A stretch of 64,000 nucleotides of DNA, taken from positions 1-64,000 of the IMG/VR virus record IMGVR_UViG_3300042691_021643. The stretch is one strand, 5' to 3'. Below are positions 1 to 64,000 of this stretch, in pieces. Position numbers and translations under genes: made by a program. Position 1 is the stretch's first letter. Each line of letters begins with the position of its first letter. A model generated the notes under the pieces. That model ran no database searches. It had not been told where the DNA came from and saw nothing but the letters and a program-made list of their open reading frames with translations. Source of the DNA: a virus.

Positions 1-165
1 TTGGAGTACTAGTTGCAGTTGGAGTACTAGTTGCAGTTGGAGTACTAGTTGCAGTTGGAGTACTAGTTGCAGTTGGTGTTGGAGTACTAGTTGCAGTTGG
101 TGTTGGAGTACTAGTTGCTGTTGGAGTACTAGTTGCGGTTGGGGTTGGTGTAATTGTGGGTGTTG
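1..165. repeat. Tandem 18-bp repeats (TPTATS coding)
   Basis: The unit TTGGAGTACTAGTTGCAG is repeated almost perfectly at least seven times, sometimes separated by an extra TTGGTG hexamer. On the minus strand each unit encodes Thr-Pro-Thr-Ala-Thr-Ser in frame with the gene above. The array continues past the window start, so its full copy number is unknown. It degenerates towards 120-170 into Pro-Thr rich codons. Confidence 0.9.
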
Positions 166-592
166 GGGTTAATGTCGGGCTAGGTGTTGGTGTCGGAATG
201 GCAATACTTAAATAATGAGTTTCTCCCGATATTCCAACATATGTATATATATGATTACTTAGTATTATATGAGAATAGATATATTCAGGAACATTAAAAT
301 GTGTTACAAATTCATTGTAGTTAAATGTTACAGATAAACCGGAATATATATAATTAGGATTATTTATCGTATTATCTATCTCAACAAGTGTTATTGTTAA
401 GGTATTACTACTAAAATTTTCTAAACTATCGTCTATTTTTAATGAATTATAAAAAATTGGACCACTAAAATCAAGTACCTCTTTATTGTAATCATTACCT
501 ATTTTTGATAATTCATAATCGTAATATTCTGAGCTATCCAATTTAACATCTAATCTAGACCCAAAAAACTTTAAAATGTTCTGATTATTCAT
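1..592 (-). CDS. Fibre-like protein with Pro/Thr repeat tail (partial)
   Basis: An open frame on the minus strand starts at the ATG at 590-592 and runs off the left edge of the window without a stop. The first ~140 residues (start MNNQNILKFFGSRLDVKLDS) look like a globular beta-rich domain with many Tyr, Asn and Ile. They pass into IPTPTPSPTLTPTP and then repeated TPTATS hexapeptides encoded by the tandem DNA repeat at the edge. Such Pro/Thr linkers are common in phage fibres and Bacteroidota surface proteins. Function is inferred from composition only. The neighbour at 646 is divergent. Confidence 0.7.
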   Translation of the reverse strand, partial: MNNQNILKFFGSRLDVKLDSSEYYDYELSKIGNDYNKEVLDFSGPIFYNSLKIDDSLENFSSNTLTITLVEIDNTINNPNYIYSGLSVTFNYNEFVTHFNVPEYIYSHIILSNHIYTYVGISGETHYLSIAIPTPTPSPTLTPTPTITPTPTATSTPTATSTPTPTATSTPTPTATSTPTATSTPTATSTPTATSTP

Positions 593-645
593 ATTTTAAT
601 AAATATCTTTCGAAACGTTTGATATTTATATAAAAAACTGTATTG

Positions 646-1392
646 ATGAATAATTTTATAAAACAAGTTATTGAAGAGAAATTTCTGTCTAAAAAACAAC
701 AAAGATTTTTTTATGCAAAAACTTCCGATAAATCTTTACCAAAGAAAGAAAGAAAGAAATGGTCAAAGTGGGCTAAAGAGTTTTCAGATAAGACAGATTT
801 CAAAAAACTACCTGATGAAGTAAAAGAAAAGGACATCGAAGAAATCGTTGATGGGTTAGGTAATATTGGTAGAAGTAAAAAATCTAATAATTTTAATACC
901 AAAGGTATCACATCAAATTCAATAACAGATAAAGTGGTTAAAATGGGTGCAGGTACAATGGGTACACATGGTGTACATGGTACACACACATCTTTAAGAT
1001 ATTGGGCCGAATCTGATATGAGTAAATCACTTGGATTTGATAAAACCATGGGAGTAGACGCATCATATGAAGACGCTGAAGACCACTTTGAAGATGAATT
1101 AGGTTTAGAACCAGAAGAGGCAAAAGATAGATTAGACCAAATGGGTTATGATAAAAAATTAAAAGACGATAAAGTAAGATTGGTTGAAAACCCTAAAAAA
1201 TTTATTGAGGAGTATATTGATAATATTTTAAGTAAAAAAAACCAATCAAATGATATCCTTTCAAATAAAGAAATTAATCCTATTATTTTAAAACAAATAA
1301 AAGCTTTAAAAAATAGTATGAATAGTAATAATTTATCGATGGAAACAATTGTAAAATATCTATCCGATGATGTTGTTAACTTTAAAAAATAA
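646..1392 (+). CDS. Unknown phage protein
   Basis: A 248-residue charged protein with no family I can name. I place the start at the ATG at 646; a TTG directly before it could add one residue. The N-terminus (MNNFIKQVIEEKFLSKKQQRFF) is a short amphipathic segment with an I-E-E site, like other proteins of this window that may be processed by the prohead protease. The centre has a Gly/His/Thr run (GTMGTHGVHGTHTSL). TATTTATA lies 15 nt upstream at 623-630. The stop overlaps the next start, so the genes are co-transcribed. Confidence 0.75.
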   Translation: MNNFIKQVIEEKFLSKKQQRFFYAKTSDKSLPKKERKKWSKWAKEFSDKTDFKKLPDEVKEKDIEEIVDGLGNIGRSKKSNNFNTKGITSNSITDKVVKMGAGTMGTHGVHGTHTSLRYWAESDMSKSLGFDKTMGVDASYEDAEDHFEDELGLEPEEAKDRLDQMGYDKKLKDDKVRLVENPKKFIEEYIDNILSKKNQSNDILSNKEINPIILKQIKALKNSMNSNNLSMETIVKYLSDDVVNFKK

Positions 1393-1886
1393 TGAATAAA
1401 GATCTAAAAGGTAGGATATTTGATATACCACAAAATATTTTAGATAAGATTAATCACACAATTGTTGGTCTTAATGGTAAACATGCACATGGATTAAATA
1501 GGGCAAAAAAGTTACTTTCAGATAAAAAAGTAAAATATGGTCAATTAAAAAGAATAATACACGATATTCAAAATACAGATAAAATAAAAGATAGAACTAA
1601 ATATGATTTATGTGGTGGTGACTTGATGAAAGAATGGAGTAGAAAATTTTTAGATGGTGAAAGAGATTTAGTGGGTAAAAGAAAAGATTCTAAAAAAAGA
1701 GCGGACGATATAGGTGGTCTAACTGGAAGTAGAAAAAATAGTCATTTAAAGAAACATACTAAAAGATTTGGGTTCAAAATCCCTGTAAATTTAATAAAAA
1801 GTAATTCAAATAAAAGTTCAATTTCACCAATAACATCTTTAAAGTTATTTGAAGAAATTGAAAAAATAAAAAAATTAATGTTATAA
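1392..1886 (+). CDS. Unknown basic phage protein
   Basis: A 164-residue Lys/Arg-rich protein whose ATG overlaps the previous stop codon. The middle is strongly basic (GKRKDSKKRADDIGG) and the C-terminus is helical. I see no catalytic motif. Its position between an unknown gene and a tandem-repeat protein suggests a structural or packaging-associated role, which is inference. Confidence 0.75.
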   Translation: MNKDLKGRIFDIPQNILDKINHTIVGLNGKHAHGLNRAKKLLSDKKVKYGQLKRIIHDIQNTDKIKDRTKYDLCGGDLMKEWSRKFLDGERDLVGKRKDSKKRADDIGGLTGSRKNSHLKKHTKRFGFKIPVNLIKSNSNKSSISPITSLKLFEEIEKIKKLML

Positions 1887-1887
1887 T

Positions 1888-2547
1888 ATGCCAACACAAT
1901 TAGAAATTATCGCAAACCAACAAAGAGTTGAACATTTGGCAAGAAATGAATACAACTATTCAGACTTATATTCTTCAGTAAACACGAGAGCTTTATCTGA
2001 TGGTGATGAAGCGGGTAAAGGTGAAAATAATGGTTCTATTGGTTCTTTGACAGACATCAACACAAGAAACGATTTAAAAGGTAGAAACATATATAATGAA
2101 AACAATGGTTATTCATCGGTAAACACAAGAGCATTATCCGATGGTGATGAACCAGGTAAAGGAGAGAATAATGGTAATGTTGGTGGACAAACAGATATAT
2201 TAACAAGGGTCGATAACACCGGTAGAAATTTATATTCACCTAATAATCAATATTCTTCAGTAAACACGAGGGCTTTATCTGATGGTGACGAAGCGGGTAA
2301 AGGTGAAAACAACGGTTCTATCGGGGGTCAAACAGATATTTTCACAAGAGTTGATAATACTGGCAGAAACTTATATTCCCCTAATAATCAATATTCTTCA
2401 GTAAACACAAGAGCATTATCTGATGGTGACGAAGCGGGTAAGGGGGAGAATAATGGATCTGTAGGTTCATTAACAGATATAAACATAAGAGTAGATAATA
2501 CAGGTAGGAACATTTACGGACTAACAAGACAATATCCTGATTTCTAA
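1888..2547 (+). CDS. Tandem-repeat virion-like protein
   Basis: A 219-residue protein built from four copies of a ~46-residue repeat. The core is YSSVNTRALSDGDE-GKGENNG, followed by a TDI-TR-D--GRN-Y segment. The first ~27 residues are non-repetitive. Spacing of Thr-Arg, Asp and Gly is regular, and codons vary between copies at the DNA level, so the repeats are under protein-level constraint. I do not recognise the family. A surface or decoration role is a guess. It starts 2 nt after the previous gene and its stop overlaps the next ATG. Confidence 0.8.
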   Translation: MPTQLEIIANQQRVEHLARNEYNYSDLYSSVNTRALSDGDEAGKGENNGSIGSLTDINTRNDLKGRNIYNENNGYSSVNTRALSDGDEPGKGENNGNVGGQTDILTRVDNTGRNLYSPNNQYSSVNTRALSDGDEAGKGENNGSIGGQTDIFTRVDNTGRNLYSPNNQYSSVNTRALSDGDEAGKGENNGSVGSLTDINIRVDNTGRNIYGLTRQYPDF

Positions 2548-3434
2548 TGAAAATAAAAAAAATATTATTTAATCTTTTAAATGAACAGGTCGTTCTTCAA
2601 AGTACAAGAACGAAACCAATTGTTAATGCAATTAAAAATAGGAATCCGATTACATTTTATTATTCTGGACCAAGAAAACCTAAAAAAGATAGTGTAAAAC
2701 CAGGTAACAGAATAAAAGGTGAGGCAGTCGCAATAGGGTTAAATAAAAAAGGTAATTTAGTTATTAGAATGTGGGTCCAACCCCCATCAGTATCAAAAAG
2801 AGGATTTGAGGAACATGGTTGGAGAACATTTATGGTTTCAAGAATGAGTAATATACAAATATTAACAAACGAAAAGTTTGACACAAAAAGACCACAATAT
2901 AAAGAAGGTGATGACGGTAGTATGAGTGTCACATATGTTACATCCGATTGGACATCAACACCACCAGTATCTAAAAAACCAGAAATAAAACAACCCCAAC
3001 AACCAACTAATTTACCACAACCTAAACCAGAAGAAAAACCAACTAAAAAACCTGAACAATTACCACAACCTAAACCAGAAGAAAAACCAACTAAAGAACC
3101 TGAAATAGTTAGTACAACAAAATATGACGTTGATGTTTATACTACACTAAAACCGAAAATAAAAGATATTAATGGTAAAAAAGTGGTTTCAACACAAGAT
3201 TATCAAAATTCATTAAATGATCTTTATAAGAAAAAAGAAACAGAATGGATTGATAATCAGAAAAAAATTGGCGGGAACATAAGGCCAGGTGAGGGAACAA
3301 GAAATAAATTTAAAAAAGATTCTAAATTCGAATTAGATAAGTTATTGTCTAATGACAAGATAGAAGTTTCGGACGAACAAGAAACACAACTTAATGAAAC
3401 TATAAAAAGATTTAAATCTTTAATTTTTTATTAA
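2547..3434 (+). CDS. WYL-like domain protein with Pro/Lys linker
   Basis: A 295-residue protein. Residues ~25-115 follow the pattern of a WYL-type SH3-like domain (AIKNRNPITFYYSG, then R-IKGEAVAIGL, then GWRTFMVSRMSNIQIL). A duplicated linker of the type LPQPKPEEKPTK follows at ~145-185, then a charged helical C-terminus. In bacteria WYL domains sense nucleic-acid ligands. Here there is no DNA-binding domain, so the role is open. The N-terminus MKIKKILFNLLNEQVV fits the possible capsid-targeting pattern with an L-N-E site. Confidence 0.6.
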   Translation: MKIKKILFNLLNEQVVLQSTRTKPIVNAIKNRNPITFYYSGPRKPKKDSVKPGNRIKGEAVAIGLNKKGNLVIRMWVQPPSVSKRGFEEHGWRTFMVSRMSNIQILTNEKFDTKRPQYKEGDDGSMSVTYVTSDWTSTPPVSKKPEIKQPQQPTNLPQPKPEEKPTKKPEQLPQPKPEEKPTKEPEIVSTTKYDVDVYTTLKPKIKDINGKKVVSTQDYQNSLNDLYKKKETEWIDNQKKIGGNIRPGEGTRNKFKKDSKFELDKLLSNDKIEVSDEQETQLNETIKRFKSLIFY

Positions 3435-3466
3435 AAAATAATATATTATATAAAATATTTAATATT

Positions 3467-4066
3467 ATGTCAGGGAGAGGAACAGTATCGGAAAACGATT
3501 TAATGTATAAATTGGTTAACGCCAAAAAAGTAATGAATAAAGTAGAGACAGGATCTTATCAAAGAGGTAATGTAAATGAAGAAATTTTAAGATCTTCACC
3601 AGAAGAAATAATTTCAAATAAACAAATGACGAATCAACCAATATCTAATCAATCTCATTTGAAACCTGTTAACTCAAATTTGAATGTTGATAAAATCAAC
3701 CAATCCAAATTACCTGATGCAATTAAAAAAGCAATGATTGAAAATCCAATACCTCAAATATCTTTAAACGACACGATAGATATGAATTTTGTTCAAGGAG
3801 CAAAAAGATTAATGGAACGTGAAGGTATGATATCAAAAAAACCAAAATCACAACCACAACAAGTGATTAATGAATCATATGTGTCTTCAGATTTAATATC
3901 ACAATTAACACCAATAATTGAAAATACAATTAGAAAAGTTTTAGACGAAAAATTAAATCAATTACTTACAGCACAACAAACAGCAAGTATTAATGAAAAC
4001 TTGGTATTAAAAGTAGGTGACTCCATTTTTAAAGGAAAAATAACTGGAGTAAATAAGTCAAAATAA
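3467..4066 (+). CDS. Unknown phage protein
   Basis: A 199-residue protein rich in Asn, Gln and Ser. The N-terminus (MSGRGTVSENDLMYKLVNAKKVMNKV) is helical, the middle is disordered-looking, and the C-terminal ~70 residues form a helix plus a short beta segment (LVLKVGDSIFKGKITGV). No family recognised. A 32-nt AT-rich gap separates it from the upstream gene. Confidence 0.7.
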   Translation: MSGRGTVSENDLMYKLVNAKKVMNKVETGSYQRGNVNEEILRSSPEEIISNKQMTNQPISNQSHLKPVNSNLNVDKINQSKLPDAIKKAMIENPIPQISLNDTIDMNFVQGAKRLMEREGMISKKPKSQPQQVINESYVSSDLISQLTPIIENTIRKVLDEKLNQLLTAQQTASINENLVLKVGDSIFKGKITGVNKSK

Positions 4067-4114
4067 TTTGTTTTTTCATTTTTTTTTCGTATAATTTAGA
4101 CATATAATATTAAT

Positions 4115-5335
4115 ATGTCAAAAATTAAAATTTTAGCAATTCCATCCGATTCATTTGGTGTAGGTAAATTCAGGATGTTAGATCCATATAAATTTATTGG
4201 TGATAATTATACAGATGAGATACATGTAGACATCGTATATAATGTTCAAAACATTGACGACGCTTTCAAAGATTACAATATTGTTATTTTCCACTCTTTT
4301 ATTCACCAATTACCACATGAAGTCAATATTGCAAGAATTAATTGGTTAAAACAAAGAGGTGTAAAAGTTATAATGGATATTGATGATTTATGGTATGTTG
4401 ATCATAGACATCCTTTATATTATCACATAATGAAAGAAAAGATCGGTGATAAAAAAATTCAGATGTTAAAATTGGTTGACTATGTGACAACAACAACACC
4501 AATTTTTGCTAAAACAATAAAAGAAAAATTAGGTATTAAAAATGTAGAAATTTTTCCAAACGCAGTTAACCCAGAAGAAAAACAATTTCAACCAAATCCA
4601 ATATCATCAGATAAAATAAAGTTTGGTTGGCTCGGAGGATCAACACACTTACACGATTTAGATTTATTAAGAAATGGTATATCAAGTTTACATTATTCAC
4701 ATAGAGGAAAAGTACAATTTGTTTTGTGTGGATTTGACTTGAGGGGTACAATGACCGAAGTAAATAAAATGACAGGGGAAGTTGTTAGGAGAGACATCAA
4801 ACCAATGGAAACGGTTTGGTATGAATATGAAAAAATATTCACAGACAATTATACAATATTAGATGAACAATATAAAAACTTTTTATTAACATTTGTTAAA
4901 ACAGATCAGTATTTTTCTGAGATGCCTTATATTAGAAGGTGGACAGAAGATGTTAGTGAGTATGGTAAAAATTATAACTATTTTGACGTTTCTTTAGTAC
5001 CTTTAGTTGAAAATGTTTTTAACACAAACAAATCACAACTTAAAGTTATTGAGGCGGGATTTCACAAAAAAGCAATCATTGCAAATGAAAGTTTACCATA
5101 TACATTAGATTTAAAATCGGCCTTTAATGATGGTAAGTTTAATGAAACGGGAAATGCTCTTTTTGTGTCTCAAAACAAAAATCACAAACAATGGGCACAA
5201 CAAATGAAAAGATTGGCCGATAATCCAAATATGATTACAGATTTAGGTGAAAAATTATATGAAACAGTTAAAGACAAATATTCATTACAGAAAGTTTCTA
5301 AAGATAGAGTTGAGTTCTTAAAATCAATAATATAA
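4115..5335 (+). CDS. GT-B glycosyltransferase
   Basis: A 406-residue protein with the two-domain layout of GT4-type glycosyltransferases. The N-terminal part ends in VIMDIDDLWYVDHRHP, followed by a putative acceptor or hinge region (VEIFPNAVNP). The C-terminal Rossmann half carries KFGWLGGSTHLHDL and KVIEAGFHKKAIIANE, the region that contacts the nucleotide sugar. It probably glycosylates a phage or host surface component. Substrate cannot be told from sequence. It belongs to a run of glycosyltransferases in this window (8174, 9235, 40235, 59695, 60346). Confidence 0.8.
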   Translation: MSKIKILAIPSDSFGVGKFRMLDPYKFIGDNYTDEIHVDIVYNVQNIDDAFKDYNIVIFHSFIHQLPHEVNIARINWLKQRGVKVIMDIDDLWYVDHRHPLYYHIMKEKIGDKKIQMLKLVDYVTTTTPIFAKTIKEKLGIKNVEIFPNAVNPEEKQFQPNPISSDKIKFGWLGGSTHLHDLDLLRNGISSLHYSHRGKVQFVLCGFDLRGTMTEVNKMTGEVVRRDIKPMETVWYEYEKIFTDNYTILDEQYKNFLLTFVKTDQYFSEMPYIRRWTEDVSEYGKNYNYFDVSLVPLVENVFNTNKSQLKVIEAGFHKKAIIANESLPYTLDLKSAFNDGKFNETGNALFVSQNKNHKQWAQQMKRLADNPNMITDLGEKLYETVKDKYSLQKVSKDRVEFLKSII

Positions 5336-5354
5336 AAATTAAAATTAAAAAAAC

Positions 5355-5585
5355 ATGCATTATTTAGTAACTATCGGTTATGAAACCGAACAAATGGACA
5401 GAAACGGAAATCCAAGACTTCAAAAATTGAAATACATTGTTGAAGCAGAATCAGTTGAAGAGGCTACTCTCGTTGCTTCAAAGTATAGATCGGGAGATGT
5501 TAGATCTAGTGAAAGTATTTCAATTGTAAAAATGCCAATTGAATGTATTATCGACAAGAAAAACACACCTGAATACTATAAATAA
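5355..5585 (+). CDS. Small DUF4494-like protein
   Basis: A 76-residue protein. The pattern YLVTIGYETE-x-NGNPRLQKLKYIVEAESVEEATLVASKY resembles the Bacteroidota family DUF4494, whose function is unknown. The resemblance is by eye and tentative. It is followed after 6 nt by the next gene. Confidence 0.65.
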   Translation: MHYLVTIGYETEQMDRNGNPRLQKLKYIVEAESVEEATLVASKYRSGDVRSSESISIVKMPIECIIDKKNTPEYYK

Positions 5586-5591
5586 AATATA

Positions 5592-5834
5592 ATGGAATTT
5601 TATAGTAAAGATATCCAAATTTTGAGACAGTCTCAAAGTAAACTTGCTTTGGAGTATTTTAATTCTATGGGTATAATATTATCTGTTGAAGAGTTACAAA
5701 GAGTTACAGATGTATTTGTTGAATGTTGTTTAAGACCGTCAGATAATGATTTAAAAAATAGAATCAAATTACTTGATAAATGGATATTAGATAAACAACA
5801 ACAAATGAAATTATTATTAGAAGAAAAAAAATAA
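5592..5834 (+). CDS. Small helical protein
   Basis: An 80-residue, almost entirely helical protein ending in a Lys/Glu-rich tail. No motif recognised. It sits 5 nt ahead of the dUTPase gene and is probably co-translated with it. Confidence 0.65.
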   Translation: MEFYSKDIQILRQSQSKLALEYFNSMGIILSVEELQRVTDVFVECCLRPSDNDLKNRIKLLDKWILDKQQQMKLLLEEKK

Positions 5835-5839
5835 ATTAT

Positions 5840-6442
5840 ATGGAAAAACAACAAATTGAAGACTATATTAAAAGATTACAACAATTAGAGTCTGACATGA
5901 GTGGTGGTGAAGAAGATATAGATCACGATTTTATACAGGATTTAGATAAATTATTAAAAAATCTAAGTACAGATATCGGATCTTCTTTTGGTCCACAATC
6001 ATTAAAAATTCCTGTTAGGTTTAAAAAATTACACAATTTGGCAGTCACCCCTAGATATTCTAAAGATGGTGATGCTGGCATGGACCTAACAATTACCGAT
6101 ATTATATCAGAAACAAAAAGTGATGTAACATACGGATTCGGAATTGCAATAGAAATCCCAAAAGGATATGTCGGATTATTATTTCCGAGATCGTCAATTC
6201 GTAAATACGATTTAGCATTAACTAATTGTGTTGGTGTTATTGATAGTGGGTATAGGGGTGAAATACAAGCAACTTTTAAAAAAACAAGTTGGTTAAAAGG
6301 TGAATCATCAGAAAAATACAATGTGGGTGAAAGAGGTGCTCAAATTATTATATTACCGTATCCACAAATAGAGTTTATTGAAACCGATAATTTATCGGAA
6401 ACTGAAAGAGGTGGAGGTGGATTTGGTAGTTCAGGATTGTAG
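5840..6442 (+). CDS. dut: dUTPase
   Basis: A trimeric-type dUTP diphosphatase of 200 residues, which removes dUTP and provides dUMP for dTTP synthesis. All five family motifs are visible: I DAGMDL (78-83), II PRSS (116-119), III VIDSGYRGE (133-141, catalytic Asp), IV ERGAQIII (near 164) and V RGGGGFGSSG (190-199). The first ~55 residues form an extra coiled, acidic extension not found in the minimal enzyme. With the dCMP deaminase at 17905 it forms a pyrimidine nucleotide module. Confidence 0.95.
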   Translation: MEKQQIEDYIKRLQQLESDMSGGEEDIDHDFIQDLDKLLKNLSTDIGSSFGPQSLKIPVRFKKLHNLAVTPRYSKDGDAGMDLTITDIISETKSDVTYGFGIAIEIPKGYVGLLFPRSSIRKYDLALTNCVGVIDSGYRGEIQATFKKTSWLKGESSEKYNVGERGAQIIILPYPQIEFIETDNLSETERGGGGFGSSGL

Positions 6443-6481
6443 TATATTTATAATTAAAATAAATAATTTAAAACTAAAAAA

Positions 6482-7204
6482 TTGACAGTTAAAAAAAACA
6501 CGAGAGCAAAATCAGAACCTCTTATTGAAAAAAAATTAACAGCAAAAGAAAAAATAAGATCTTTGGTTAAAAAACCAAAAGAAAAGTTTTTAACCAAATC
6601 TCAGGAAGAATATTGGAATATTTTAGGTAATAACCAAATAACCTTTTGTTTTGGTCCTGCGGGTGTTGGTAAATCATATATCGCAATGAAAAGAGCAGTT
6701 GATTTACTTTGGGAAGAAGACAACAAATATGAAAAAATAATAATTGTTAGACCCGCAGTTGAAGCTGAAGAAAAATTAGGTTCATTACCTGGTGGTATGG
6801 AGGAAAAATTAGATCCATATATCTATCCTTCATATTATCTTTTAAATAAAATAATCGGTAAAGAAGCAAGGGAAAAATTAAAAGACGAAGGTATAATTGA
6901 AGTTGCTGCTCTTGCTTATATGAGAGGATGGAATGTTGATAACACGATCTTAGTTTTTGAGGAGGCACAAAACGCAACACCGTCTCAAATAAAGTTGTTA
7001 ATCACTCGTATCGGTTATAATTCCAAATTTTTTATATCTGGAGATCTTGAACAATCCGACAAATATAAAGATAAAACAAAATCAGGATTGTACGATGCTA
7101 AAAGAAGATTGGAAGGTGTAAAAGATATTGGACTATATGAATTCGGTAAAGAAGACATTGTTAGAAATCCATTAATTGGTGAAATATTAAAAAGATACGA
7201 CTAA
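6482..7204 (+). CDS. phoH: PhoH-like ATPase
   Basis: A 240-residue P-loop ATPase of the PhoH family, common in large phages but of unresolved function. Walker A is FGPAGVGKS (58-66) and Walker B is TILVFEEAQN near residue 155. The family signature IIIVRPAVEAEEKLGSLPG lies between them, and FISGDLEQSD follows. A basic N-terminal extension of ~40 residues precedes the domain. The start is a TTG, since the first ATG lies after the Walker A motif. A strong terminator follows directly. Confidence 0.9.
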   Translation: MTVKKNTRAKSEPLIEKKLTAKEKIRSLVKKPKEKFLTKSQEEYWNILGNNQITFCFGPAGVGKSYIAMKRAVDLLWEEDNKYEKIIIVRPAVEAEEKLGSLPGGMEEKLDPYIYPSYYLLNKIIGKEAREKLKDEGIIEVAALAYMRGWNVDNTILVFEEAQNATPSQIKLLITRIGYNSKFFISGDLEQSDKYKDKTKSGLYDAKRRLEGVKDIGLYEFGKEDIVRNPLIGEILKRYD

Positions 7205-7224
7205 CAATAAAGTCGTTTTTGCAC

Positions 7225-7264
7225 AATAAACCCATACTCTTTATTATAAAAGTATGGGTTTATT
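7225..7264 (+). terminator. Intrinsic terminator after phoH
   Basis: A perfect 14-bp inverted repeat, AATAAACCCATACT / AGTATGGGTTTATT, with a 12-nt loop lies 20 nt after the phoH stop. The AT-rich tail and symmetric arms allow function in either direction. Confidence 0.85.
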
Positions 7265-7300
7265 ATTTACTTAAAAAAATTTTATTATTATATTTTAAGT

Positions 7301-7948
7301 ATGGAAATATTTGTAAGTGTTGATGGTGTATTAAGAAACACAATTCAAAAATTGGATTACCATTATAAAGATTTTTATTTTGATTCTGATGTAGAAAATA
7401 CCGAAAACACAACAGAATTCAAATACGATGTTATTGAACCAGTTTATAATGATAATTTATTAAATCATTATAAATTTCAATCTAAAGAAGAATTTGAACA
7501 TTTTCTTTTTATTGAATTTCCAATAGAAATTTTCGGTCACGCATCCACAAGTTATCAAGGTGTTTTTACGGATTTAAATAAAATTATTTATGAAAATAAA
7601 GAACATAATATAACAATTGTCGGACTTGATGAATTAGGTAAATCTAAACCCGGAACTTTATTCTTTTTATCTAAAAATGGATTTATGGGTAATAACATAA
7701 AATTCATAAGGAGTGAAGACATTAAAGATATGTGGGAAAAATGTGATTATTGGATCACAGACAATGAAAAAATTATTATAGAATGTCCAAAAGAAAAAAC
7801 CGTAATTAAATTTAACACATCTTACAATCAATACTTTACAAATAAAAAAGAAATAACTAAATTAATACAAATCGAAGAATTATGCTCGAAATTTTTGGAA
7901 AAGAATACTACATCGACATTGATAGAATCACAGAAGAATGTAGAATAG
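7301..7948 (+). CDS. HAD-like protein (probable)
   Basis: A 215-residue protein. The start (MEIFVSVDGVLRNT) resembles the first motif of HAD-type hydrolases, although the usual D-x-D nucleophile pair appears as S-V-D. The later segment GKSKPGTLFFLSKNG and the acidic ITDNE fit motifs II-III loosely. It may be a degenerate phage 5'-nucleotidase or a binding protein. The call is tentative. It opens an operon with the next overlapping gene and two glycosyltransferases. Confidence 0.6.
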   Translation: MEIFVSVDGVLRNTIQKLDYHYKDFYFDSDVENTENTTEFKYDVIEPVYNDNLLNHYKFQSKEEFEHFLFIEFPIEIFGHASTSYQGVFTDLNKIIYENKEHNITIVGLDELGKSKPGTLFFLSKNGFMGNNIKFIRSEDIKDMWEKCDYWITDNEKIIIECPKEKTVIKFNTSYNQYFTNKKEITKLIQIEELCSKFLEKNTTSTLIESQKNVE

Positions 7949-8181
7949 AAGTTAAAGAAAATTCAAATCAGAATGATGAAAATTCTGAAGAAGATACACA
8001 AACAATAAATATTTTTAAATATGAACTTTTAAAAATATTCATTGAGAGAATATTAGGCGAGAATTTTGAAGATGATGAAACAATTGGATCATTTGGGTCG
8101 GAAACCACAACATTATCATTTAAAATAGCTTTTAACACTTTAATAAAAAATCAAATTTTAATCGAAAACGAAGATGAGTAA
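7882..8181 (+). CDS. Small acidic protein
   Basis: A 99-residue acidic protein starting inside the end of the preceding gene (67-nt overlap in another frame) and overlapping the next start by 8 nt. The middle is an Asp/Glu/Asn-rich linker. The second half is helical with a conserved-looking FKYELLKIFIERIL. Function unknown. Confidence 0.6.
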   Translation: MLEIFGKEYYIDIDRITEECRIEVKENSNQNDENSEEDTQTINIFKYELLKIFIERILGENFEDDETIGSFGSETTTLSFKIAFNTLIKNQILIENEDE

Positions 8182-9238
8182 CAAAGAGAACATTGAAAAT
8201 TTAGAAATCGCCTTGTCAAGGCTAGAGTCAAATAAACAAATTTTTTATTTTTTGACGTATGACACAAAAAATAACCCAAGAGCGTCGGTAAAGTATATCT
8301 ACGACTTGGCACTAACACTAAATAAACAGGGATATATTTCCAAGATTTTAGTGGAAGATAAGACATATACTGGCGTTGAACATTGGTTAGGTGACAAATA
8401 CAAAGATTTACCCGTCGTGTCGATAAAAGAAGATAAAATAGAAATTAATATTGACGATGTAATTGTTGTACCCGAATATTATTCAAATGTTTTAGAACAA
8501 TTGTCTAATATAAAATGTGTAAAAGTAATGTTAGTACAACAAAAAGATTACATGTTTGAAACATTGTCTATTGGTAGTAGATGGAGTAATTTTGGTTTCG
8601 ATAAGGTAATCACAACAACTAATAATACTAAAAAATATATTTCAGAATATTTTCCTGAAGTTTTAGTACACGTTATTCCACCAATTATCGGTGAAAATTT
8701 TAAACCATATGAGAAACCAATTAAACCATATATTGCAATAAGTTGTAGAAATAGATCTAAAAGTAGAAAACTAATATCTGAATTTTATTTAAAATTCCCA
8801 CAATTAAGGTGGATTACTTTTAGAGACATGGTTCAAATGACTTATGATGAATTTGCATCTTCATTAAAAGAATGTTTTGTTTCAGTATGGGTTGATGAAG
8901 AAAGTACTTTTGGTACGTTTCCATTAGAGTCTATGAAATGTGGTGTACCTGTTGTCGGTAAAATACCAAATAATGAACCAGATTGGTTAAGTGAAAATGG
9001 TATGTGGACATATGATGAAAGTAAGTTAGTTGAAATATTGGGTACATATGTTTTGGCTTGGTTGGAAGGTGTTGAATTAACAGATGATGTTAAAACAAAA
9101 ATGAAAGATACACTGTTACCTTATGACTCCACTATTACAGAAAATAACATAATAAGTATTTTTAATTCTTTTAAAGATAGAAGAGAAGAACAAATTAAAA
9201 ATGCATTACAAAAATTAAAAACAGAAGAAACAGTATGA
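8174..9238 (+). CDS. GT-B glycosyltransferase
   Basis: A 354-residue protein. The C-terminal half carries the GT4-like donor-binding signature FGTFPLESMKCGVPVVG near residue 255. The N-terminal half starts FYFLTYDTKNNPRASVKYIYDLA, typical of the acceptor-side Rossmann domain. It overlaps the next glycosyltransferase by 4 nt, suggesting that the two act on one glycan. Substrate unknown. Confidence 0.8.
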   Translation: MSNKENIENLEIALSRLESNKQIFYFLTYDTKNNPRASVKYIYDLALTLNKQGYISKILVEDKTYTGVEHWLGDKYKDLPVVSIKEDKIEINIDDVIVVPEYYSNVLEQLSNIKCVKVMLVQQKDYMFETLSIGSRWSNFGFDKVITTTNNTKKYISEYFPEVLVHVIPPIIGENFKPYEKPIKPYIAISCRNRSKSRKLISEFYLKFPQLRWITFRDMVQMTYDEFASSLKECFVSVWVDEESTFGTFPLESMKCGVPVVGKIPNNEPDWLSENGMWTYDESKLVEILGTYVLAWLEGVELTDDVKTKMKDTLLPYDSTITENNIISIFNSFKDRREEQIKNALQKLKTEETV

Positions 9239-10026
9239 AAAATATAACAGTAATTTTACCAGTACATAAATTAAACGAAGAGTACATTGTAATGTTAACA
9301 AATTCAATAAAATCGGTTGAATTATTTTATGAAGATGTTAAATTATTAATTGTACATCCAACTGAAATTTCAGGTGATTTGAAAAAAATTCTTTCCACAT
9401 TAAATCAAAAATTAGAGATAAAATGTCTTGAAAATAAAAAGAATAGTGGTTTTACCTCACAAGTAAATTTAGGTATAGAACAATGTGATACCGAATGGTT
9501 TTCAATATTGGAGGTTGATGATGAGTATAAACCTATATGGTTAAAATCAATAATGGAATATAAAAACGAATATACCGATGTTGATGTGTTTTTACCAATT
9601 ATAAAAGATGTAAATGTGGAAGGTAATTTTCTATCTTTTACAAATGAATCTACATGGGCATATGGGTTCTCAGAAAAACAAGGATTCCTCGATAATGAAG
9701 TTTTATTAGAATATCAAAACTACCAAACAAGTGGTGGATTATTTAAAACTGAAGTAATAAAAGAAAATGGATTGTTTAAAGAAAATTTTAAATTAACGTT
9801 TATTTATGAACTATTACTAAGATTAACACATAATAAAGTAAAAATTATGACTGTACCAAAAATAGGGTACCAACATGTTAATTTTAGAGAAGACTCTTTA
9901 TTTTGGAATTATAAAAATGACGAATCCTCTAAATTATCAGAAAATGAAGTTAAGTTTTGGTTAGATGCCGCAAAAAAAGAATATTTCTTTAAAAATAATA
10001 GAGACCTAAACTATGTTGAGTCTTAA
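9235..10026 (+). CDS. GT2-like glycosyltransferase
   Basis: A 263-residue GT-A fold enzyme. It starts ITVILPVHKLNEEYI and continues to ENKKNSGFTSQVNLGIEQ, then SILEVDDEY, which provides the metal-binding acidic motif (a D-x-D variant, E-V-D-D). Overlaps at both ends mark it as part of the operon with the GT-B gene upstream and the sigma factor downstream. Confidence 0.8.
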   Translation: MKNITVILPVHKLNEEYIVMLTNSIKSVELFYEDVKLLIVHPTEISGDLKKILSTLNQKLEIKCLENKKNSGFTSQVNLGIEQCDTEWFSILEVDDEYKPIWLKSIMEYKNEYTDVDVFLPIIKDVNVEGNFLSFTNESTWAYGFSEKQGFLDNEVLLEYQNYQTSGGLFKTEVIKENGLFKENFKLTFIYELLLRLTHNKVKIMTVPKIGYQHVNFREDSLFWNYKNDESSKLSENEVKFWLDAAKKEYFFKNNRDLNYVES

Positions 10027-10724
10027 TGCCAAAAAAAAGAACCCAAAAAATCTATTTTGGGGATGATCAAGAAAAAGCGGTAATAAGATATTTGGAATCT
10101 GAAACCGAAGAAGAAAAGAACAAGATATTCAATGAATATTTAAGAGAACCCCTCATTATAATGGTCGAAAGTATTATCCGCCGTTATAAATTATATAGAA
10201 AAGACTTAGAATTTGAAGAAATTCATAATGACACAATGTCTTTTCTAATGACAAAGATTAATAAATTCGATCATACTAAAAATCATAAGGCGTATTCTTA
10301 CTTTGGTACAATATGTAAGAATTATCTTATGGGGGCAATTCAAAAAGACACTAAAGAATTAAAAAGAAATGTGTCATATGAAGATGTAACAAGTGAACTC
10401 GAAAATAGACCAGATTTGGTTTACACTATTGATGCATATGAAATAGATTATTCCGAAGTATTGGTTAAGTTAGTAACTTCTTTAGAAGAGTTTATTGAAA
10501 ATGAAGAATTAAACGAAAACGAAAAAAAATTAGGTTACGCGTTAATAGAAATATTTACAAATTTTGATAAAATATTTCAAATAGGAGATGGTAATAAATT
10601 TAATAAAAACCTAATATTACTCTCACTTAGAGAAATGACATCCTTGTCCACTAAAGAAATTAGGATTTCTCTAAAAAAATTCAAGAAAACATATAACGGG
10701 ATAATGTTAGGATTTTTAAACTAA
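10026..10724 (+). CDS. gp55-like late sigma factor
   Basis: A 232-residue protein resembling the T4 gp55 family of minimal sigma factors that direct host RNA polymerase to late phage promoters. The key stretch is NKFDHTKNHKAYSYFGTICKNYLMGAI (residues ~73-99), the hallmark sigma region 2-like segment (F-D-x-x-K-x-x-AYSYF). A C-terminal helix-turn-helix-like segment (LREMTSLSTKEIRISLKKFKK) follows. T4 gp55 is shorter (~185 aa). It is the best candidate to drive the head and tail genes. Confidence 0.8.
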   Translation: MPKKRTQKIYFGDDQEKAVIRYLESETEEEKNKIFNEYLREPLIIMVESIIRRYKLYRKDLEFEEIHNDTMSFLMTKINKFDHTKNHKAYSYFGTICKNYLMGAIQKDTKELKRNVSYEDVTSELENRPDLVYTIDAYEIDYSEVLVKLVTSLEEFIENEELNENEKKLGYALIEIFTNFDKIFQIGDGNKFNKNLILLSLREMTSLSTKEIRISLKKFKKTYNGIMLGFLN

Positions 10725-10739
10725 AATCTATTTATTGTT

Positions 10740-11117
10740 ATGAAAAACAGAAACAATATAACATTAGACGTAGATTCTGCAATATCGTTAATGCAAGAAA
10801 TTTACAATGATGTCGTGGAACAAAAAAACACAGCATCGTTGATAATGAAAAAAATGCTTTCCTTTATGAAAGATGCTGAAGATATGAGCGTAATTGGTCC
10901 GGTAATAAAAGAACAACAAAAAATACTAAACGAATGTACCGAAAAGAAAATTTCTTTGGTAAAATTACAAGGTGCCCTATTAAAACAAACACAAGGTGGA
11001 GGAGGTAAAAACTTACCAATGGGTAAGTTAAGTCTTTCTGATGAAGATAGAGAATTACTTGATAAGTTGGTCAATGAAGAGGGAAATAATAATAATTCTG
11101 AAAATTATCAACTATAA
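10740..11117 (+). CDS. Unknown helical protein
   Basis: A 125-residue helical protein with a Gly-rich break (QTQGGGGKNLPMGKLSLSDED) before a C-terminal acidic helix. No family recognised. TATTTATT precedes the ATG and its stop overlaps the next start, so it is probably translated with the large gene downstream. A chaperone or small baseplate role is possible but unproven. Confidence 0.7.
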   Translation: MKNRNNITLDVDSAISLMQEIYNDVVEQKNTASLIMKKMLSFMKDAEDMSVIGPVIKEQQKILNECTEKKISLVKLQGALLKQTQGGGGKNLPMGKLSLSDEDRELLDKLVNEEGNNNNSENYQL

Positions 11118-13024
11118 TGAGTAAAACTAAAAAATTAAAAAAAGAAATAAAATCAAAATTAGAGGTCATCAAAAAAATAAATGATGACCCTAAAAAAGTA
11201 TCCGACGATTTATATGATGCGTATTTAAAAGATTTACCATCAACAGATAAACTATTTGGTAAAAAATTTGGTGATTTTTTAGATAAAAGAAGAAAAAAAA
11301 AGGAAAACAATAAGGACATATTCTCAGATATTTTAGAAATAGCCGAAAGTTTTTTAAATAAAAAAAATCCAAAAGGTGGTACAGATAAATTATTTTCTAA
11401 AAATAGGTTAAAAAAACACGGATTAGACTCAACGATTGTTACATTGAGGTCTTCAAAAGAAATAATTTCCAAAAGAGTAAAAGAAGTTTTTTTTGTGTCT
11501 GATGGTATATGTGGTGTTGACTCTACTTTAAAAATTGACACAATAACATTAAAACCAAGTGAATTTGATTTTTTAAATCTTTTAACCGTCGATCCAAATA
11601 GTGATGTTGGTAAAGTGGCATATGAACCAATAAAACCAGTTCCTGGTAAAGAAAAAGTAAATAGGAAATTATATGAGACATTCGGTGGAACCCCGTATCA
11701 ATTTGATTCACAAAATAATAATACATTATTCACATTAAATTGGGACGCACCAAATCAACAATATATTGTTAACGGTTTAACACAAGGACTACCTGGTGTA
11801 ATAAAAGTAGAAGATTTTTTTAATGATTATTATTCAACAGTAGAATTACCTGATATTGAACAAATAATTAAAAACGCCATGTATTTGAGTTTAGGTGGAG
11901 GTGGAGGTGACAACCCTTCTTTTCAAAAGGGAGTAGATTTTTTAAATAGACTTATAGCAAAATTATTTGCGGTTTGTGGATCACCAAAAGAAGGACAAAA
12001 TCTAAAACAAAATGCGGTAGACATGTTTAATGAAAATGACGAAGATATTGAAAGTTATTTTGATTTTACAAACACGGAAGGTATTGATTTAGATGATGAA
12101 AATAATAGATTTAGGAGAGTTCTTAAATTTACTGATTGTAATAATTTTGAAATACCTGTTGATGACAAAATATTAGAAGATTTTGTTTATTTAACAAATA
12201 GTAAATCGATAAATGATGTAATTAATGACGCATTAAATGATGCTGCCACAGCCGCTTTTGATAGGTCGGATGGAACAATACCACAGATAAATTTTAATTT
12301 AAATTTAATGAATGATTTCATTATAAATTTACCAAAAGCTTTAATAATGTCGATATTAACACCTAAAGTATTTTTACCGATTTTAATAATATATAAATTA
12401 TTTAAATCATTGTTAAATATTAGAATTGATGTTAAAGAAATAATGAAAAAATTAAGTAAATTATTTAATGCTATTATTAAAGATTTATTTTGGCTTTTTA
12501 TTAGAGAATTTTGGAGATTATTAAAAATAGATTTATTGGAATTCGTTTATCAAATTGCGGCTAAAATATTAAAAAACAAATATAAAAGATACTTAACAAT
12601 TATTAGATCAATAATCTCAATACTACAACAAATAGTTGTTAATCCACCTGATAATTGTTTTGATATTTTTAATCTAATATTGACAACAATCACCAGTGCA
12701 CTTAGGGGAGGTATTTCAAATGCAATTCCTGCAATTTTATTATCATTCGCAGATAAATTACCTGGTTATAGTCAGGATAGAGCATATATGAATATTGCCG
12801 AAAGATTAGAAGCGGCTGGTATCCCAATGGGACCACTGTATGGTGCATCAAATGATTTACCGGCATTAGTTAAATCAATAATTGATGGCCACACTGAAGA
12901 AGAAGATAAAAACGGATTTATTGCCGGAGGAAATCAATTCTTTACTGTACCTATTCCACCTATGGGTGCAGGACCATTAATTGTTCCACCCGGTATGATA
13001 AGAGTTTTTGGTAAAAAACAATAA
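11117..13024 (+). CDS. Large virion/baseplate protein with hydrophobic core
   Basis: A 635-residue protein. Residues 1-110 are highly basic and helical, and ~110-330 look globular. Residues ~395-530 contain several hydrophobic helices (FIINLPKALIMSIL, VFLPILIIYKLF, LFWLFIREFWRLL), which is unusual for a plain baseplate wedge. The tail is Pro/Gly-rich (VPIPPMGAGPLIVPPGM). It precedes the hub-like gene, so I infer a tail or baseplate component, perhaps one that meets the host membrane. Confidence 0.65.
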   Translation: MSKTKKLKKEIKSKLEVIKKINDDPKKVSDDLYDAYLKDLPSTDKLFGKKFGDFLDKRRKKKENNKDIFSDILEIAESFLNKKNPKGGTDKLFSKNRLKKHGLDSTIVTLRSSKEIISKRVKEVFFVSDGICGVDSTLKIDTITLKPSEFDFLNLLTVDPNSDVGKVAYEPIKPVPGKEKVNRKLYETFGGTPYQFDSQNNNTLFTLNWDAPNQQYIVNGLTQGLPGVIKVEDFFNDYYSTVELPDIEQIIKNAMYLSLGGGGGDNPSFQKGVDFLNRLIAKLFAVCGSPKEGQNLKQNAVDMFNENDEDIESYFDFTNTEGIDLDDENNRFRRVLKFTDCNNFEIPVDDKILEDFVYLTNSKSINDVINDALNDAATAAFDRSDGTIPQINFNLNLMNDFIINLPKALIMSILTPKVFLPILIIYKLFKSLLNIRIDVKEIMKKLSKLFNAIIKDLFWLFIREFWRLLKIDLLEFVYQIAAKILKNKYKRYLTIIRSIISILQQIVVNPPDNCFDIFNLILTTITSALRGGISNAIPAILLSFADKLPGYSQDRAYMNIAERLEAAGIPMGPLYGASNDLPALVKSIIDGHTEEEDKNGFIAGGNQFFTVPIPPMGAGPLIVPPGMIRVFGKKQ

Positions 13025-13025
13025 T

Positions 13026-13226
13026 ATGGATATAAATAAAATAATTGAAATATCTGAAAATGCCGAAAATAAACCAAACAAAGATTTAATTTCTGCCAGA
13101 GATATTTTAATTGAAGAATTTGAAAAAACAAAAGATTTAATAATAAATCTAACAAAACATCTTGAAGGTGTTGAAGAAATGTACGACAAAGTAAATAACG
13201 AAATAAAGAAAAGAATTATTAACTAA
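13026..13226 (+). CDS. Small coiled-coil protein
   Basis: A 66-residue helical protein starting at the ATG 2 nt after the stop of the preceding gene. An upstream TTG in frame is less likely. Heptad-like Leu/Ile spacing (ILIEEFEKTKDLIINLTKHLEGVEEMYDKV) suggests a coiled coil. Its stop overlaps the ATG of the hub-like gene. Confidence 0.7.
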   Translation: MDINKIIEISENAENKPNKDLISARDILIEEFEKTKDLIINLTKHLEGVEEMYDKVNNEIKKRIIN

Positions 13227-14734
13227 TGAAAATAATTGATATTGCGGTATGTGACGATAATAAAGACCCTAAAGGTTTGGGTAGAATAAGATATAAATTA
13301 CATAGTTCAGGTGGTGGTGCAAAAGAAAAGGCTGTTGATTATGAAAAATGGGGTGAAACAGATTTGTTTGTTGCTCAACCATTTTTACCATTAAATATAA
13401 ATTTTATACCAGAGATTGGACAGGCGGTCAAAATAATAAGATATGATGTTAATAAAGAGAGTGTAAATCAGGAATACATTGCAGGACCATTTGGAAATCC
13501 CTATGATTTTAATAATACAGTGTTGTCGTCACAATTACAAAACACTACTTATGGTTCAATTGCCAAAAAATCACCAGACATATATAAAAACGGTGAAATA
13601 GATGAAAGATATAAGGCGGCATTTACTGAAATAAATCATTATGGAGTTTATGGTAAATATGGTTCGGATTTAATTTTTACTGACAATGGATTACAGTTAA
13701 GAGGAGGTAAACTTTTATCAAAAGAAGCTGCAAGTTCAAAAAATAGGGAAACACTTATCAATTTTCCGATAATGTCGAAAAAATCATCTAGAATTTATTT
13801 AAAAAAATTTCCTAAAGTAATGGAGTTAAAACCGGTGGAAGAAAAGACGGAAAAAGTACAATTTGCGGTTTTAAAGACAATAATTGAATATAGTTTAGAT
13901 AGTCTAACAAATCCACAATTTGTAAACATATATATGTATGATGTTGAAAAACCATATGGGAATTTATACAATACAAATTCATTTAACGAACATACTGAAT
14001 TAGATTTTAATTATTTAAAATTGTATACATTATCAGGTAATACACCAACACTAACATTACCAATACCTCCATCCCCACCATCATTAACACCAACTATTAA
14101 TGATGCATATCTTTTTCTAAGAGACGGATTTAAAAAGATAATTGAAAATGGTCCCTTTTCTTTAAACCCATTGTATAGAAAAACCACAGATTTATACCCA
14201 TTATATTTTAGACCAACTAAAGAATTTAGAGAAAGAGTGGGTAATAATACAGAAAAACTAAAATTTTTAGATAATGTTTTTATAAGAAATAAAAAAACAT
14301 CTGGTTTAATATGGTCATTCACACAAGTCGATCCACAAGTGATCCCAAATGTTGAAATAAAATTAAAACCATTTGTAAATGAAAATTCATCAGAACAAAC
14401 TTTTGGTTCTATTTTATCTGATAAAATATTTTTATTATCTACAGAATATTCTTTAGGAACACCTGGTGGATCACCAAATATTAATTTTGAGGGATTAAGT
14501 AAATATGATTTAACTCAAGAGGATTACATATCAAAAATAGAACCTAGTACCTATGCAACAGTAAGGGGTGAAAAATTATTGGAATTCCTATTTGCATTGA
14601 AGGAAGTTTTATATGGTCACGTGCATAATATTAATAAAACATATATTAAGGAATGGGACGAACATGAAAATTTAGATAGATTATATCAATCTTTAGCAAA
14701 TGACTTATTAAATACCTCAATTAGAATAAACTAA
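13226..14734 (+). CDS. gp5-like baseplate hub protein (OB fold)
   Basis: A 502-residue protein whose N-terminal ~100 residues match the OB-fold domain of T4 gp5/VgrG-type hub proteins: D-N-KDPKGLGRIRYKL, then FLPLNINFIPEIGQAVKIIRYD, then EYIAGPFGNP. The rest lacks a recognisable lysozyme domain or the regular beta-helix octads, so the cell-puncturing parts may lie elsewhere. It sits among other tail or baseplate candidates. Confidence 0.65.
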   Translation: MKIIDIAVCDDNKDPKGLGRIRYKLHSSGGGAKEKAVDYEKWGETDLFVAQPFLPLNINFIPEIGQAVKIIRYDVNKESVNQEYIAGPFGNPYDFNNTVLSSQLQNTTYGSIAKKSPDIYKNGEIDERYKAAFTEINHYGVYGKYGSDLIFTDNGLQLRGGKLLSKEAASSKNRETLINFPIMSKKSSRIYLKKFPKVMELKPVEEKTEKVQFAVLKTIIEYSLDSLTNPQFVNIYMYDVEKPYGNLYNTNSFNEHTELDFNYLKLYTLSGNTPTLTLPIPPSPPSLTPTINDAYLFLRDGFKKIIENGPFSLNPLYRKTTDLYPLYFRPTKEFRERVGNNTEKLKFLDNVFIRNKKTSGLIWSFTQVDPQVIPNVEIKLKPFVNENSSEQTFGSILSDKIFLLSTEYSLGTPGGSPNINFEGLSKYDLTQEDYISKIEPSTYATVRGEKLLEFLFALKEVLYGHVHNINKTYIKEWDEHENLDRLYQSLANDLLNTSIRIN

Positions 14735-14738
14735 TTGA

Positions 14739-14746
14739 TATTTATA
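14739..14746 (+). promoter_or_regulatory. TATTTATA element
   Basis: This octamer sits 10 nt before the ATG at 14757. The same octamer occurs 2-30 nt upstream of many start codons in this window, always in the same orientation relative to the gene. Confidence 0.5.
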
Positions 14747-14756
14747 AAATAAAAAG

Positions 14757-16127
14757 ATGTCATATTTTCGTTCTTATTTTGAAAAAAATAATACTATACT
14801 TAAAAATTCTAGTATTAATACTGCCAAAAATCCGAATACCGAGATAATATACGGCACCACATTCTCAAAATATCTGTTTAAGATAGATTTATCAACTTTA
14901 CAACAAAAAATCGATTCCGGTGAGTATGTTATTGATGAAAACACAAAACACACTTTACATTTAACAAATACTATTTTTGGTGATGAGGCCCTATTGGGTG
15001 ATGATAGGGGTAATAGTAATAGAAGAGCAACTTCTTTTGATTTGATATTATTTAGGGTTAATGAATTTTGGGACGAAGGTGTTGGTTTTGATTATGATAA
15101 AGTATATGATTTAGCAACTGGAGAACAGTTATTTGACGTTAGACCATCAAATTGGTTTAATAGAACAAGTGTTGATACATGGGGGGAAGAAGGTGTTTAT
15201 TCAACTTCACCCGATATAATTGAAACAATACATTTTGATAATGGTAATGAAGATATTAATATAGATCTAACAGATTATGTTAACGGTATTTTAGAAAATG
15301 GTGACGATAATTATGGTCTTGGTTTGGCGTTTTCTGTTATATATCAGGATGTAACGACGGATGTTGGTCAAAGTGTTTCATTTTTTTCAAAGTATACACA
15401 GACGTTTTTCGAACCATATCTTGAGACTTATTTCCATGACGTAATAGAAGATGATAGACAAAATTTTGTACATGGTGTTGAACAAAATCTATATCTGTAT
15501 GTGACAAAGGGTACAAATTTTTATGATTTAGATTCATTACCATCTGTAGATATATTAGATAGTACAAAAACACCGATAGCGGGATTAGAAAATCTAACAC
15601 CAGTAAAAGTTAAAAAGGGTGTTTACAAGGTTACATTTGGTATTGAGGGTATTTTATGTGATGGTAAAAAGTTTTTTTATGATAAATGGAAAAATATAGA
15701 AATTGATGGAGTATCAATTGATGATATACTACAAAAGTTCGTACCAAAACCATATACTTCACAATATACAATAGGTGAAAATCCAACAGAATTACAGAGA
15801 TATGCAATACAATATTTTGGTATTAAACTTAATGAAAAAATAAATAGAGGAGAAAAAAGAAAAGTTGTGGTAACTTTCAGATCAATCGATTATCCAAAAA
15901 CAGTTTTATTTGATGAGGTATATTATAGAATATATATAAGGGAAGGTAGAACACAAGTAAATGTATTTGATTGGACTAAATTAGATAGGACAAATGAGAA
16001 TTCTTTTGTTTTTGACACATCCTACATGATACCGAGAGAATATTATTTGGAGATAAAAGGTAAAACACATTCTGAAGAAATTTTTTACAAAGAAAATATA
16101 AACTTTGAGATTGTGTCAGAAAAGTAA
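14757..16127 (+). CDS. Virion protein, possibly tail surface
   Basis: A 456-residue protein with many aromatic and acidic residues. The N-terminal ~215 residues (ending YTQTFFEPYLETYFHD) look like a carbohydrate-binding-type or DNRLRE-like beta sandwich. The C-terminal half is made of Ig-like beta segments. A structural tail or adhesin role is inferred from fold-like features and context only. Confidence 0.65.
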   Translation: MSYFRSYFEKNNTILKNSSINTAKNPNTEIIYGTTFSKYLFKIDLSTLQQKIDSGEYVIDENTKHTLHLTNTIFGDEALLGDDRGNSNRRATSFDLILFRVNEFWDEGVGFDYDKVYDLATGEQLFDVRPSNWFNRTSVDTWGEEGVYSTSPDIIETIHFDNGNEDINIDLTDYVNGILENGDDNYGLGLAFSVIYQDVTTDVGQSVSFFSKYTQTFFEPYLETYFHDVIEDDRQNFVHGVEQNLYLYVTKGTNFYDLDSLPSVDILDSTKTPIAGLENLTPVKVKKGVYKVTFGIEGILCDGKKFFYDKWKNIEIDGVSIDDILQKFVPKPYTSQYTIGENPTELQRYAIQYFGIKLNEKINRGEKRKVVVTFRSIDYPKTVLFDEVYYRIYIREGRTQVNVFDWTKLDRTNENSFVFDTSYMIPREYYLEIKGKTHSEEIFYKENINFEIVSEK

Positions 16128-16129
16128 AA

Positions 16130-16137
16130 TATTTATA
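16130..16137 (+). promoter_or_regulatory. TATTTATA element
   Basis: The octamer ends only 3 nt before the ATG at 16141. That is too close for a normal promoter with an untranslated leader, and is one of the cases that argues for a translation-related role. Confidence 0.5.
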
Positions 16138-16140
16138 AAT

Positions 16141-16596
16141 ATGAAAAATTTAAATCAAATTATAAGAAAACACCTCAGAGTTATATCTGAAAATGATGGA
16201 AAACCTGAACAGGAAAATTATATGTTTTTTGGTAACATAGAACAAATGAAAAGACAATGTGAACTATTAATGGGGGAAGATAAAAACCAAATAGATTCAA
16301 TTTTAAAGGAACACGATTGGGCACAAGATCATATTTCTGAGGCAAAAAGTTTACTAGACCAAGTTTTTGATTTTTTAATGAATCAAACAAAAGGAGAACA
16401 ATATGAAGATGAAATGATTAATGAAGAAAGTCAAATTGATGAGGGAAAAAACAAACCAACAAATCCTAAATTATGGGCAAGAGCTAAATCTATGGCAAAA
16501 TCCAAATTTAAGGTTTATCCAAGTGCATATGCAAATGGTTGGGCGGCAAAATGGTATAAAAAACATGGTGGTGGTTGGAGAAAAACTAAAAAATAA
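16141..16596 (+). CDS. DUF5872-like virion protein
   Basis: A 151-residue protein; the start is set at the ATG right after the TATTTATA element. The C-terminal ~45 residues (NPKLWARAKSMAKSKFKVYP, then SAYANGWAAKWYKKHGGGWR) match a small Lys/Trp-rich domain widespread in large phages (DUF5872-type). The N-terminus ends in HLRVISE, nearly the same as HLRVIKE in the major capsid protein. It may therefore be a prohead-targeting peptide cut after Glu17. Confidence 0.75.
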   Translation: MKNLNQIIRKHLRVISENDGKPEQENYMFFGNIEQMKRQCELLMGEDKNQIDSILKEHDWAQDHISEAKSLLDQVFDFLMNQTKGEQYEDEMINEESQIDEGKNKPTNPKLWARAKSMAKSKFKVYPSAYANGWAAKWYKKHGGGWRKTKK

Positions 16597-16608
16597 ATTT
16601 TATTACAA

Positions 16609-17904
16609 ATGAATCAATTGGGTATAATAGTATCAAAAGAGGATAAAGAATACATCGAAGAATGTATACAATCTGGCGAGGTACTAAAGGAGGATTTAAG
16701 AAGGTGGTTTAAGGAAAAGTGGGTTGATGTAAGTAGAAAAGTTGATGGTAAACATCCACCATGTGGACGTAAAAAAGCAACAGGTAAAGGTTATCCAAAA
16801 TGTCGACCAAAAAAGAAAGTATCAAAAGAAACACCTAAAACCGCGGGATCATATTCTAAAAAAGAAAAAAAGGCAATGACTTCTCAAAAAAGAAGAGCAG
16901 AAAAAAAAGACCCGAAACCCGGTAAAGGAAATAAACCAACATTTACGAGATATGTAAATGAGGCCTTCGATGTTGATCCGAATGAATATAAAAAAATACT
17001 ACAAACTAAAGATTTTTTATTAGTTGTTCCATTTACACATAAAGCATCTTGTAAATATGGTGCTAATACTAAATGGTGTACAACTAAAAGACATGACGAT
17101 GAGGATTTTGAAGATCATGTTTCATCGGGTGTATTAGCGTATTTAATAGTAAGAAACCCTGAATATAGAGATAAATTAAATAATTCAAAATTTGCATTAT
17201 TTAGATATAAAGGAGAAGAGGGTGATGAAGATGGTTTGGTTTACACTGAATTAAATAATGAATATCCAATAAAGTGGTTTAAAAACTTAATGGGTAAAAA
17301 TGGTTTAACAGATGATTATTCTGAAATAATTGAAAAATATAATAATTTTTATAAAAAATATACAAACATGGCGTTAAATGAAAATATAGTTAAAAAATTA
17401 ACTAATTTAGTTATGGAAGAATTAAGTAATGAGATAACTTTTGAAGATTTAGAAACACTAAAAAAAATAAATAAGTTCGTTAAAAAACAAGAAGTAATTG
17501 ATTGGTTTAATGAAAACGATATTGAGTATTTTGACATGAATGATATGGAAATGTATATAATGTACATCGAAAAAAACATGGAGGATTCTGAAGATTTAGG
17601 ATCAGTAGAAGAAACTGACTTTATTGCTGATGATTTATTAAATGAGGCAGAATATCAAGGACGTAAAGTTCAATTAGGTAAGATCATGCAAGGTGATATT
17701 AAGAAATTTAAAGTATACGTTAAAAACGATAAAGGAAAAGTTGTTAAAGTTAATTTCGGTTTCGGTGGTAAATCTGCCAAGGGAAAAAGAATGGTTATTA
17801 AAAAGAATAACCCTGAAAGAAGAAAATCATTTAGAGCAAGACATAATTGTGACAATCCAGGTCCTCGTTGGAAACCAAGATATTGGGCTTGTAGAACATG
17901 GTAA
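16609..17904 (+). CDS. Multidomain phage protein (KWCT and RHNCD domains)
   Basis: A 431-residue protein with three parts. Residues ~25-75 hold a Cys/Lys-rich segment (EKWVDVSRKVDGKHPPCGRK). Residues ~130-250 hold a domain with KYGANTKWCTT, also seen in the gene at 33651. The last ~80 residues (KVQLGKIMQGDIKKFKVYVK up to FRARHNCDNPG and WACRTW) form a Cys/His-bearing domain common at the ends of T4-like phage proteins. Functions of these domains are unknown to me. The last one may bind zinc. Confidence 0.75.
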   Translation: MNQLGIIVSKEDKEYIEECIQSGEVLKEDLRRWFKEKWVDVSRKVDGKHPPCGRKKATGKGYPKCRPKKKVSKETPKTAGSYSKKEKKAMTSQKRRAEKKDPKPGKGNKPTFTRYVNEAFDVDPNEYKKILQTKDFLLVVPFTHKASCKYGANTKWCTTKRHDDEDFEDHVSSGVLAYLIVRNPEYRDKLNNSKFALFRYKGEEGDEDGLVYTELNNEYPIKWFKNLMGKNGLTDDYSEIIEKYNNFYKKYTNMALNENIVKKLTNLVMEELSNEITFEDLETLKKINKFVKKQEVIDWFNENDIEYFDMNDMEMYIMYIEKNMEDSEDLGSVEETDFIADDLLNEAEYQGRKVQLGKIMQGDIKKFKVYVKNDKGKVVKVNFGFGGKSAKGKRMVIKKNNPERRKSFRARHNCDNPGPRWKPRYWACRTW

Positions 17905-18369
17905 TTAATAAAAGATAATTTTAATATCACATTCATTAAGGAGTTCTAAACTCCTTTTTTGTTGCTCTTCCCACATCTCTTTATTGTTTGTTGTACAAAC
18001 CTCTTTACAATAAACTGTTTTTATACCCGAGTTAACAATACCCCTTGCACAATCCATACAAGGTAAACCCGACGTAAGATATATTGTTGAATTTTTTAAT
18101 GAAACACCTATTCTTGCTGCGTTATATATGGCATTACGTTCCGCATGTTCAAACCAGAAGTATTTTTCGGGTCTTTCCTGACGTTCTTCTTTTGAATCAT
18201 ATAAACCCCTTGGGAATGAATTATAACCTGTAGAAAGGATCTCATTATCCTCACCAACTATAACTGCACCTATTTGGGTGTATTTGTCTTTTGACTTTAA
18301 CTTAACCTGTTCTGCGATCCCCAAAAAATAGTCTTTCCAATCCATCACATTAATTTTTGTGGAGACCAA
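17905..18369 (-). CDS. dCMP deaminase
   Basis: A 154-residue zinc-dependent deoxycytidylate deaminase, giving dUMP for thymidylate synthesis. The catalytic H-A-E motif is in FEHAERNAIYNAAR (near residue 75) and the second zinc site is SGLPCMDCARG (PCxxC). Length and motifs match the ComEB/T4 gp cd family. It converges directly on the plus-strand gene before it and overlaps the upstream minus gene by 25 nt. Confidence 0.93.
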   Translation of the reverse strand: MVSTKINVMDWKDYFLGIAEQVKLKSKDKYTQIGAVIVGEDNEILSTGYNSFPRGLYDSKEERQERPEKYFWFEHAERNAIYNAARIGVSLKNSTIYLTSGLPCMDCARGIVNSGIKTVYCKEVCTTNNKEMWEEQQKRSLELLNECDIKIIFY

Positions 18370-18671
18370 TATTGTAATCTATTATCTGAATACCTATCCA
18401 ATCTACGAGCCTCTTTTTTCTCGATAAGTTTATTAATTTCTGTCATGTGTTTTTTATTTCTAATATCAACACCGACAATGTATCCTCCGTCCGATTTTTC
18501 ATATGTTGTTTCAAATATGAATTTACCCTCATCATCTTTTTTTAATAGTTCAACAATACCATTTTTGGTATCATTTTCTTTCTTATAAATTTTGTAGGGA
18601 ATCGAACGTAATTCAATTAACTTTTGAAGAACGTCTAATCTTAGTTTTTCGTATTCATTTTCATCTGTCAT
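18345..18671 (-). CDS. Unknown phage protein
   Basis: A 108-residue charged protein overlapping the dCMP deaminase start by 25 nt, so the two are translationally linked. No motif recognised. The C-terminus (EARRLDRYSDNRLQYWSP) is Arg- and aromatic-rich. Confidence 0.65.
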   Translation of the reverse strand: MTDENEYEKLRLDVLQKLIELRSIPYKIYKKENDTKNGIVELLKKDDEGKFIFETTYEKSDGGYIVGVDIRNKKHMTEINKLIEKKEARRLDRYSDNRLQYWSPQKLM

Positions 18672-18708
18672 TTAACAAATATAACGAATAAAACAATAAA
18701 CACCAAAA

Positions 18709-18858
18709 TTAATTCACTTTAAGTAACCAAAATTTTCTATCATTTATTTTTACAAAGGTGGTATTTGATGTCATCCTATCAACATAAGTTTCTTTAACTC
18801 CATTTGTAAATGTGAGAACAAATCCTGTTTTTGTTGAATTCCATTTAATTTTATTCAT
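18709..18858 (-). CDS. Small unknown protein (49 aa)
   Basis: A short frame of 49 residues beginning MNKIKWNSTKTGFVLTFTNG and ending LLKVN. Alternating hydrophobic residues suggest a small beta barrel, like the KTSC-type protein at 32911. It fills the only gap between the deaminase operon and the capsid gene. Codon use is like that of its neighbours. Confidence 0.55.
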   Translation of the reverse strand: MNKIKWNSTKTGFVLTFTNGVKETYVDRMTSNTTFVKINDRKFWLLKVN

Positions 18859-18904
18859 ATAATGTATTTGAATTAATATAAGATTTTAACGGGATTATGT
18901 AAAC

Positions 18905-18933
18905 AAAAAACCCCCGATTTCTCGAGGGTTTTT
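18905..18933. terminator. Terminator downstream of the capsid gene
   Basis: The hairpin AAAACCCCCGA tttc TCGAGGGTTTTT ends the minus-strand capsid transcript 20 nt after its stop. It has A and T runs on both sides, so it could work in both directions. Confidence 0.8.
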
Positions 18934-18952
18934 ATATTGACATCAATTAAGA

Positions 18953-20692
18953 TTATCTTAATGTATCCAAGCTAAATGTAGTTAAACCATTTACTGTGAT
19001 AGTACCGAAGTAACGGTTGTTAACCATTTTCTTCGCGTATCTTGTCATGATACCTTTGATAGGTGTCATTGTGAATGGATTATACATTGTTGGAGTCAAC
19101 TGTAAAGGTACGTATGGAGCGTAGATGTAACCAGCGTCCAATAAAGATTTACCTTTATGACCAATCAAGATCTTATTCGCAGGGAAGTAAGGATCACGAT
19201 AAACTTGGTAACGACCAGCAAGTGAACCTACTTTTTCGATACCCATGTTATATTGATCTTGCTCAGGAGCTGCGTTTGATACGTGGAAATACTCTAAATC
19301 ATCGAATACTGCAGAAACTTCTGAAGAAACAACGATCCAGTTAGCACCACCTCTCAAAGTAGTCTTGTGGATTTGAGCAGAAATTTGGTTGATCTTGGTA
19401 ACCAAAGTTTGGTTCCAGTCTTTCTGAGTGTAACCTTGAAGAGTTGCACCACCTGTTCCACCATATTTCCATTCGTTATAGTCCCATTTAGCCGTCCAAG
19501 CTGCACCTTTTCTAAGGTCACGTAAGATTTCACGATCAACCTCAGCTGCGATTTGCTCAGATAACAATGCTGTTAACTCAGCTTCAGCGTCGATGTTGTG
19601 GAATGCACTTACGTCTTGAGCCAATTCAGGAGACCAAGTAGCTCTCAACTTTCTTTCAGTAACAGAAACTGTTACAGATTGAAGATCGAAAGAAACTTCA
19701 CCAATTTCATCTTCGAATTCTAATGTTTCATACACTCTGAAGTGTAAAACGAAGTCAGCAAGAGCGAATGTACTATTAAGTGTTGTGTTAGAGTAACCGG
19801 ACACAGAAGAATAGTTTTGTAAATCTACTTGAACATAAATTGTTCCTGTTTCATCACAAATGTCATTATACTTAGCAGTACCACCCATAGCACCTGGGAA
19901 AGTAGCTGTTGATTTTTGACCGTATTCAACAATACCTTTACCGTATTTTTGAGTTACGATATTGAAGTTTTTAGAAACACCACTGAATTTAATTTCAGCA
20001 GATGCTAAAAATTCTTCAGTATCCATAATCTGACCGTTAGGTCCAATTAATTTACCTTGACCGTCTTTAGCGAATCCGGTGAACGTAAGAATTAATGAAG
20101 GAACGCTTTGACTATTTAATGAACTTAATGGACTTACAGGTGTAGCCACACCGTTACTGAAATTAACTACACTAGCAGCATTCATTGTGATAGCACTGAA
20201 TCTACCTTTAGAATAATCGAAAAGTCCTGTGTCAGGTGCGTTACCGTCACCAGTCTCATAGAAACGATCATAAAGGTTTACTCCAGTATATCCATCATCA
20301 GCAGAACCTGTTCCACCAGGAATACCATATGGTGTGTAGTGTGATCCACTGTTTCTTTCCTGAATTTTAGGAATGAAGTAGAATAATTTACCGATAGGTA
20401 AGTTCATAGCTTGTACAGACACGATGTCATTAGCTAATAATTTAGAGAATACACGTCTGATGATTGGGAATACAACAGTTTCGAAAGAACCTGATGCATC
20501 CGCAACCGCAGCTTCGTTGATTAAGTATGAAGCTTGGTTTTCATACAATTGTGCAATGTTATCTTTTTGGTGACCATCAAGACCTTCTAAAAAGCCTAAG
20601 TCATCCCATTTTTTAATGGTATCTTCTTTGATAACACGAAGGTGCTTAAGACCGATGTTACCAACCATACCTGATTCTAATAATGCTCCCAT
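18953..20692 (-). CDS. Major capsid protein, gp23-like
   Basis: A 579-residue HK97-fold capsid protein of the T4 gp23 type. Diagnostic stretches are LRATWSPELAQDVSAFHNID, then AEAELTALLSEQIAAEVDRE, and near the end KSLLDAGYIYAPYVPLQL and MTRYAKKMVNNRYFG. The segment NQASYLINE-AAVADASGSF at residues 52-70 corresponds to the region of gp23 cut by the gp21 protease, and predicts mature protein from Ala61. It is the last gene of the minus-strand head module. Confidence 0.95.
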   Translation of the reverse strand: MGALLESGMVGNIGLKHLRVIKEDTIKKWDDLGFLEGLDGHQKDNIAQLYENQASYLINEAAVADASGSFETVVFPIIRRVFSKLLANDIVSVQAMNLPIGKLFYFIPKIQERNSGSHYTPYGIPGGTGSADDGYTGVNLYDRFYETGDGNAPDTGLFDYSKGRFSAITMNAASVVNFSNGVATPVSPLSSLNSQSVPSLILTFTGFAKDGQGKLIGPNGQIMDTEEFLASAEIKFSGVSKNFNIVTQKYGKGIVEYGQKSTATFPGAMGGTAKYNDICDETGTIYVQVDLQNYSSVSGYSNTTLNSTFALADFVLHFRVYETLEFEDEIGEVSFDLQSVTVSVTERKLRATWSPELAQDVSAFHNIDAEAELTALLSEQIAAEVDREILRDLRKGAAWTAKWDYNEWKYGGTGGATLQGYTQKDWNQTLVTKINQISAQIHKTTLRGGANWIVVSSEVSAVFDDLEYFHVSNAAPEQDQYNMGIEKVGSLAGRYQVYRDPYFPANKILIGHKGKSLLDAGYIYAPYVPLQLTPTMYNPFTMTPIKGIMTRYAKKMVNNRYFGTITVNGLTTFSLDTLR

Positions 20693-20720
20693 TTTAGTTT
20701 GTTTTTATTTTTTTGGTTTA

Positions 20721-22007
20721 TTATTTTATTTTACTCATCAAATCTTTCATTCTCTTGAACTGTGGATTTTCGTATGCTTTTGATTCCGACAATACATTTG
20801 AAGAAGATGTTGATGGAGTTGAAGTGATTTTTTCTGAAACTGTTTCGGTTACTGGTTTTTTAGTTCCCAATTCAGATTTTATTGTGTTAAATAAGTTTTT
20901 AGACTCATTCATAGTAGAAATCGAATCAAATCTCTTCATAATATTCAATTTCTCCTGTTTTGTTGTTGAATGTTCAGTGAACAAACGAGTAGCGTAAGCC
21001 AAATTAGCATTGAATACCGCAACTTCATTTAATTTTTCCTTAAAAAGAACTAAAGCCTTTTTGTATTCTGCGTTTTGTTTTCTTAATTTAGAAACTTCTT
21101 CATTAATACCAAAAACACCTGAACCTGCTTTATATTTTTTCTTACTTGGTAATCCGGATCTGTCTAAACCACCTTTATTACCATGAGGATTTGATTTAGT
21201 TCTTGCGGCTTCAGTCGCCTCAATTGGTGTCCCATCTTCAGAACCTTCTGGTTCTTCGTATGTGAATGGTTCCTCTTCAGAAATATCTAATGTTGGATCT
21301 TCTTCATCAAGTGTTATTTCATAAACATTTTCTTCACCTAATTCAGGATCCATGTCCATTTCTTCTTCCAATTCAGGTTCCATACCCATTTCTTCTTCCA
21401 ATTCAGGTTCCATACCCATTTCTTCTTCCAATTCAGGATCCATGTCCATTTCTTCAGAAAGATCTTCTGTGTATGGTGATTCTTCTTCTAGATCTTCGTC
21501 ACCTTCACCATCTAATTTAATGATATATTCATCACCGTCGATTTCAAGATCAAGTTCATCATCATCTTTTTTAACAATAATACCATCTTCAGGTTTCATT
21601 GCTTTAAAAACTTTAAGAACTTCATCGTGAGAAGCGCCTGTCATGTCCATAACACCACTATCGTCAGATGGTTCGTCTTCATATGATGTTTCGTCTTCAT
21701 CATCAGAAGGTAATTCTTCATCATCAGAAGTCTCATCATCAGAAGGTAACTCTTCATCATCAGAAGTTTCATCTTCATCGGAGGTTGTGTCATCACCAGC
21801 ATCATCGGCTGTTACATCATCTTCCTCTTCTTCAGGATTGGGTTGTTCTTCAACATCCTTTTCCTCTTCTTCCAAACTTTCTTTAAGCAATTCGTTTAGT
21901 TCTTGTTTCATTGTTGAAGCAAGTATACCTTTTGCATTTGCTTTTACTGCTTCTTCAAGATTTTGTACTTGAAGTAACGCTTGTTCTAAAACTGATTTTT
22001 CGGTCAT
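20721..22007 (-). CDS. Prohead core scaffold, gp22-like
   Basis: A 428-residue very acidic helical protein between the protease and the capsid gene, the position of T4 gene 22. The middle carries repeats of Asp/Glu such as EDETSDDEELPSDDE, and four copies of a PELEEEMGM-type unit. The C-terminal ~110 residues are a coiled coil ending FKRMKDLMSKI. The acidic expansion is much longer than in T4. Called from position and composition. Confidence 0.8.
   Translation of the reverse strand: MTEKSVLEQALLQVQNLEEAVKANAKGILASTMKQELNELLKESLEEEEKDVEEQPNPEEEEDDVTADDAGDDTTSDEDETSDDEELPSDDETSDDEELPSDDEDETSYEDEPSDDSGVMDMTGASHDEVLKVFKAMKPEDGIIVKKDDDELDLEIDGDEYIIKLDGEGDEDLEEESPYTEDLSEEMDMDPELEEEMGMEPELEEEMGMEPELEEEMDMDPELGEENVYEITLDEEDPTLDISEEEPFTYEEPEGSEDGTPIEATEAARTKSNPHGNKGGLDRSGLPSKKKYKAGSGVFGINEEVSKLRKQNAEYKKALVLFKEKLNEVAVFNANLAYATRLFTEHSTTKQEKLNIMKRFDSISTMNESKNLFNTIKSELGTKKPVTETVSEKITSTPSTSSSNVLSESKAYENPQFKRMKDLMSKIK
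21345..21450. repeat. Tandem 36-bp repeats in scaffold gene
   Basis: About three units of roughly 36 bp (ATTTCTTCTTCCAATTCAGG and a variable 16-nt part) encode the acidic Pro-Glu-Leu-Glu-Glu-Glu-Met repeat of the scaffold protein. High identity between copies suggests recent expansion or contraction by slippage. Confidence 0.75.
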
Positions 22008-22087
22008 TTGCGAATTTTATTTTTATATAAATACTTTGATTATATAGAAAATTTACTTTTAAGATATTAATATCAATAAAAAATTTA

Positions 22088-22771
22088 CTATTTTGATAAA
22101 AATGTATCTAGTCTACCCATTAATTTTTTCATTCTATCATCAACAACAGGTTTTCTCTCAATTGTTTCTTGATATTGTTCTCTGTCTTTTAAATCACTAA
22201 ACACATATGCTCCGGGAGTCGATGGTGAGGAGACTAAGTCAAAACACACTAATTCAAAATCATCTTGTACTATGTTTTGTCCTTTTATATTTTTCAATGA
22301 TCCTACACCTCTTGATGAAATACCTAAAGTGGCACCATTCATAATTAACATTGCCGCTTGATCACCTCTTGTACTTACGATACCCATTTTTTTCCAACCT
22401 GGTGATGTAAATAATTTAATTTTACCCATTAACATTTTACCATCCCACCATGTTTCAATGATTGAATGTGATACTCTATCTAAATCAATTAATGAAGATG
22501 AGGGGTGATTTAATTCATTTAAAGCACCACCTTTTTTTATTAAAGATTGATATTTTTCATTTTCTCTTTTTAATAAAACTTCAGGATAAATTCTACCATT
22601 TTTGTTTGGGGTATCGTATTTCTGTAAAACAGCAAAAAGGATAAGGTCTTGCGAAAAGTCCATATCCTTCATTTCTGAAATTATTTTTTTATTATCTTCT
22701 GGTGAGATATGGCCGGCATCATATTCTATTAATATACCATGTCCGGTTTCTTTTGGTCCTAATATCTTCAT
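22088..22771 (-). CDS. Prohead protease, gp21-like
   Basis: A 227-residue serine protease of the T4 gp21 / herpesvirus assemblin-like fold, which matures the prohead by cutting after (I/L)-x-E. The catalytic His lies in GGALNELNHPSSS and the Ser in GATLGISSRGVGS. VCFDLVSSPSTPGA follows, as in the family. It lies between the portal side and the scaffold gene, as in T4. TATTTATA is 15 nt before its ATG. Confidence 0.92.
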   Translation of the reverse strand: MKILGPKETGHGILIEYDAGHISPEDNKKIISEMKDMDFSQDLILFAVLQKYDTPNKNGRIYPEVLLKRENEKYQSLIKKGGALNELNHPSSSLIDLDRVSHSIIETWWDGKMLMGKIKLFTSPGWKKMGIVSTRGDQAAMLIMNGATLGISSRGVGSLKNIKGQNIVQDDFELVCFDLVSSPSTPGAYVFSDLKDREQYQETIERKPVVDDRMKKLMGRLDTFLSK

Positions 22772-22807
22772 TTATAGTTTTTATACTATAAATACATCGA
22801 TATCGTA

Positions 22808-23233
22808 CTATTTTTTTGTTTTATAAAAATTAAACAAGTTTTTATCTACCAATGATTCGTTAATTATTGTTTTTATAATATCCGTAATTATTCTTTTTGT
22901 GTCTTTAGATTTAACATCAAATTTATTTTCAACATATAATGTTATTTCTAAATTCATAAAAGATCTTTTTTCTTTTTTTATTCCTTTGGTTCTTATGTCT
23001 AAATCTACAATAGATTGTGGTTTAAAATTTTGATGATTTAAATCGTATATTAATCTTTTTATATCTCTCCTTGTTTTAAAAATCACACTATCAAAGTCAT
23101 CATTTTCATTATTTGGTTGTAACCAAGAATTTAATTTTAAATAAATTGTTTTTAGATTTTTAAAATCTACGGTTCCATATCCGATCTTAACATCATCGTA
23201 TGTTCCCAAAGGAATAAACTTTCCTGTCTTCAT
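22808..23233 (-). CDS. Unknown head-module protein
   Basis: A 141-residue protein between the protease and bS21 genes. It has alternating beta segments (IYLKLNSWLQP, LEITLYVENKF) and a Lys-rich end. No family recognised. Its place in the head operon suggests a small neck, core or assembly factor. Confidence 0.65.
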   Translation of the reverse strand: MKTGKFIPLGTYDDVKIGYGTVDFKNLKTIYLKLNSWLQPNNENDDFDSVIFKTRRDIKRLIYDLNHQNFKPQSIVDLDIRTKGIKKEKRSFMNLEITLYVENKFDVKSKDTKRIITDIIKTIINESLVDKNLFNFYKTKK

Positions 23234-23335
23234 TATTTTTTACATATTAAAAATATTTTATGGTGTAAATAAAAAATATGAAAAATTATCCACAAAACCA
23301 AATTTTTTTTGTATATATGGGTATAATTATAAAAT

Positions 23336-23527
23336 ATGATTATTATTGATTTAACTAAAGAAAAAAATTTGGAGTCTGCGTTAAGAACCTATAAACATAA
23401 AGTTCAAAAAACAAAATTGATCCAAGAACTTAGAAAAAGAAAGGAGTTTGTAAAACCTTCGGTAGAAAAAAGAGATTTGAAATTAAAAGCAATCCACACC
23501 AGTAAAATTAAAAATGGTCTCGATTAA
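23336..23527 (+). CDS. rpsU: Ribosomal protein bS21
   Basis: A 63-residue protein matching the whole bS21 family: EKNLESALRTYKHKVQKTKL, then IQELRKRKEFVKPSVEKRDL and a basic tail. bS21 sits on the 30S platform near the anti-Shine-Dalgarno end of 16S rRNA. In Bacteroidota it helps hide that sequence, according to published ribosome structures. It is the only plus-strand gene inside the head module, with its own AT-rich leader. It overlaps the convergent gene by 4 nt within a shared terminator. Confidence 0.9.
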   Translation: MIIIDLTKEKNLESALRTYKHKVQKTKLIQELRKRKEFVKPSVEKRDLKLKAIHTSKIKNGLD

Positions 23528-23540
23528 TCAAGACCATTTT
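23511..23540. terminator. Bidirectional terminator spanning two stop codons
   Basis: The perfect 10-bp arms AAAATGGTCT / AGACCATTTT enclose a 10-nt loop that contains the stop codons of both bS21 (plus strand) and the convergent gene (minus strand). The ends of both proteins are therefore encoded in the terminator stem. Confidence 0.85.
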
Positions 23541-24276
23541 TTAATTCTTTAAGTTTATAGTAACCGTACTTTGTGGTTTCCGTTTTCATCACTTCAGTTT
23601 TCACATTATTTAATTTAGTTACTAATTCAACATCATCTTTTGATTCAAGAATAGTTGAATCTATTTTAGATACTATGGATTCTTTTAAATTTTTAACTTT
23701 ATCTTTAAGTTCATTTTCATTTAAAGAAACAATTTCTTTTAATTCTTTCTTTTCGTTTTCATTTAAAGAATTGTCAAATATAGTGTTAAAATTATTTGTC
23801 AATACGGCGTGTAGTAAATTTTGATTTTTAATAAAAATGGAAGATTTATTTTCATTTACTGTTTTGTTTTTTTTTCCAGTTAAAAAATCAATTAATTTTT
23901 TCTTTGCGGATATTTTTTTGTCTATGTTTAATAGATTATCATTCTCAGACAATAGATCTAACATTTTATAAATCTCATTATTATCCTCAACTTGAACATC
24001 TTTTAATTCGACATCCAATTCTTCCATTATTTTATTTAGACTTTTTAAATTTTTTGATTTAAGTAATGAACTTATTTGATCTACATATTCTTTAGCAACA
24101 TCAAGATCTTCAATGTCTTTATTTTCGATGTCTTCATACAACAAATACAATTCCTTAAAATCTTTATTTTCTTTAATTGTACCTAATATGTCCTTTAATT
24201 CACCCTTGTTATTTTTAATATAAGAGTCTGTTATTTTTTTTAACAACTTCATCTTTAATGATCCAAAATTTTTCAT
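23524..24276 (-). CDS. Unknown helical head-module protein
   Basis: A 250-residue Lys/Glu/Asn-rich protein, nearly all helix, lying between portal and bS21. T4 keeps small core proteins (gp67, gp68) in this place, but I see no alignable similarity. The C-terminus YGYYKLKELKNGLD is encoded by the terminator stem. A role in the prohead core is inferred from position. Confidence 0.7.
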   Translation of the reverse strand: MKNFGSLKMKLLKKITDSYIKNNKGELKDILGTIKENKDFKELYLLYEDIENKDIEDLDVAKEYVDQISSLLKSKNLKSLNKIMEELDVELKDVQVEDNNEIYKMLDLLSENDNLLNIDKKISAKKKLIDFLTGKKNKTVNENKSSIFIKNQNLLHAVLTNNFNTIFDNSLNENEKKELKEIVSLNENELKDKVKNLKESIVSKIDSTILESKDDVELVTKLNNVKTEVMKTETTKYGYYKLKELKNGLD

Positions 24277-24280
24277 TTTT

Positions 24281-26122
24281 TTAATCGTTTAATATATCTT
24301 TTATTTTATTTTCTATTTCATAAATATTCTCTTGTGCCTTATTAAAATTAAATAAATCATTTAAATCTTTTTTTTCATCACCTAACATACTTAAAATTTT
24401 ACTTTTTTTACTTTTGTTTTCACCTTCGGATAGTGTCTCTCCTCCACCTCCACCGGCTGGTGGCGGCGGTGCTGCTGATGCTCCTCCACCCATATCCATT
24501 CCACCACCTCCAGGTGATTCACTACCCGCTGATCCAGACGCCTCTAATTTCTTCCTCTCTTCTTCCGGTATACCGTATTTTCTATCAACTTCATCAAACA
24601 CACCCGAACGTTTTATTATGTTCTGTGTATTTGTTAATTCAAATCCGATCGCTCTTTCAAGACGTTGTTGTTCTAAGTCTAATATAACTTCATTATCACT
24701 AAAACCTAAAATATTTTTCTTAGCCCAAGTATGTGAAACAGGTAAAATACCTATTTGTGATTGGTCGGATGTTGCATCTTTATAAAGAGTTATTTTTTCT
24801 TTCCATTGTTCTATTTTTAACAAATCAGACTGAGAGGAAGGATTTGTTAAAGATAATTGGAAATTATGTAGTTCATCCTCCAAACCCACAAGTGATAGGT
24901 GTATTAATGCAATTTTATTTAATTCTTGAATTAATGATTTCTGTATTTTATTAATTGTTCTGGCAAATCTAATATCCATTAATGCCAAATTCTTACCATC
25001 CCCAACAACTTCCTCAAAACCTAAAAACGCCTTAGGAATTCTAAGTGCCGCCAACATTTTCTTTTGAATATATTCAATATCGGCAATTTCACCTAAGTTC
25101 TGTGCTCCTGCCAATGTTTCAATTGGATTTGCGGCTGAAGGGTCACGAACGGGAATAAAATAATCTTGATCAACGGCCATTTGATTATATCTCATATCGA
25201 CTTGACCGTTTTTAGGATCAGGTACCGCTTGTCTTTTAAATTTATTTGCAACTCTTTGTACATATGGTTCGATATCCTTATCATCCATATTACCAACAAA
25301 TATTTTAAATACACGTCTCTCAGGTGCTCTTGATGTTCTATAAATTAACATTGCGTCTTCCGCTAATAGAAGTTGTTTCCAAATTCTTCTAATTTTATCT
25401 AACATAGAGGTACCATATGGTAATTTTCTATCGTCACCCAATAACCTAAAATGAGCAATTTCCCAGGCTTGGAATTCCATGTCTTTATTTTTCCACTGAA
25501 ATCTTAACTCTCTTGTTGGTATTTTAATATCTCTTTGATTTGGTGTTTTAGAAGACGCGCCTTCAATTCTTTCTATCTCTATGTTTGGTAATTGTTGACA
25601 ACCAACAATACCATCTTTAGGGTCTATTTTAAGGTATACAAAATCATCACCATATTTACAAAGACCTCTCGTCCACATTTGTAGATTTGTTGCTATGTCT
25701 AACTTATTATTGAATAGATCTTGTAGTATGGATTTAACTCTATCTGATTCTGAATATATTGTTAAAATTTCACCTTTTTCTGATGGTGTCGTACTTTCTT
25801 CTGCGTATATATCCAATGCCGCGGAAATTTCGGGTGTGAATTCCATTGATTCATAATCATAATATGCGGCCAATCTATTTGGTTCATAATAAACAGATTG
25901 ATTATATAATGATTGATCTAATTTAGCCCACTTATCTGCAATATATTGACTTTGTTGGGATTGTAATAAAGCCGAATCATATTCTTCTTTACTACTTGTT
26001 TTTAATAATTCTTCTTTAGAGAAATTAAATGACGGATTTTCTGGTTGAGTAGGTTTATTTTGACCAACAAAACCAAACATCTTGGTTAATTTCTGAAATA
26101 CTGTAATATTTTGATCTGCCAT
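24281..26122 (-). CDS. Portal protein, gp20-like
   Basis: A 613-residue portal of the T4 gp20 type, which forms the dodecameric vertex for DNA packaging. Family stretches include YYDYESMEFTPEISAALDIY, MLIYRTSRAPERRVFKIFVG, and AFLGFEEVVGDGKNLALMDI with RFARTINKIQK. The C-terminus has a long Gly/Pro/Ala run (GGGMDMGGGASAAPPPPAGG) that the T4 protein lacks. TATTTATA ends 3 nt before its ATG. Confidence 0.93.
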   Translation of the reverse strand: MADQNITVFQKLTKMFGFVGQNKPTQPENPSFNFSKEELLKTSSKEEYDSALLQSQQSQYIADKWAKLDQSLYNQSVYYEPNRLAAYYDYESMEFTPEISAALDIYAEESTTPSEKGEILTIYSESDRVKSILQDLFNNKLDIATNLQMWTRGLCKYGDDFVYLKIDPKDGIVGCQQLPNIEIERIEGASSKTPNQRDIKIPTRELRFQWKNKDMEFQAWEIAHFRLLGDDRKLPYGTSMLDKIRRIWKQLLLAEDAMLIYRTSRAPERRVFKIFVGNMDDKDIEPYVQRVANKFKRQAVPDPKNGQVDMRYNQMAVDQDYFIPVRDPSAANPIETLAGAQNLGEIADIEYIQKKMLAALRIPKAFLGFEEVVGDGKNLALMDIRFARTINKIQKSLIQELNKIALIHLSLVGLEDELHNFQLSLTNPSSQSDLLKIEQWKEKITLYKDATSDQSQIGILPVSHTWAKKNILGFSDNEVILDLEQQRLERAIGFELTNTQNIIKRSGVFDEVDRKYGIPEEERKKLEASGSAGSESPGGGGMDMGGGASAAPPPPAGGGGGETLSEGENKSKKSKILSMLGDEKKDLNDLFNFNKAQENIYEIENKIKDILND

Positions 26123-26125
26123 GTT

Positions 26126-26133
26126 TATAAATA
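26126..26133 (-). promoter_or_regulatory. TATTTATA element before portal gene
   Basis: Read on the minus strand the octamer TATTTATA is followed by AAC and the portal ATG. The 3-nt gap makes a classic promoter with untranslated leader unlikely at this site. Confidence 0.5.
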
Positions 26134-26174
26134 GTCTTTTTATAAGATACGTGTTTTTTTTATCACTTTAAAGT

Positions 26175-27950
26175 TTATTTACGTTTAGTAAATAACCAAG
26201 AATATTCTTTATATATGTCTTTTCCAACATTCATTGTGTTATCTTTGTGATAAAAACTATTATCCATTGCTAATGCACCTATTGGGTCTAAAGTTGTTCC
26301 ATATGAATAAAAAGTTTTATTGGCTTCATATGTTCTTTCGGATGATACCCAAGATTCTAACATTGCTTTATTAGTTGAATCGGCTCTTTGTAATTGATTA
26401 AAACAAATTTCACCAGCATATAATGCCATGGATAGACTCATAATAGAATCATCGTGAGATCCCTTCATATGGTCTGGTCTACCGTTTATGTAAACAAATG
26501 TGTTTAATTCATTTAGTAATCTATTTGATCTAACAATAAAACCTTTTCTTAGTTGTTCTTCAAATGATGCGACTATCTGGGTTCTTTTATTGTTAAAATT
26601 AATACCGGGAATTTTTTCCATCGCTTTCTTATTGTATTCCCAAATATTTTGTGTATTAATACCGTCAATATAAATGTTTTTATAATTTAATTCTTGTAAT
26701 TTTCTTGATGTTGCAACACCCATACCACCAGTTATATCCACAACCACAAAGGCGTTTCCATAAAGGATACCCCATTTATAAACAATTGACGCTAAATCAT
26801 CTGGTGGTATTTTACCAATATATTCTAACACCTGTTCTCTATCATCAAAATCAATAATATTGATCGAAGAAAAATCTTCACTATCACCTCTACTCACATC
26901 AACACCCATAATATAACGATGACCCTCAACTGGTTCTTTCCATTGCCAAAGTGTACCTTGCATGTACTTTTCCATTGGTTGTCTGATCATATTTTTTGCA
27001 ATATTTTCTTGGGTTTCACTTGGAATAACACCATCACCTGAACCTAAAAAGTCACACTCCAATTCCTGTGCAATTTTACGTCTATCATATTTGAATTTTT
27101 TAGACATTGATTCAAACCAAGATGAAAATGGTTTATATCCTTGTTCTTCATATTCTCTATATTTTTCAACATCAAAATCATACATTACCACTTCATCATC
27201 ATTATATTGTTCTCTATTCAACATATAATGACATATGTCAGCACATTTAACCCAACGTAAGTCTTTAGTGTAACGAGGGTCTTTAAACCATCTTAAATCT
27301 GTTATATGGAAATCATTTATACCACGTAACGCTTGGTCATAAACACCATAATAAATCGGATCATAACCATTTGGTGTTGATATAAGAATAATCTTACCAC
27401 CCGTAGATAGTGACGCCATAGATGCCGCCCAAAAGTCTTCTCCCGCTTCAATATATGCCGCCTCATCAAATACAAGTATCGTTGGTGTGTAACCACGTAA
27501 TGCATCCGCAGATGTCGCAACCGCTTTAACTTCACATCCATTATTTAATCTAAATCTACTTTCTGAGTTTTTATCAGGGTGAAAACCCACATTAATCCAT
27601 TCTGGCCATTGATCCAAGAAATGTCTAACTTTATTGGCCATTTCAATCGCGGTATCTCTCTTATTCGCAATAATCAGAACCCTTTCAGGATTTTCGGGTT
27701 TTGCGGTTTGGAGTTTTTTTGAAATCCAAGCGGCTGTTACTGTAGATACACCCGCCTGTCTATATTTTCTTGTTATATTTTCATTATAAGTTTCATAATC
27801 CTTAATCAATTGAACTTGATCAGGAAACAATTCTAAGGGTACGAATTTCTTTTGTGTATTATCATAAGTTGTTAAGTATGTTTTTAAGGCATACGGAGCA
27901 TCTTTGATAATCTTAGCGTATTCTTTTAACTGTTCAATCTTTGTGTTCAT
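26175..27950 (-). CDS. Terminase large subunit, gp17-like
   Basis: A 591-residue packaging motor of the T4 gp17 type. The ATPase part has Walker A RKYRQAGVST (61-70), Walker B TILVFDEAAYI (157-167) and the coupling stretch KIILISTPNGYD. The RNase H-like nuclease has its acidic residues in YIMGVDVSRGDSED, FVVVDITGGMG and SHDDSIMSLSMAL. No intein or intron interrupts it. Portal follows directly, as in T4. Confidence 0.95.
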   Translation of the reverse strand: MNTKIEQLKEYAKIIKDAPYALKTYLTTYDNTQKKFVPLELFPDQVQLIKDYETYNENITRKYRQAGVSTVTAAWISKKLQTAKPENPERVLIIANKRDTAIEMANKVRHFLDQWPEWINVGFHPDKNSESRFRLNNGCEVKAVATSADALRGYTPTILVFDEAAYIEAGEDFWAASMASLSTGGKIILISTPNGYDPIYYGVYDQALRGINDFHITDLRWFKDPRYTKDLRWVKCADICHYMLNREQYNDDEVVMYDFDVEKYREYEEQGYKPFSSWFESMSKKFKYDRRKIAQELECDFLGSGDGVIPSETQENIAKNMIRQPMEKYMQGTLWQWKEPVEGHRYIMGVDVSRGDSEDFSSINIIDFDDREQVLEYIGKIPPDDLASIVYKWGILYGNAFVVVDITGGMGVATSRKLQELNYKNIYIDGINTQNIWEYNKKAMEKIPGINFNNKRTQIVASFEEQLRKGFIVRSNRLLNELNTFVYINGRPDHMKGSHDDSIMSLSMALYAGEICFNQLQRADSTNKAMLESWVSSERTYEANKTFYSYGTTLDPIGALAMDNSFYHKDNTMNVGKDIYKEYSWLFTKRK

Positions 27951-27964
27951 ATACCTATAAATAC

Positions 27965-27992
27965 AAAAAAGGGAGGTAAAACCTCCCTTTTT
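27965..27992. terminator. Terminator between terminase and upstream gene
   Basis: The hairpin AAAAAGGGAGGT aaa ACCTCCCTTTTT sits just after the stop (at 28008) of the gene upstream of terminase on the minus strand, so it can separate the two transcripts. Confidence 0.8.
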
Positions 27993-28007
27993 ATTATCTT
28001 TACTTGA

Positions 28008-29327
28008 TTATGATAGATCAATACCTAAGCCACCAAGGAAATCTTTTAAATCATCATCATCAGTTTCATCTGAGATATCTGTAAGTTTATCGTCAAATTC
28101 ACTCATCGATTCTTCATAATCATAATTTCTTATTTCCGCCTCTATAGAATCAACAATAATTTTCATTAAATTTCTACCATTTTCTGATCCTGAAATAACT
28201 TCTTTCATGAATACTAAAAATTCTTTAGCTGGCTTTTTAACTATATGTGAAAATAACATTAATTGTATATTCTTCTTATTTTCATCAGTTAACACATCTT
28301 CTGGTATTTGACTTCTAATTCTATCCCATATCGCTGGACCCAATCTTAAATCCCAAATTTCTTTTTCCATTGTGTTTTCACTACTAATTACTCTTTGAGC
28401 AATTTCAGGATTACGCGATTGTCCTTTAATTGCAGCAATCACTTCAAAAGTACCTTTTATTAGTTCATGAACCAATATTGGGAAATTCAATCCTTGTGCC
28501 ATTACTTTTGGTGGATTTGAATTAGGGTCAATACTTTCTTTACCTCCAACCATATTACCACCACCTCCACCACCCATGGAAGCTTTCATTTGTTGATCAC
28601 TGACTTGCCAATATAATGTATCATTAATTGACATTAAAATACCATATTGATTAATTAATGATTCTGAACCGGTAATTTCTCTAATTTTATCTGTAACATA
28701 ATGATACATATAATGACCTCTTTTCGATGCACCTTGTATCATACTACCAATTAGTCTTGCTTTAGCTTTTTCTAAATTTAATGTTTGTAAATCATCAAAT
28801 AATTCCTGTTCAATTTCGACCTCTTCCATTTCAGGTTGTTGTTGACCCGGTTGATCTCTATTAAAGTCCTGAGTATCAATTTCACCCATACCAACAATTT
28901 TTGCCTCAAACTCAATGTCACCTTCCTCAATTCCAAATTCTTTCATGACCAAATCAATTGCCAATCTTTCTAATTCTTCTCTATGTTCTCTTTCGGTTTG
29001 AACAATTTCATTATGTGCCATCATCATGGTTTGCATTAATGGCATCATATTTTGCATACCAACCATTGGTGTTTGAATGTTAGTATATTGTCTAACTTTC
29101 TGAACAACTTGTTTATATCTCTCTGAAGCCAAAAGTTCCTGGAAATTTTGATTTGGTTCATTACCTGTTTTAGGTAAGGGAATTTTTTTCAAAGGAGTTT
29201 CACCTTGACTAAGTTTAGACTGTACACCAGAATCGGGCCTATCGGCAGAATCAAAATCCATTGCCATTTCTTCAATATTTTCTTTAACTAAAGATAGTAA
29301 ATTTTTTTTGCTTATAACAATTTTCAT
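28008..29327 (-). CDS. Unknown virion protein
   Basis: A 439-residue protein with a basic amphipathic N-terminus (MKIVISKKNLLSLVKENIEE) followed by an M-A-M-D stretch. That suggests prohead targeting and cleavage after an I-E-E site. The middle is Met/Gln-rich (NMMPLMQTMMMAHNEI). The C-terminus is very acidic (DISDETDDDDLKDFLGG). Its position upstream of terminase suggests a head-internal or neck protein, without direct support. Confidence 0.7.
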   Translation of the reverse strand: MKIVISKKNLLSLVKENIEEMAMDFDSADRPDSGVQSKLSQGETPLKKIPLPKTGNEPNQNFQELLASERYKQVVQKVRQYTNIQTPMVGMQNMMPLMQTMMMAHNEIVQTEREHREELERLAIDLVMKEFGIEEGDIEFEAKIVGMGEIDTQDFNRDQPGQQQPEMEEVEIEQELFDDLQTLNLEKAKARLIGSMIQGASKRGHYMYHYVTDKIREITGSESLINQYGILMSINDTLYWQVSDQQMKASMGGGGGGNMVGGKESIDPNSNPPKVMAQGLNFPILVHELIKGTFEVIAAIKGQSRNPEIAQRVISSENTMEKEIWDLRLGPAIWDRIRSQIPEDVLTDENKKNIQLMLFSHIVKKPAKEFLVFMKEVISGSENGRNLMKIIVDSIEAEIRNYDYEESMSEFDDKLTDISDETDDDDLKDFLGGLGIDLS

Positions 29328-29328
29328 T

Positions 29329-30246
29329 TTATTTTTTCTTTTTCCCTTCTTTTATTGTTGATCCTGCTCTTGGACCGGGATTCGGAATCGGATTTGGGTC
29401 ATCTTTTCTGAATGGATCTTTTCTTGGATCTTTTCTTGGTGGGGTTTTTTCACCCGGATCTTTTGTTGGTGTGGGTTTTGTTGAAGGTTCTTTTGTCGGT
29501 GCTGTTTCAGTTGATGTTATTGAATCATAAGTCATAAACTCAGGAATACCATTATGACCTTTATGACCTTTTTTAGCTTTTTTGGGCATAGGTATCATTG
29601 TTTCAGTTTCATTAAGTTTTCTTTGTAAAAGTTCCATGATTTCTCCTTTTGATGTGAATGGATGATAATTTGTTTCTGCTAAGTTATTAACCCATTCTGA
29701 TATTTCATGATTTTCTTTTAACTTTTTTAAAGTCATAGCCAATTTTGCTCTTTGACCTAATTTACGACCTTCCTTAACTTCAGATTTTTTTGATCCTAAC
29801 TTTTTAAAATCGGCAGAAGTTAATTTACCTTTAGGTTCAGCAACATCTAATTTTTTCTGATTACCTTTTAACTCTTCTTTAACATCTTTTTTATTTCTCA
29901 ATAATTTGAAATCTTCTTTATCTATTCTCTTATTTTTATTTTTATCTAAAGCAGATAATTGTTTTTGAGTAGGTTTCTTTTTCCCTTCTTTCATTTCTGT
30001 TTCCTTTGTTACTTGTATGTGACCTTGTTTAGAAATATCGGTAACTTTTTTAGGATCATTAATAATTGTATTAATTTCTGCGGCGTCACTTGGATTACTC
30101 ATACTGTAAACTTTAACTTGTTTAACAAGTGCTTCATTTAACATTCTATCACATAGTGATCTAAGTTGATTATCACTAAAATTAACCAATGTTTTTGTGG
30201 AAAGACCCTCATTTACAAGTCTTTTAACCATTTCTGATCTTGTCAT
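29329..30246 (-). CDS. Virion-like protein with EF-hand-type loop
   Basis: A 305-residue basic protein. Residues ~102-114 (DKNKNKRIDKEDF) match a calcium-binding EF-hand loop with ligands at positions 1, 3, 5, 9 and 12. The C-terminal ~75 residues are a Pro/Thr/Lys-rich linker (TKPTPTKDPGEKTPP). The N-terminus MTRSEMVKRLVNEGLSTKTL may be a capsid-targeting segment. It overlaps its upstream neighbour by 4 nt. Confidence 0.65.
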   Translation of the reverse strand: MTRSEMVKRLVNEGLSTKTLVNFSDNQLRSLCDRMLNEALVKQVKVYSMSNPSDAAEINTIINDPKKVTDISKQGHIQVTKETEMKEGKKKPTQKQLSALDKNKNKRIDKEDFKLLRNKKDVKEELKGNQKKLDVAEPKGKLTSADFKKLGSKKSEVKEGRKLGQRAKLAMTLKKLKENHEISEWVNNLAETNYHPFTSKGEIMELLQRKLNETETMIPMPKKAKKGHKGHNGIPEFMTYDSITSTETAPTKEPSTKPTPTKDPGEKTPPRKDPRKDPFRKDDPNPIPNPGPRAGSTIKEGKKKK

Positions 30247-30644
30247 ATTATTTTAATTTTTATTTCTTCATTTATTAGGTGATAACCTCTTTCTTTTATT
30301 TTTTTTGTTACACTTTCTAATGTTTCTCCAAACTTAAATGTCAATCTTTCATCTTGACTTTCAGGATTGAATTTTTCCCAACCTAATGCAACTACACCAT
30401 CCACAGCATCAATAACTCCGAAATAATCGGAGTTTTGAACAAGTTCTAATTCTATGTCTGAATTTTTTAAAAGACCAACTAAGTCAATATATTCAACATC
30501 GGGAGACTTAGATTGTGTTGAAATTGATGCCGGTATAACAAACCATTCCTCTATGTCAAGTTCTGTAGATTTACTGAAGATAAATTCATACTGTTTTTGA
30601 CCTTTATAATCTGCACCAATTTCATTAACATAGATAAGTCTCAT
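30243..30644 (-). CDS. Unknown phage protein
   Basis: A 133-residue protein starting MRLIYVNEIGADYKGQKQYE. It has mixed alpha/beta character and ends in YHLINEEIKIKII. No motif recognised. It is packed between two virion-like genes with a 4-nt overlap downstream. Confidence 0.65.
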   Translation of the reverse strand: MRLIYVNEIGADYKGQKQYEFIFSKSTELDIEEWFVIPASISTQSKSPDVEYIDLVGLLKNSDIELELVQNSDYFGVIDAVDGVVALGWEKFNPESQDERLTFKFGETLESVTKKIKERGYHLINEEIKIKII

Positions 30645-30647
30645 ATT

Positions 30648-31742
30648 TTATTTAAAATATTTACTCAACGTCTCACCAATACTTTTGCTTATGTCAGCTT
30701 TTATTTCATCCATATCAATTTCAACCTCTAAAAGATCATCACTTTCAGAAACACCTAAATCATTGTAATCATCTAAATTAACTTCATCTATTTCTTCATC
30801 AGTTGCGATCGGTGTATTTATGAAATTTTCTAATTTATCCATTGTTTCACCCAATTCTTCTTCCCCACTTTCCGGTGCTTGTGGAATTTCTTCCCCACCT
30901 TCTGGTGTTTGTGGAATTTCTTCCTCACCTTCTGGTGTTTGTGGAATTTCTTCCTCACGATCGAATTTTTTAGATATTTCCTCGATATCTTCATCCTCTA
31001 ATTTATCTAAATCAACTGCCGATATTATCATGTTTAAAACATATTTAATATCGTCACTTTCCATTTTTTGTTTTTGATCTCTTAATTCTTGACCAAGTTT
31101 CCCTGAAAATTTTTGTACTTCAGCCATGTAATCTGAAGGTTTTCCTGATTCTCCACCTTCAGGTGCGAATGGAACTTCTTCTCCACCTTCTGGTGCCATT
31201 GGAACTTCTTCTCCACCTTCTGGCGCCATTGGAACTTCTTCTCCGCCAGGAGTAGGTGCCCCACCTTCTGGTGCCATTGGTGCTTCAGGTGCCCCACCTT
31301 CTGGTGCCATTGGTGCTTCAGGTGCCCCACCTTCTGGTGCCGCTGGTGCGGGTGCCATTGGTGCTTCAGGTGCAGGTGCCCCACCTTCTGGTTTTTGTTT
31401 TAAAACGTATTTTGTTGCTTCTTGTAAATTTTCTTGACCAACAAGTAAATCCATTCTTTTCAACGCCTCAGCATATGAAGAAAATCTATTTTTGTTTTTC
31501 ATGAACATTCCACCAATATAATCTAGTGAATTTTCATTTAAACCTTTTTTTACATAGTAACCGTCTCTTTCTTTTACGATACCATATACTCCATTACCAA
31601 TAGATTCTTTAATCATTTCGGCTTTAGTGTTATTATTTGTTGATTTTTTGGGTGTACTATTATAGTAGGTTAATTCGAGAATTCTTTTTAATTTGTCATC
31701 TCCATTTAACTTTTCACTACCCAATGGTTTTAAATCTCCCAT
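30648..31742 (-). CDS. Low-complexity virion-like protein
   Basis: A 364-residue protein. Residues ~115-205 consist of Ala/Pro/Gly/Glu repeats (units such as APMAPEGGAPE and EVPMAPEGGE). A second repeat with EEIPQTPEGEE lies at ~275-300, and the acidic end (DEVNLDDYNDLGVSESDDLL) resembles scaffold tails. The gene follows a TATTTATA box placed 29 nt upstream. Probably a head-internal or assembly protein. No enzyme motif seen. Confidence 0.65.
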   Translation of the reverse strand: MGDLKPLGSEKLNGDDKLKRILELTYYNSTPKKSTNNNTKAEMIKESIGNGVYGIVKERDGYYVKKGLNENSLDYIGGMFMKNKNRFSSYAEALKRMDLLVGQENLQEATKYVLKQKPEGGAPAPEAPMAPAPAAPEGGAPEAPMAPEGGAPEAPMAPEGGAPTPGGEEVPMAPEGGEEVPMAPEGGEEVPFAPEGGESGKPSDYMAEVQKFSGKLGQELRDQKQKMESDDIKYVLNMIISAVDLDKLEDEDIEEISKKFDREEEIPQTPEGEEEIPQTPEGGEEIPQAPESGEEELGETMDKLENFINTPIATDEEIDEVNLDDYNDLGVSESDDLLEVEIDMDEIKADISKSIGETLSKYFK

Positions 31743-31810
31743 GTTTTTTGTTTAATAAATATAATTATTCTTATCCTATAAATACAAGGATATATTAAAA
31801 AAATTGTTGT

Positions 31811-32914
31811 TTATTGATTTGATAGAGATAATTTTTTATCGATTATCTTACTTTTTAAATCTAATATTTTTTCTATATACCCATTTCTTCTAAGTAACTT
31901 GAATGTTAAGTTTTCATATGAGTACTCACCACCAGATTCTAAACCACTCTGTCTAAAGTTTTTTATCTTCTTATATAAGTCTTTAGTTTCTTTTGTTATA
32001 TCATCACCACTTTCCATTTTAGATAATAAATCATCTATTTGCTTTCCATATTCTTCACCCTTTTGTAATATTTTTTTATCATCTATTTTTGGATTTGTCT
32101 TTTCAGGTGTGACAACCCATTTGTTATTTAATATAGAGTAAACACCAGATGATACATGTTCTTGATGAATATCTTGAACGTATATTTCAAGATCAAAACC
32201 TTTTATTTTAATGTCGTGTTTCGATTTCCAAACTTTTTCTTTTGAATCAAAAAAATCTTGAACTATTTTATGTAAGATAGTGGAATCTTCTTTTTCTTTA
32301 TTATCAAATTCATCCATGTCAACTAATATGTGTAAATCAACATCTGAAAATTCCGACCAATTATAGTTTGCCAAAGATCCGGTAAGAACTATATCGTGAA
32401 TAAAAAATTCAACATCAATAAAATCTAAATATTCATTGGTGATTTCCAATAGTTTTTTTCTAATGTCGTCTTTAATAACATATTCTTTCCCAACTCTACG
32501 AAATATGTTTGGACATAATGTATCTTTACTTCTAAAAGATTTAATTATCTTTTTATCAACTTCCTTGTCTTCAATTAGTTCTTCAAATAAAGATTTTTTT
32601 GGTTTTTTATTTAAAATATAATTAATCAAGTTAATCATATTTTCAGATGTAAAGCCCTGAGTACCTATCGTACCATTTGGTCTTCTAAGTAATTCTATTG
32701 GAACCAATTTAAATTCACCATCAATAATTGATGGAATATTATCAACTTTTAAAAGATTAAGTAAATTCGACCTGTGATTACCATCTGATATGATATATGT
32801 ATCGTCTGGCATTTTTGATAAAGTAACAGGATCTGTTTTTACGTATTCGTAAATTTTTTCAATTTTATCGGGATCCTCTCTTAATTTAAAAATTAGTTCT
32901 TTAAATTCACTCAT
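31811..32914 (-). CDS. ParB-like plus nucleotidyltransferase fusion
   Basis: A 367-residue protein with two recognisable parts. Residues ~40-70 (YIISDGNHRSNLLNLLKVDN) resemble the ParB/sulfiredoxin-type nucleotide-binding motif. Residues ~175-200 (LTGSLANYNWSEFSDVDLHI) match the G-S-x9-S-D-x-D-L signature of Pol-beta-type nucleotidyltransferases, including the two metal-binding Asp. It may transfer a nucleotide to a protein or RNA target. The substrate is unknown. Confidence 0.7.
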   Translation of the reverse strand: MSEFKELIFKLREDPDKIEKIYEYVKTDPVTLSKMPDDTYIISDGNHRSNLLNLLKVDNIPSIIDGEFKLVPIELLRRPNGTIGTQGFTSENMINLINYILNKKPKKSLFEELIEDKEVDKKIIKSFRSKDTLCPNIFRRVGKEYVIKDDIRKKLLEITNEYLDFIDVEFFIHDIVLTGSLANYNWSEFSDVDLHILVDMDEFDNKEKEDSTILHKIVQDFFDSKEKVWKSKHDIKIKGFDLEIYVQDIHQEHVSSGVYSILNNKWVVTPEKTNPKIDDKKILQKGEEYGKQIDDLLSKMESGDDITKETKDLYKKIKNFRQSGLESGGEYSYENLTFKLLRRNGYIEKILDLKSKIIDKKLSLSNQ

Positions 32915-33156
32915 TTTACCTTTTTGTACTTATAAGTTTTCGCAATATTTGCGTTAAAAAACTTCCCTTGAGATTCCGCTAATCTTAATTTAGCAAAAAT
33001 ATCCCACGGTACTTTATTATACTCATAAATACCACCATTATTGAAAGTAATCGTCAAATCTTGACTTTCAGTATCATACAATGCTGATTTTAGATTTGAT
33101 GAATTGATTTCAACTGTAATAAGTTTTCCTTCGATTTTTTCTGAAATGATTCCCAT
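32911..33156 (-). CDS. KTSC domain protein
   Basis: An 81-residue protein matching the small KTSC domain: NSSNLKSALYDTESQDLTIT, then FNNGGIYEYNKVPWDIFAKL and GKFFNANIAKTYKY. The domain is widespread in phages and bacteria, often beside nucleic-acid enzymes, and its function is not settled. It overlaps the nucleotidyltransferase gene by 4 nt and so may work with it. Confidence 0.85.
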   Translation of the reverse strand: MGIISEKIEGKLITVEINSSNLKSALYDTESQDLTITFNNGGIYEYNKVPWDIFAKLRLAESQGKFFNANIAKTYKYKKVK

Positions 33157-33198
33157 AATATAGTTTTTACTATAATATACGAAATATATGGGAAATAA

Positions 33199-33224
33199 AA
33201 AACCCCGAAAATTTCGGGGTTTTA
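33199..33224. terminator. Terminator after hsp20
   Basis: The perfect hairpin AAAACCCCGAAA / TTTCGGGGTTTT lies just after the stop of the small heat-shock protein gene. Its symmetry and flanking A/T runs suggest use in both directions. Confidence 0.85.
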
Positions 33225-33226
33225 AT

Positions 33227-33586
33227 TTAATTAAGAGAAATTAGTTTTTCCAAAGTTTTTTTCTTTGAAATTGGTAATGTTAATTCTAACACACCATTTT
33301 CGACCTTACCTTCAATTTGATTTTCATTTACCTCATCAGGTAAAGTGTAGGTTTTTGTGAAGTTTGGTACAAATGTCGAACCACCTTCTTTTTCAAAAGT
33401 GATTTTCAAAATACCATCTTTTGTGGTGATCTTGAGATCACTCTTGGTTAGTCCCGGTACAGGAATAGTTACAACATAACCTGTTTCATCTTTATTAACT
33501 TTGGTTTTCGGAACATTAAGTTCTCTTTCAAATTCAAACATTTTATCAAATGCCTGAAAAAATGGGTCTTTAAATAATGTAATCAT
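33227..33586 (-). CDS. Small heat-shock protein, Hsp20 family
   Basis: A 119-residue alpha-crystallin domain protein that would hold unfolded proteins. The domain runs from KDETGYVVTIPVPGLTKSDL to GVLELTLPISKK, including the conserved G-V-L-x-L motif (VENGVLELTLP). The N-terminal arm is short (~30 residues). Phage-borne Hsp20 is known in T4-like phages, where it is usually tied to capsid or tail assembly or stress. It lies near the Hsp100 gene. Confidence 0.93.
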   Translation of the reverse strand: MITLFKDPFFQAFDKMFEFERELNVPKTKVNKDETGYVVTIPVPGLTKSDLKITTKDGILKITFEKEGGSTFVPNFTKTYTLPDEVNENQIEGKVENGVLELTLPISKKKTLEKLISLN

Positions 33587-33650
33587 AATTATTAATTTTA
33601 GTAACCCATTTTCAATTTTTATACCATAAAGATACTGATGACATTTTGTC

Positions 33651-34511
33651 TTATCTTTTTATTTTGATCGGACTATTTGTCATATCAGTATGGTCATTAT
33701 TTCTAAATTTAATTCTCTTACGAACTGTAGATTGATGATTGACAGTAGTTTTTTTATTTAATAATGAATTATTACTTATATTTTCTTTTAATGATTTCTG
33801 TAGAACATTTATAATATGGAATGGGAGATTCGTTTCAGATTGTTCTATTTTTTTATCTAACTGACTCCAATATGTTACCGAGTTATTCCTTAATAATTTA
33901 TGTACTGCGGTCTTTTTACCTGTTTTCATATTAATAATGTAAATCAACATACCATTTCTACTGTAATCCTCAAAATATTGTGGAGCATCTTCCGATGCGG
34001 TACACCATTTTGTATTTGATCCATATTTTTTTGATGATTGATGTGTTAATGGTTTTAATATTAACCATTCTTCGTCTTTAAATAACACAACTATCTGACC
34101 CTCAAGTTCTTTTTCGTATTCTTTTATTTCTGCTAATGATATTGACGATTTAATCTGTGAAAAATTTTTATATGTACTTAAATCGTTTTTTGGTATTAGA
34201 TTTTTTTCATTATATTCACAAAACCTTTGAAATGATTTTAAGTCATCGATACCAATCATATTTTCCATAAACGTATGATAAAACAATAAGTGATCTTCTG
34301 GAATATTTTTTATATCCTCTTCCGATATATTCAATTCATCATTTAAAAATTTTTTTATTTCTTTTATATGTTGTTTATGTTTTTTTTCATTTTTAATGAT
34401 CCTCATCAACGTCTCAACATATTTTGTTTTTTTAACACAAAGAATAGATAAAAGATCAATAATATTTATAATATTTTTTTCATCATTTTTTAATTCTTTT
34501 ATTCTTGACAT
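33651..34511 (-). CDS. KWCT-domain phage protein
   Basis: A 286-residue protein. Residues ~140-215 (WLILKPLTHQSSKKYGSNTK, then WCTASEDAPQYFEDY) share with the gene at 16609 a domain marked by KYG-NTKWCT. The N-terminal ~110 residues are helical and the end is basic. The conserved Lys, Cys and Trp suggest an active or binding site, but I know no assigned function. Divergent from the Hsp100 gene over 90 nt. Confidence 0.7.
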   Translation of the reverse strand: MSRIKELKNDEKNIINIIDLLSILCVKKTKYVETLMRIIKNEKKHKQHIKEIKKFLNDELNISEEDIKNIPEDHLLFYHTFMENMIGIDDLKSFQRFCEYNEKNLIPKNDLSTYKNFSQIKSSISLAEIKEYEKELEGQIVVLFKDEEWLILKPLTHQSSKKYGSNTKWCTASEDAPQYFEDYSRNGMLIYIINMKTGKKTAVHKLLRNNSVTYWSQLDKKIEQSETNLPFHIINVLQKSLKENISNNSLLNKKTTVNHQSTVRKRIKFRNNDHTDMTNSPIKIKR

Positions 34512-34601
34512 ACGTTGTTTACTATAATTATCAATTTTTGTTAATAATTGATTTTTTTTTTAATTTAAAATAACGTATGTTTGTAGTAAAATAATTAAAA
34601 T

Positions 34602-36617
34602 ATGTCAGTAGATTTCATTGATGATGGGCAACCAACAAACCAAAATAAGAAAGGTAAGAGAAATTCTAATACACCTATATTAGATAATTTCTCAAGAGAT
34701 TTGATAAAATTAGCACAAGAAGGTAAAATAGACCCTATTGTTGGTAGAGATAAAGAAGTAAAAAGAATTGCACAAATTCTTTCAAGAAAGAAGAAAAATA
34801 ATGTTGTTATTGTGGGTGATGCCGGTGTGGGTAAATCGGCATTGGTTGAAAAATTGGCGCTATTGATTAATAAAGGTAACTGTCCTTCAAATCTTTTAGA
34901 TAAAAGAATAATGTCATTGGATTTGACATCTTTAGTTGCGGGTACCAAGTATAGGGGTCAATTTGAAGAAAGGATTAAAGCGATATTAAATGAATTACAA
35001 GAAGCACCGAATGTAATTGTTTTTATTGATGAATTACACACAATGGTCGGTGCAGGTAATGCCAGCGGATCAATGGATGCAGCCAACATATTAAAACCCG
35101 CACTTGCTCGTGGTGAAATTCAATGTATTGGTGCAACAACTTTTGATGAATACAAAAAGAACATCGAAAAAGATTCTGCGTTAGTTAGAAGATTCCAAAA
35201 AATAATCTTACCGGAACCAACAGAAAAAGAAACTGTTGAAATTTTGGAAAATCTTAAAACATCATATGAGAATTTTCATAAAGTAAAATATGAAGATGGT
35301 GTTATTGATACTATTGTTAAAGTATCAAAAAGATTTATGACTGACAGACAATTTCCTGATAAGGCAATTGATATTATGGATGAATTAGGTTCAGAAAAGA
35401 AAATATCTAATAAAATACCTGAAAGTGTTGAAAAATTAAAACAAGAAGTTGAGGAAATAAAACAAAAAAAATTAGATGTCGTTAAAACACAGAATTATGA
35501 ATTGGCAGCTAAATTAAGAGATACAGAAAAAACTGTTCTATCAAAATTAGAACAAGAAAAAGAAAAATGGTTGATAAACCAACAAAATAATAAAACACCA
35601 ATTAGTATTGAAGATGTTTACCAGATAATTTCAAATATTACTGGTGTACCAATTACAAAATTGGATTCAAAAGAAACAGAAAAACTTTTGAATTTAGATA
35701 AAATTTTAACATCTAAGGTTATTGGACAGAATGAGGCGATATCAATCATATCTAAATGTATCAGAAGAAATAGAGTTGGTATTAAAGATACAAATAAACC
35801 AATCGGATCATTTATATTCTTAGGATCAACTGGTGTCGGTAAAACATATCTTGCAAAATCATTGGCTGAAATATTATTTGGTGATCCCGAAAAAATGATT
35901 CGTGTGGATATGAGTGAATTTATGGAGAAACACAATGTATCTAAATTAATTGGTTCACCTCCCGGTTACGTTGGATATGATGAAGGTGGTCAATTAACAG
36001 AAAAGGTAAAAAACAATCCATTTTCAGTTATATTGTTTGATGAAATTGAAAAGGCACATAAAGATGTTTTCAATTTGTTGTTACAAATTTTAGATGAAGG
36101 ACACTTAACCGATTCTTTTGGTAGAAAAGTTAACTTCACCAATACTTTGATTATTATGACATCAAATGTTGGGGCTAAAAAAGTTTCTGAATTTGGTGGG
36201 GGAGTTGGTTTTGAAACATCTTCAACAAATAAACAAAAAGAAGAAGTTAAAAAAACAATGATACAAAAATCATTGAAACAACAATTCAATCCTGAATTTT
36301 TAAATAGAATTGATGATGTAATCCTTTTCAATTCTTTAGACGAAAATGCACTAAAACAAATTATTGGTGTTGAATTAAATAAATTAAAAAATAGATTAAC
36401 TGAAAAAGGATACAAAGTTAATTTTGACGAATCAGTATCACAAAAGATATATGAATTAAATCAACAAGAAGAATATGGAGCGAGACCCATAAAAAGAATA
36501 ATACAAAATCTTTGTGAGGATTTCTTAAGTGAAGAAATTCTAAAAGGTACTATAAAAGAAAATGTTTTAGCAAATTTGAAAATTAAAGACGGAGAATTGG
36601 TAATTAGAAAAAAATAA
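34602..36617 (+). CDS. ClpC-like Hsp100 AAA+ ATPase
   Basis: A 671-residue double AAA+ unfoldase. D1 has Walker A GDAGVGKSA (72-80) and Walker B VIVFIDELHT. D2 has GSTGVGKTY (about 407-415) and VILFDEIEKAH. Between them is a UVR-type motif (KTQNYELAAKLRDTE), as in ClpC. The usual N-terminal double Clp_N domain (~150 aa) is missing, so adaptor binding must differ. It may disaggregate virion proteins or redirect host ClpP, though no clear ClpP-binding loop was identified. Confidence 0.9.
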   Translation: MSVDFIDDGQPTNQNKKGKRNSNTPILDNFSRDLIKLAQEGKIDPIVGRDKEVKRIAQILSRKKKNNVVIVGDAGVGKSALVEKLALLINKGNCPSNLLDKRIMSLDLTSLVAGTKYRGQFEERIKAILNELQEAPNVIVFIDELHTMVGAGNASGSMDAANILKPALARGEIQCIGATTFDEYKKNIEKDSALVRRFQKIILPEPTEKETVEILENLKTSYENFHKVKYEDGVIDTIVKVSKRFMTDRQFPDKAIDIMDELGSEKKISNKIPESVEKLKQEVEEIKQKKLDVVKTQNYELAAKLRDTEKTVLSKLEQEKEKWLINQQNNKTPISIEDVYQIISNITGVPITKLDSKETEKLLNLDKILTSKVIGQNEAISIISKCIRRNRVGIKDTNKPIGSFIFLGSTGVGKTYLAKSLAEILFGDPEKMIRVDMSEFMEKHNVSKLIGSPPGYVGYDEGGQLTEKVKNNPFSVILFDEIEKAHKDVFNLLLQILDEGHLTDSFGRKVNFTNTLIIMTSNVGAKKVSEFGGGVGFETSSTNKQKEEVKKTMIQKSLKQQFNPEFLNRIDDVILFNSLDENALKQIIGVELNKLKNRLTEKGYKVNFDESVSQKIYELNQQEEYGARPIKRIIQNLCEDFLSEEILKGTIKENVLANLKIKDGELVIRKK

Positions 36618-36652
36618 TTTATAAATATCTTGACTTTTTGTAAAATTATATA

Positions 36653-36768
36653 TATTTATATTCTCGGAGGTTCTCTTTGTCGATTACCTTTTCGTTTTTT
36701 TTCATAAGTAAATGGGGTTGAACCCATTGAAAGACCTTAGTCCCGACATATCGTTGGGACTTTTTTTT
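36653..36768 (+). ncRNA. Candidate small RNA with terminator
   Basis: No reading frame fits here. A TTG-N18-TATATTTA promoter-like pair (36630-36658) is followed by the hairpin AATGGG ttgaa CCCATT. A strong terminator, AGTCCC / GGGACT and eight T, then follows at 36739-36768. This layout could be a short independent RNA or the regulated leader of the lipoprotein gene. Confidence 0.4.
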
Positions 36769-36811
36769 ATTATATTTTGTTATTAAATTTATTTTTCGTA
36801 TATTTACAGGT

Positions 36812-36991
36812 ATGAAAAAATATATGTTTATTTTGATTGTTAGTGCGATTTTCGCGTTAACATCATGTGGATCTGAGTCAACCACAACAATCGAAACTAC
36901 TGACTCTACAGAAGTTTCTGTTGATACTTTAGTACCAACAGGACAAGACACTACAGTAGAAGTAAAAACTGATAGTGCTGATGTAAAATAA
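36812..36991 (+). CDS. Small lipoprotein
   Basis: A 59-residue protein not overlapped by any other convincing gene. It starts MKKYMFILIVSAIFALTSCG, a signal peptide with lipobox LTSC followed by Gly. The mature part is Thr/Ser/Asp-rich and unstructured (TTTIETTDSTEVSVDTLVPT). It should be anchored to the outer-membrane or periplasmic face of an infected cell. Superinfection exclusion is a common role for phage lipoproteins, but here it is only a guess. A Bacteroidota-type promoter pair (TTTTG near 36775, TATATTTA near 36800) lies upstream. Confidence 0.8.
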   Translation: MKKYMFILIVSAIFALTSCGSESTTTIETTDSTEVSVDTLVPTGQDTTVEVKTDSADVK

Positions 36992-36995
36992 AATT

Positions 36996-37021
36996 TGGGG
37001 GGAATATAAATTCCCCCTAAT
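36996..37021 (+). terminator. Terminator after lipoprotein gene
   Basis: GGGGGGAA tataaa TTCCCCC forms a compact hairpin 5 nt after the stop. The T-tract behind it is weak. Confidence 0.6.
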
Positions 37022-37046
37022 TTTGTTAAACTAAAATTCCCAATTT

Positions 37047-37472
37047 ATGGAAGAAAAAAAATATGTCGGAGATTTAATTCTTTTAAGAGGAGTACCAGGT
37101 AGTGGTAAATCTACATTAGGTAAAACAATTTTAAGATGTTTAGCTTCAGATGATCCTGACGTTATTTCTGCGGATGATTTTTTTCTTGACGAAAAGGGTA
37201 ATTATATTTTTGATTCCACAAAATTAAAAGAGGCACATGCACAATCACAACAAAGATGTGCAACAAAAATGAAAAATGAATTTTCAAGAATTGTTGTCGC
37301 GAATACCTTTACACAGAAATGGGAAATGGACGCATATTACGAAATGGCGGAAAGATACAATTACAGGGTTTTTAGTGTGATTGTTGAAAATAGACACGGA
37401 AATTTAAATATTCACGATGTTCCCGAAGAAAAAGTTGAACAAATGAAAAATAGATTTGATGTTTCTCTTTAA
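37047..37472 (+). CDS. Polynucleotide kinase-like P-loop kinase
   Basis: A 141-residue kinase with P-loop GVPGSGKST (15-23), the SADDFF motif (~42) and VVANTFTQKWEMDAYYEMAE, like the N4BP2/PNK kinase family that phosphorylates 5'-OH RNA ends. It lacks the C-terminal phosphatase of T4 Pnk. Its stop overlaps the ligase start, so kinase and ligase are made together as an RNA-repair pair. Confidence 0.8.
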   Translation: MEEKKYVGDLILLRGVPGSGKSTLGKTILRCLASDDPDVISADDFFLDEKGNYIFDSTKLKEAHAQSQQRCATKMKNEFSRIVVANTFTQKWEMDAYYEMAERYNYRVFSVIVENRHGNLNIHDVPEEKVEQMKNRFDVSL

Positions 37473-38542
37473 TGTTAGATATATTAGAAAAATATCACAA
37501 TGATGGTCTGTTATTAAAACAGACACACCCAACATTACCTTTAACAATTTGGAATTACTCACCAAAAGTTCAATATGATAACTTATGGGATGATGTTATT
37601 ATTCAATGTAGAGGATTAGTTACCGATGTTGATGGTAATATTGTTGCTCGACCTTTTCCAAAATTTTTTAATTACGAAGAATTAAAACCCGAACAGATAC
37701 CAAACGAACCATTTGATGTTTTTGAAAAATTAGATGGGTCTTTAGGTATATTATTTAATTATGAAGGTCAATGGGTATTTGCAACTCGTGGATCATTTAC
37801 ATCCGATCAAGCAAAAAGAGGATGGGAACTTCTTCAAAAATATGACTACCAAAGATTAATTGAGGATAAAACATATCTATTTGAAATAATTTATAAAGAA
37901 AATCGTATTGTTGTTGATTATGATTATGAAGATCTAATAATGCTCGGTGTAATTGACAATATCGATGGTTACGAATATAAAATATTTGACGAAAGAATCC
38001 ATCTTGAAGGTGTTAGGTTCGTTAATATGTATAGAAATCTTGGATTTAAATTTGTTAAAAAATATGATGGTATAAAAGACTATTCAACCCTAAAAGAAAT
38101 AATCAAAGATAATGAAGAGGGATTCGTTATTAGATTTCAAAATGGGTTTAGAATGAAAATAAAAGGTGTAGAATATTGTCGTCTCCATAAAATCCTAACA
38201 AACATCTCAAATAGAGATATTTGGGAATCTTTAAAAAATGGAGAATCATTAGATAAAATTATTGAAAAGGTACCCGATGAATTTTATAATTGGGTAAAAG
38301 AAACAAAAAATAAATTTGAGTCAGAATTTGATAAAATAAAAAAAGAATATGAATGGATATTCAAAGTTATTATGAGATCGGAAAATTCAAATGAAAGAAA
38401 AGTATTCGCACAATTTGCAATAAAATACAAATATTCTTCAATTCTATTTTCTATGTATGATAATAAACCATATAATCAAACAATATGGAAAATCCTATAT
38501 CCTGAGTATTCGAAACCTTTTAAAAAAAATGATAATGAGTAA
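37472..38542 (+). CDS. Rnl1-like RNA ligase
   Basis: A 356-residue ATP-dependent RNA ligase. The adenylated Lys is in EKLDGS (85-90). Upstream is the typical RGLVTDVDGNIVARPFPKFF, and the later motifs are FATRGSF, EEGFVIRF and MKIKG. Length is close to T4 Rnl1 (374 aa). Such ligases reseal tRNAs cut by host anticodon nucleases. The dense tRNA array from 41.7 kb provides a clear substrate. Confidence 0.93.
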   Translation: MLDILEKYHNDGLLLKQTHPTLPLTIWNYSPKVQYDNLWDDVIIQCRGLVTDVDGNIVARPFPKFFNYEELKPEQIPNEPFDVFEKLDGSLGILFNYEGQWVFATRGSFTSDQAKRGWELLQKYDYQRLIEDKTYLFEIIYKENRIVVDYDYEDLIMLGVIDNIDGYEYKIFDERIHLEGVRFVNMYRNLGFKFVKKYDGIKDYSTLKEIIKDNEEGFVIRFQNGFRMKIKGVEYCRLHKILTNISNRDIWESLKNGESLDKIIEKVPDEFYNWVKETKNKFESEFDKIKKEYEWIFKVIMRSENSNERKVFAQFAIKYKYSSILFSMYDNKPYNQTIWKILYPEYSKPFKKNDNE

Positions 38543-38963
38543 ATTAAAATTGTATTTAGACGATGTTCGTGTTCCAAAAGACAATAGTTGGATTCTTGTA
38601 AAAGACTATGGTGAATTTGTAAGTACCATATTAAAACATGGTTTAGAAAGTTTTGATACCATTTCTTTGGATCACGATTTGGGTGAGACTGCAATGGCTG
38701 AATATTTTAACAATGTTTACCCAAACTATGAACTGAACTACGATAACATAAAAGAAAAAACTGGATTGGATTGTGCGAAATGGTTGGTGAATCATTATTT
38801 GGAAAAACCAAAAGAAAATTTTACCTTTCCACTTGTTTATACTCATTCCGCAAACCCGATAGGTTCCGCAAATATTATGGGTTATATAAACAATTTTTTA
38901 AAAAACATGAGACAACCCCAAACATGTATTAGGGTACGTATTGATCACACAATAAACGAATAA
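38535..38963 (+). CDS. Cyclic-phosphate receiver-like protein
   Basis: A 142-residue protein starting MSKLKLYLDDVRVPKDNSWI, with ISLDHDLGE (~50) and VYTHSANPIGSANIMGYI. These features match the receiver-like cyclic-phosphate-processing domain that comparative genomics links to RNA-repair operons. It would act on 2',3'-cyclic phosphate ends, which neither the kinase nor the ligase here can handle. I chose the second of two close ATGs. It overlaps the ligase gene by 8 nt. Confidence 0.75.
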   Translation: MSKLKLYLDDVRVPKDNSWILVKDYGEFVSTILKHGLESFDTISLDHDLGETAMAEYFNNVYPNYELNYDNIKEKTGLDCAKWLVNHYLEKPKENFTFPLVYTHSANPIGSANIMGYINNFLKNMRQPQTCIRVRIDHTINE

Positions 38964-39427
38964 TGAATATATTTTTTTTAGATAAAGATCCAAAAAAATG
39001 TGCAGAATACCATTGTGATAAACATGTTGTTAAAATGATATTGGAAACCGCACAATTATTATGTTCCGCACATTGGGTAACAGGTTCACAAGCACAATAC
39101 AAATTATCTCACAAAAATCACCCATGTTCAATATGGGTCAGGGAATCACTATCAAACTATTTGTACCTTTGCGAAATTGGATTGGAATTATGTTACGAAT
39201 ACACATATCGTTATGGTAAAAAACATAAATCACAAGAAGTAATTGAATGGTGTGTAATAAATAAAGTAAAAATTTCTGACAAAGGTATTACAGAATTACC
39301 TAAAGCAATGCCAGATAAATACAAAGTTAGTTGTCCAATACAATCATATAGAAATTATTATATTGGTGACAAAATAAATTTTGCATCTTGGAAAAATAGA
39401 GAGACACCTTTTTGGTTTTCCAATTAA
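38963..39427 (+). CDS. Conserved phage protein, function unknown
   Basis: A 154-residue protein of a family often seen in large phages: MNIFFLDKDPKKCAEYHCDK, HVVKMILETAQLLCSAHW, HKNHPCSIWVRES, then ELPKAMPDKY and SYRNYYIGDK. Conserved His, Cys, Lys and Trp residues suggest an enzyme. Its place in the RNA-repair run suggests nucleic acid as substrate, but I have no firm function. Confidence 0.75.
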   Translation: MNIFFLDKDPKKCAEYHCDKHVVKMILETAQLLCSAHWVTGSQAQYKLSHKNHPCSIWVRESLSNYLYLCEIGLELCYEYTYRYGKKHKSQEVIEWCVINKVKISDKGITELPKAMPDKYKVSCPIQSYRNYYIGDKINFASWKNRETPFWFSN

Positions 39428-39454
39428 TTTTAAATATCTTTGAAAAAAAATTTA

Positions 39455-39775
39455 ATGAAAACATACAGCAATGACATCGTGGTTGATTTGACTAAAAATT
39501 ATCAAGATTTTCGCCATTTCTATGATGAAAATAAAAGTATAATTTATAAATCAATTATTGAGATTTTCGAAAAATTTAAAACAACCAAGAAAAAAAATCT
39601 AAAACTTCTTGTTAAAGCAACAATCATGGATTTGGAATTTGAAACCGAATTCTGTTATCGTAAAAATGAGAATTTTGTATTAATGAGGGATCTAATGCCG
39701 TATTTTGAACAAATAGAAGATTTCGAGACTTGCACGAGAATAAGAGATTTAAGTAAAGAATTAAACACCATATAA
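39455..39775 (+). CDS. Small helical protein
   Basis: A 106-residue protein; a TTG 15 nt upstream is an alternative start. The C-terminus (LMPYFEQIEDFETCTRIRDL) resembles that of the gene at 58007 (IFEDLENYEECFVLKQKY), so the two may be paralogues. Function unknown. The stop overlaps the next ATG. Confidence 0.65.
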   Translation: MKTYSNDIVVDLTKNYQDFRHFYDENKSIIYKSIIEIFEKFKTTKKKNLKLLVKATIMDLEFETEFCYRKNENFVLMRDLMPYFEQIEDFETCTRIRDLSKELNTI

Positions 39776-40125
39776 TGAAAATAATCGTTGCGGGTGGTCG
39801 TGATTTTAGTGATTACGAACTACTAAAAGAAAAATTAGACGAATTGATTGGTGAAAATAAAGAGGATCTCGAAATAGTTTCAGGAATGGCTAGAGGGGCT
39901 GATACTTTAGGGGTACAATACGCGAATGAGAGAGGTTACAAAATTAAGAAGTTTCCAGCACAATGGGATAAGTACGGAAAGAGTGCGGGTTATAAAAGAA
40001 ATGAAGAAATGGCGAATTATGGTAATACTTGTATTTGTTTTTGGGATGGTAATAGTAAGGGCACGAAACATATGATCGATCTATCAAATAAATATAAATT
40101 AAACACTATTGTTATTAGATATTGA
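39775..40125 (+). CDS. SLOG-family (YpsA-related) protein
   Basis: A 116-residue Rossmann-like protein. MKIIVAGGRDFSDYELLKEK, IVSGMARGADTLGVQYA and CICFWDGNSKGTKHMIDLS are the three signature regions of the DUF2493/SLOG superfamily, which binds nucleotide-like ligands. Related SLOG proteins work in nucleotide signalling or with DprA. A strong terminator follows, closing the RNA-repair operon. Confidence 0.88.
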   Translation: MKIIVAGGRDFSDYELLKEKLDELIGENKEDLEIVSGMARGADTLGVQYANERGYKIKKFPAQWDKYGKSAGYKRNEEMANYGNTCICFWDGNSKGTKHMIDLSNKYKLNTIVIRY

Positions 40126-40153
40126 TCTATATTTAACAAAAAAATATTACATA

Positions 40154-40192
40154 AATGTCAACTAAAAAAAAGTTGACATTTTTTTTTTAATT
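40154..40192 (+). terminator. Terminator ending RNA-repair operon
   Basis: AATGTCAACT aaaaaaa AGTTGACATT followed by a long T run gives a canonical intrinsic terminator. Confidence 0.9.
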
Positions 40193-40234
40193 ATAAAACT
40201 TTTCAAGTATTTATTGTTGATTCCATTTTAATAT

Positions 40235-41293
40235 ATGAATAAAAATAAAGTACTTTTCATCTTAAAAAGAAAAAATAATTATGATGGAATAAAGGATTCA
40301 CATGTCGGTATGAGTACCGGATTGTACAATTCGGCATCTTTTATGAACGATATGTTAAATGATTCAGGTATTGAGTCCCATATTTCAGTCGTGATTGATA
40401 ATAATTGTATTGATAGGGAAGTTACAAAATACAAACCAACACATGTTATTATTGAGGCACTTTGGGTTGTACCGTCTAAATTTTATGTTCTATGTAAACT
40501 ACACCCAAAGGTAAAATGGATAATTAGATTACATAGTGAAATACCATTTTTAGCAAATGAAGGTATGGCATTAGATTGGTTGGGTGATTATATATTTTAT
40601 GAAAATGTTTATATTGGGACAAATGCACCCAGAGCAACGAGAGAATTGAGAGATTTCATAAAACATAAAGTGAATTGGTCAAGTAAACAGATAAATGAAA
40701 AGATAATTTATCTTCCAAATTTTTATCCTCAAGAATATAAAATAAAAAAATACGATAGAAATAAAGATACCATCGATATAGGTTGTTTTGGTGCAATTAG
40801 ACCAATGAAAAACCATTTAATGCAAGCAATTGCGGCAGTTAAATTTGCTGAAAGTATAGGTAAAAAATTAAGATTTCATATAAATTCAGGTAGAGTTGAA
40901 CAAAAAGGAGATGCAGTATATAATAATTTAAAAAGTTTTTTTGCACATTTATCCGATTCAGAACATCAATTAATTAACCACTCTTGGGCACCGAGAGAAG
41001 ATTTTTTGGAAATATGTGGTAAAATGGATATAGGTATGCAGGTTTCATTTTCAGAAACATTTAATATTGTTGCCGCGGATTTAGTTAGTCAGGGTGTCCC
41101 TGTAATTTCCTCGGATGAACTTCCTTGGATCAACCGTATTTTTACCGCAAAACCAACAGAAACAAGAGATATATATTTAAAATTATTGTTAACACATTTA
41201 TTACCAAAGGTAAATTTGATAACAAACCAATATTTATTAAGGGGTTATACCAATAAGACACGTAAAATTTGGGTAAATTATTTTAAAAAATGA
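40235..41293 (+). CDS. GT-B glycosyltransferase
   Basis: A 352-residue enzyme of GT4-like build. The N-terminal part includes VKWIIRLHSEIPFLANEG, and the C-terminal part IDIGCFGAIRPMKNHLMQAI and ETFNIVAADLVSQGVPVISS, which forms the nucleotide-sugar site. It starts a unit that reads into the tRNA region. Target unknown. Confidence 0.8.
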   Translation: MNKNKVLFILKRKNNYDGIKDSHVGMSTGLYNSASFMNDMLNDSGIESHISVVIDNNCIDREVTKYKPTHVIIEALWVVPSKFYVLCKLHPKVKWIIRLHSEIPFLANEGMALDWLGDYIFYENVYIGTNAPRATRELRDFIKHKVNWSSKQINEKIIYLPNFYPQEYKIKKYDRNKDTIDIGCFGAIRPMKNHLMQAIAAVKFAESIGKKLRFHINSGRVEQKGDAVYNNLKSFFAHLSDSEHQLINHSWAPREDFLEICGKMDIGMQVSFSETFNIVAADLVSQGVPVISSDELPWINRIFTAKPTETRDIYLKLLLTHLLPKVNLITNQYLLRGYTNKTRKIWVNYFKK

Positions 41294-41598
41294 CAAATAA
41301 AAAAGAAAAAAACAATAAAATGAAAAACTATTCAGGAAAAAAGAAAAAAGAAATTATAGAACACAAAACAAAAGAAAAAAATAAAGATTATTCTGTTATT
41401 ATTTTTGATTGGGTTGATGGTGTTTTAGTAAAAACAGAAACATTTTTTAAAACAATAGAAGAAGCAAAAGAATTTGTTGAAACTAAAACAGGAGACATAA
41501 AAATATATAACATAGACAAACAAGTAATACATTCTGAAAAAAAAGAAAAGAAATATGCTAAAATAAAAAATAAAGAAGATGACGATACTTACGCATAA
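41290..41598 (+). CDS. Lys-rich small protein
   Basis: A 102-residue protein overlapping the glycosyltransferase stop by 4 nt. The first ~35 residues are Lys/Asn-rich. The middle (YSVIIFDWVDGVLVKTETFF) is a beta-type segment and the end is charged. No family recognised. Confidence 0.6.
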   Translation: MTNKKEKNNKMKNYSGKKKKEIIEHKTKEKNKDYSVIIFDWVDGVLVKTETFFKTIEEAKEFVETKTGDIKIYNIDKQVIHSEKKEKKYAKIKNKEDDDTYA

Positions 41599-41628
41599 TT
41601 TTAATAATTAAATGTAACGTAAAAAAAA

Positions 41629-41652
41629 ATCTCTTAAAATTTTAAGAGATTT
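41629..41652 (+). terminator. Terminator before tRNA-Leu
   Basis: The perfect palindrome AATCTCTTAAAATTTTAAGAGATT with a following T run ends the upstream protein unit just before the tRNA promoter. Confidence 0.85.
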
Positions 41653-41683
41653 TTTGTTTTAAGGAATATATTGTTTATCTTTG
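41653..41683 (+). promoter_or_regulatory. Bacteroidota-type promoter for tRNA-Leu unit
   Basis: TTTG at 41653-41656 and TATCTTTG at 41676-41683 are 19 nt apart, matching the known Bacteroidota consensus TTTG-N19-TAnnTTTG. A boxA follows 5 nt downstream. Confidence 0.8.
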
Positions 41684-41687
41684 TTTT

Positions 41688-41699
41688 GTTCTTTGACAT
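41688..41699 (+). promoter_or_regulatory. boxA-like antitermination site
   Basis: GTTCTTTGACAT matches the rRNA boxA that binds NusB/NusE (E. coli rrn: TGCTCTTTAACA). It sits between promoter and tRNA-Leu. An identical copy lies at 41811-41822, after the tRNA. Confidence 0.65.
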
Positions 41700-41713
41700 T
41701 TTTGGAAATAGTT

Positions 41714-41802
41714 GCCCCGGTGGTGGAACAGGTAGACACGCAGGACTTAAAATCCTGTGGACCGAAACGTCCGTGCGGGTTCGATTCCCGCCTGGGGCAC
41801 CA
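41714..41802 (+). tRNA. tRNA-Leu (TAA)
   Basis: Full class II cloverleaf. The acceptor is GCCCCGG/CTGGGGC, the anticodon loop is CTTAAAA in stem CAGGA/TCCTG, and there is a variable arm and the T-arm GCGGG-TTCGATT-CCCGC. CCA is encoded. It is the first tRNA of the region. Confidence 0.95.
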
Positions 41803-41810
41803 ATACTATC

Positions 41811-41822
41811 GTTCTTTGACAT
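41811..41822 (+). promoter_or_regulatory. boxA-like site inside processing stem
   Basis: A second GTTCTTTGACAT, identical to 41688-41699, here forming part of the left arm of the inverted repeat. Confidence 0.6.
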
Positions 41823-41839
41823 ATAAGGAGAAACAAATT

Positions 41840-42205
41840 ATGGAAATACTTTTCTTTATTTTAGGAATTACTTCCGTGGTGGTTATTGCGACCGCAATAG
41901 TTGCTGTGGTAAGTATTGTTAAGGTAACAAAGTTACAAACAAAAGTTAAAGATGGTTTTGATGGTGTTTATCATTCAATTGATAATACACATACTTCCAT
42001 CGATAACACAAAAAGAGATACTCACGATAACATCGGAAGATTAAATGAAGAAGTTAATCGTAGAGTTGATAACCTCGAAAGAGAAACCTTCTCACAGTTA
42101 GATTCTCGATTAGATAAGTTGGAAACGAAGTTAAAAACTTACGTTCACACTAATGCAACCATGATGAAACTTGCATTAGATACACATAAAGCAACATCAA
42201 AATAA
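41840..42205 (+). CDS. Membrane-anchored coiled-coil protein
   Basis: A 121-residue protein. I place the start at the ATG 9 nt after AAGGAG, one of the few true Shine-Dalgarno sequences here, instead of further upstream inside the tRNA. Residues ~2-28 are one membrane helix (ILFFILGITSVVVIATAIVA). The rest is a charged coiled coil (NEEVNRRVDNLERETFSQLD). It lies wholly inside the inverted repeat, between two tRNA genes. Function unknown. Confidence 0.75.
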   Translation: MEILFFILGITSVVVIATAIVAVVSIVKVTKLQTKVKDGFDGVYHSIDNTHTSIDNTKRDTHDNIGRLNEEVNRRVDNLERETFSQLDSRLDKLETKLKTYVHTNATMMKLALDTHKATSK

Positions 42206-42235
42206 AATAAAAGTCAAAAGAACGATAGTATTAAG

Positions 42236-42359
42236 GTTGAACGGGGAATGAAGATTAAGACACCTGTTGGTGGTTGGTGATTATCTTCGGAGTTGGAACC
42301 AACATAGTAATGCCGTTCGTAAAAGAGGATGTCCACTCGACCATCTTCCTCTTTCCTTC
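42236..42359 (+). ncRNA. Structured RNA segment, unknown
   Basis: Non-coding. GAACGG (42239) can pair with CCGTTC (near 42315), enclosing GAAGATAA/TTATCTTC and GTTGG/CCAAC pairings. A second hairpin follows: AAGAGGATG / CATCTTCCTCTT (about 42324-42354). It has no tRNA T-arm. It lies just after the inverted repeat and before tRNA-Arg. Confidence 0.45.
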
Positions 42360-42361
42360 TT

Positions 42362-42432
42362 GGTCTCATAGTTTAAGGGAAAAACGGTAGCCTTCTAAGC
42401 TTCTGATCCTAGTTCGAGTCTAGGTGAGACTA
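42362..42432 (+). tRNA. tRNA-Arg (TCT)
   Basis: Acceptor GGTCTCA/TGAGACT (with a G-T first pair), anticodon loop CTTCTAA, T-arm CCTAG-TTCGAGT-CTAGG. Discriminator A is followed by CA. AGA is a major Arg codon in this AT-rich genome. Confidence 0.88.
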
Positions 42433-42650
42433 CAAAGTTCCTGTAGGCCGCGGGATCGTAGTTCCTCTATTCCACTGACAAAAGTCAAGAAAAGAGCCAG
42501 ATCGTAAGCTGGATGGGTTGACAACTTTCCCACTGACTCGGAAAAAAGTTGTAAATTTTAAGCGGGTCCTCGCTTCCCACGGTTTAATAGTACAAGGATA
42601 ATGAAGGGAATAATACGACCCCTAAGACCTGCTTTTATTAAAAAAAATAA
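42433..42650 (+). ncRNA. String-of-hairpins RNA, unknown
   Basis: No reading frame. Visible helices include TGAC aaaa GTCA, CCAG atcgtaag CTGG, ACAACTTT / AAAGTTGT, and a closing stem AAGCGGGTC / GACCTGCTT (about 42558-42645). The last encloses TTCCC / GGGAA. Base composition is clearly richer in GC than the coding DNA. It could be one RNA of ~215 nt following tRNA-Arg. I recognise no known family. Confidence 0.5.
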
Positions 42651-42653
42651 AAT

Positions 42654-43085
42654 ATGAATTACAAATTAAAAGAAATGCCCGAAAAAGTATATTGGGCGGA
42701 AACAAAACAATTTACAGTTGAAAATGAAAATGGTGAAACATTTGATATTCGAATTGGTGAAAGTTCAAAATTTACTGAATATTGGATTTGGAAAGATCCG
42801 GGTGGATGGGAAGAAATTGATGATGATGATCTTATGGAGTATATAAATGAACAATTTGCCGATGATGAATGGGAATTTGAACTTTCTGCACAAAAAGAAA
42901 GAGAAGAAAAAATGGATAAAATTATTGATGAATATATTAAAGAAAATGGTGATCAAATAAAAATAGATGAATTAGTGTCTAAAATAAGTAGAGAAAATCT
43001 ATATCCACGAAATATCACATTTTACGAAGAGTTTTATCACAACTATCATTATGTCAATAAAAAAATAAAACAACTTAATAAATAA
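42654..43085 (+). CDS. Acidic unknown protein
   Basis: A 143-residue acidic protein with aromatic-rich first half (YWIWKDPGGWEEIDDDDLME) and a helical Lys/Glu second half. No family recognised. It is the first of three co-directional genes ending with the SPFH protein. Confidence 0.7.
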   Translation: MNYKLKEMPEKVYWAETKQFTVENENGETFDIRIGESSKFTEYWIWKDPGGWEEIDDDDLMEYINEQFADDEWEFELSAQKEREEKMDKIIDEYIKENGDQIKIDELVSKISRENLYPRNITFYEEFYHNYHYVNKKIKQLNK

Positions 43086-43087
43086 AA

Positions 43088-43291
43088 ATGGAAAATTATA
43101 GAAAAGTATTAATTTTTGTGATGTGTTTTTTGGTCACATTTATCGGTGGCATTATTGTTACAGAATTATCCGCCTATCTTTTAACTTTACCAAATACAAT
43201 TGCAAATATTTTTGGTTATATCATTTTAATCACTACCTTTGTATTGATCCTCTTATTAGGACATAAATTAGTAAAATCTTTAAACAAATAA
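43088..43291 (+). CDS. Small membrane protein, two helices
   Basis: A 67-residue protein with two hydrophobic helices (VLIFVMCFLVTFIGGIIVTE and IFGYIILITTFVLILLLG). It sits 11 nt ahead of the SPFH gene and may form a membrane complex with it. Function unknown. Confidence 0.7.
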   Translation: MENYRKVLIFVMCFLVTFIGGIIVTELSAYLLTLPNTIANIFGYIILITTFVLILLLGHKLVKSLNK

Positions 43292-43302
43292 AAAAAACAG
43301 TT

Positions 43303-44247
43303 ATGATTGGAATTATCACATTTACCTTATCGGTAGTAGTATTAGGAATTTTATTCGGAGTATTTAACTTCAAAAATTATTTGTCAGAACCTGACAAGTA
43401 CAATAATACAAAAATAAAAGCGAGTGCAGTTATTAAAGCGGTTGTTGTGTTTATTGTATCTATTATCTTGGCAATCATCAATCCAATTTCAGTTGAACGA
43501 ATTGATGTTGGACACGTAGGATTAAAAATCAACAACACCGGAGATGAAAAAGGTATCAGTAAGACCACATATGTAACGGGTTGGGTGTTTTATAATAGTT
43601 GGTTATCTCGTATTAAGGAGTATCCCGTGACCCAACAACATGTAGATTACGAAGAAACCGCAATCATCACAAAAGGTGGGTTCCAAGCGGTAATTAAACC
43701 AAGTTTTAACTGGTCTGTGAATCCATCCAATGCCGCTGATATGTATCAAAATCTCAGACAAGATGTTGATCAGATTAAAGAAACTTGGTTGAAGAACGCT
43801 ATTATAGGTGCCGTGAATGATGTTGCCAACTTATATAGTGTCGATTCAATTTTTAATCATCGAGCCGAATTTGAATCTGACATTGTAAAAGAATGTAATT
43901 TAAGGGTTAGTAAATGGTTTAACGTATCTCAATTAAGAACAAATATTGTTCCTCCAAAAGAGATCACGGAAGCCATCAACCAAAAGACCAAGGCGGTTCA
44001 AGAAGCTCAAGCGGCTATCCAACAAAAGATCGTGGCCGAAGCTCAGGCTTTAACACAGATCGCAAAGGCAAAAGGTGATAGTGCTCAAGCGGTGATTGCA
44101 GCATCCGGTAGGGCTGAAGCGGTGAGAAAAGAACAACAATACTTAACACCGATGTATATTGAGTATATTAGAGCACAAAGATGGGATGGTAAGTATCCAC
44201 AAACAATGCTCGGTTCTGGTGGAAATGTGTTGTTAAATTTGAAATAG
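43303..44247 (+). CDS. SPFH/band 7 membrane protein
   Basis: A 314-residue prohibitin-type protein. Two N-terminal hydrophobic segments (~2-20 and ~43-63) precede the band 7 domain (RIDVGHVGLKINNTGDEKG to VSKWFNVSQLRTNIVPPKEI). An Ala/Gln/Glu coiled coil (AQAAIQQKIVAEAQALTQIA) follows. Such proteins form membrane rings and influence host FtsH protease. In phage a role in membrane remodelling or protease control is plausible. Its codon use is less AT-rich than its neighbours. Confidence 0.88.
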   Translation: MIGIITFTLSVVVLGILFGVFNFKNYLSEPDKYNNTKIKASAVIKAVVVFIVSIILAIINPISVERIDVGHVGLKINNTGDEKGISKTTYVTGWVFYNSWLSRIKEYPVTQQHVDYEETAIITKGGFQAVIKPSFNWSVNPSNAADMYQNLRQDVDQIKETWLKNAIIGAVNDVANLYSVDSIFNHRAEFESDIVKECNLRVSKWFNVSQLRTNIVPPKEITEAINQKTKAVQEAQAAIQQKIVAEAQALTQIAKAKGDSAQAVIAASGRAEAVRKEQQYLTPMYIEYIRAQRWDGKYPQTMLGSGGNVLLNLK

Positions 44248-44254
44248 AATATTA

Positions 44255-44457
44255 AGTCAGGTGGCGGAATAGAATGTAATGATGATTTGGACGATTAGTC
44301 GACACGTAATCACGTGACTATTTCTATCCTTATCAGATGTTGAATCATCGAATCTTACATTCTTTGGTAGACGATAATCACGGAAACCTAATGAGGTAGA
44401 GAACGCAAGTGAGAGGTATCTGCGGATACCGTACGGGTTCGAATCCTGTCCTGACTA
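44255..44457 (+). tRNA. tRNA-Leu-like gene with large D-loop insertion
   Basis: Ends are tRNA-like: acceptor AGTCAGG/CCTGACT, T-arm ACGGG-TTCGAAT-CCTGT, a variable arm GGTATC/GATACC, discriminator A then CA. The Leu-type D-arm GCGGAAT...TTGGTAGACG is split by ~95 nt. The insert opens with AGAATGTAA and closes with TTACATTCT (9 bp), with GATGATT/AATCATC and TAGTC..ACGT aatc ACGT..GACTA nested inside. No normal 17-nt anticodon arm follows, so decoding is unclear. Confidence 0.6.
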
Positions 44458-44471
44458 CAATTTTGATATTT

Positions 44472-45032
44472 ATGGGAATGTTAAGAAAAATAAAATATTG
44501 GTTTGAATACGAAGGAAGATATCTTCACAAAGATTTTATTAAAGGTGTAAAAAATCTGTGGAAATGGTTTCCAACTATTTGGAAAGATAGAGAACATGAC
44601 TATCATTTTATTTTAGTTCTTCTTGAAAAGAAACTTAATTTTCAATCAAAATATATTGGTTATAAAAATAGACATTCAGAAGCAACTAGAGATTCTGAAC
44701 GTATGATGACATGTGTTCGTCTTATACAAAAAATAAAAGAAGATTACTATAATACGGAATATGTGGATTATCAAAAAAGTGAATTTCATTTTGATCCCAT
44801 TCCCGATAGACCTACCCACAAACAACTTCGTATTGAGGAAATTTCAGATAATTTTGATGATTATTTTAAAATATATCCTCGTATCTATAAAAAAGTTTTT
44901 AATGAACTTGATGTGGATCAAAGAAACTCAAAAAGAATTATTGCTATTCGTATGAGTTGGGAAAATCACAACAGAGCAAAAAAACTTTTATTTAAAATGA
45001 TGGAAAATCATATCGAGTCTTGGTGGGATTGA
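44472..45032 (+). CDS. Unknown phage protein
   Basis: A 186-residue protein starting MGMLRKIKYWFEYEGRYLHK. The first ATG after the tRNA-like gene is used; an earlier in-frame start would lie inside that RNA. The protein is rich in Trp, Tyr, Arg and Lys and mostly helical (NRHSEATRDSERMMTCVRLI). No motif recognised. Confidence 0.7.
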   Translation: MGMLRKIKYWFEYEGRYLHKDFIKGVKNLWKWFPTIWKDREHDYHFILVLLEKKLNFQSKYIGYKNRHSEATRDSERMMTCVRLIQKIKEDYYNTEYVDYQKSEFHFDPIPDRPTHKQLRIEEISDNFDDYFKIYPRIYKKVFNELDVDQRNSKRIIAIRMSWENHNRAKKLLFKMMENHIESWWD

Positions 45033-45069
45033 TTTTTTTTCTTATATTATATAAAATAAAACATAAATT

Positions 45070-45315
45070 ATGAAATGTATCAAATCAATTAAGTCAACTA
45101 AAAACACCGAAATCGGGGTAATTAAAAGAATTGACGACAAAGAAGCAGAATCAATGGTTAAATCAGGTTATTGGAAATATGTTCCTAAATCTGAATTTAA
45201 AATTAAAAAAGTAAAAGAAGATGAAACATTAAGGGAACAATATCCCGCCAATGTTGAAGGATCAAAAGAATTTAACAAGGCAAATAAAAAAAATAATAAA
45301 AAAGTTTCGAAATAA
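45070..45315 (+). CDS. Small basic protein
   Basis: An 81-residue Lys-rich protein starting MKCIKSIKSTKNTEIGVIKR and ending in an Asn/Lys tail. Short beta segments (EAESMVKSGYWKYVPKSEFK) suggest a small fold like those of nucleic-acid-binding proteins. Function unknown. Confidence 0.65.
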   Translation: MKCIKSIKSTKNTEIGVIKRIDDKEAESMVKSGYWKYVPKSEFKIKKVKEDETLREQYPANVEGSKEFNKANKKNNKKVSK

Positions 45316-45339
45316 TTTTTTTATTATTTCAAATTTACA

Positions 45340-45347
45340 TATATTTG
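45340..45347 (+). promoter_or_regulatory. Promoter -7 element TATATTTG
   Basis: TATATTTG fits TAnnTTTG, 18 nt before the ATG at 45365. The upstream half is weak. It marks a new transcription unit after the basic protein. Confidence 0.5.
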
Positions 45348-45364
45348 CATATATTTATAAGACA

Positions 45365-45457
45365 ATGACAAACTTGTTTAACATACTAACGATAGAGAAT
45401 ACACCAAATAATGGTGGTGGGTATGATGTGCCAGTATACAAACAAGTTCGGAGTTAA
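45365..45457 (+). CDS. Possible 30-residue peptide before tRNA array
   Basis: A short frame, starting MTNLFNILTIENTPNNGGGY and ending YKQVRS, lies between a promoter and a terminator ahead of the first large tRNA array. Its position is like that of the 33-residue frame at 47692, so it may be a leader peptide. Coding evidence is weak. Confidence 0.35.
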   Translation: MTNLFNILTIENTPNNGGGYDVPVYKQVRS

Positions 45458-45485
45458 AAAAATTTATTAAAACAAAATAAACATA

Positions 45486-45517
45486 AACCCGAACACAAAA
45501 AGTTCGGGTTTTTTTTG
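45486..45517 (+). terminator. Terminator ahead of tRNA array 1
   Basis: AACCCGAAC acaaaaa GTTCGGGTT plus a T run. It stands between the small frame at 45365 and tRNA-Pro. A weaker boxA-like GATCTTTGAAAT (45524-45535) follows, so readthrough into the tRNAs may be controlled here. Confidence 0.8.
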
Positions 45518-45538
45518 TTAATAGATCTTTGAAATAAT

Positions 45539-45612
45539 CGGGATGTAGTTCAGTCCGGTAGAATGCTTGGTTTGGGACCAAGATGTCGTAGGTTCGAATC
45601 CTGCCATCCCGA
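45539..45612 (+). tRNA. tRNA-Pro (TGG)
   Basis: Acceptor CGGGATG/CATCCCG, anticodon loop TTTGGGA in stem CTTGG/CCAAG, T-arm with TTCGAAT. Discriminator A, then CA. Confidence 0.95.
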
Positions 45613-45618
45613 CATAAT

Positions 45619-45690
45619 GTCTTCTTAGCTCAACGGTAGAGCAATTGGCTGTTAACCAATAGGTTTTAGGTTCGAATCCTAAAGAGGACG
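45619..45690 (+). tRNA. tRNA-Asn (GTT)
   Basis: Acceptor GTCTTCT/AGAGGAC, anticodon loop CTGTTAA in stem ATTGG/CCAAT. Discriminator G, then CA. Confidence 0.95.
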
Positions 45691-45695
45691 CAATC

Positions 45696-45777
45696 GCCCC
45701 GATGGTGGAATTGGTAGTCACGGCAGACTTAGGATCTGTTGCCTTATGGTGTGAGAGTTCGAGTCTCTCTTGGGGTA
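45696..45777 (+). tRNA. tRNA-Leu (TAG)
   Basis: Class II cloverleaf with acceptor GCCCCGA/TTGGGGT, anticodon loop CTTAGGA in stem GCAGA/TCTGT and a short variable arm. Discriminator A, then CA. Confidence 0.93.
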
Positions 45778-45786
45778 CATTAAATT

Positions 45787-45859
45787 GGCCGATTAGTTCA
45801 GCAGGTTAGAATGCGTGACTTGTAATCATGAGACGACAGTTCGATTCTGTCATTGGCCT
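45787..45859 (+). tRNA. tRNA-Thr (TGT)
   Basis: Acceptor GGCCGAT/ATTGGCC, anticodon loop CTTGTAA in stem CGTGA/TCATG. Discriminator T, then CA. Confidence 0.93.
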
Positions 45860-45864
45860 CATAA

Positions 45865-45938
45865 GCGGATTTCGCCTAGTTGGCATGGCACCACACTTCC
45901 ACTGTGGAATAGGGTCGGTTCGAGACCGTCAATCCGCT
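45865..45938 (+). tRNA. tRNA-Gly (TCC)
   Basis: Acceptor GCGGATT/AATCCGC, anticodon loop CTTCCAC in stem CCACA/TGTGG, T-loop TTCGAGA. Discriminator T, then CA. One mismatch in the T-stem. Confidence 0.9.
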
Positions 45939-45967
45939 CAGAATTTTTTTTATTCAAATATATTTTG

Positions 45968-45975
45968 TATGTTTG
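45968..45975 (+). promoter_or_regulatory. Promoter -7 element TATGTTTG
   Basis: TATGTTTG ends 9 nt before tRNA-Tyr, so transcription could start at or just before the mature tRNA. The -33 half is poor. It provides an internal promoter inside array 1. Confidence 0.55.
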
Positions 45976-45984
45976 AATTTGTAA

Positions 45985-46067
45985 GGTGTAGTTGAGCAAT
46001 TGGTTGGCTCGCCGGACTGTAAATCCGGTCCCTTCGGGGCTTGTAGGTTCGAGTCCTACCTACACCA
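45985..46067 (+). tRNA. tRNA-Tyr (GTA)
   Basis: Class II tRNA: acceptor GGTGTAG/CTACACC, anticodon loop CTGTAAA in CCGGA/TCCGG, variable arm CCC ttc GGG. Discriminator A, then CA. Confidence 0.96.
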
Positions 46068-46073
46068 CAAATT

Positions 46074-46145
46074 GCCGCTGTCGTCTAACGGTTAGGACGC
46101 GTCCCTTTCACGGACAAAATGCGAGTTCGATTCTCGTCGGTGGTA
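46074..46145 (+). tRNA. tRNA-Glu (TTC)
   Basis: Acceptor GCCGCTG/CGGTGGT (three wobble pairs), anticodon loop CTTTCAC, T-arm GCGAG-TTCGATT-CTCGT. Discriminator A. Confidence 0.9.
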
Positions 46146-46150
46146 CGATT

Positions 46151-46222
46151 GGTCTCATAGTTAATCGGCTATAATATTGCCCTGTCACGGCAAAGTGCCG
46201 GGTTCGATTCCCGGTGGGACCG
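46151..46222 (+). tRNA. tRNA-Asp (GTC)
   Basis: Acceptor GGTCTCA/TGGGACC, anticodon loop CTGTCAC in TTGCC/GGCAA, T-arm GCCGG-GTTCGAT family. Discriminator G, then CA. Confidence 0.95.
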
Positions 46223-46226
46223 CAAA

Positions 46227-46269
46227 CTTCAGGAGTAATTAACCTGAAGATGGAAGGTTCGAAACTTTC
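46227..46269 (+). pseudogene. tRNA fragment: hairpin plus orphan T-arm
   Basis: CTTCAGG agtaattaa CCTGAAG forms a 7-bp stem. It is followed by a perfect T-arm, GAAGG-TTCGAAA-CTTTC, but there is no matching acceptor or D-arm. The following GATTGGC recurs at 46304 and, as GATTGG, at the 3' end of the next gene. I read it as the 3' part of a decayed or recombined tRNA. Confidence 0.5.
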
Positions 46270-46272
46270 GAT

Positions 46273-46372
46273 TGGCTATGGTGTAATGGGCACACTGGTC
46301 CCGTGATTGGCTCGGTTATCGTCGAGTTTCAGTCGGGACCGGGGGATTCAGGTTCAATTCCTGATTGGTCAG
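46273..46372 (+). tRNA. tRNA-like gene with extended anticodon arm
   Basis: The acceptor TGGCTAT/TTGGTCA is imperfect, while D-stem GTG/CAC, T-arm TCAGG-TTCAATT-CCTGA and discriminator G then CA are fine. The anticodon stem CTGGTCCCG/CGGGACCGG (46295-46303 / 46334-46342) is 9 bp instead of 5. It holds a 30-nt loop with CTCG/CGAG inside. No 7-nt anticodon loop exists unless ~27 nt are removed. Decoding identity unknown. Confidence 0.55.
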
Positions 46373-46378
46373 CAAAAT

Positions 46379-46452
46379 GGACCCTTAGCTCAGTAGGTTA
46401 GAGCAAATGACTCATAATCATTAGGTGCACGGTTCGAGCCCGTGAGGGTCCA
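46379..46452 (+). tRNA. tRNA-Met or Ile2 (CAT)
   Basis: Acceptor GGACCCT/AGGGTCC, anticodon loop CTCATAA in ATGA/TCAT. A Watson-Crick first pair rules out an initiator. It is elongator Met or lysidine-modified Ile. Discriminator A, then CA. Confidence 0.93.
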
Positions 46453-46457
46453 CATTT

Positions 46458-46529
46458 AGTCCTTTAGCTTAGTGGGAAAGCGGTTGTCTTACATGCAACA
46501 TAGAGTGTGTTCGATTCACACAGGGACTA
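46458..46529 (+). tRNA. tRNA-Val (TAC)
   Basis: Acceptor AGTCCTT/AGGGACT, anticodon loop CTTACAT in GTTGT/GCAAC, T-arm GTGTG-TTCGATT-CACAC. Discriminator A. Confidence 0.94.
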
Positions 46530-46637
46530 CCCCCGATATGTATGTGTAAGCAAGAAGCATATCATCAGTTGGGATCTTACAGTCCACGAACTGGGGTCCG
46601 GTGGGAACCGGGATGAGAGTACCCGAACCTCTCAAAC
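46530..46637 (+). ncRNA. Four-hairpin spacer RNA
   Basis: A 108-nt spacer between tRNA-Val and tRNA-Gly is unlike the usual 5-10 nt gaps. It forms GATATG/CATATC, CAGTT/AACTG, CCGGT ggga ACCGG (GNRA-type tetraloop) and GAGAG/CTCTC hairpins in a row. No tRNA cloverleaf or reading frame fits on either strand. Confidence 0.5.
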
Positions 46638-46709
46638 GCAGATATAGCACAATGGTTAGTGTTCGGCCTTGCCAAGGCTGAGATGCCAGTTCGAATCTGA
46701 CTATCTGCT
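46638..46709 (+). tRNA. tRNA-Gly (GCC)
   Basis: Acceptor GCAGATA/TATCTGC, anticodon loop TTGCCAA in CGGCC/GGCTG. Discriminator T, then CA. Confidence 0.94.
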
Positions 46710-46714
46710 CAAAT

Positions 46715-46864
46715 TGTACTGTGGTGAAATTGGCAGACACCCCCACTCGTCTCGTGGGCGTCGACAACGAAATAGGTAAATGGATAAGGGTTGACCACAA
46801 GCTAGCTAGCATATTTGTCCTTTACCGAATCGCGACATAGACGGTTCGAATCCTCTCGGTACAG
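46715..46864 (+). tRNA. tRNA-Leu-like gene with giant variable arm
   Basis: Acceptor TGTACTG/CGGTACA and a Leu-type D-arm (GTGAAATTGGCAGACAC) are clear. The anticodon arm CCCAC-TCGTCTC-GTGGG lacks the near-universal T33 and would read GTC. A variable region of ~90 nt folds into GTCG/CGAC and GGTAAATGGA/TCCTTTACC. The T-stem GACGG/CCTCT is poor. It may be a pseudo-tRNA, an interrupted tRNA or a specialised RNA. G then CA follows. Confidence 0.5.
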
Positions 46865-46893
46865 CATATATTTTTGACAAATAAAAATAGTTT

Positions 46894-47133
46894 ATGACGA
46901 TCTTAATCGGCATCAATGAATTAGAAGAAGAATTTCAAATACCGTGGAAGATGGGATTAGTTAATCATTTGGTCATTGATTACGCAGACAACGCAATCTA
47001 TGGTACATTTGAGAAAAAAGAAGTAATTATTTTTAGGTTCAAAAAATATGGTTGGGTTTGTGATAATAGATACAATTTATACACACTATCAAGTGGTGAG
47101 GCAGGTATCATGATTAACATGAATTCAACATAA
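46894..47133 (+). CDS. Unknown small protein
   Basis: A 79-residue protein placed between two RNA arrays. Beta-rich with a Tyr/Asn-rich end (WVCDNRYNLYTLSSGEAGIM). No family recognised. Followed 24 nt later by the DUF458-type gene. Confidence 0.65.
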   Translation: MTILIGINELEEEFQIPWKMGLVNHLVIDYADNAIYGTFEKKEVIIFRFKKYGWVCDNRYNLYTLSSGEAGIMINMNST

Positions 47134-47157
47134 AATATTTATTAATAACAACATGTT

Positions 47158-47619
47158 ATGAGAAAATTTAAAACATTATTCGGAATTGAGATTGATAATC
47201 TTGCTGAATATATTAAAGAATATATTTCAACAAGAGAAAATGTGGAGATATTAGTTGGCGCCGATTCTCAAAATTATAGTAATAGAAAAACTATATATGG
47301 AGTTGTTATTGCCTTATACACAAAAGGTAAAGGTGCACATGTTTTGTGTTCAAGAGATACTGTTCCAATTGAGAGAAACACATCAACCAGATTACTTACT
47401 GAAGTTTGGAAATCAATTGAGACCGCAGAATTTTTAAAAGAAAATGGTTTACCAAAACCATTATGGATTGATATTGACTTAAATCCTGATCCGAAATTTA
47501 AATCAAATACCGTATTAAGACAAGCGGTTGGTCTTGTTGAAGGTATGGGTTATCAAGTTAGATATAAACAATTAGGTGCTATGGTAACATACGCCGCAAA
47601 TCACTTAGTTAGAAATTAA
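47158..47619 (+). CDS. DUF458-type RNase H-like protein
   Basis: A 153-residue protein similar to the YkuK/DUF458 family, which has an RNase H-like fold. Key parts are EILVGADSQNYSNRKTIYGV (first acidic residue after the beta strand), LWIDIDLNPDPKFKSNTVLR and QAVGLVEGMGYQVRYK. A nuclease role near many RNA genes is attractive, but activity in this family is not proven to my knowledge. Confidence 0.8.
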   Translation: MRKFKTLFGIEIDNLAEYIKEYISTRENVEILVGADSQNYSNRKTIYGVVIALYTKGKGAHVLCSRDTVPIERNTSTRLLTEVWKSIETAEFLKENGLPKPLWIDIDLNPDPKFKSNTVLRQAVGLVEGMGYQVRYKQLGAMVTYAANHLVRN

Positions 47620-47654
47620 ATTATACTTTTCTTTGTTTTTACAATATTTATTAT

Positions 47655-47662
47655 TATCTTTG
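47655..47662 (+). promoter_or_regulatory. Promoter -7 element for tRNA array 2
   Basis: TATCTTTG followed by TAAAACAA, the same core as the promoters at 49003 and 49092. It drives the putative leader peptide, attenuator and the tRNAs from 47855. Confidence 0.7.
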
Positions 47663-47691
47663 TAAAACAAAAGATTAAAAAAATAAATTCG

Positions 47692-47793
47692 ATGAAACAG
47701 TTCAAACATATTATGTCGTTTATTAGTTGTTCAAAATGGGCAAGTCAGCGTCATATCCGTATGTCCCGATCTGTTTGTATGAATTTGTGTTAA
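47692..47793 (+). CDS. Putative 33-residue leader peptide
   Basis: A short frame (MKQFKHIMSFISCSKWASQR, then HIRMSRSVCMNLC) starts 30 nt after the promoter. It has three Cys, a Trp, two His and several Arg, all residues decoded by tRNAs of the array downstream. A base-pairing choice with the following terminator (see regulatory feature) makes it a candidate attenuation leader. Its short length keeps confidence modest. Confidence 0.45.
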   Translation: MKQFKHIMSFISCSKWASQRHIRMSRSVCMNLC

Positions 47794-47847
47794 AATATTT
47801 TAATAAGTAATTCAAAAAAACCTCGGGACAAAATCTCGAGGTTTTTT
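47762..47847 (+). promoter_or_regulatory. Candidate attenuator of tRNA array 2
   Basis: The terminator CCTCGGGA caaaa TCTCGAGG (47821-47841, followed by TTTTTT) overlaps an alternative pairing. TGTCCCGA inside the leader frame (47762-47769) is fully complementary to TCGGGACA (47823-47830). The two structures exclude each other, as in translation-coupled attenuators. The tRNA genes begin 8 nt after the T run. Confidence 0.5.
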
Positions 47848-47854
47848 GTTTTAT

Positions 47855-47927
47855 GGGCTGTCATGTTCCAAGGCTGGCGAAGGACCCTTGCAAGGTCTTT
47901 GGGAGATTTCGATTATCTCACGGTCCA
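47855..47927 (+). tRNA. tRNA-Ala (TGC)
   Basis: Acceptor GGGCTGT/ACGGTCC carries the G3-T70 wobble pair that defines Ala identity. Anticodon loop CTTGCAA, T-arm GAGAT-TTCGATT-ATCTC. The D-arm is odd (CCA aggc TGG). Discriminator A, then CA. Confidence 0.9.
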
Positions 47928-47933
47928 CATAAT

Positions 47934-48007
47934 GTTCGGGTAGATCAATTGGTGAGATCATTCGCCTGATACGCGAAAGGTTGTAGGTTCGAGTCCTACT
48001 CCGAACA
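47934..48007 (+). tRNA. tRNA-Ile (GAT)
   Basis: Acceptor GTTCGGG/TCCGAAC, anticodon loop CTGATAC in TTCGC/GCGAA, T-arm GTAGG-TTCGAGT-CCTAC. Discriminator A. Confidence 0.95.
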
Positions 48008-48012
48008 CGAAT

Positions 48013-48085
48013 GGTACACAAGCTAACTTAGTAGAAGCATTGGACTGAAAATCCAAGGGACTTGGAGCGTAACCAAGGTGTACCA
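48013..48085 (+). tRNA. tRNA-Phe (GAA), non-canonical T-loop
   Basis: Acceptor GGTACAC/GTGTACC, anticodon loop CTGAAAA in TTGGA/TCCAA, T-stem CTTGG/CCAAG. The T-loop is AGCGTAA in place of TTCRANN, and the D-loop (AACTTAGTAGA) lacks the usual GG pair. Both partners of the elbow contact are thus changed. Discriminator A, then CA. Confidence 0.85.
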
Positions 48086-48094
48086 CAAACATAT

Positions 48095-48168
48095 TCCCTC
48101 GTAACTCAATTGGCTAGAGTACCACACTTTTAATGTGGGAGTTTCGAGTTCGAATCTCGACGGGGGAA
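48095..48168 (+). tRNA. tRNA-Lys (TTT)
   Basis: Acceptor TCCCTCG/CGGGGGA, anticodon loop CTTTTAA in CCACA/TGTGG, T-arm TCGAG-TTCGAAT-CTCGA. Discriminator A, then CA. Confidence 0.95.
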
Positions 48169-48172
48169 CAAT

Positions 48173-48244
48173 GGTCGGATGGCCGAGTGGATTAGGTGGA
48201 GGTCTGCAAAACCTCTTACGTCAGTTCGATTCTGACTCCGACCT
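48173..48244 (+). tRNA. tRNA-Cys (GCA)
   Basis: Acceptor GGTCGGA/TCCGACC, anticodon loop CTGCAAA in GAGGT/ACCTC. Discriminator T, as expected for Cys, then CA. Confidence 0.95.
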
Positions 48245-48251
48245 CAAATAC

Positions 48252-48324
48252 ACGGGTGTGGTGAAATTGGTTATCATTTCGGTCTCCAAAACCGACGTTT
48301 CAGATTCGAATTCTGACATCCGTG
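48252..48324 (+). tRNA. tRNA-Trp (CCA)
   Basis: Acceptor ACGGGTG/CATCCGT, anticodon loop CTCCAAA in TCGGT/ACCGA, T-arm TCAGA-TTCGAAT-TCTGA. Discriminator G, as expected for Trp, then CA. Confidence 0.94.
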
Positions 48325-48328
48325 CAAT

Positions 48329-48401
48329 GGTTCTATGGTGTAATGGATTAGCACACGAAGCTACGGACTTCGGAGTTTGGGTTCGAGTCCTAATAGAACC
48401 A
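48329..48401 (+). tRNA. tRNA-Arg (ACG)
   Basis: Acceptor GGTTCTA/TAGAACC, anticodon loop CTACGGA in CGAAG/CTTCG. A34 is normally deaminated to inosine by TadA, which the host would supply. Discriminator A, then CA. Confidence 0.94.
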
Positions 48402-48406
48402 CATAT

Positions 48407-48478
48407 TGTTCCGTGATGTAATGGTTAGCATACAAGAATTTGACTCTTGTAGTATAGGTTCGAGTCCTATCGGAACAT
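48407..48478 (+). tRNA. tRNA-Gln (TTG)
   Basis: Acceptor TGTTCCG/CGGAACA, anticodon loop ATTTGAC in CAAGA/TCTTG. Discriminator T, then CA. Confidence 0.93.
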
Positions 48479-48484
48479 CATAAA

Positions 48485-48567
48485 GGAGAGGTCGTATAGT
48501 GGTTTAGTACAGTAGTCTTGAAAACTACCGAGTTTAGGCTCCGTGGGTTCGAATCCCACCCTCTCCG
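48485..48567 (+). tRNA. tRNA-Ser (TGA)
   Basis: Class II: acceptor GGAGAGG/CCTCTCC, anticodon loop CTTGAAA in GTAGT/ACTAC, long variable arm, T-arm GTGGG-TTCGAAT-CCCAC. Discriminator G, then CA. Confidence 0.95.
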
Positions 48568-48573
48568 CATATG

Positions 48574-48650
48574 GTGGCCTGAGATGGGTTGGTTACATCG
48601 TCAGATTGTGGCTCTGAAGAACACGGGTTCGACTCCCGTAGGTCACACCA
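48574..48650 (+). tRNA. tRNA-His (GTG)
   Basis: Acceptor GTGGCCT/AGGTCAC, anticodon loop TTGTGGC in TCAGA/TCTGA. The base before position 1 is G, fitting the His-specific G-1. CCA is encoded. Confidence 0.93.
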
Positions 48651-48653
48651 AAA

Positions 48654-48742
48654 GGAGAGTAAACTACGACGGTGAGTAGACATGCCTGCTAAGCATTGTG
48701 TTCGTTAATTCGGATGAGGTTCGATCCCTCTACTCTCCGCCA
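48654..48742 (+). tRNA. tRNA-Ser (GCT)
   Basis: Class II: acceptor GGAGAGT/ACTCTCC, D-stem CTAC/GTAG, anticodon loop CTGCTAA in ATGC/GCAT. Discriminator G and encoded CCA. Confidence 0.94.
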
Positions 48743-48745
48743 AAT

Positions 48746-48818
48746 GCCGTGGGTTAGTGGAATACGACTATCTCTCATAAGGATGGAGAACACAGTTCGA
48801 ACCTGTGCTACGGTACCA
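48746..48818 (+). tRNA. tRNA-Met or Ile2 (CAT)
   Basis: Acceptor GCCGTGG/CTACGGT, anticodon loop CTCATAA in TATCT/GGATG, T-arm CACAG-TTCGAAC-CTGTG. CCA encoded. One of the two non-initiator CAT tRNAs probably reads ATA as Ile after modification. Confidence 0.9.
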
Positions 48819-48838
48819 AAAAAAAGTTTTAAAAAGAT

Positions 48839-48869
48839 TTTGTATTTTAAAAAAGTATTTATATCTTTG
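48839..48869 (+). promoter_or_regulatory. Promoter for initiator tRNA
   Basis: TTTG (48839-48842), 19 nt, then TATCTTTG (48862-48869). This is a consensus Bacteroidota promoter placed 18 nt before tRNA-fMet. Confidence 0.8.
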
Positions 48870-48874
48870 TAAAA

Positions 48875-48886
48875 GTTCTTTAAACA
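48875..48886 (+). promoter_or_regulatory. boxA-like site before tRNA-fMet
   Basis: GTTCTTTAAACA is very close to the E. coli rrn boxA core CTCTTTAACA. It lies between promoter and tRNA. Confidence 0.65.
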
Positions 48887-48887
48887 T

Positions 48888-48959
48888 CGTGGCGTGGAGA
48901 AGTGGTATCTCACTAGGCTCATAACCTAGGGACCGTTGGTTCGAATCCAACCGCCGCAA
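48888..48959 (+). tRNA. Initiator tRNA-fMet (CAT)
   Basis: Acceptor CGTGGCG/CGCCGCA has the C1-A72 mismatch that marks bacterial initiator tRNA. Anticodon loop CTCATAA in CTAGG/CCTAG, T-arm GTTGG-TTCGAAT-CCAAC. The usual three G-C pairs next to the loop are only partly present. It has its own promoter and boxA. Discriminator A, then CA. Confidence 0.9.
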
Positions 48960-48978
48960 CAAAAAAGTTTTAAAAAGA

Positions 48979-49010
48979 TTTTGTTTTTTGAAAAACTCTT
49001 TTTATATTTG
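48979..49010 (+). promoter_or_regulatory. Promoter upstream of giant RNA (distal)
   Basis: TTTTG (48979-48983), 19 nt, then TATATTTG (49003-49010). CGGT aatacac ACCG follows as a small hairpin. The AAAAAAGTTTTAAAAAGATTTTG stretch ahead of it is a copy of the one before the fMet promoter. Confidence 0.7.
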
Positions 49011-49067
49011 TAAAACAATTCGGTAATACACACCGAAAAAGTTCTTAAAAAAAAAGTTTGACAAAAA

Positions 49068-49099
49068 TTTGGAAAGTTGAAAAACACTTCTTATCTTTG
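49068..49099 (+). promoter_or_regulatory. Promoter of giant RNA (proximal)
   Basis: TTTG (49068-49071), 20 nt, then TATCTTTG (49092-49099), with the repeated tail TAAAACAATCGG. Transcription would begin near 49106. Confidence 0.75.
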
Positions 49100-49121
49100 T
49101 AAAACAATCGGAAACGATAAA

Positions 49122-49133
49122 GTTCTTTGAAAA
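49122..49133 (+). promoter_or_regulatory. boxA-like site before giant RNA
   Basis: GTTCTTTGAAAA, preceded by the mini-hairpin TCG gaaa CGA. This places the long non-coding transcript under the same type of antitermination signal as the tRNAs. Confidence 0.6.
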
Positions 49134-49135
49134 TA

Positions 49136-50030
49136 TTGGGCGGTCTATAGTCCATAAAATAAACCATGAAAGTGGTATAAAGTGGAATACCTTGGTTTTG
49201 GTATTCTGCGGCTTGGGTAACCGAGCTCGAGTAGACAAACGAGATATCGTCTGACCTTTAGTACTGAGGGTAACACTGTAGGGAAAGTGGTTGGGCGATC
49301 AAGCGATGTGGGTCGTTTGGTTGAGGTGGGAACACCAATAAGAATAACTCGTAGAATTATTGCAAGAAATGTTGTTATCCGACTTCATAATTGCGTTTTT
49401 CAATATTATGGTTGTCTTAAAACCGAAAGGTATGTTAGTGTACAGGTGGTGCTGTTATTAACCTTAACCTTAGCCTACCAAGGCATGAGTTATGAAGATG
49501 AGCAAAAATATGGAGGTGGGGACATCTCAGAGGGTAGTTTAGTATTTAGCCGTTCAAAAGATGGCTGAGCTGGTGACGAACCACTACCTTCACAATCCAC
49601 AAACCAATAACTTGCATCCATTTAATTGCAAAATTAATAAATCAAGGAAAAGTGTTCGTCAGTTGTGGATGACAGGTCACTACATAGTCATGAGTTGTTC
49701 ATGGCCATGAAGGGTCCCAAGCCCAACATGATTTTCACCAAAGTTCTCTAATCTCGCAAGGATTAATTGGGGTGGCAACCTCGAAGAGTGATGAGTAATG
49801 AGAGAGTGATTCACAACTTAAGGATTGGTTAATCTAATTGACCGTGACTGATTATTACTACTCAAAAGGTAGTGGATAAGGGAAGAATCAATAATGTCCC
49901 AAAGATAATCACCCGAACGTGTAATCTCAGCGTTTTATTTTCCTGATTTTTATAAAATCATGGTGGTGGAGTAATAAAAAGATTTCATGCCGCAAGGCCC
50001 CAAAGGTTAGATTTTTCTAACCTTTTTTTG
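49136..50030 (+). ncRNA. Giant structured RNA (GOLLD/ROOL-class candidate)
   Basis: An almost 870-nt non-coding RNA plus its terminator, next to the tRNA array. TTGGG (49136-49140) pairs with CCCAA (49999-50003) as a closing stem. Internal helices include GAATACC/GGTATTC (49185-49206), CTTGG gtaa CCGAG, ACGA gata TCGT and GGTG ggaa CACC, all with GNRA-type loops. The terminator AAAGGTTAGA ttttt TCTAACCTTT ends it at 50024. Reading frames here have alien composition. Length, tetraloops and phage-tRNA setting match the giant GOLLD or ROOL RNAs. Identity is not proven by sequence alignment. Confidence 0.7.
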
Positions 50031-50061
50031 TTTTTATATTTTTTTTATTTATATTATACCT

Positions 50062-50814
50062 ATGAGATTAATTTGTATATCAGACACACATTCTTTACAT
50101 GAAAGAATGACACATAAAGTTGAAAAATATATCGATCCTGATCAAGACAATATACTCATCCATGCGGGGGATTGTACTAATATGGGTAGAGAACCTGAAA
50201 TTATTGAATTTGTTTATTGGTATCAAAATTTAAAAGGATTTGATACCAAGATCTTTATTGCGGGTAATCATGATTTTGGTTTTGAACATTATAATGGTCT
50301 TCGTCATAGTAATGAGGCACCTTGGTTACATCATATAATAAATGAGGAGAATTTATCTCAATCAGATGTCGTTTATCTTCATGATTCTGAATTTGTAATT
50401 GAACATCCGAAATTTTCAAGACCAATTAAATTTTATGGAAGTCCTTGGCAACCTGAATTTTATAATTGGGCATTTAATCTTCCAAGAAATGGTTGGGAGT
50501 TAGAACTTAAATGGAAAGAAATACCAGATGATACTGATATATTGATCACACACGGACCTCCACATGGTTGTAGAGATTTTACACCACAAAATTTACAAGT
50601 TGGTTGTGAATTGTTGAGATATAGATTAGATACATTAAAACCACTTGTCCATGTGTTTGGACATATTCATCATGCATATGGTGGTGCATATATTGATGAT
50701 GTTTTATACATTAACGCATCAACATGTACAGAAAGATATGTCCCACGTAATAGACCTATTGTTGTTGATTTAAAAGAAGAAGATGGTAAAATAGTTACTA
50801 CCTATATTGATTAA
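50062..50814 (+). CDS. Calcineurin-like metallophosphoesterase
   Basis: A 250-residue metallophosphoesterase with all motifs in order: CISDTHSLHE (D-x-H), LIHAGDCTNMG (G-D), IAGNHDFG (G-N-H-D), ILITHGPPHG and VFGHIHHAYG (G-H-x-H). It could hydrolyse a phosphodiester, for example a nucleotide or RNA end. The nearby RNA genes and distant repair genes make an RNA role possible but unproven. TATTTATA lies just before the ATG. Confidence 0.88.
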   Translation: MRLICISDTHSLHERMTHKVEKYIDPDQDNILIHAGDCTNMGREPEIIEFVYWYQNLKGFDTKIFIAGNHDFGFEHYNGLRHSNEAPWLHHIINEENLSQSDVVYLHDSEFVIEHPKFSRPIKFYGSPWQPEFYNWAFNLPRNGWELELKWKEIPDDTDILITHGPPHGCRDFTPQNLQVGCELLRYRLDTLKPLVHVFGHIHHAYGGAYIDDVLYINASTCTERYVPRNRPIVVDLKEEDGKIVTTYID

Positions 50815-50855
50815 GTTTTTCATTTTTATATGATATTTATATATAAACAATATCT

Positions 50856-51056
50856 ATGAAAAATATAATTGATTTTTTAAAAAACCTATTAACAAAAAAA
50901 TCTGAAGAAGTTATTTCAGAAATAAAACAAAAGGTTGTATCTGAAATAAAGGGTGAACCTGAGAAAGTAGAAGAACCTGTTAAGGTTGAGGAACCAAAAG
51001 AAGAAATCGTCGAAGAAAAACCCAAAAAAAGAGGTAGAAAGAAAAAGGTAGATTAA
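50856..51056 (+). CDS. Small charged protein
   Basis: A 66-residue protein with N-terminal amphipathic helix (MKNIIDFLKNLLTKKSEEVI) and a Glu/Val/Lys/Pro tail ending in KPKKRGRKKKVD, a basic patch like DNA- or RNA-binding tails. No family recognised. Confidence 0.65.
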   Translation: MKNIIDFLKNLLTKKSEEVISEIKQKVVSEIKGEPEKVEEPVKVEEPKEEIVEEKPKKRGRKKKVD

Positions 51057-51078
51057 TAAAAAAAATAAAAGATAAATT

Positions 51079-51107
51079 GGGTTAAATTTTTATTTAACCC
51101 TTTTTTT
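51079..51107 (+). terminator. Terminator before tmRNA
   Basis: GGGTTAAA ttttta TTTAACCC followed by seven T. It insulates the tmRNA unit from the gene upstream. Confidence 0.85.
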
Positions 51108-51110
51108 GTC

Positions 51111-51135
51111 TATATTTGTGAAAGTTCTTTAAAAT
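51111..51135 (+). promoter_or_regulatory. tmRNA promoter and boxA
   Basis: TATATTTG at 51111-51118 (TAnnTTTG type) and GTTCTTTAAAAT at 51124-51135 (boxA type) precede the tmRNA by 2 nt. The -33 half is weak because it overlaps the terminator. Confidence 0.6.
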
Positions 51136-51137
51136 AT

Positions 51138-51530
51138 GGGGGTGTCCAGGTATTGATTGGCGTTTATATGGTAAATGGGCACGTAGTCAGATGTCATCTA
51201 TGACTTAAATCTACGGTGGTAAAAATCAAACGGCAACGTTTACAACAACATGGAAATTGCAGGTATCCTTGCAACTTCTAAAGTAGCTGCTTAATAAGTA
51301 CCTACTGTCGGGTCGGTTAGGACATATAACCCAGGAACAGAAGTCCGTTATACGGGTCACAGGTCAGAGCTCGTTTAAAATAATTCTGAGACCAAGTTGT
51401 TTGTAGGTAGGTTTCTCACATATATCAAACCTAATATTTTGGAACATTGAGAACCAATGTTATACTAAACGTGTAGTCCATCTATTGTATGGCGAACAAG
51501 ACAAGGGTTCGATTCCCTTCACCTCCACCA
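51138..51530 (+). ncRNA. ssrA: tmRNA (ssrA)
   Basis: A 393-nt transfer-messenger RNA, which rescues stalled ribosomes and tags the product. The tRNA-like ends pair GGGGGTG with CACCTCC, the T-arm is AAGGG-TTCGATT-CCCTT, and ACCA is encoded. Reading from GGC at 51232 gives GNVYNNMEIAGILATSKVAA and two stop codons (51292-51297). The Bacteroidota host form, as I recall it, ends NNYALAA. The ending SKVAA and the length of 20 residues are unusual. Pseudoknot-forming repeats follow the tag. Confidence 0.93.
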
Positions 51531-51536
51531 AAAATT

Positions 51537-51563
51537 AAACCCATCGAATTCGATGGGTTTTTT
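51537..51563 (+). terminator. Terminator of tmRNA
   Basis: AAACCCATCG aatt CGATGGGTTT and a T run, 7 nt after the CCA end. Confidence 0.9.
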
Positions 51564-51590
51564 ATTTATAATAACTGAGGTTTATAAACG

Positions 51591-51692
51591 AACAAAGAGG
51601 TCTTTAGGACCCCTTTGTCGAGATTTGGAATACCCCCTTTCGTTTTTTTCGAGTTATCATCTAATGGCGACCAAACCATTAAACTCTAATAT
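51591..51692. other. Two hairpins between convergent units
   Basis: ACAAAG-a-GGTC ttta GGACC-c-CTTTGT (about 51594-51619) and GAGTT...AATGG cgaccaa ACCATT..AACTC (about 51650-51686) fill the gap between the tmRNA and the convergent minus-strand gene. They may end the minus-strand transcript. No reading frame fits. Confidence 0.5.
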
Positions 51693-51703
51693 AAATATCT
51701 AAT

Positions 51704-52654
51704 TTAATAGTTTTGTGCTATTGTTTTCAAAAAATTTAATCCAAATTGACTATTCATATCCATTAAACCACCACCCTGTTGTTGTAGATTCTCTTGTCCA
51801 TTAATCCCTAATCTATCAATTTGGACCAAATCTTCTTGACTTGTTGATTGATTAACAACTTGTGAAAATCTTGGATCGTTTGCCAATTTTTCTCTAAATT
51901 GTTCATCTTCATTGAATTTCTTTTCAAACGCATCAAAACTCGGTAATCCAAACATGGCTAAAACACCATTAGCGATTATAAATTGTTTTACCATATTTCT
52001 TCTACCACGTCTTGCAGGCATAACTACGTTCCACCAATTAGATAACCAAGTACTTGGTGCTTTTCCTGTTTTTGCAATATATTCTGCCAATTTTTCTCCT
52101 TGAAAGAAATTTTTAAAACCTGTACTAAATTTTCCACCAGCAGAGATCGTAGATCCAATCTGTTTACCTAATCCAACAGGTCTTTGTAATATTTTACCAA
52201 TCGCGGTTGTGTGTTCCGCCATTGCATGTCTTAATCCACCAGCGGCTTTGGTACCAATAATTGGTACTTTTTCTAAACTTCTAATTGTGTTGGTAACAGG
52301 TGCGGAATTTATGTATTTACCTAACTCAACATATTTTTTTGCGAACGTTGGATTTTTAGCCGCAAAGGCAACTAAGTTATCTGTATTTTTCAACGCACCT
52401 CTCGCAATAGGACTTTTAAGTAGTCTAATTATTGGTTTAGCGAAAAAATCACCCACTGTCGGTATTAGTGCAATTAACATTAAACCAGCGTAAAGATATT
52501 CCTTTTTGTATATGTAACGAATAATCAATATAATGTCAGCAACCTCACCTATCACAGGTATAAAACCTGCGATCATTAATGCATTTTCTAAACCATCTTC
52601 TTTTAGTAGTTGTTTAGATTCTAAGATTTCCTTTTTTGTATAAATTCTAGACAT
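51704..52654 (-). CDS. Virion-like protein with hydrophobic hairpin
   Basis: A 316-residue protein. Residues ~25-75 contain two hydrophobic helices with GFIPVIGEVADIILIIRYIY and GLMLIALIPTVGDFF. This type of segment is seen in toxins and in injected proteins that enter membranes. The centre is Gly/Lys-rich, and the end is Gln/Asn-rich (NQSTSQEDLVQIDRLGINGQ). It is the last gene of a minus-strand run of similar proteins. Confidence 0.65.
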   Translation of the reverse strand: MSRIYTKKEILESKQLLKEDGLENALMIAGFIPVIGEVADIILIIRYIYKKEYLYAGLMLIALIPTVGDFFAKPIIRLLKSPIARGALKNTDNLVAFAAKNPTFAKKYVELGKYINSAPVTNTIRSLEKVPIIGTKAAGGLRHAMAEHTTAIGKILQRPVGLGKQIGSTISAGGKFSTGFKNFFQGEKLAEYIAKTGKAPSTWLSNWWNVVMPARRGRRNMVKQFIIANGVLAMFGLPSFDAFEKKFNEDEQFREKLANDPRFSQVVNQSTSQEDLVQIDRLGINGQENLQQQGGGLMDMNSQFGLNFLKTIAQNY

Positions 52655-52661
52655 TTCAATT

Positions 52662-53282
52662 TTATTTATGGATTAATTTACAAAAGGGTTGACTAATCGC
52701 CTCACCTAAACCAGTATTTCTTATCATTTCACCTGAAAGGTTACCTAATATTGATCCAGGTATACCTGAAAATCCATCATTATTTCTATTTAGACCAAAT
52801 AATGTAGACACACCTGCTCTAAGTGATACCTCAACAACAGCATCCATAATATGTGGAGCATGTTTTAAACAAGTGGGACTATCTTTAAAAATTCTAATAA
52901 AATCAATTGGACTTAAATCAGCAAATGCCTGAGATAAAGTTGTTGACCAACCAGGACTAACACCCATGTATCTTAAAACCCAATTTATTGCCAATTCCTT
53001 TAAAAATGAAATACCACCTTCTTTTGCTAAATCACCAAAATCAAGTTTATCTAAACCAAGAGATGTTGGTAATGAAAATTCTTTTAATAATTGATCATTT
53101 ACTTCTTTTTCAGTATATCCTTCATTTATCAATTTAATAGATGTATTAAAACATTCTTTTAAATAAATGTTAGGATCATCAATATCTCTCAAATGTGAAA
53201 AAGATTCATTAAGATTAGATTTTCTTTTTTCATTTAATTTTTTACTAACTATACTCTTAGTATCTATTACTATTTTTTTCAT
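52662..53282 (-). CDS. Unknown virion-like protein
   Basis: A 206-residue protein. The basic N-terminus carries two L-N-E sites (SIVSKKLNEKRKSNLNESF), compatible with prohead targeting and cleavage. The centre (WVLRYMGVSPGWSTTLSQAF) is amphipathic. No family recognised. It starts 1 nt from the next gene upstream. Confidence 0.65.
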   Translation of the reverse strand: MKKIVIDTKSIVSKKLNEKRKSNLNESFSHLRDIDDPNIYLKECFNTSIKLINEGYTEKEVNDQLLKEFSLPTSLGLDKLDFGDLAKEGGISFLKELAINWVLRYMGVSPGWSTTLSQAFADLSPIDFIRIFKDSPTCLKHAPHIMDAVVEVSLRAGVSTLFGLNRNNDGFSGIPGSILGNLSGEMIRNTGLGEAISQPFCKLIHK

Positions 53283-53283
53283 T

Positions 53284-55317
53284 TTAGAATTCTGCGTTTG
53301 AGTTAATCCATTTATATTTCATATCACCATCCCCTTTATCGACTTGTTTTGTTTCTACATATCCCTTATCTTCTAAATATTTGTTTAATATGTAGTAATC
53401 ATTACCCGATAATTGTTTTCCTCTCCATACTGCGGCCAATCCTTTTTTAGGCCATCTTTTTCTTTTAATTAATTTATTACTAGCCAATAATTCCTGTAAT
53501 CTGTTTTCATCATATACAGGTTTAATTGGTGTTGGAGGAGGAGGTGCAGGTGTTGGTGCAACTGTAGGTGCTGGTGTTGCAGTAGGTCCTGGTACTGGTG
53601 TGCCGGTTGGACTTGGGTTTTTACCACAAATCTCTTTTTTAACATAATCGTAAACTTCTTTAGTTATAGGATTAATTGGCATCTTCACACCTCTTTTTTC
53701 AATGATTTCCTCTCTAAGTTTCGCCATCGTTTTAGGTCCAAAATAACCTTTTTGACTTGGTAAATCTAAACATGCTTGTATTTCGGCTATTTTTTCATTT
53801 CTACATCCGAATTCAAACGGGAAATCTTTACATTCTTTATATGGTACCGGTTCTTTTGTTGGTCTAGGTTCTTTTGTTGGACCAGGTACAGGAGGTACAG
53901 GACCATCTGTTGGTTTTGGTTGACCATCCCAAGTAATTTCAACACCACCTAAATCACCGGTATTGGTACCACCTCCACCGCCTTTACCACTTTCAATTTG
54001 GTTTATTAATGAATACATCTCTTGTTTGGCTCTAACAGATGATGCGTTTACTGTGTAGATATAATCTAATGATTTTTTTAGACTACCACCACCTAAACCT
54101 GATGCTTGGTATAGTTTCAAGAATTCTTTACCATTAGCACTTCCAGCATATTTTTTAAGTAATGCTAATGCACTTTGTAAATCACTACCTGAAACAGGGA
54201 AATCCAATAAATCAATCATTGTTTCAACATCATTATCTATTGATGAAGTTGCTGCCTCATTTATATCTTCATCTATAGTTTGGATGTTACCACCTTTACA
54301 TTTCCAACTACCCATGGCCCCCGTCTCTGTATTCATTACTCTACCATTTGTGAAAAATTGTACTCCTTTAGGATATTCACTTGATTTAACAATAACCCAA
54401 ACTTGGCCAGTTGAACTTGTCTCTACTTTACCTTGTTGTTTATTTATTAAATCTTGAATACATGGTGCCCATTGTCCATCATTTGGTGGTGGTGTTGGTG
54501 GGAAATCTTCTGGAACAGTTTCTCCACTATCTGCCATCATCCACCATAAGGCCGCTGCAGTTAAACCACCGGCTAGACCCCATTTTAATATATCTTTCCA
54601 ACTCTTTCCTTGTTTTATCCAAATAATTATTTTAATATACCAAGGTCTTGGAATTGGTGGTGGCGGTACCGGTGGTGGTTTTGGTAAAGTTATCTCTCCA
54701 CCGCCAGTTTTTTTAATTCTTCTATTTATGGCTTTATCAACTGCTTTAGTTGATACCCCGCCTCCCGATTTCATTTCTCTCGCACCTTTTTGAAGTAATG
54801 CCTCCGCTTCTTTAGCGGACATTCCATATGTTTTTTGTAATGTTTCAGATGCCAATTTAAAGTTTTCAGGATTTGCTGGCATTGCACCTCCTTTAGGATA
54901 AACCTTTTTTAGAATTTCTTTAAATGTTGGTGATTCACCAATAAGACCTTTTAATTTTAGTGCAATTTCAGGAACTTTATTTGCTTGTTTAATTACAAGA
55001 AATTTCTCAGCAGTACTGAGAGCCCCTGCTTCACCCGGTGCCTTTTTCATTGCGATTAATAACTCGTCAGCGGTTTTAAATCTAGAAAGTGCGGGTATTT
55101 CATTTTTTAATGTGGAAAATAAACCTTTTTCTGATTTTAAAATACTACCGATTGCTTCAATACCTTGTTGAGCAACTTTTGTTACTTGTTCTTCAATATT
55201 TTCAGGATTTTCTTCTTCTGATACCTCGATATTGGGATCTTCATTTTCTAATTTATCATTAACTGATTCAACTAATGATATCATTTTTCTAATTAATAAT
55301 GCGTCTCTATTTTCCAT
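53284..55317 (-). CDS. Large virion-like protein with PG-binding-type domain
   Basis: A 677-residue protein. One membrane helix (WGLAGGLTAAALWWMM) lies near residue 265, after a basic Pro-rich stretch. Residues ~495-550 (KECKDFPFEFGCRNEKIAEI, QACLDLPSQKGYFGPKTMAK) match a peptidoglycan-binding-like fold. Pro/Thr linkers (TKEPRPTKEPVPY, TGTPVPGPTATPAPTVAPTP) separate the domains. An envelope-crossing role during DNA entry is plausible. Confidence 0.7.
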   Translation of the reverse strand: MENRDALLIRKMISLVESVNDKLENEDPNIEVSEEENPENIEEQVTKVAQQGIEAIGSILKSEKGLFSTLKNEIPALSRFKTADELLIAMKKAPGEAGALSTAEKFLVIKQANKVPEIALKLKGLIGESPTFKEILKKVYPKGGAMPANPENFKLASETLQKTYGMSAKEAEALLQKGAREMKSGGGVSTKAVDKAINRRIKKTGGGEITLPKPPPVPPPPIPRPWYIKIIIWIKQGKSWKDILKWGLAGGLTAAALWWMMADSGETVPEDFPPTPPPNDGQWAPCIQDLINKQQGKVETSSTGQVWVIVKSSEYPKGVQFFTNGRVMNTETGAMGSWKCKGGNIQTIDEDINEAATSSIDNDVETMIDLLDFPVSGSDLQSALALLKKYAGSANGKEFLKLYQASGLGGGSLKKSLDYIYTVNASSVRAKQEMYSLINQIESGKGGGGGTNTGDLGGVEITWDGQPKPTDGPVPPVPGPTKEPRPTKEPVPYKECKDFPFEFGCRNEKIAEIQACLDLPSQKGYFGPKTMAKLREEIIEKRGVKMPINPITKEVYDYVKKEICGKNPSPTGTPVPGPTATPAPTVAPTPAPPPPTPIKPVYDENRLQELLASNKLIKRKRWPKKGLAAVWRGKQLSGNDYYILNKYLEDKGYVETKQVDKGDGDMKYKWINSNAEF

Positions 55318-55334
55318 TTTTTTATTTTTTATTT

Positions 55335-56618
55335 TTATTGCATTTTATTTAATAAATTTGCCATATCATCCTCCACACCTTGTTTTATTTGTTCATCGGG
55401 TATTGCACTTGCGATTTTTGTTAAGTCTTCCTGTGATGCTACCGATCCATCTTCTCCTTTATTTTTACCGGCAAAATATTGTGCTCCCTTTTCCATACCC
55501 TTCATCGCCACAGCGGTACCCCCACCCCATGTTAAACCTTTTCTTACTGCCGTTGCGGTACTAACAGGACCTTTACCCTTTAGTGCGGCGTTTATTGGTT
55601 TTGTAAAATCTTTTTGAATGAATTTTTTACCAAGTGAGGTTAAAGTCTCGGCACCTTGAACTCCCGCCTTTTGTGCTGCAGGTGCAAAAACATTTTTCAT
55701 ATTTTCTAAAACTTTACCAACACCTGATTTAAATGAAGAAATCATACCTGCTGCTTTTGGTCCGAAAGCCTTAGCGATCCATTCTAATGGTTTTATTAAT
55801 ATATTCATTATACCACCAAGACCTTTACTTAAAACAGTAATGATTGGTTGTAAAATTTTTCCACCAACTTTCATAACACTACCACCCGCAGCTTTAAAGG
55901 CCGCTTTAAGACCTTTGGCAGCACCAGAAAAAAGAACACCCGCTAAACATACTGCGAGATCAATATAAGTCCATACACTTTTTGAATCAGTTTTACCACT
56001 TAATAATTGATAAACTTTCCAAACAAATAGAATACCCCAAACTATACCTGTGGCTAATTTACCAATACCTAATGCGGTTAATGCCACGTCCAAACCGATA
56101 CCAACAGGACTCATCATGAAATGTTCTATTTTTTCCATTATCCATGGTAATCCTTTATTTAACACCCATGCACCCGCATCTTTTATACCTTGCCAAGCTT
56201 TTCCCGCAACTTCTTTTGTTTTATCCCAAAGATCACCAAAAAAACCCTCAGCAAGTGTTGGATATTTTTGAGATATTTTATTTTTTACAAATTCCCAAGA
56301 ATCAGTTATAACTTGTTCAGTTGATAATGAATTGATTGATTCTATGATTAAATTTCTACCAAATTTTATTTCATATTCCATTATTATATTCATATCCGAT
56401 TCCATCAAACGATATAATAATTTTCTTATATTACTAAATAACTGTGTAGATTCCATTATTGAATGTCTATAAATGAATATACTTTGATTTTTAAACATTT
56501 CACAAATAAAAAATGGATTTGGGTTATTAATATCAGTATATAACCCTGTTTCTACATCAATAATTCGATTTAAACCCGAAACATACCTACCATCTCTTGT
56601 GAATAATAAATCTTCCAT
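55335..56618 (-). CDS. Membrane-active virion-like protein
   Basis: A 427-residue protein. Residues ~165-225 and ~235-300 are hydrophobic helices (ALTALGIGKLATGIVWGILF, YIDLAVCLAGVLFSGAAKGL, QPIITVLSKGLGGIMNILIK), and they are followed by long Lys/Gly/Ala helices. This composition resembles the gene at 51704 and pore-forming ejection proteins. The N-terminal ~110 residues look globular. Function inferred. Confidence 0.65.
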   Translation of the reverse strand: MEDLLFTRDGRYVSGLNRIIDVETGLYTDINNPNPFFICEMFKNQSIFIYRHSIMESTQLFSNIRKLLYRLMESDMNIIMEYEIKFGRNLIIESINSLSTEQVITDSWEFVKNKISQKYPTLAEGFFGDLWDKTKEVAGKAWQGIKDAGAWVLNKGLPWIMEKIEHFMMSPVGIGLDVALTALGIGKLATGIVWGILFVWKVYQLLSGKTDSKSVWTYIDLAVCLAGVLFSGAAKGLKAAFKAAGGSVMKVGGKILQPIITVLSKGLGGIMNILIKPLEWIAKAFGPKAAGMISSFKSGVGKVLENMKNVFAPAAQKAGVQGAETLTSLGKKFIQKDFTKPINAALKGKGPVSTATAVRKGLTWGGGTAVAMKGMEKGAQYFAGKNKGEDGSVASQEDLTKIASAIPDEQIKQGVEDDMANLLNKMQ

Positions 56619-56638
56619 GTTATATAAATATATTGATT

Positions 56639-56896
56639 TTACTTAAGTGGATTTCCTTTACCTCTTTTTAATATAGATCCAACAACATCACTCCATTTAG
56701 TTACACCAACTTGATTTGATGGTCCTCTAGTTACACCACTTTCCCATTTACCAACTTGTGGATATCCCGAACCCCCACCACTTGATGATGTACCCGCACT
56801 AGGTGCTGCTGCCGCATCTTGTTCACTTATCTCTTCTTCCTCCAAATCTTTAGAGAGAATTAGTTTAAGTTGTTTTTCATTTATTAAAACTTTCAT
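56639..56896 (-). CDS. Small virion-like protein
   Basis: An 85-residue protein. The amphipathic N-terminus (MKVLINEKQLKLILSKDLEE) with acidic E-I-S-E site is followed by an Ala/Ser/Gly linker and a short C-terminal domain (TKWSDVVGSILKRGKGNPL). It has the build of a small T4-type internal head protein: targeting peptide, then a small mature part. TATTTATA ends 4 nt before its ATG. Confidence 0.65.
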   Translation of the reverse strand: MKVLINEKQLKLILSKDLEEEEISEQDAAAAPSAGTSSSGGGSGYPQVGKWESGVTRGPSNQVGVTKWSDVVGSILKRGKGNPLK

Positions 56897-56946
56897 CTAC
56901 TATAAATACTTAAATTTTCTTGTTTTTTATACCATAAACTAAAAAA

Positions 56947-57315
56947 TTATTCATCATATATTGTCTCATCAATTTTTGAAAACATTTTAACAAACTGTCC
57001 CGCTTTTGCATTAGCTTCATCTTCAATCTCACCACCAATATCTGGCGGCTTAACTTTTAAACGACCTTGTTCGTATTGTTTATGATGGACAAGTTCATGT
57101 GCTAAACTTCTCATTACATCAACAAGTGCCCTATTTTTAGCATTAACTTTAATTATTTTATTTTTTTTAGTGTAGTCATAGCTAGCAGTAGTCTTTAATT
57201 CTTTTCTACCATTTTGAATAGAAATAGTTGGCACTGTTTTTAAATCCAATTCCTTTTTAACGAATTTTACAAATTCTTGTAATTTCTTCTTTTTTTCGTC
57301 AGATAAAAATTCCAT
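56947..57315 (-). CDS. Zinc metalloprotease-like protein
   Basis: A 122-residue protein with MRSLAHELVHHKQYEQGRLK: the H-E-x-x-H zinc motif (AHELVHH), and a downstream DEANAKAG that can supply the third ligand. It resembles small SprT- or peptidase-like phage enzymes. I start at the ATG after an ATTTATA stretch; a GTG 15 nt earlier overlaps the previous gene. Possible role in virion maturation or host protein cleavage. Confidence 0.75.
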   Translation of the reverse strand: MEFLSDEKKKKLQEFVKFVKKELDLKTVPTISIQNGRKELKTTASYDYTKKNKIIKVNAKNRALVDVMRSLAHELVHHKQYEQGRLKVKPPDIGGEIEDEANAKAGQFVKMFSKIDETIYDE

Positions 57316-57326
57316 AAATATAAATA

Positions 57327-57566
57327 TCACAAACTTACCCGTTCGGGTAAATCGTTTTCTTTTAAATATTCAGATAATAATTCAATTACAAATTCTTCAT
57401 CAATATCTAATATATCGTGTTCAGATATTATCGTTGGACTATAATATTCTATGGAATCAAATTCAATGTCTAATACTCTATAAAAATTATCACCGTCTTC
57501 TTCGGTTGAGAATTCAACATGTAGAGTACTTTTTTCTTCTGTGTAGTAATACTCGTGTATAACCAT
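57327..57566 (-). CDS. Small acidic protein
   Basis: A 79-residue acidic protein (MVIHEYYYTEEKSTLHVEFS at the start) with beta-strand pattern and an acidic helix at the end. No family recognised. Lies just before the metalloprotease-like gene and could be its partner or inhibitor (inference). Confidence 0.6.
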   Translation of the reverse strand: MVIHEYYYTEEKSTLHVEFSTEEDGDNFYRVLDIEFDSIEYYSPTIISEHDILDIDEEFVIELLSEYLKENDLPERVSL

Positions 57567-57663
57567 TCTAAATATGTGGATTACGTAAACTTAATTAAAA
57601 AATAATTATGTTGATTTTTATCAAAAACCATAAATAATTGAATTATTCTAAATAATTACTAGT

Positions 57664-57993
57664 ATGATGGATTGGTATATTATAGAATATTTGTATCCTG
57701 AATCATTTAAAAGATTCATTGACGTAACATTCCCAAATATTGGTATTGTAAGTACTAATTCTTTATCGTTTTATAAAACAAAAAATTTATACAATTTTTT
57801 TGACAAAGAAGGTTTATATTTTAATGTCGAACAATGTTGTCCAAAAAGATGGATTTATACAATATCAATAAAAAATATAATAGTGCTCGGACCAATTAAT
57901 TTAAAAGAAAATACCAAAGAGGATATCGAAATAGAGGGATTTACGGAGTGTTTTAAAATACTAGATAAAATTCTAATAACCCATCAATTATAA
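57664..57993 (+). CDS. Unknown small protein
   Basis: A 109-residue protein rich in Tyr, Phe and Ile (MMDWYIIEYLYPESFKRFID). It has a Cys-Cys-Pro motif in the middle (FNVEQCCPKRWIYTISIKN). No family recognised. Divergent from the minus-strand genes across an AT-rich gap of ~97 nt in which I see only promoter-like AT runs. Confidence 0.6.
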   Translation: MMDWYIIEYLYPESFKRFIDVTFPNIGIVSTNSLSFYKTKNLYNFFDKEGLYFNVEQCCPKRWIYTISIKNIIVLGPINLKENTKEDIEIEGFTECFKILDKILITHQL

Positions 57994-58006
57994 ATGTATT
58001 TATAAT

Positions 58007-58300
58007 ATGGAAATATCTATAAAATTTCTATTACAGTCTGTAAAAGTTATAACAGAAAAAAAATATCATTTAGAGGATCTATATCTTATATATGACTTTT
58101 TAATTTCTGTTAAAAAAGATGAATTAATTAAATACCTAAAATCTAATACAGTTTTGTCCTATAAGAACGATTTAGAATTATATAAGGACACAATCATTCA
58201 TTTAATGAAAATTTTTGAGGATTTAGAAAACTATGAGGAATGTTTTGTATTAAAACAAAAGTATGATGAATGTGAATTTTTAATAAATGAAAAAACCTAA
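58007..58300 (+). CDS. Small helical protein
   Basis: A 97-residue helical protein whose end (IFEDLENYEECFVLKQKYDE) resembles that of the gene at 39455. TATTTATA ends 2 nt before the ATG. Function unknown. Its stop lies in a terminator stem. Confidence 0.6.
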   Translation: MEISIKFLLQSVKVITEKKYHLEDLYLIYDFLISVKKDELIKYLKSNTVLSYKNDLELYKDTIIHLMKIFEDLENYEECFVLKQKYDECEFLINEKT

Positions 58301-58319
58301 TCAATAACGATTAGGTTTT
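58292..58319. terminator. Terminator between convergent genes
   Basis: AAAACCTAATC aataac GATTAGGTTTT is a perfect 11-bp stem shared by the convergent genes at 58007 and 58327. Confidence 0.85.
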
Positions 58320-58326
58320 GTATAAA

Positions 58327-58554
58327 TTATTTACTTACACGTTTTCGCAATAAAAAATAAAAAATAAAAAATAGACCCGATATAAAATACATAATAATAT
58401 TGGCTCTCCAAATGTTTCCGGTTATAGACATTAACGTATATTGTACAACATCGAACCCAAATGGGAGAAAGAACATCGCTAACATTAGAGACGTATCTTT
58501 GTATAACACCAATCTTTTTTCCTTGTTTTTTATTGTTTTTAGTCGATTCACCAT
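58327..58554 (-). CDS. Small membrane protein
   Basis: A 75-residue protein with two membrane helices (LMLAMFFLPFGFDVVQYTLM and IIMYFISGLFFIFYFLL) and a positively charged end. A second frame over the same DNA is less convincing. Function unknown. Confidence 0.65.
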   Translation of the reverse strand: MVNRLKTIKNKEKRLVLYKDTSLMLAMFFLPFGFDVVQYTLMSITGNIWRANIIMYFISGLFFIFYFLLRKRVSK

Positions 58555-58604
58555 CGGTATCCATGTATGAATAATTTATCTAATTATGTCTTAATGACTT
58601 TTAA

Positions 58605-59705
58605 CTATAAATATGTCTCTATTTCTGTTTTAACTTTTTTTAACGCGGAGGCGATTACTTGGTGCATATCATAATACTTATATTCCGCCAACCTACCACC
58701 AAAAATGACATTATTTTCCATTTTTGTTAAATCTTGGTACTTGTTAAATATATTTTGATTTATTAAATCATTTATTGGGTAATATGGTTCTTCATTTTTA
58801 TTCCATTCAATTGGATATTCTTTTGTTATTATTGTTTTAGAAGAAATATCATTATTAAAATGTTTGTGTTCAATAATTCTCGTAAAAGGTATTTCAATGT
58901 CTGTAAAATTTATAACTGAATGACCTTGATAATTTTCTTTGTCGAGTATTTCAGTTTCAAATCTCAATGGTCGATACTCTAAATCACCATAACAATAATT
59001 ATAAAATTTGTCTACCGGTCCTGTATAAATTATTTTTCTAGATAATGAATTGAAATATTCTCTATTTTCAAAATAGTCAACATTTTTTCGTACTTCAATA
59101 TTTTCTAATAATTTTTCAAATAATTCTGTATAACCGTTTTTTGGAATTCCTTGGTATGTGTCAAAAAAATAATTATTATCGTATGTGAATCTTACAGGTA
59201 ATCTTTTTATGATAAAAGGTGGTAATTCTTTTGGGTTTTTCATCCATTGTTTTTCAGTGTAACCCTTAATTAATTTATCATATACATCTCTACCTACTAA
59301 TGATAATGCTTGTTCTTCTAAATTATTGGGTACACCTCCATATCTTTGACTTTCTATTATTTTTATCGCTTCTTCCGGATTATTGACCCCCCACAGTTTA
59401 TTAAACGTAAACATATTGAAGGGTAAAGAGTATAGTTGATCTTTATGTGACGCCAAAACATGATGTCTATAATTGTTAAACTCAACAAATTTATTTACAT
59501 AATCCCAAACTTCTTTATCTGAAGTATGAAATATATGTGCACCATACTTATGTACATTAATTTCTAAATTTTTTTCAGTATAACAATTACCACCAATATG
59601 ATCTCTTTTTTCTATAACCAATACTTTTTTTCCGACATTGGTTAATTCTCTGGCAAAAATAGATCCAAAGAGACCCGATCCAACTATTAAATAATCATAC
59701 ATCAT
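58605..59705 (-). CDS. glf: UDP-galactopyranose mutase
   Basis: A 366-residue FAD enzyme converting UDP-galactopyranose to the furanose form. The N-terminus (YDYLIVGSGLFGSIFARELT, then GKKVLVIEKRDHIGGNCYTE) is the dinucleotide fold. HKYGAHIFHTSDKEVWDYVN, YTEKQWMKNPKELP and VIFGGRLAEYKYYDMHQVIA are Glf signatures. It overlaps the next glycosyltransferase gene by 11 nt. It supplies galactofuranose for glycan decoration of the virion or host surface. Confidence 0.95.
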   Translation of the reverse strand: MMYDYLIVGSGLFGSIFARELTNVGKKVLVIEKRDHIGGNCYTEKNLEINVHKYGAHIFHTSDKEVWDYVNKFVEFNNYRHHVLASHKDQLYSLPFNMFTFNKLWGVNNPEEAIKIIESQRYGGVPNNLEEQALSLVGRDVYDKLIKGYTEKQWMKNPKELPPFIIKRLPVRFTYDNNYFFDTYQGIPKNGYTELFEKLLENIEVRKNVDYFENREYFNSLSRKIIYTGPVDKFYNYCYGDLEYRPLRFETEILDKENYQGHSVINFTDIEIPFTRIIEHKHFNNDISSKTIITKEYPIEWNKNEEPYYPINDLINQNIFNKYQDLTKMENNVIFGGRLAEYKYYDMHQVIASALKKVKTEIETYL

Positions 59706-60339
59706 TAATTCTTTTTACCGGCCTGTTGTATGCATTTACGAATATATTATCATAACCAAGAAATCCACCAATATTATCACTAACACTATCTATTTGAGAA
59801 ATTAACAATGGATATCCACCATATTTAATAAAATTATTTTGATAAATCCACGCGTCTATTGGGACATCAACTTCTGGGTCGTATTTTAACATTTTTTCAT
59901 ATGCCTGTTTATTGACAGCATATGCGTGAACACAATAACATCCATGGATATACATTAAATTATCATCAATTAAGTTTATTGGGTTATCAAAAATATTTGC
60001 ACTAAAATAATAAACATCCCAATTATCTATTTTCGAAAGACTATCTAATGATTTTTCTATAAGTTCCTCCGCACCTTCTTTGAAAAAAACATCATCCTCA
60101 AAAATTAAAATATTTTCTAAATCATTATTGTAGGCATATTCAATAATATTTCTGTGTGATTTACCGCTGGCAATTACACAATTTTGAGGTGTTTTAATAT
60201 CCGCCTTTATTGCTGAATATCTTTTTACAAATTTATCTAAATCAACTCTCGATAGTTCTCGTTTCATGTGATCTTGTCTATCAACTCTATCGTCTAAATT
60301 TATATAAAAAGCGTCTTTAAAAAATTCTTGTATTTTCAT
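59695..60339 (-). CDS. GT25-type glycosyltransferase
   Basis: A 214-residue enzyme of the LPS-type GT25 family. It starts FKDAFYINLDDRVDRQDHMK, has ENILIFEDDVFF (acidic metal motif E-D-D) and ends with DAWIYQNN. Overlap with glf suggests that it uses a galactose-type donor, which is inference. Confidence 0.85.
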   Translation of the reverse strand: MKIQEFFKDAFYINLDDRVDRQDHMKRELSRVDLDKFVKRYSAIKADIKTPQNCVIASGKSHRNIIEYAYNNDLENILIFEDDVFFKEGAEELIEKSLDSLSKIDNWDVYYFSANIFDNPINLIDDNLMYIHGCYCVHAYAVNKQAYEKMLKYDPEVDVPIDAWIYQNNFIKYGGYPLLISQIDSVSDNIGGFLGYDNIFVNAYNRPVKRINDV

Positions 60340-60345
60340 TTTTTT

Positions 60346-61575
60346 TTAAATTTTAAAATATGATGGTCTTTTCCATTCTAAATCTTCAGAGTATGGCCAA
60401 ATTAATAGTTGTGTTGGTATTTGCCTATTTTTGGATCTATAAAATTTAAATGTACGAGAATTTATTTTACCATCGATTATATCTTTATTTTCGTTATAAG
60501 TTAAATCTTCTCTATGTATTGCAATACCCCCCTGATCTAACACAATCATCGCCCAAAATCTAACATTATTTATTTTTTCAATTTTATCATAATCCCAAGA
60601 AATTGTGTCATTGAAATAAACTTGTTCATTGTCCCAACCTTCTTCAGAATTTGAACATGGAGGTTCGATACCCTTCTCAGTATCTTTATGTACAATACAT
60701 TTAACAAAATCGATTCCAGAATAATCGGTATACTCTTGTAATGTTCTTTCTTTACCTAAACCATACATACCTAAACCAAACAAATCATTTCTACCAAGTA
60801 AACAATCTAATCTATCATGTGCAACTTTATTTAAATTCCCCCAATTATTATGGTCACCCCAATGTTTAGGGTTATCTAACCTTTGATAAAAATGATGTAC
60901 AATTGTTCTATGAGAATTATATATATTATAACCGTGTGTGAAATACCTAATCGCCATGGCCGCTTCCTCACCCGAAAAATAAAAATCAGGATCGTATGGT
61001 ACTTCTCTGTTTATTTGACCAGGACCAAAGATAAAACCTGCAGATATATAAACACCTTTGACAGGAAAATTCTTAGATTGCCAATCTTCCATATTCATTG
61101 GTCTACTCATCGGATACTTATGATCGAACCTATAAACATTACATATTTGTGGTACGTTATACCATTTACTTTCATCCATTTCTGGATTATAGTTTGGGGG
61201 GTATCCAGTAATGATTGCTTTTTCGTCATTTAGTGACTCCCAAATGTTTATCAACTTTTCATCCCAATTTTCAACAAATCTCATATGTGAATCTATCTGA
61301 AGTGAAAATTTCTCATCTTTCCACAACATTTGTGTTATATTTCTGGCCCAACACGCTCCTTTTGATTCTTTGTAATCAAAATCAATTATTTCTATATTTT
61401 CATTATTTTTTATTTCATCTAAATTATCCCATATATCATCTTTTGAATGTTGCCAACATATAACAAACCTCAAATTCTCGGGAAATTTAGATCTACTAAT
61501 CGCATGTTTTATTGTTGGCAATAACTCTTTATCTCTATACGATGCGATTTGAACAAAAATTTTATTATTACTCAT
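60346..61575 (-). CDS. GlcNAc-transferase-like glycosyltransferase
   Basis: A 409-residue protein matching the 'Glycosyltransferase (GlcNAc)' family: IFVQIASYRDKELLPTIKHA, KGACWARNITQMLW, FSLQIDSHMRFVENWD (metal motif D-S-H) and VYISAGFIFGPGQI, then PDFYFSGEEAAMAIRYFTHG. Bacterial members modify surface or cytoplasmic acceptors. It forms a three-gene sugar operon with GT25 and glf. Confidence 0.88.
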   Translation of the reverse strand: MSNNKIFVQIASYRDKELLPTIKHAISRSKFPENLRFVICWQHSKDDIWDNLDEIKNNENIEIIDFDYKESKGACWARNITQMLWKDEKFSLQIDSHMRFVENWDEKLINIWESLNDEKAIITGYPPNYNPEMDESKWYNVPQICNVYRFDHKYPMSRPMNMEDWQSKNFPVKGVYISAGFIFGPGQINREVPYDPDFYFSGEEAAMAIRYFTHGYNIYNSHRTIVHHFYQRLDNPKHWGDHNNWGNLNKVAHDRLDCLLGRNDLFGLGMYGLGKERTLQEYTDYSGIDFVKCIVHKDTEKGIEPPCSNSEEGWDNEQVYFNDTISWDYDKIEKINNVRFWAMIVLDQGGIAIHREDLTYNENKDIIDGKINSRTFKFYRSKNRQIPTQLLIWPYSEDLEWKRPSYFKI

Positions 61576-61669
61576 ATGTCTTAAACATAAATAAAAATTG
61601 TTAAAAAGTAAAACACTATTATTTTTTTTTTCTATTTAATTTTTTTATTTTTATCTAAAATAATTACAA

Positions 61670-62038
61670 ATGAATAAAGTTTATCAACCAGTCGTATTAG
61701 AAAGATCAAATGAAATTGTTCAAAGTTTGGTCGAATCTGGATTTTTTAAAGATTATGAATTACCAAGTACCGATTTTGCTAAAGAATATCTGTGTGAAAA
61801 ATTGACAGAAAAGTTCATAGAAAATGGTTCAGATATAAATGATACGATTTTCACTGAAAACGAATTTGAGAATATTTTAAGAGTAATTGTAACTGGATCA
61901 ATTTTAGGTGAATTAAAGAGAAAAGGATATATAAATTCTTATGAAGATGAAAATACGGAAGAAACTTTTTTTCTAACCGAAGATGGTAAAGAAATGTTAA
62001 AAAACCTAAAAAGTACAGATGATAAAACTAAAGAATAG
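61670..62038 (+). CDS. Unknown phage protein
   Basis: A 122-residue protein. The C-terminal part (LRVIVTGSILGELKRKGYIN, then FFLTEDGKEML) looks like a winged-helix end, with the typical L-x-x-GYI turn and LTEDG wing. It may be a small regulator. The stop abuts that of the convergent gene with no gap. Confidence 0.55.
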   Translation: MNKVYQPVVLERSNEIVQSLVESGFFKDYELPSTDFAKEYLCEKLTEKFIENGSDINDTIFTENEFENILRVIVTGSILGELKRKGYINSYEDENTEETFFLTEDGKEMLKNLKSTDDKTKE

Positions 62039-62368
62039 TTATTTCTTTTTTTCATCAACTTGTTGACTAAGACTGTTCTTTTTATGTTGTCTTATTTTTT
62101 CTTTTAATTGCGATAAAATTTTTTGTGTGTTAGATAAATTTGTGGAAATAGTTGAAACTCTACCATTAGATAATGTTTTTAAACCTTCAGGAATACTATC
62201 CTCTAATTTTCTAAATTCCTTTATTGTTTCAGATAATGAGTTTTGTAACTCCTCAATTTTATATTGCACTCTATTATATTCCTGTCTATTAACTTTGGAC
62301 GTTTCCTCATTTAATAGGTCATTTAACACTTTTTTTACCGTTTCTTCTGATATTAATCTACCTTCCAT
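62039..62368 (-). CDS. Coiled-coil protein
   Basis: A 109-residue protein, helical throughout, with heptad-like spacing (YKIEELQNSLSETIKEFRKL, LSNTQKILSQLKEKIRQHKK). No family recognised. TATTTATA ends 5 nt before the ATG. Confidence 0.65.
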   Translation of the reverse strand: MEGRLISEETVKKVLNDLLNEETSKVNRQEYNRVQYKIEELQNSLSETIKEFRKLEDSIPEGLKTLSNGRVSTISTNLSNTQKILSQLKEKIRQHKKNSLSQQVDEKKK

Positions 62369-62448
62369 AATATTATAAATACTTTTTAATCACCAATTTT
62401 TTTTATTAAAGAAAATTTCTTAAATTTAAAATACAAAAATAAATACAA

Positions 62449-63528
62449 ATGAGAAATGTTGAATTTACATTATTTGATTTTGATGATCTACTAATTGAAC
62501 CTGCACATATTTCACCAATCAGGTCCAGAAAAGAAATTAACCCAAAGTATGATAATGGTTACTATCCATTGATGACCGCTCCGATGGATACGGTCATTTC
62601 CAAAGATAATCACAAACTTTTTGGTAATTTGGGTATTAGATCTGTAGTCCCAAGAGGTGAGGGTTATTATGATCAAAATTATAATGACACACACTTTAAT
62701 TCATATGGATTAGATGAATTTAATGAAATTTTCATAAATGGTGATGTGGAAATTCTAACAGATTCCAAAATTTATGTGTTAATTGATATTGCAAATGGCC
62801 ATATGAGGGCGTTATACGATTCCGCTAAGACCGCAAAGGAAAAATATGGTGATAAAATGGTCTTAATGATTGGGAATGTTGCAAACCCCAAGACTTTTGC
62901 GGAATATTGTTCAATAGGTGTCGATTATATTAGAATTGGTATAGGTAATGGTGGTGGTTGTTTAACAACTGTTCAGACTGGTGTTGGATTCCCAATGGCA
63001 TCACTAATTGAAGAGTGTTATGATGTTAAAAAATATATGGAATTTCCAAATATTAAGATAGTTGCGGATGGAGGATTCAAATCATATTCTGACATCATAA
63101 AGGCACTCGCGTTAGGTGCGGATTATGTTATGTTAGGATCAATATTAAACAAATCTCTCGAAAGTTCGGGTGAAACAACTAGATTACGACAATCACATAA
63201 ACCACATTTTGATCAACACATAGTGATAGACCAATATTCCGAAGAAGCTAAAAAAATGTTTGAGGCAGGTACACCATTATTCAAAACATTTAGAGGAATG
63301 AGCACAAAAGAAGTACAAAAATCGTGGGGAAAAGAAGAATTAAAGACATCTGAAGGTGTTGTTAGAACACATAAGGTTGAATACACATTAGAAGGGTGGA
63401 TTAATAATTTTGATTCATATTTGAGATCTGCGATGAGTTATACAGGAAAAAAAGAACTCCACGAATTTATCGGTGGAGTTCAGTTGAATTTCATAAGTCA
63501 AAATTCCTATAAGAGATTTAGTAAATAA
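62449..63528 (+). CDS. IMP dehydrogenase/GMP reductase family enzyme
   Basis: A 359-residue TIM-barrel enzyme. It starts FDFDDLLIEPAHISPIRSRK. It has LMTAPMDTVISKDN, the catalytic loop GIGNGGGCLTTVQTGVG with the active Cys near residue 169, and VADGGFKSYSDIIKALALGA, the phosphate-binding part. No CBS domains are present. Sequence reading cannot decide between IMP dehydrogenase (towards GTP) and GMP reductase. Either shifts host purine pools during infection. Confidence 0.9.
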   Translation: MRNVEFTLFDFDDLLIEPAHISPIRSRKEINPKYDNGYYPLMTAPMDTVISKDNHKLFGNLGIRSVVPRGEGYYDQNYNDTHFNSYGLDEFNEIFINGDVEILTDSKIYVLIDIANGHMRALYDSAKTAKEKYGDKMVLMIGNVANPKTFAEYCSIGVDYIRIGIGNGGGCLTTVQTGVGFPMASLIEECYDVKKYMEFPNIKIVADGGFKSYSDIIKALALGADYVMLGSILNKSLESSGETTRLRQSHKPHFDQHIVIDQYSEEAKKMFEAGTPLFKTFRGMSTKEVQKSWGKEELKTSEGVVRTHKVEYTLEGWINNFDSYLRSAMSYTGKKELHEFIGGVQLNFISQNSYKRFSK

Positions 63529-63765
63529 TTATACTCTGAATTCTCTATCTTCAGAACTTGATAATTCTTTATCTCTCTTCATACCTTCTTTGATATAACT
63601 TCTAATAAGTCTTGAAACGGTTACCTTTTTCTTATCCGCAACTTTTTCAATCTCCTTATAATAAGCGGGAACAACTCTAAATGACAACATTTGAATGAGT
63701 TGTTTGTGCTTTGGTAAACTAGAACCTTCAGGTTGTTTTTCTTCTTTTGATGCTTTTGATGCCAT
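63529..63765 (-). CDS. Ribbon-helix-helix protein
   Basis: A 78-residue protein. Residues ~25-65 (QMLSFRVVPAYYKEIEKVAD, KKKVTVSRLIRSYIKEGMKR) fit a ribbon-helix-helix fold: one beta strand with alternating residues, then two helices. Probably a small DNA-binding regulator. Its stop abuts that of the IMPDH/GMP reductase gene. TATTTATA is 13 nt before the ATG. Confidence 0.75.
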   Translation of the reverse strand: MASKASKEEKQPEGSSLPKHKQLIQMLSFRVVPAYYKEIEKVADKKKVTVSRLIRSYIKEGMKRDKELSSSEDREFRV

Positions 63766-63834
63766 TATACACTTTTTTTATAAATATTTGGTTTTTCGGT
63801 AATTTTTAATTATTTTAATAAAAACAACATATAT

Positions 63835-64000
63835 ATGTCAGAAGAAAAATCTACAGTAAATCCCGCAATTAAGGAAATCGAGGAAAAATACCCCGAAATG
63901 ACTAAAGAATTCAAAAGAATTATGAGAGAACAATATGAAATGTTCTGTAAAAAACAATTAACTTACGGTACAGGAAATATTTCCGTGGGAACGAGGTTGG
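63835..64000 (+). CDS. Unknown phage protein (partial)
   Basis: The frame starts at the ATG 63835 and continues past the window end (55 residues visible: MSEEKSTVNPAIKEIEEKYP, later CKKQLTYGTGNISVGTRL). The latter resembles the start of nucleotide-modification-associated (Nmad1/DUF1599-type) proteins, but too little is seen to be sure. Confidence 0.6.
   Translation, partial: MSEEKSTVNPAIKEIEEKYPEMTKEFKRIMREQYEMFCKKQLTYGTGNISVGTRL

What the first reader, a model, noticed from the sequence alone, without database searches (positions are those of the whole stretch)
49136..50030. Nearly 900-nt structured RNA beside the tRNA array: likely a giant ornate phage RNA
The stretch has no credible gene, a base composition richer in G than the surrounding genes, a closing stem between its ends, many short helices capped by GNRA-type loops, two tandem promoters, a boxA and a strong terminator. 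GOLLD (~800 nt) and ROOL (~600 nt) RNAs are known from phages and prophages, often beside tRNAs, and form large RNA-only cages. An example in a Bacteroidota phage would widen their range. If it matches neither family it is a new giant RNA class.
Basis: partly seen in the sequence, partly recalled or inferred. Interest (0 to 1): 0.92.

Follow-up and report, generated by a model that had tools for sequence, protein, structure and literature searches.

The report
Giant cage-forming RNA in Bacteroidota jumbo-phage
The stretch encodes a GOLLD RNA, a known kind of giant non-coding phage RNA that assembles into hollow cages, here in a very large phage that probably infects Bacteroidota, and many related phage sequences show that both halves of the molecule and its promoter leader are conserved.

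Summary
Window 49530-49933 matches Rfam GOLLD (RF02032) over its full length at 338.5 bits (cut-off 150). Rfam models only the 3' half. The 5' half (49134-49525) is conserved too: 188 loci (the window's own included) carry both halves, spanning 767-879 nt. In the 97 clusters they form, 65 column pairs covary above all of 20 tree-based null simulations, 23 of them in the 5' domain. One contact, by my mapping the published inter-subunit bridge L20-J13/15, is complementary in 97 of 97 in four forms, so cage assembly is expected. No reading frame is conserved (open in 2 of 97). The claimed closing stem fails. The window is part of a phage of at least 287 kb with bS21, tmRNA, 23 or more tRNAs and hardly any Shine-Dalgarno sites, like published bS21 phages of Bacteroidota; the host is inferred. 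Not seen in print in my searches: a boxA-like leader before GOLLD in 164 of 180 loci; tmRNA within 5 kb of GOLLD in 15 of 19 records that have tmRNA; a syntenic relative without GOLLD. New member of a known kind; function remains inferred.

The parts
48980..49010 (+). upstream promoter-like site, TTTG-N19-TATATTTG (Bacteroidota type)
   Evidence: pattern scan; that this is the Bacteroidota promoter type is recalled
49068..49099 (+). proximal promoter-like site, TTTG-N20-TATCTTTG
   Evidence: TAnnTTTG within 150 nt upstream of GOLLD in 67 of 92 cluster representatives, shuffled 8.2
49121..49130 (+). boxA-like leader element AGTTCTTTGA
   Evidence: GTTCTTTGA within 150 nt upstream of GOLLD in 164 of 180 loci and 80 of 92 representatives, shuffled 0.25 and 0.1
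49134..49525 (+). GOLLD 5' domain (not covered by the Rfam model)
   Evidence: present in 188 loci with both domains; 23 pairs above all nulls; 108 consensus pairs, 83 with changes on both sides, in 30 sequences
49530..49933 (+). GOLLD 3' domain, RF02032 positions 1-416
   Evidence: 338.5 bits, cut-off 150; 42 pairs above all nulls
49590..49643 (+). variable unpaired linker (approximate limits), read as the counterpart of the disordered linker of the cryo-EM cage
   Evidence: poorly conserved in the alignment, unpaired in the Rfam model; no tRNA inside any of 188 GOLLDs by ARAGORN
49646..49647 (+). junction dinucleotide complementary to loop bases 49717-49718
   Evidence: GG-CC 50, GC-GC 36, GA-TC 7, TC-GA 4: Watson-Crick in 97 of 97; read as J13/15 of the published bridge B7 (PMC12286853, section read); mapping is mine
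49716..49720 (+). hairpin loop CCCAA read as L20; 49717-49718 pair with 49646-49647
   Evidence: pair 49647-49717 score 155.9, null maximum 103.8; loop limits from the Rfam structure line
49755..49759 (+). hairpin loop CGCAA read as L21a, self-complementary centre GC
   Evidence: CGCA in 81 of 97, TCGA (centre CG) in 10, neither in 6; the same GC/CG switch is published for L21a; mapping is mine
49934..50001 (+). 3' tail with hairpin, GTGGTGGA and GGCCCC, a separable element
   Evidence: like tail by a loose motif after 11 of 97 representatives, the window's included and L240 doubtful; also in G023, which lacks GOLLD
50002..50029 (+). intrinsic terminator
   Evidence: sequence, fold; terminator-like site downstream in 52 of 95 representatives, shuffled 1.0

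Best explanation
The stretch is the gene of a GOLLD RNA of a T4-like jumbo phage that most likely infects Bacteroidota. Shown by computation: it is GOLLD in its 3' domain by Rfam, its 5' domain travels with it and is structured, it is non-coding, and at least one covarying contact corresponds (by my mapping) to one that joins different subunits in a solved GOLLD. Inferred: it is transcribed from its own promoters; a boxA-like leader lets the polymerase run through about 850 untranslated nucleotides without Rho termination, as on rRNA operons; the RNA is ended by the terminator and about 14 copies assemble into a hollow RNA-only cage like GOLLD env-38. Most likely role, inferred and only about 0.3 probable: late in infection the cage acts on the translation apparatus (holding, storing or shielding ribosomes, subunits or tRNAs), together with the phage's own bS21, tmRNA and tRNAs. 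It is accessory, since a syntenic relative lacks it. The confidence given is for identity and cage formation, not for the role.
For: Rfam 338.5 bits over the full model. 188 complete loci, 97 clusters at 90% identity, median pairwise identity 67%. 65 covarying pairs above the maximum of 20 tree-based nulls, 23 in the 5' and 42 in the 3' domain; 59 of the 65 are at least 90% standard pairs, the lowest 62%. Contact 49646-7 with 49717-8 Watson-Crick in 97 of 97 in four forms, L21a-like GC/CG switch, as published for bridges B7 and B8. boxA-like motif in 164 of 180 loci; of 376 boxA-like sites in 1.86 Mb, 176 stand within 250 nt before GOLLD. Frame open in 2 of 97. One GOLLD above cut-off in each of 23 phage records of 251-642 kb chosen for having it. 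tmRNA above cut-off in 19 of these 23, within 5 kb of GOLLD in 15 of the 19. bS21 in 20 of 24 records, the window's phage counted twice. Relative G023 keeps the phosphoesterase gene and tmRNA but has no GOLLD.
Against: No expression data. Cage formation is carried over from env-38, whose sequence I could not align; my naming of J13/15, L20 and L21a comes from reading the Rfam structure line against the paper. The translation role rests on neighbourhood and on a ribosome pull-down that I know only as cited in PMC12286853; GOLLD and tmRNA may simply share tRNA islands. Of 16 capsid-matched records only 5 have GOLLD; many of the others may be fragments, but G023 looks like a real absence. boxA stands before only 4 of 19 ARAGORN tmRNAs, and 154 of 376 boxA-like sites lie elsewhere, against 72 sites in all in shuffles. 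Microcystis phage Mel-JY01 is as near or nearer than any named Bacteroidota phage by terminase and capsid bit score, which weakens that part of the host argument.
Confidence: 0.9

Rival explanations
1. It is GOLLD and forms a cage, but the cage acts in packaging, lysis or defence evasion (for example holding a protein, a metabolite or its own linker), and the nearness to tRNAs and tmRNA only reflects a hot spot for RNA genes.
For: GOLLD also lies among tRNAs in Acinetobacter and Streptococcus phages; published expression rises with lysis (passage); the 15 of 19 tmRNAs near GOLLD may reflect one inherited island. GOLLD is missing from a syntenic relative that keeps tRNAs and tmRNA.
Against: None direct. 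No tRNA was found inside any of 188 GOLLDs, so cargo is unknown.
Confidence: 0.5
2. The RNA is a monomeric regulator or sponge here, and cage formation does not apply to this clade.
For: No cage has been shown for this RNA; the linker could pair with targets.
Against: Contacts that are inter-molecular in the solved GOLLD covary in this clade; the linker is poorly conserved.
Confidence: 0.08
3. A different giant RNA (ROOL or a new class).
For: The 5' half has no Rfam match above cut-off.
Against: Full-length GOLLD match at 338.5 bits. Of 116 new loci brought in by a 5' pattern, 108 carry both domains and the other 8 run off the held stretch. A profile of the 5' half also finds the 5' region of two Acinetobacter phage GOLLDs (E = 4e-6 and 2e-8), though not that of Streptococcus phage Javan636.
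Confidence: 0.01
4. A diverged protein gene.
For: A 93-residue frame exists at 49287-49568.
Against: Open in 2 of 97 sequences; longest frames in relatives are near those of shuffled sequence (median 71 against 63).
Confidence: 0.01

Closest known systems
GOLLD RNA (Rfam RF02032; GOLLD env-38 14-mer, PMC12286853)
   Same: Full 3' domain (338.5 bits); two-domain layout with lengths like env-38 (5' residues 1-420, 3' residues 421-833 in the figure legend read; here about 392 and 404); contact read as bridge B7; in a phage beside tRNAs.
   Different: Jumbo phage of a probable Bacteroidota host; boxA-like leader; no tRNA in the linker; 3' tail element. Its 5' domain could not be compared with that of env-38; it is weakly like that of two Acinetobacter phages and not detected in Streptococcus phage Javan636.
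GOLLD of Acinetobacter phages (AM24, vB_AciJM_313)
   Same: RF02032 at 214.7 and 207.2 bits, in tRNA arrays, with a 5' region that the new profile recognises weakly.
   Different: Shorter alignable 5' region (293 nt for 346 profile positions in AM24). In AM24 the next tRNA starts 10 nt after the match, so maturation may go through tRNA processing.
ROOL RNA
   Same: Giant phage RNA, cage former (PMC12286853, sections 7-9 and 19 and the abstract read; the ROOL section itself not read).
   Different: No ROOL match in the window at Rfam's cut-off.
bS21-encoding Bacteroidetes phages of freshwater (PMC9723584) and huge phages (PMC7162821)
   Same: PMC9723584 (abstract and passages): bS21 on the reverse strand amid terminase, capsid, protease and portal genes; eight complete genomes of 293-331 kb with 5-25 tRNAs. 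The window has bS21 at 23351-23494 (+) amid minus-strand head genes. PMC7162821 (passages) predicts its five genomes over 634 kb to infect Bacteroidetes; that the 642 and 635 kb GOLLD records are among them is my inference from size and accession.
   Different: GC of the window is 30.6%, just under their 31.0-33.7%. Neither paper is among the 8 holding 'GOLLD RNA', and no paper held 'GOLLD', 'Bacteroid' and 'phage' together. Whether the window's phage is one of their genomes was not tested.

Membership tests
GOLLD RNA (RF02032) | Covariance-model score above Rfam's gathering score | tested here: met
   338.5 bits against 150, model 1-416
GOLLD RNA (RF02032) | Conserved 3' domain preceded by a structured, more variable 5' domain of about 400 nt | tested here: met
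   5' domain 49134-49525 with 23 covarying pairs above all nulls; 83 of 108 pairs with two-sided changes in 30 sequences
GOLLD RNA (RF02032) | Non-coding | tested here: met
   frame open in 2 of 97 sequences
GOLLD RNA (RF02032) | Phage or prophage, often near tRNAs | tested here: met
   virus record; 23 tRNAs in the window by ARAGORN, the last ending at 48960. In the wider clade a tRNA lies within 2 kb in 44 of 96 loci with room on both sides
GOLLD RNA (RF02032) | Conserved inter-subunit contacts (B7 L20-J13/15; B8 L21a palindrome) | tested here: inconclusive
   covariation as expected, but the loop naming is my mapping and env-38 was not aligned
GOLLD RNA (RF02032) | Forms a 14-mer cage | not testable with these tools
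   needs mass photometry or cryo-EM
GOLLD RNA (RF02032) | Expression rises at lysis | not testable with these tools
   no RNA data
ROOL RNA | Covariance-model match | tested here: not met
   no match at Rfam's cut-off in the window, none up to E = 5 in 48950-50100
bS21-encoding Bacteroidetes jumbo phages | bS21 gene in the terminase-capsid block, opposite strand | tested here: met
   PF01165 at 23351-23494 (+), 48.8 bits; capsid and terminase at 18953-20692 and 26175-27950 on the minus strand
Phage of a Bacteroidota host | Host link by CRISPR spacer or isolate | not tested
   indirect signs only: Shine-Dalgarno-like site in 1 of 64 frames of the window and 30 of 1675 in the 188 loci; nearest named terminase and capsid relatives are Flavobacterium, Rhodothermus and also Microcystis phages, all under 45% identity

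The most novel reading that the evidence does not exclude
In Bacteroidota jumbo phages GOLLD is part of a translation-takeover module: a phage ribosomal protein (bS21), a phage tmRNA with an unusual long tag, a large tRNA set and a GOLLD cage transcribed with an rRNA-style boxA leader. The cage would handle ribosomal particles or tRNAs during late infection, giving a role to a natural RNA nanocage.
Probability: 0.2. Interest if true: 0.88.

Novelty: new member of a known kind. Interest (0 to 1): 0.55.

Why it matters
GOLLD RNAs build very large natural RNA-only cages whose function is unknown. This case places them in many jumbo phages of probable Bacteroidota hosts, supplies a deep alignment (97 clusters) in which the 5' cap domain is covarying and searchable, and adds three handles on function: a boxA-like leader in nearly every relative, a tmRNA that is often next door, and a syntenic relative that naturally lacks GOLLD. 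Published lake metatranscriptomes of bS21 phages exist (PMC9723584), so timing and amount of the RNA could be measured.

Tried and rejected
Closing stem between the ends: rejected, although the fold of the single sequence shows it.

Coding frame 49287-49568: rejected.

New RNA class: rejected.

Two 14-base patterns were too unspecific: by the first profile search only 25 of 120 and 10 of 115 of the loci they newly brought in carried GOLLD. The genome-contig scan gave 3 loci (Lachnospiraceae, Nitrospina and Arcobacter MAGs); none reached Rfam's GOLLD cut-off and none matched the profiles, so it says nothing on hosts. Plasmids gave no match to the 3' domain. The 735 kb phage record resembles only the leader region, and the 8 kb fetched around it hold no GOLLD; the rest of that record was not searched.

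The Shine-Dalgarno control with other GOLLD phages was too small to use (2 of 9 frames). boxA stood before only 4 of 19 ARAGORN tmRNAs, so in these loci it is mainly a GOLLD feature, not one of all stable RNAs.

On a second look at the calls I corrected the loop partner to 49717-49718 (a first reading had it one base off) and recounted it, repeated the frame test on uncut sequences, and ran one more paper search and three passage look-ups.

Full report
What is there. The window is part of a 70,238-base virus record. Its bases 43360-56379 are 100% identical to a 13,020-base stretch of a 286,785-base IMG/VR contig (L202, in G001), so the phage is a jumbo phage. Between a tRNA array (ARAGORN lists 23 tRNAs in the window, the last ending at 48960) and a calcineurin-like phosphoesterase gene (50062-50814) lies the stretch of the finding. 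Rfam's GOLLD model matches 49530-49933 over all 416 positions at 338.5 bits, cut-off 150. Rfam models only the 3' domain; Kretsch et al. (PMC12286853; [quoted passage not shown]

Is the 5' half real? A DNA search of named phages found two uncultured huge phages, LR756502 (642 kb) and LR745206 (635 kb), that resemble the window in the 5' half as well, plus Acinetobacter phages in the 3' half only; Rfam finds GOLLD in both huge phages and in Acinetobacter phage AM24. Of 116 loci newly fetched by an 18-base 5' pattern, all 116 match the 5' domain; 108 also carry the 3' domain and in the other 8 the held DNA ends 1-50 nt after the 5' match. Of 14 loci with only the 3' domain by profile, 11 begin within 30 nt of the end of the held stretch; L253, L314 and Streptococcus phage Javan636 (L455) do not. 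188 loci, the window's own included, carry both domains with complete ends, spanning 767-879 nt (median 813), in 97 clusters at 90% identity.

Covariation. On 97 sequences x 857 columns (median pairwise identity 67%) I scored all column pairs by a G-test with average-product correction and compared them with 20 simulations that redistribute the observed substitutions along the tree. 65 pairs exceed the maximum of all 20 nulls, 23 inside the 5' domain and 42 inside the 3' domain; 56 of 65 lie in the RNAalifold structure of 40 of these sequences. 59 of 65 are at least 90% standard pairs, the lowest 62%. The null is my own version of R-scape's idea, not R-scape. The session's own tool, on 30 of the sequences, finds 108 pairs in the 5' domain, 83 with changes on both sides. 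Among the nine significant pairs outside the nested structure is 49647-49717: the dinucleotides at 49646-7 and 49717-8 occur as GG-CC (50), GC-GC (36), GA-TC (7) and TC-GA (4), complementary in 97 of 97. By position this is the L20-J13/15 kissing loop, which the cryo-EM structure shows to join different subunits (B7). The loop that I read as L21a has CGCA in 81, TCGA in 10 and neither in 6 of 97, the GC/CG switch that the paper gives as support for bridge B8. Other significant pairs outside the nested fold, 49577/8-49657/8, 49679-49845 and 49877-49924, look like tertiary contacts.

The fold of the window alone pairs GGGC at 49138-49141 with the 3' tail, but across relatives G49138 pairs with C49153 (GC 50, CG 22, TA 17, TG 6, AT 2 of 97), and end-to-end complementarity in 17 distinct sequences with a like tail is no better than shuffled (5.6 against 6.1). 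The tail itself (hairpin, GTGGTGGA, hairpin, CGGCCC, terminator) follows GOLLD in 11 of 97 representatives by a loose motif but also stands after a 148-residue frame in G023, which has no GOLLD: it is a separate element.

How it is expressed. Within 150 nt upstream TAnnTTTG occurs in 67 of 92 representatives (shuffled 8.2) and GTTCTTTGA in 80 of 92 (shuffled 0.1), in that order in 60 of 92; a terminator-like site follows in 52 of 95 (shuffled 1.0). In 31 of 185 loci a tRNA starts within 50 nt downstream, so some relatives may be matured by tRNA processing. That the motif is boxA, and that boxA protects untranslated transcripts from Rho, is recalled knowledge of rRNA operons, applied here by inference.

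Company. Each of 23 phage records of 251-642 kb has one GOLLD above cut-off, one of them (G003) a further partial match; they were picked because they had GOLLD, so this speaks only to copy number. 19 of the 23 have a tmRNA above cut-off; in 15 of 19 it lies within 5 kb of GOLLD, in the other 4 at 77-174 kb. About 0.7 of 19 would be expected within 5 kb from genome size alone (my arithmetic, ignoring kinship; some records are close kin). bS21 is found in 20 of 24 records, the window (23351-23494, +) and its own 287 kb contig both counted; SmpB in 5 of 24, not in the window's phage. A look that starts from the capsid protein instead: of 80 loci found I tested the 16 records of 75 kb or more; 5 have GOLLD, all of them 251 kb or more and already known to me, and 11 do not. 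Many of the 11 may be fragments, but G023 (202,894 bases, capsid 82% identical) keeps the phosphoesterase gene (61% identity), the tmRNA and tRNAs and shows no GOLLD by model or DNA. GOLLD therefore looks accessory.

Host. 1 of 64 frames of 100 residues or more in the window and 30 of 1675 in the 188 loci have a Shine-Dalgarno-like site, as expected for Bacteroidota. bS21 in the head-gene block matches published freshwater Bacteroidetes phages (PMC9723584; abstract and passages). PMC7162821 (passages) predicts its five genomes over 634 kb to infect Bacteroidetes. Nearest named relatives are mixed: for terminase, Microcystis phage Mel-JY01 (192 bits) and Flavobacterium phages immuto (186-187 bits); for capsid, Rhodothermus phage RM378 has the widest match (95% covered, 174 bits) but Mel-JY01 the highest score (293 bits). 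So the host argument rests on bS21, Shine-Dalgarno usage and promoters more than on these.

Novelty. GOLLD is known. Its presence across jumbo phages of probable Bacteroidota hosts, the searchable 5' domain, the boxA-like leader and the tmRNA link were not seen in the open-licence library: 'GOLLD' with 'Bacteroid' and 'phage' gave no paper; 'GOLLD' with 'boxA' gave four plant papers by title; of the five papers with 'GOLLD' and 'tmRNA' I read the GOLLD passages of all five and none links the two genes in a phage. One search was too broad to show absence. Kretsch et al. collected 806 GOLLDs from public genomes including phages, so some of these may be in their data; Weinberg et al. 2009, where GOLLD was first described (recalled), was not read, and Morgado et al. 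2020 is not held. GOLLD with tRNA clusters and an HNH gene in mycobacteria is published (PMC6582537, PMC9569102, PMC6418233; passages).

Noticed in passing
window 51138-51530 (+): Phage tmRNA (RF00023, 86.8 bits) that ARAGORN misses, with a boxA-like site at 51123. The tag frame reads GNVYNNMEIAGILATSKVAA (my reading); tags that ARAGORN gives in relatives include DNVYNTMEIAGLLATSKVAA, ATSTVAVA and ...DYAVAA. Many are long and do not end in the ALAA usual in bacteria (recalled), which may alter proteolysis of tagged proteins.
   Followed up: partly
window 49934-50029; L541 about 7425-7520; also L127, L143, L020, L220, L263: Recurrent element: A/T-rich hairpin, GTGGTGG, second hairpin, CGGCC(C), terminator. 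A loose pattern gave 36 hits (27 distinct, some clearly chance) in 543 loci, against 9 in a shuffle of 451 of them; no Rfam match in the window copy. Occurs after GOLLD and after a protein gene. Possibly a new small 3' RNA element.
   Followed up: partly
window 23351-23494 (+): Phage ribosomal protein bS21, on the strand opposite to the head genes around it.
   Followed up: yes
G023 (L541): Relative with capsid 82% identical and the same phosphoesterase-tmRNA-tRNA neighbourhood but no GOLLD: a natural GOLLD-less counterpart.
   Followed up: yes
window about 48655-48743 and 48745-48816 (+): Two tRNA-like sequences by eye (perhaps Ser-GCT and one with anticodon CAT), not listed by ARAGORN or by Rfam at cut-off.
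   Followed up: no
G003:C1:280598-280699 (-): Partial second GOLLD match (model 306-415, 30.8 bits, under cut-off) next to the full copy in a 330 kb phage record: perhaps a remnant duplication.
   Followed up: no
L541 6816-6941: tRNA match stretched to 126 nt, perhaps intron-bearing or damaged.
   Followed up: no
LR756501 608756-608837 (L004 4001-4082): A 735 kb phage shares the promoter-boxA leader region with the window; the 8 kb around it hold no GOLLD, the rest of the record was not searched.
   Followed up: no
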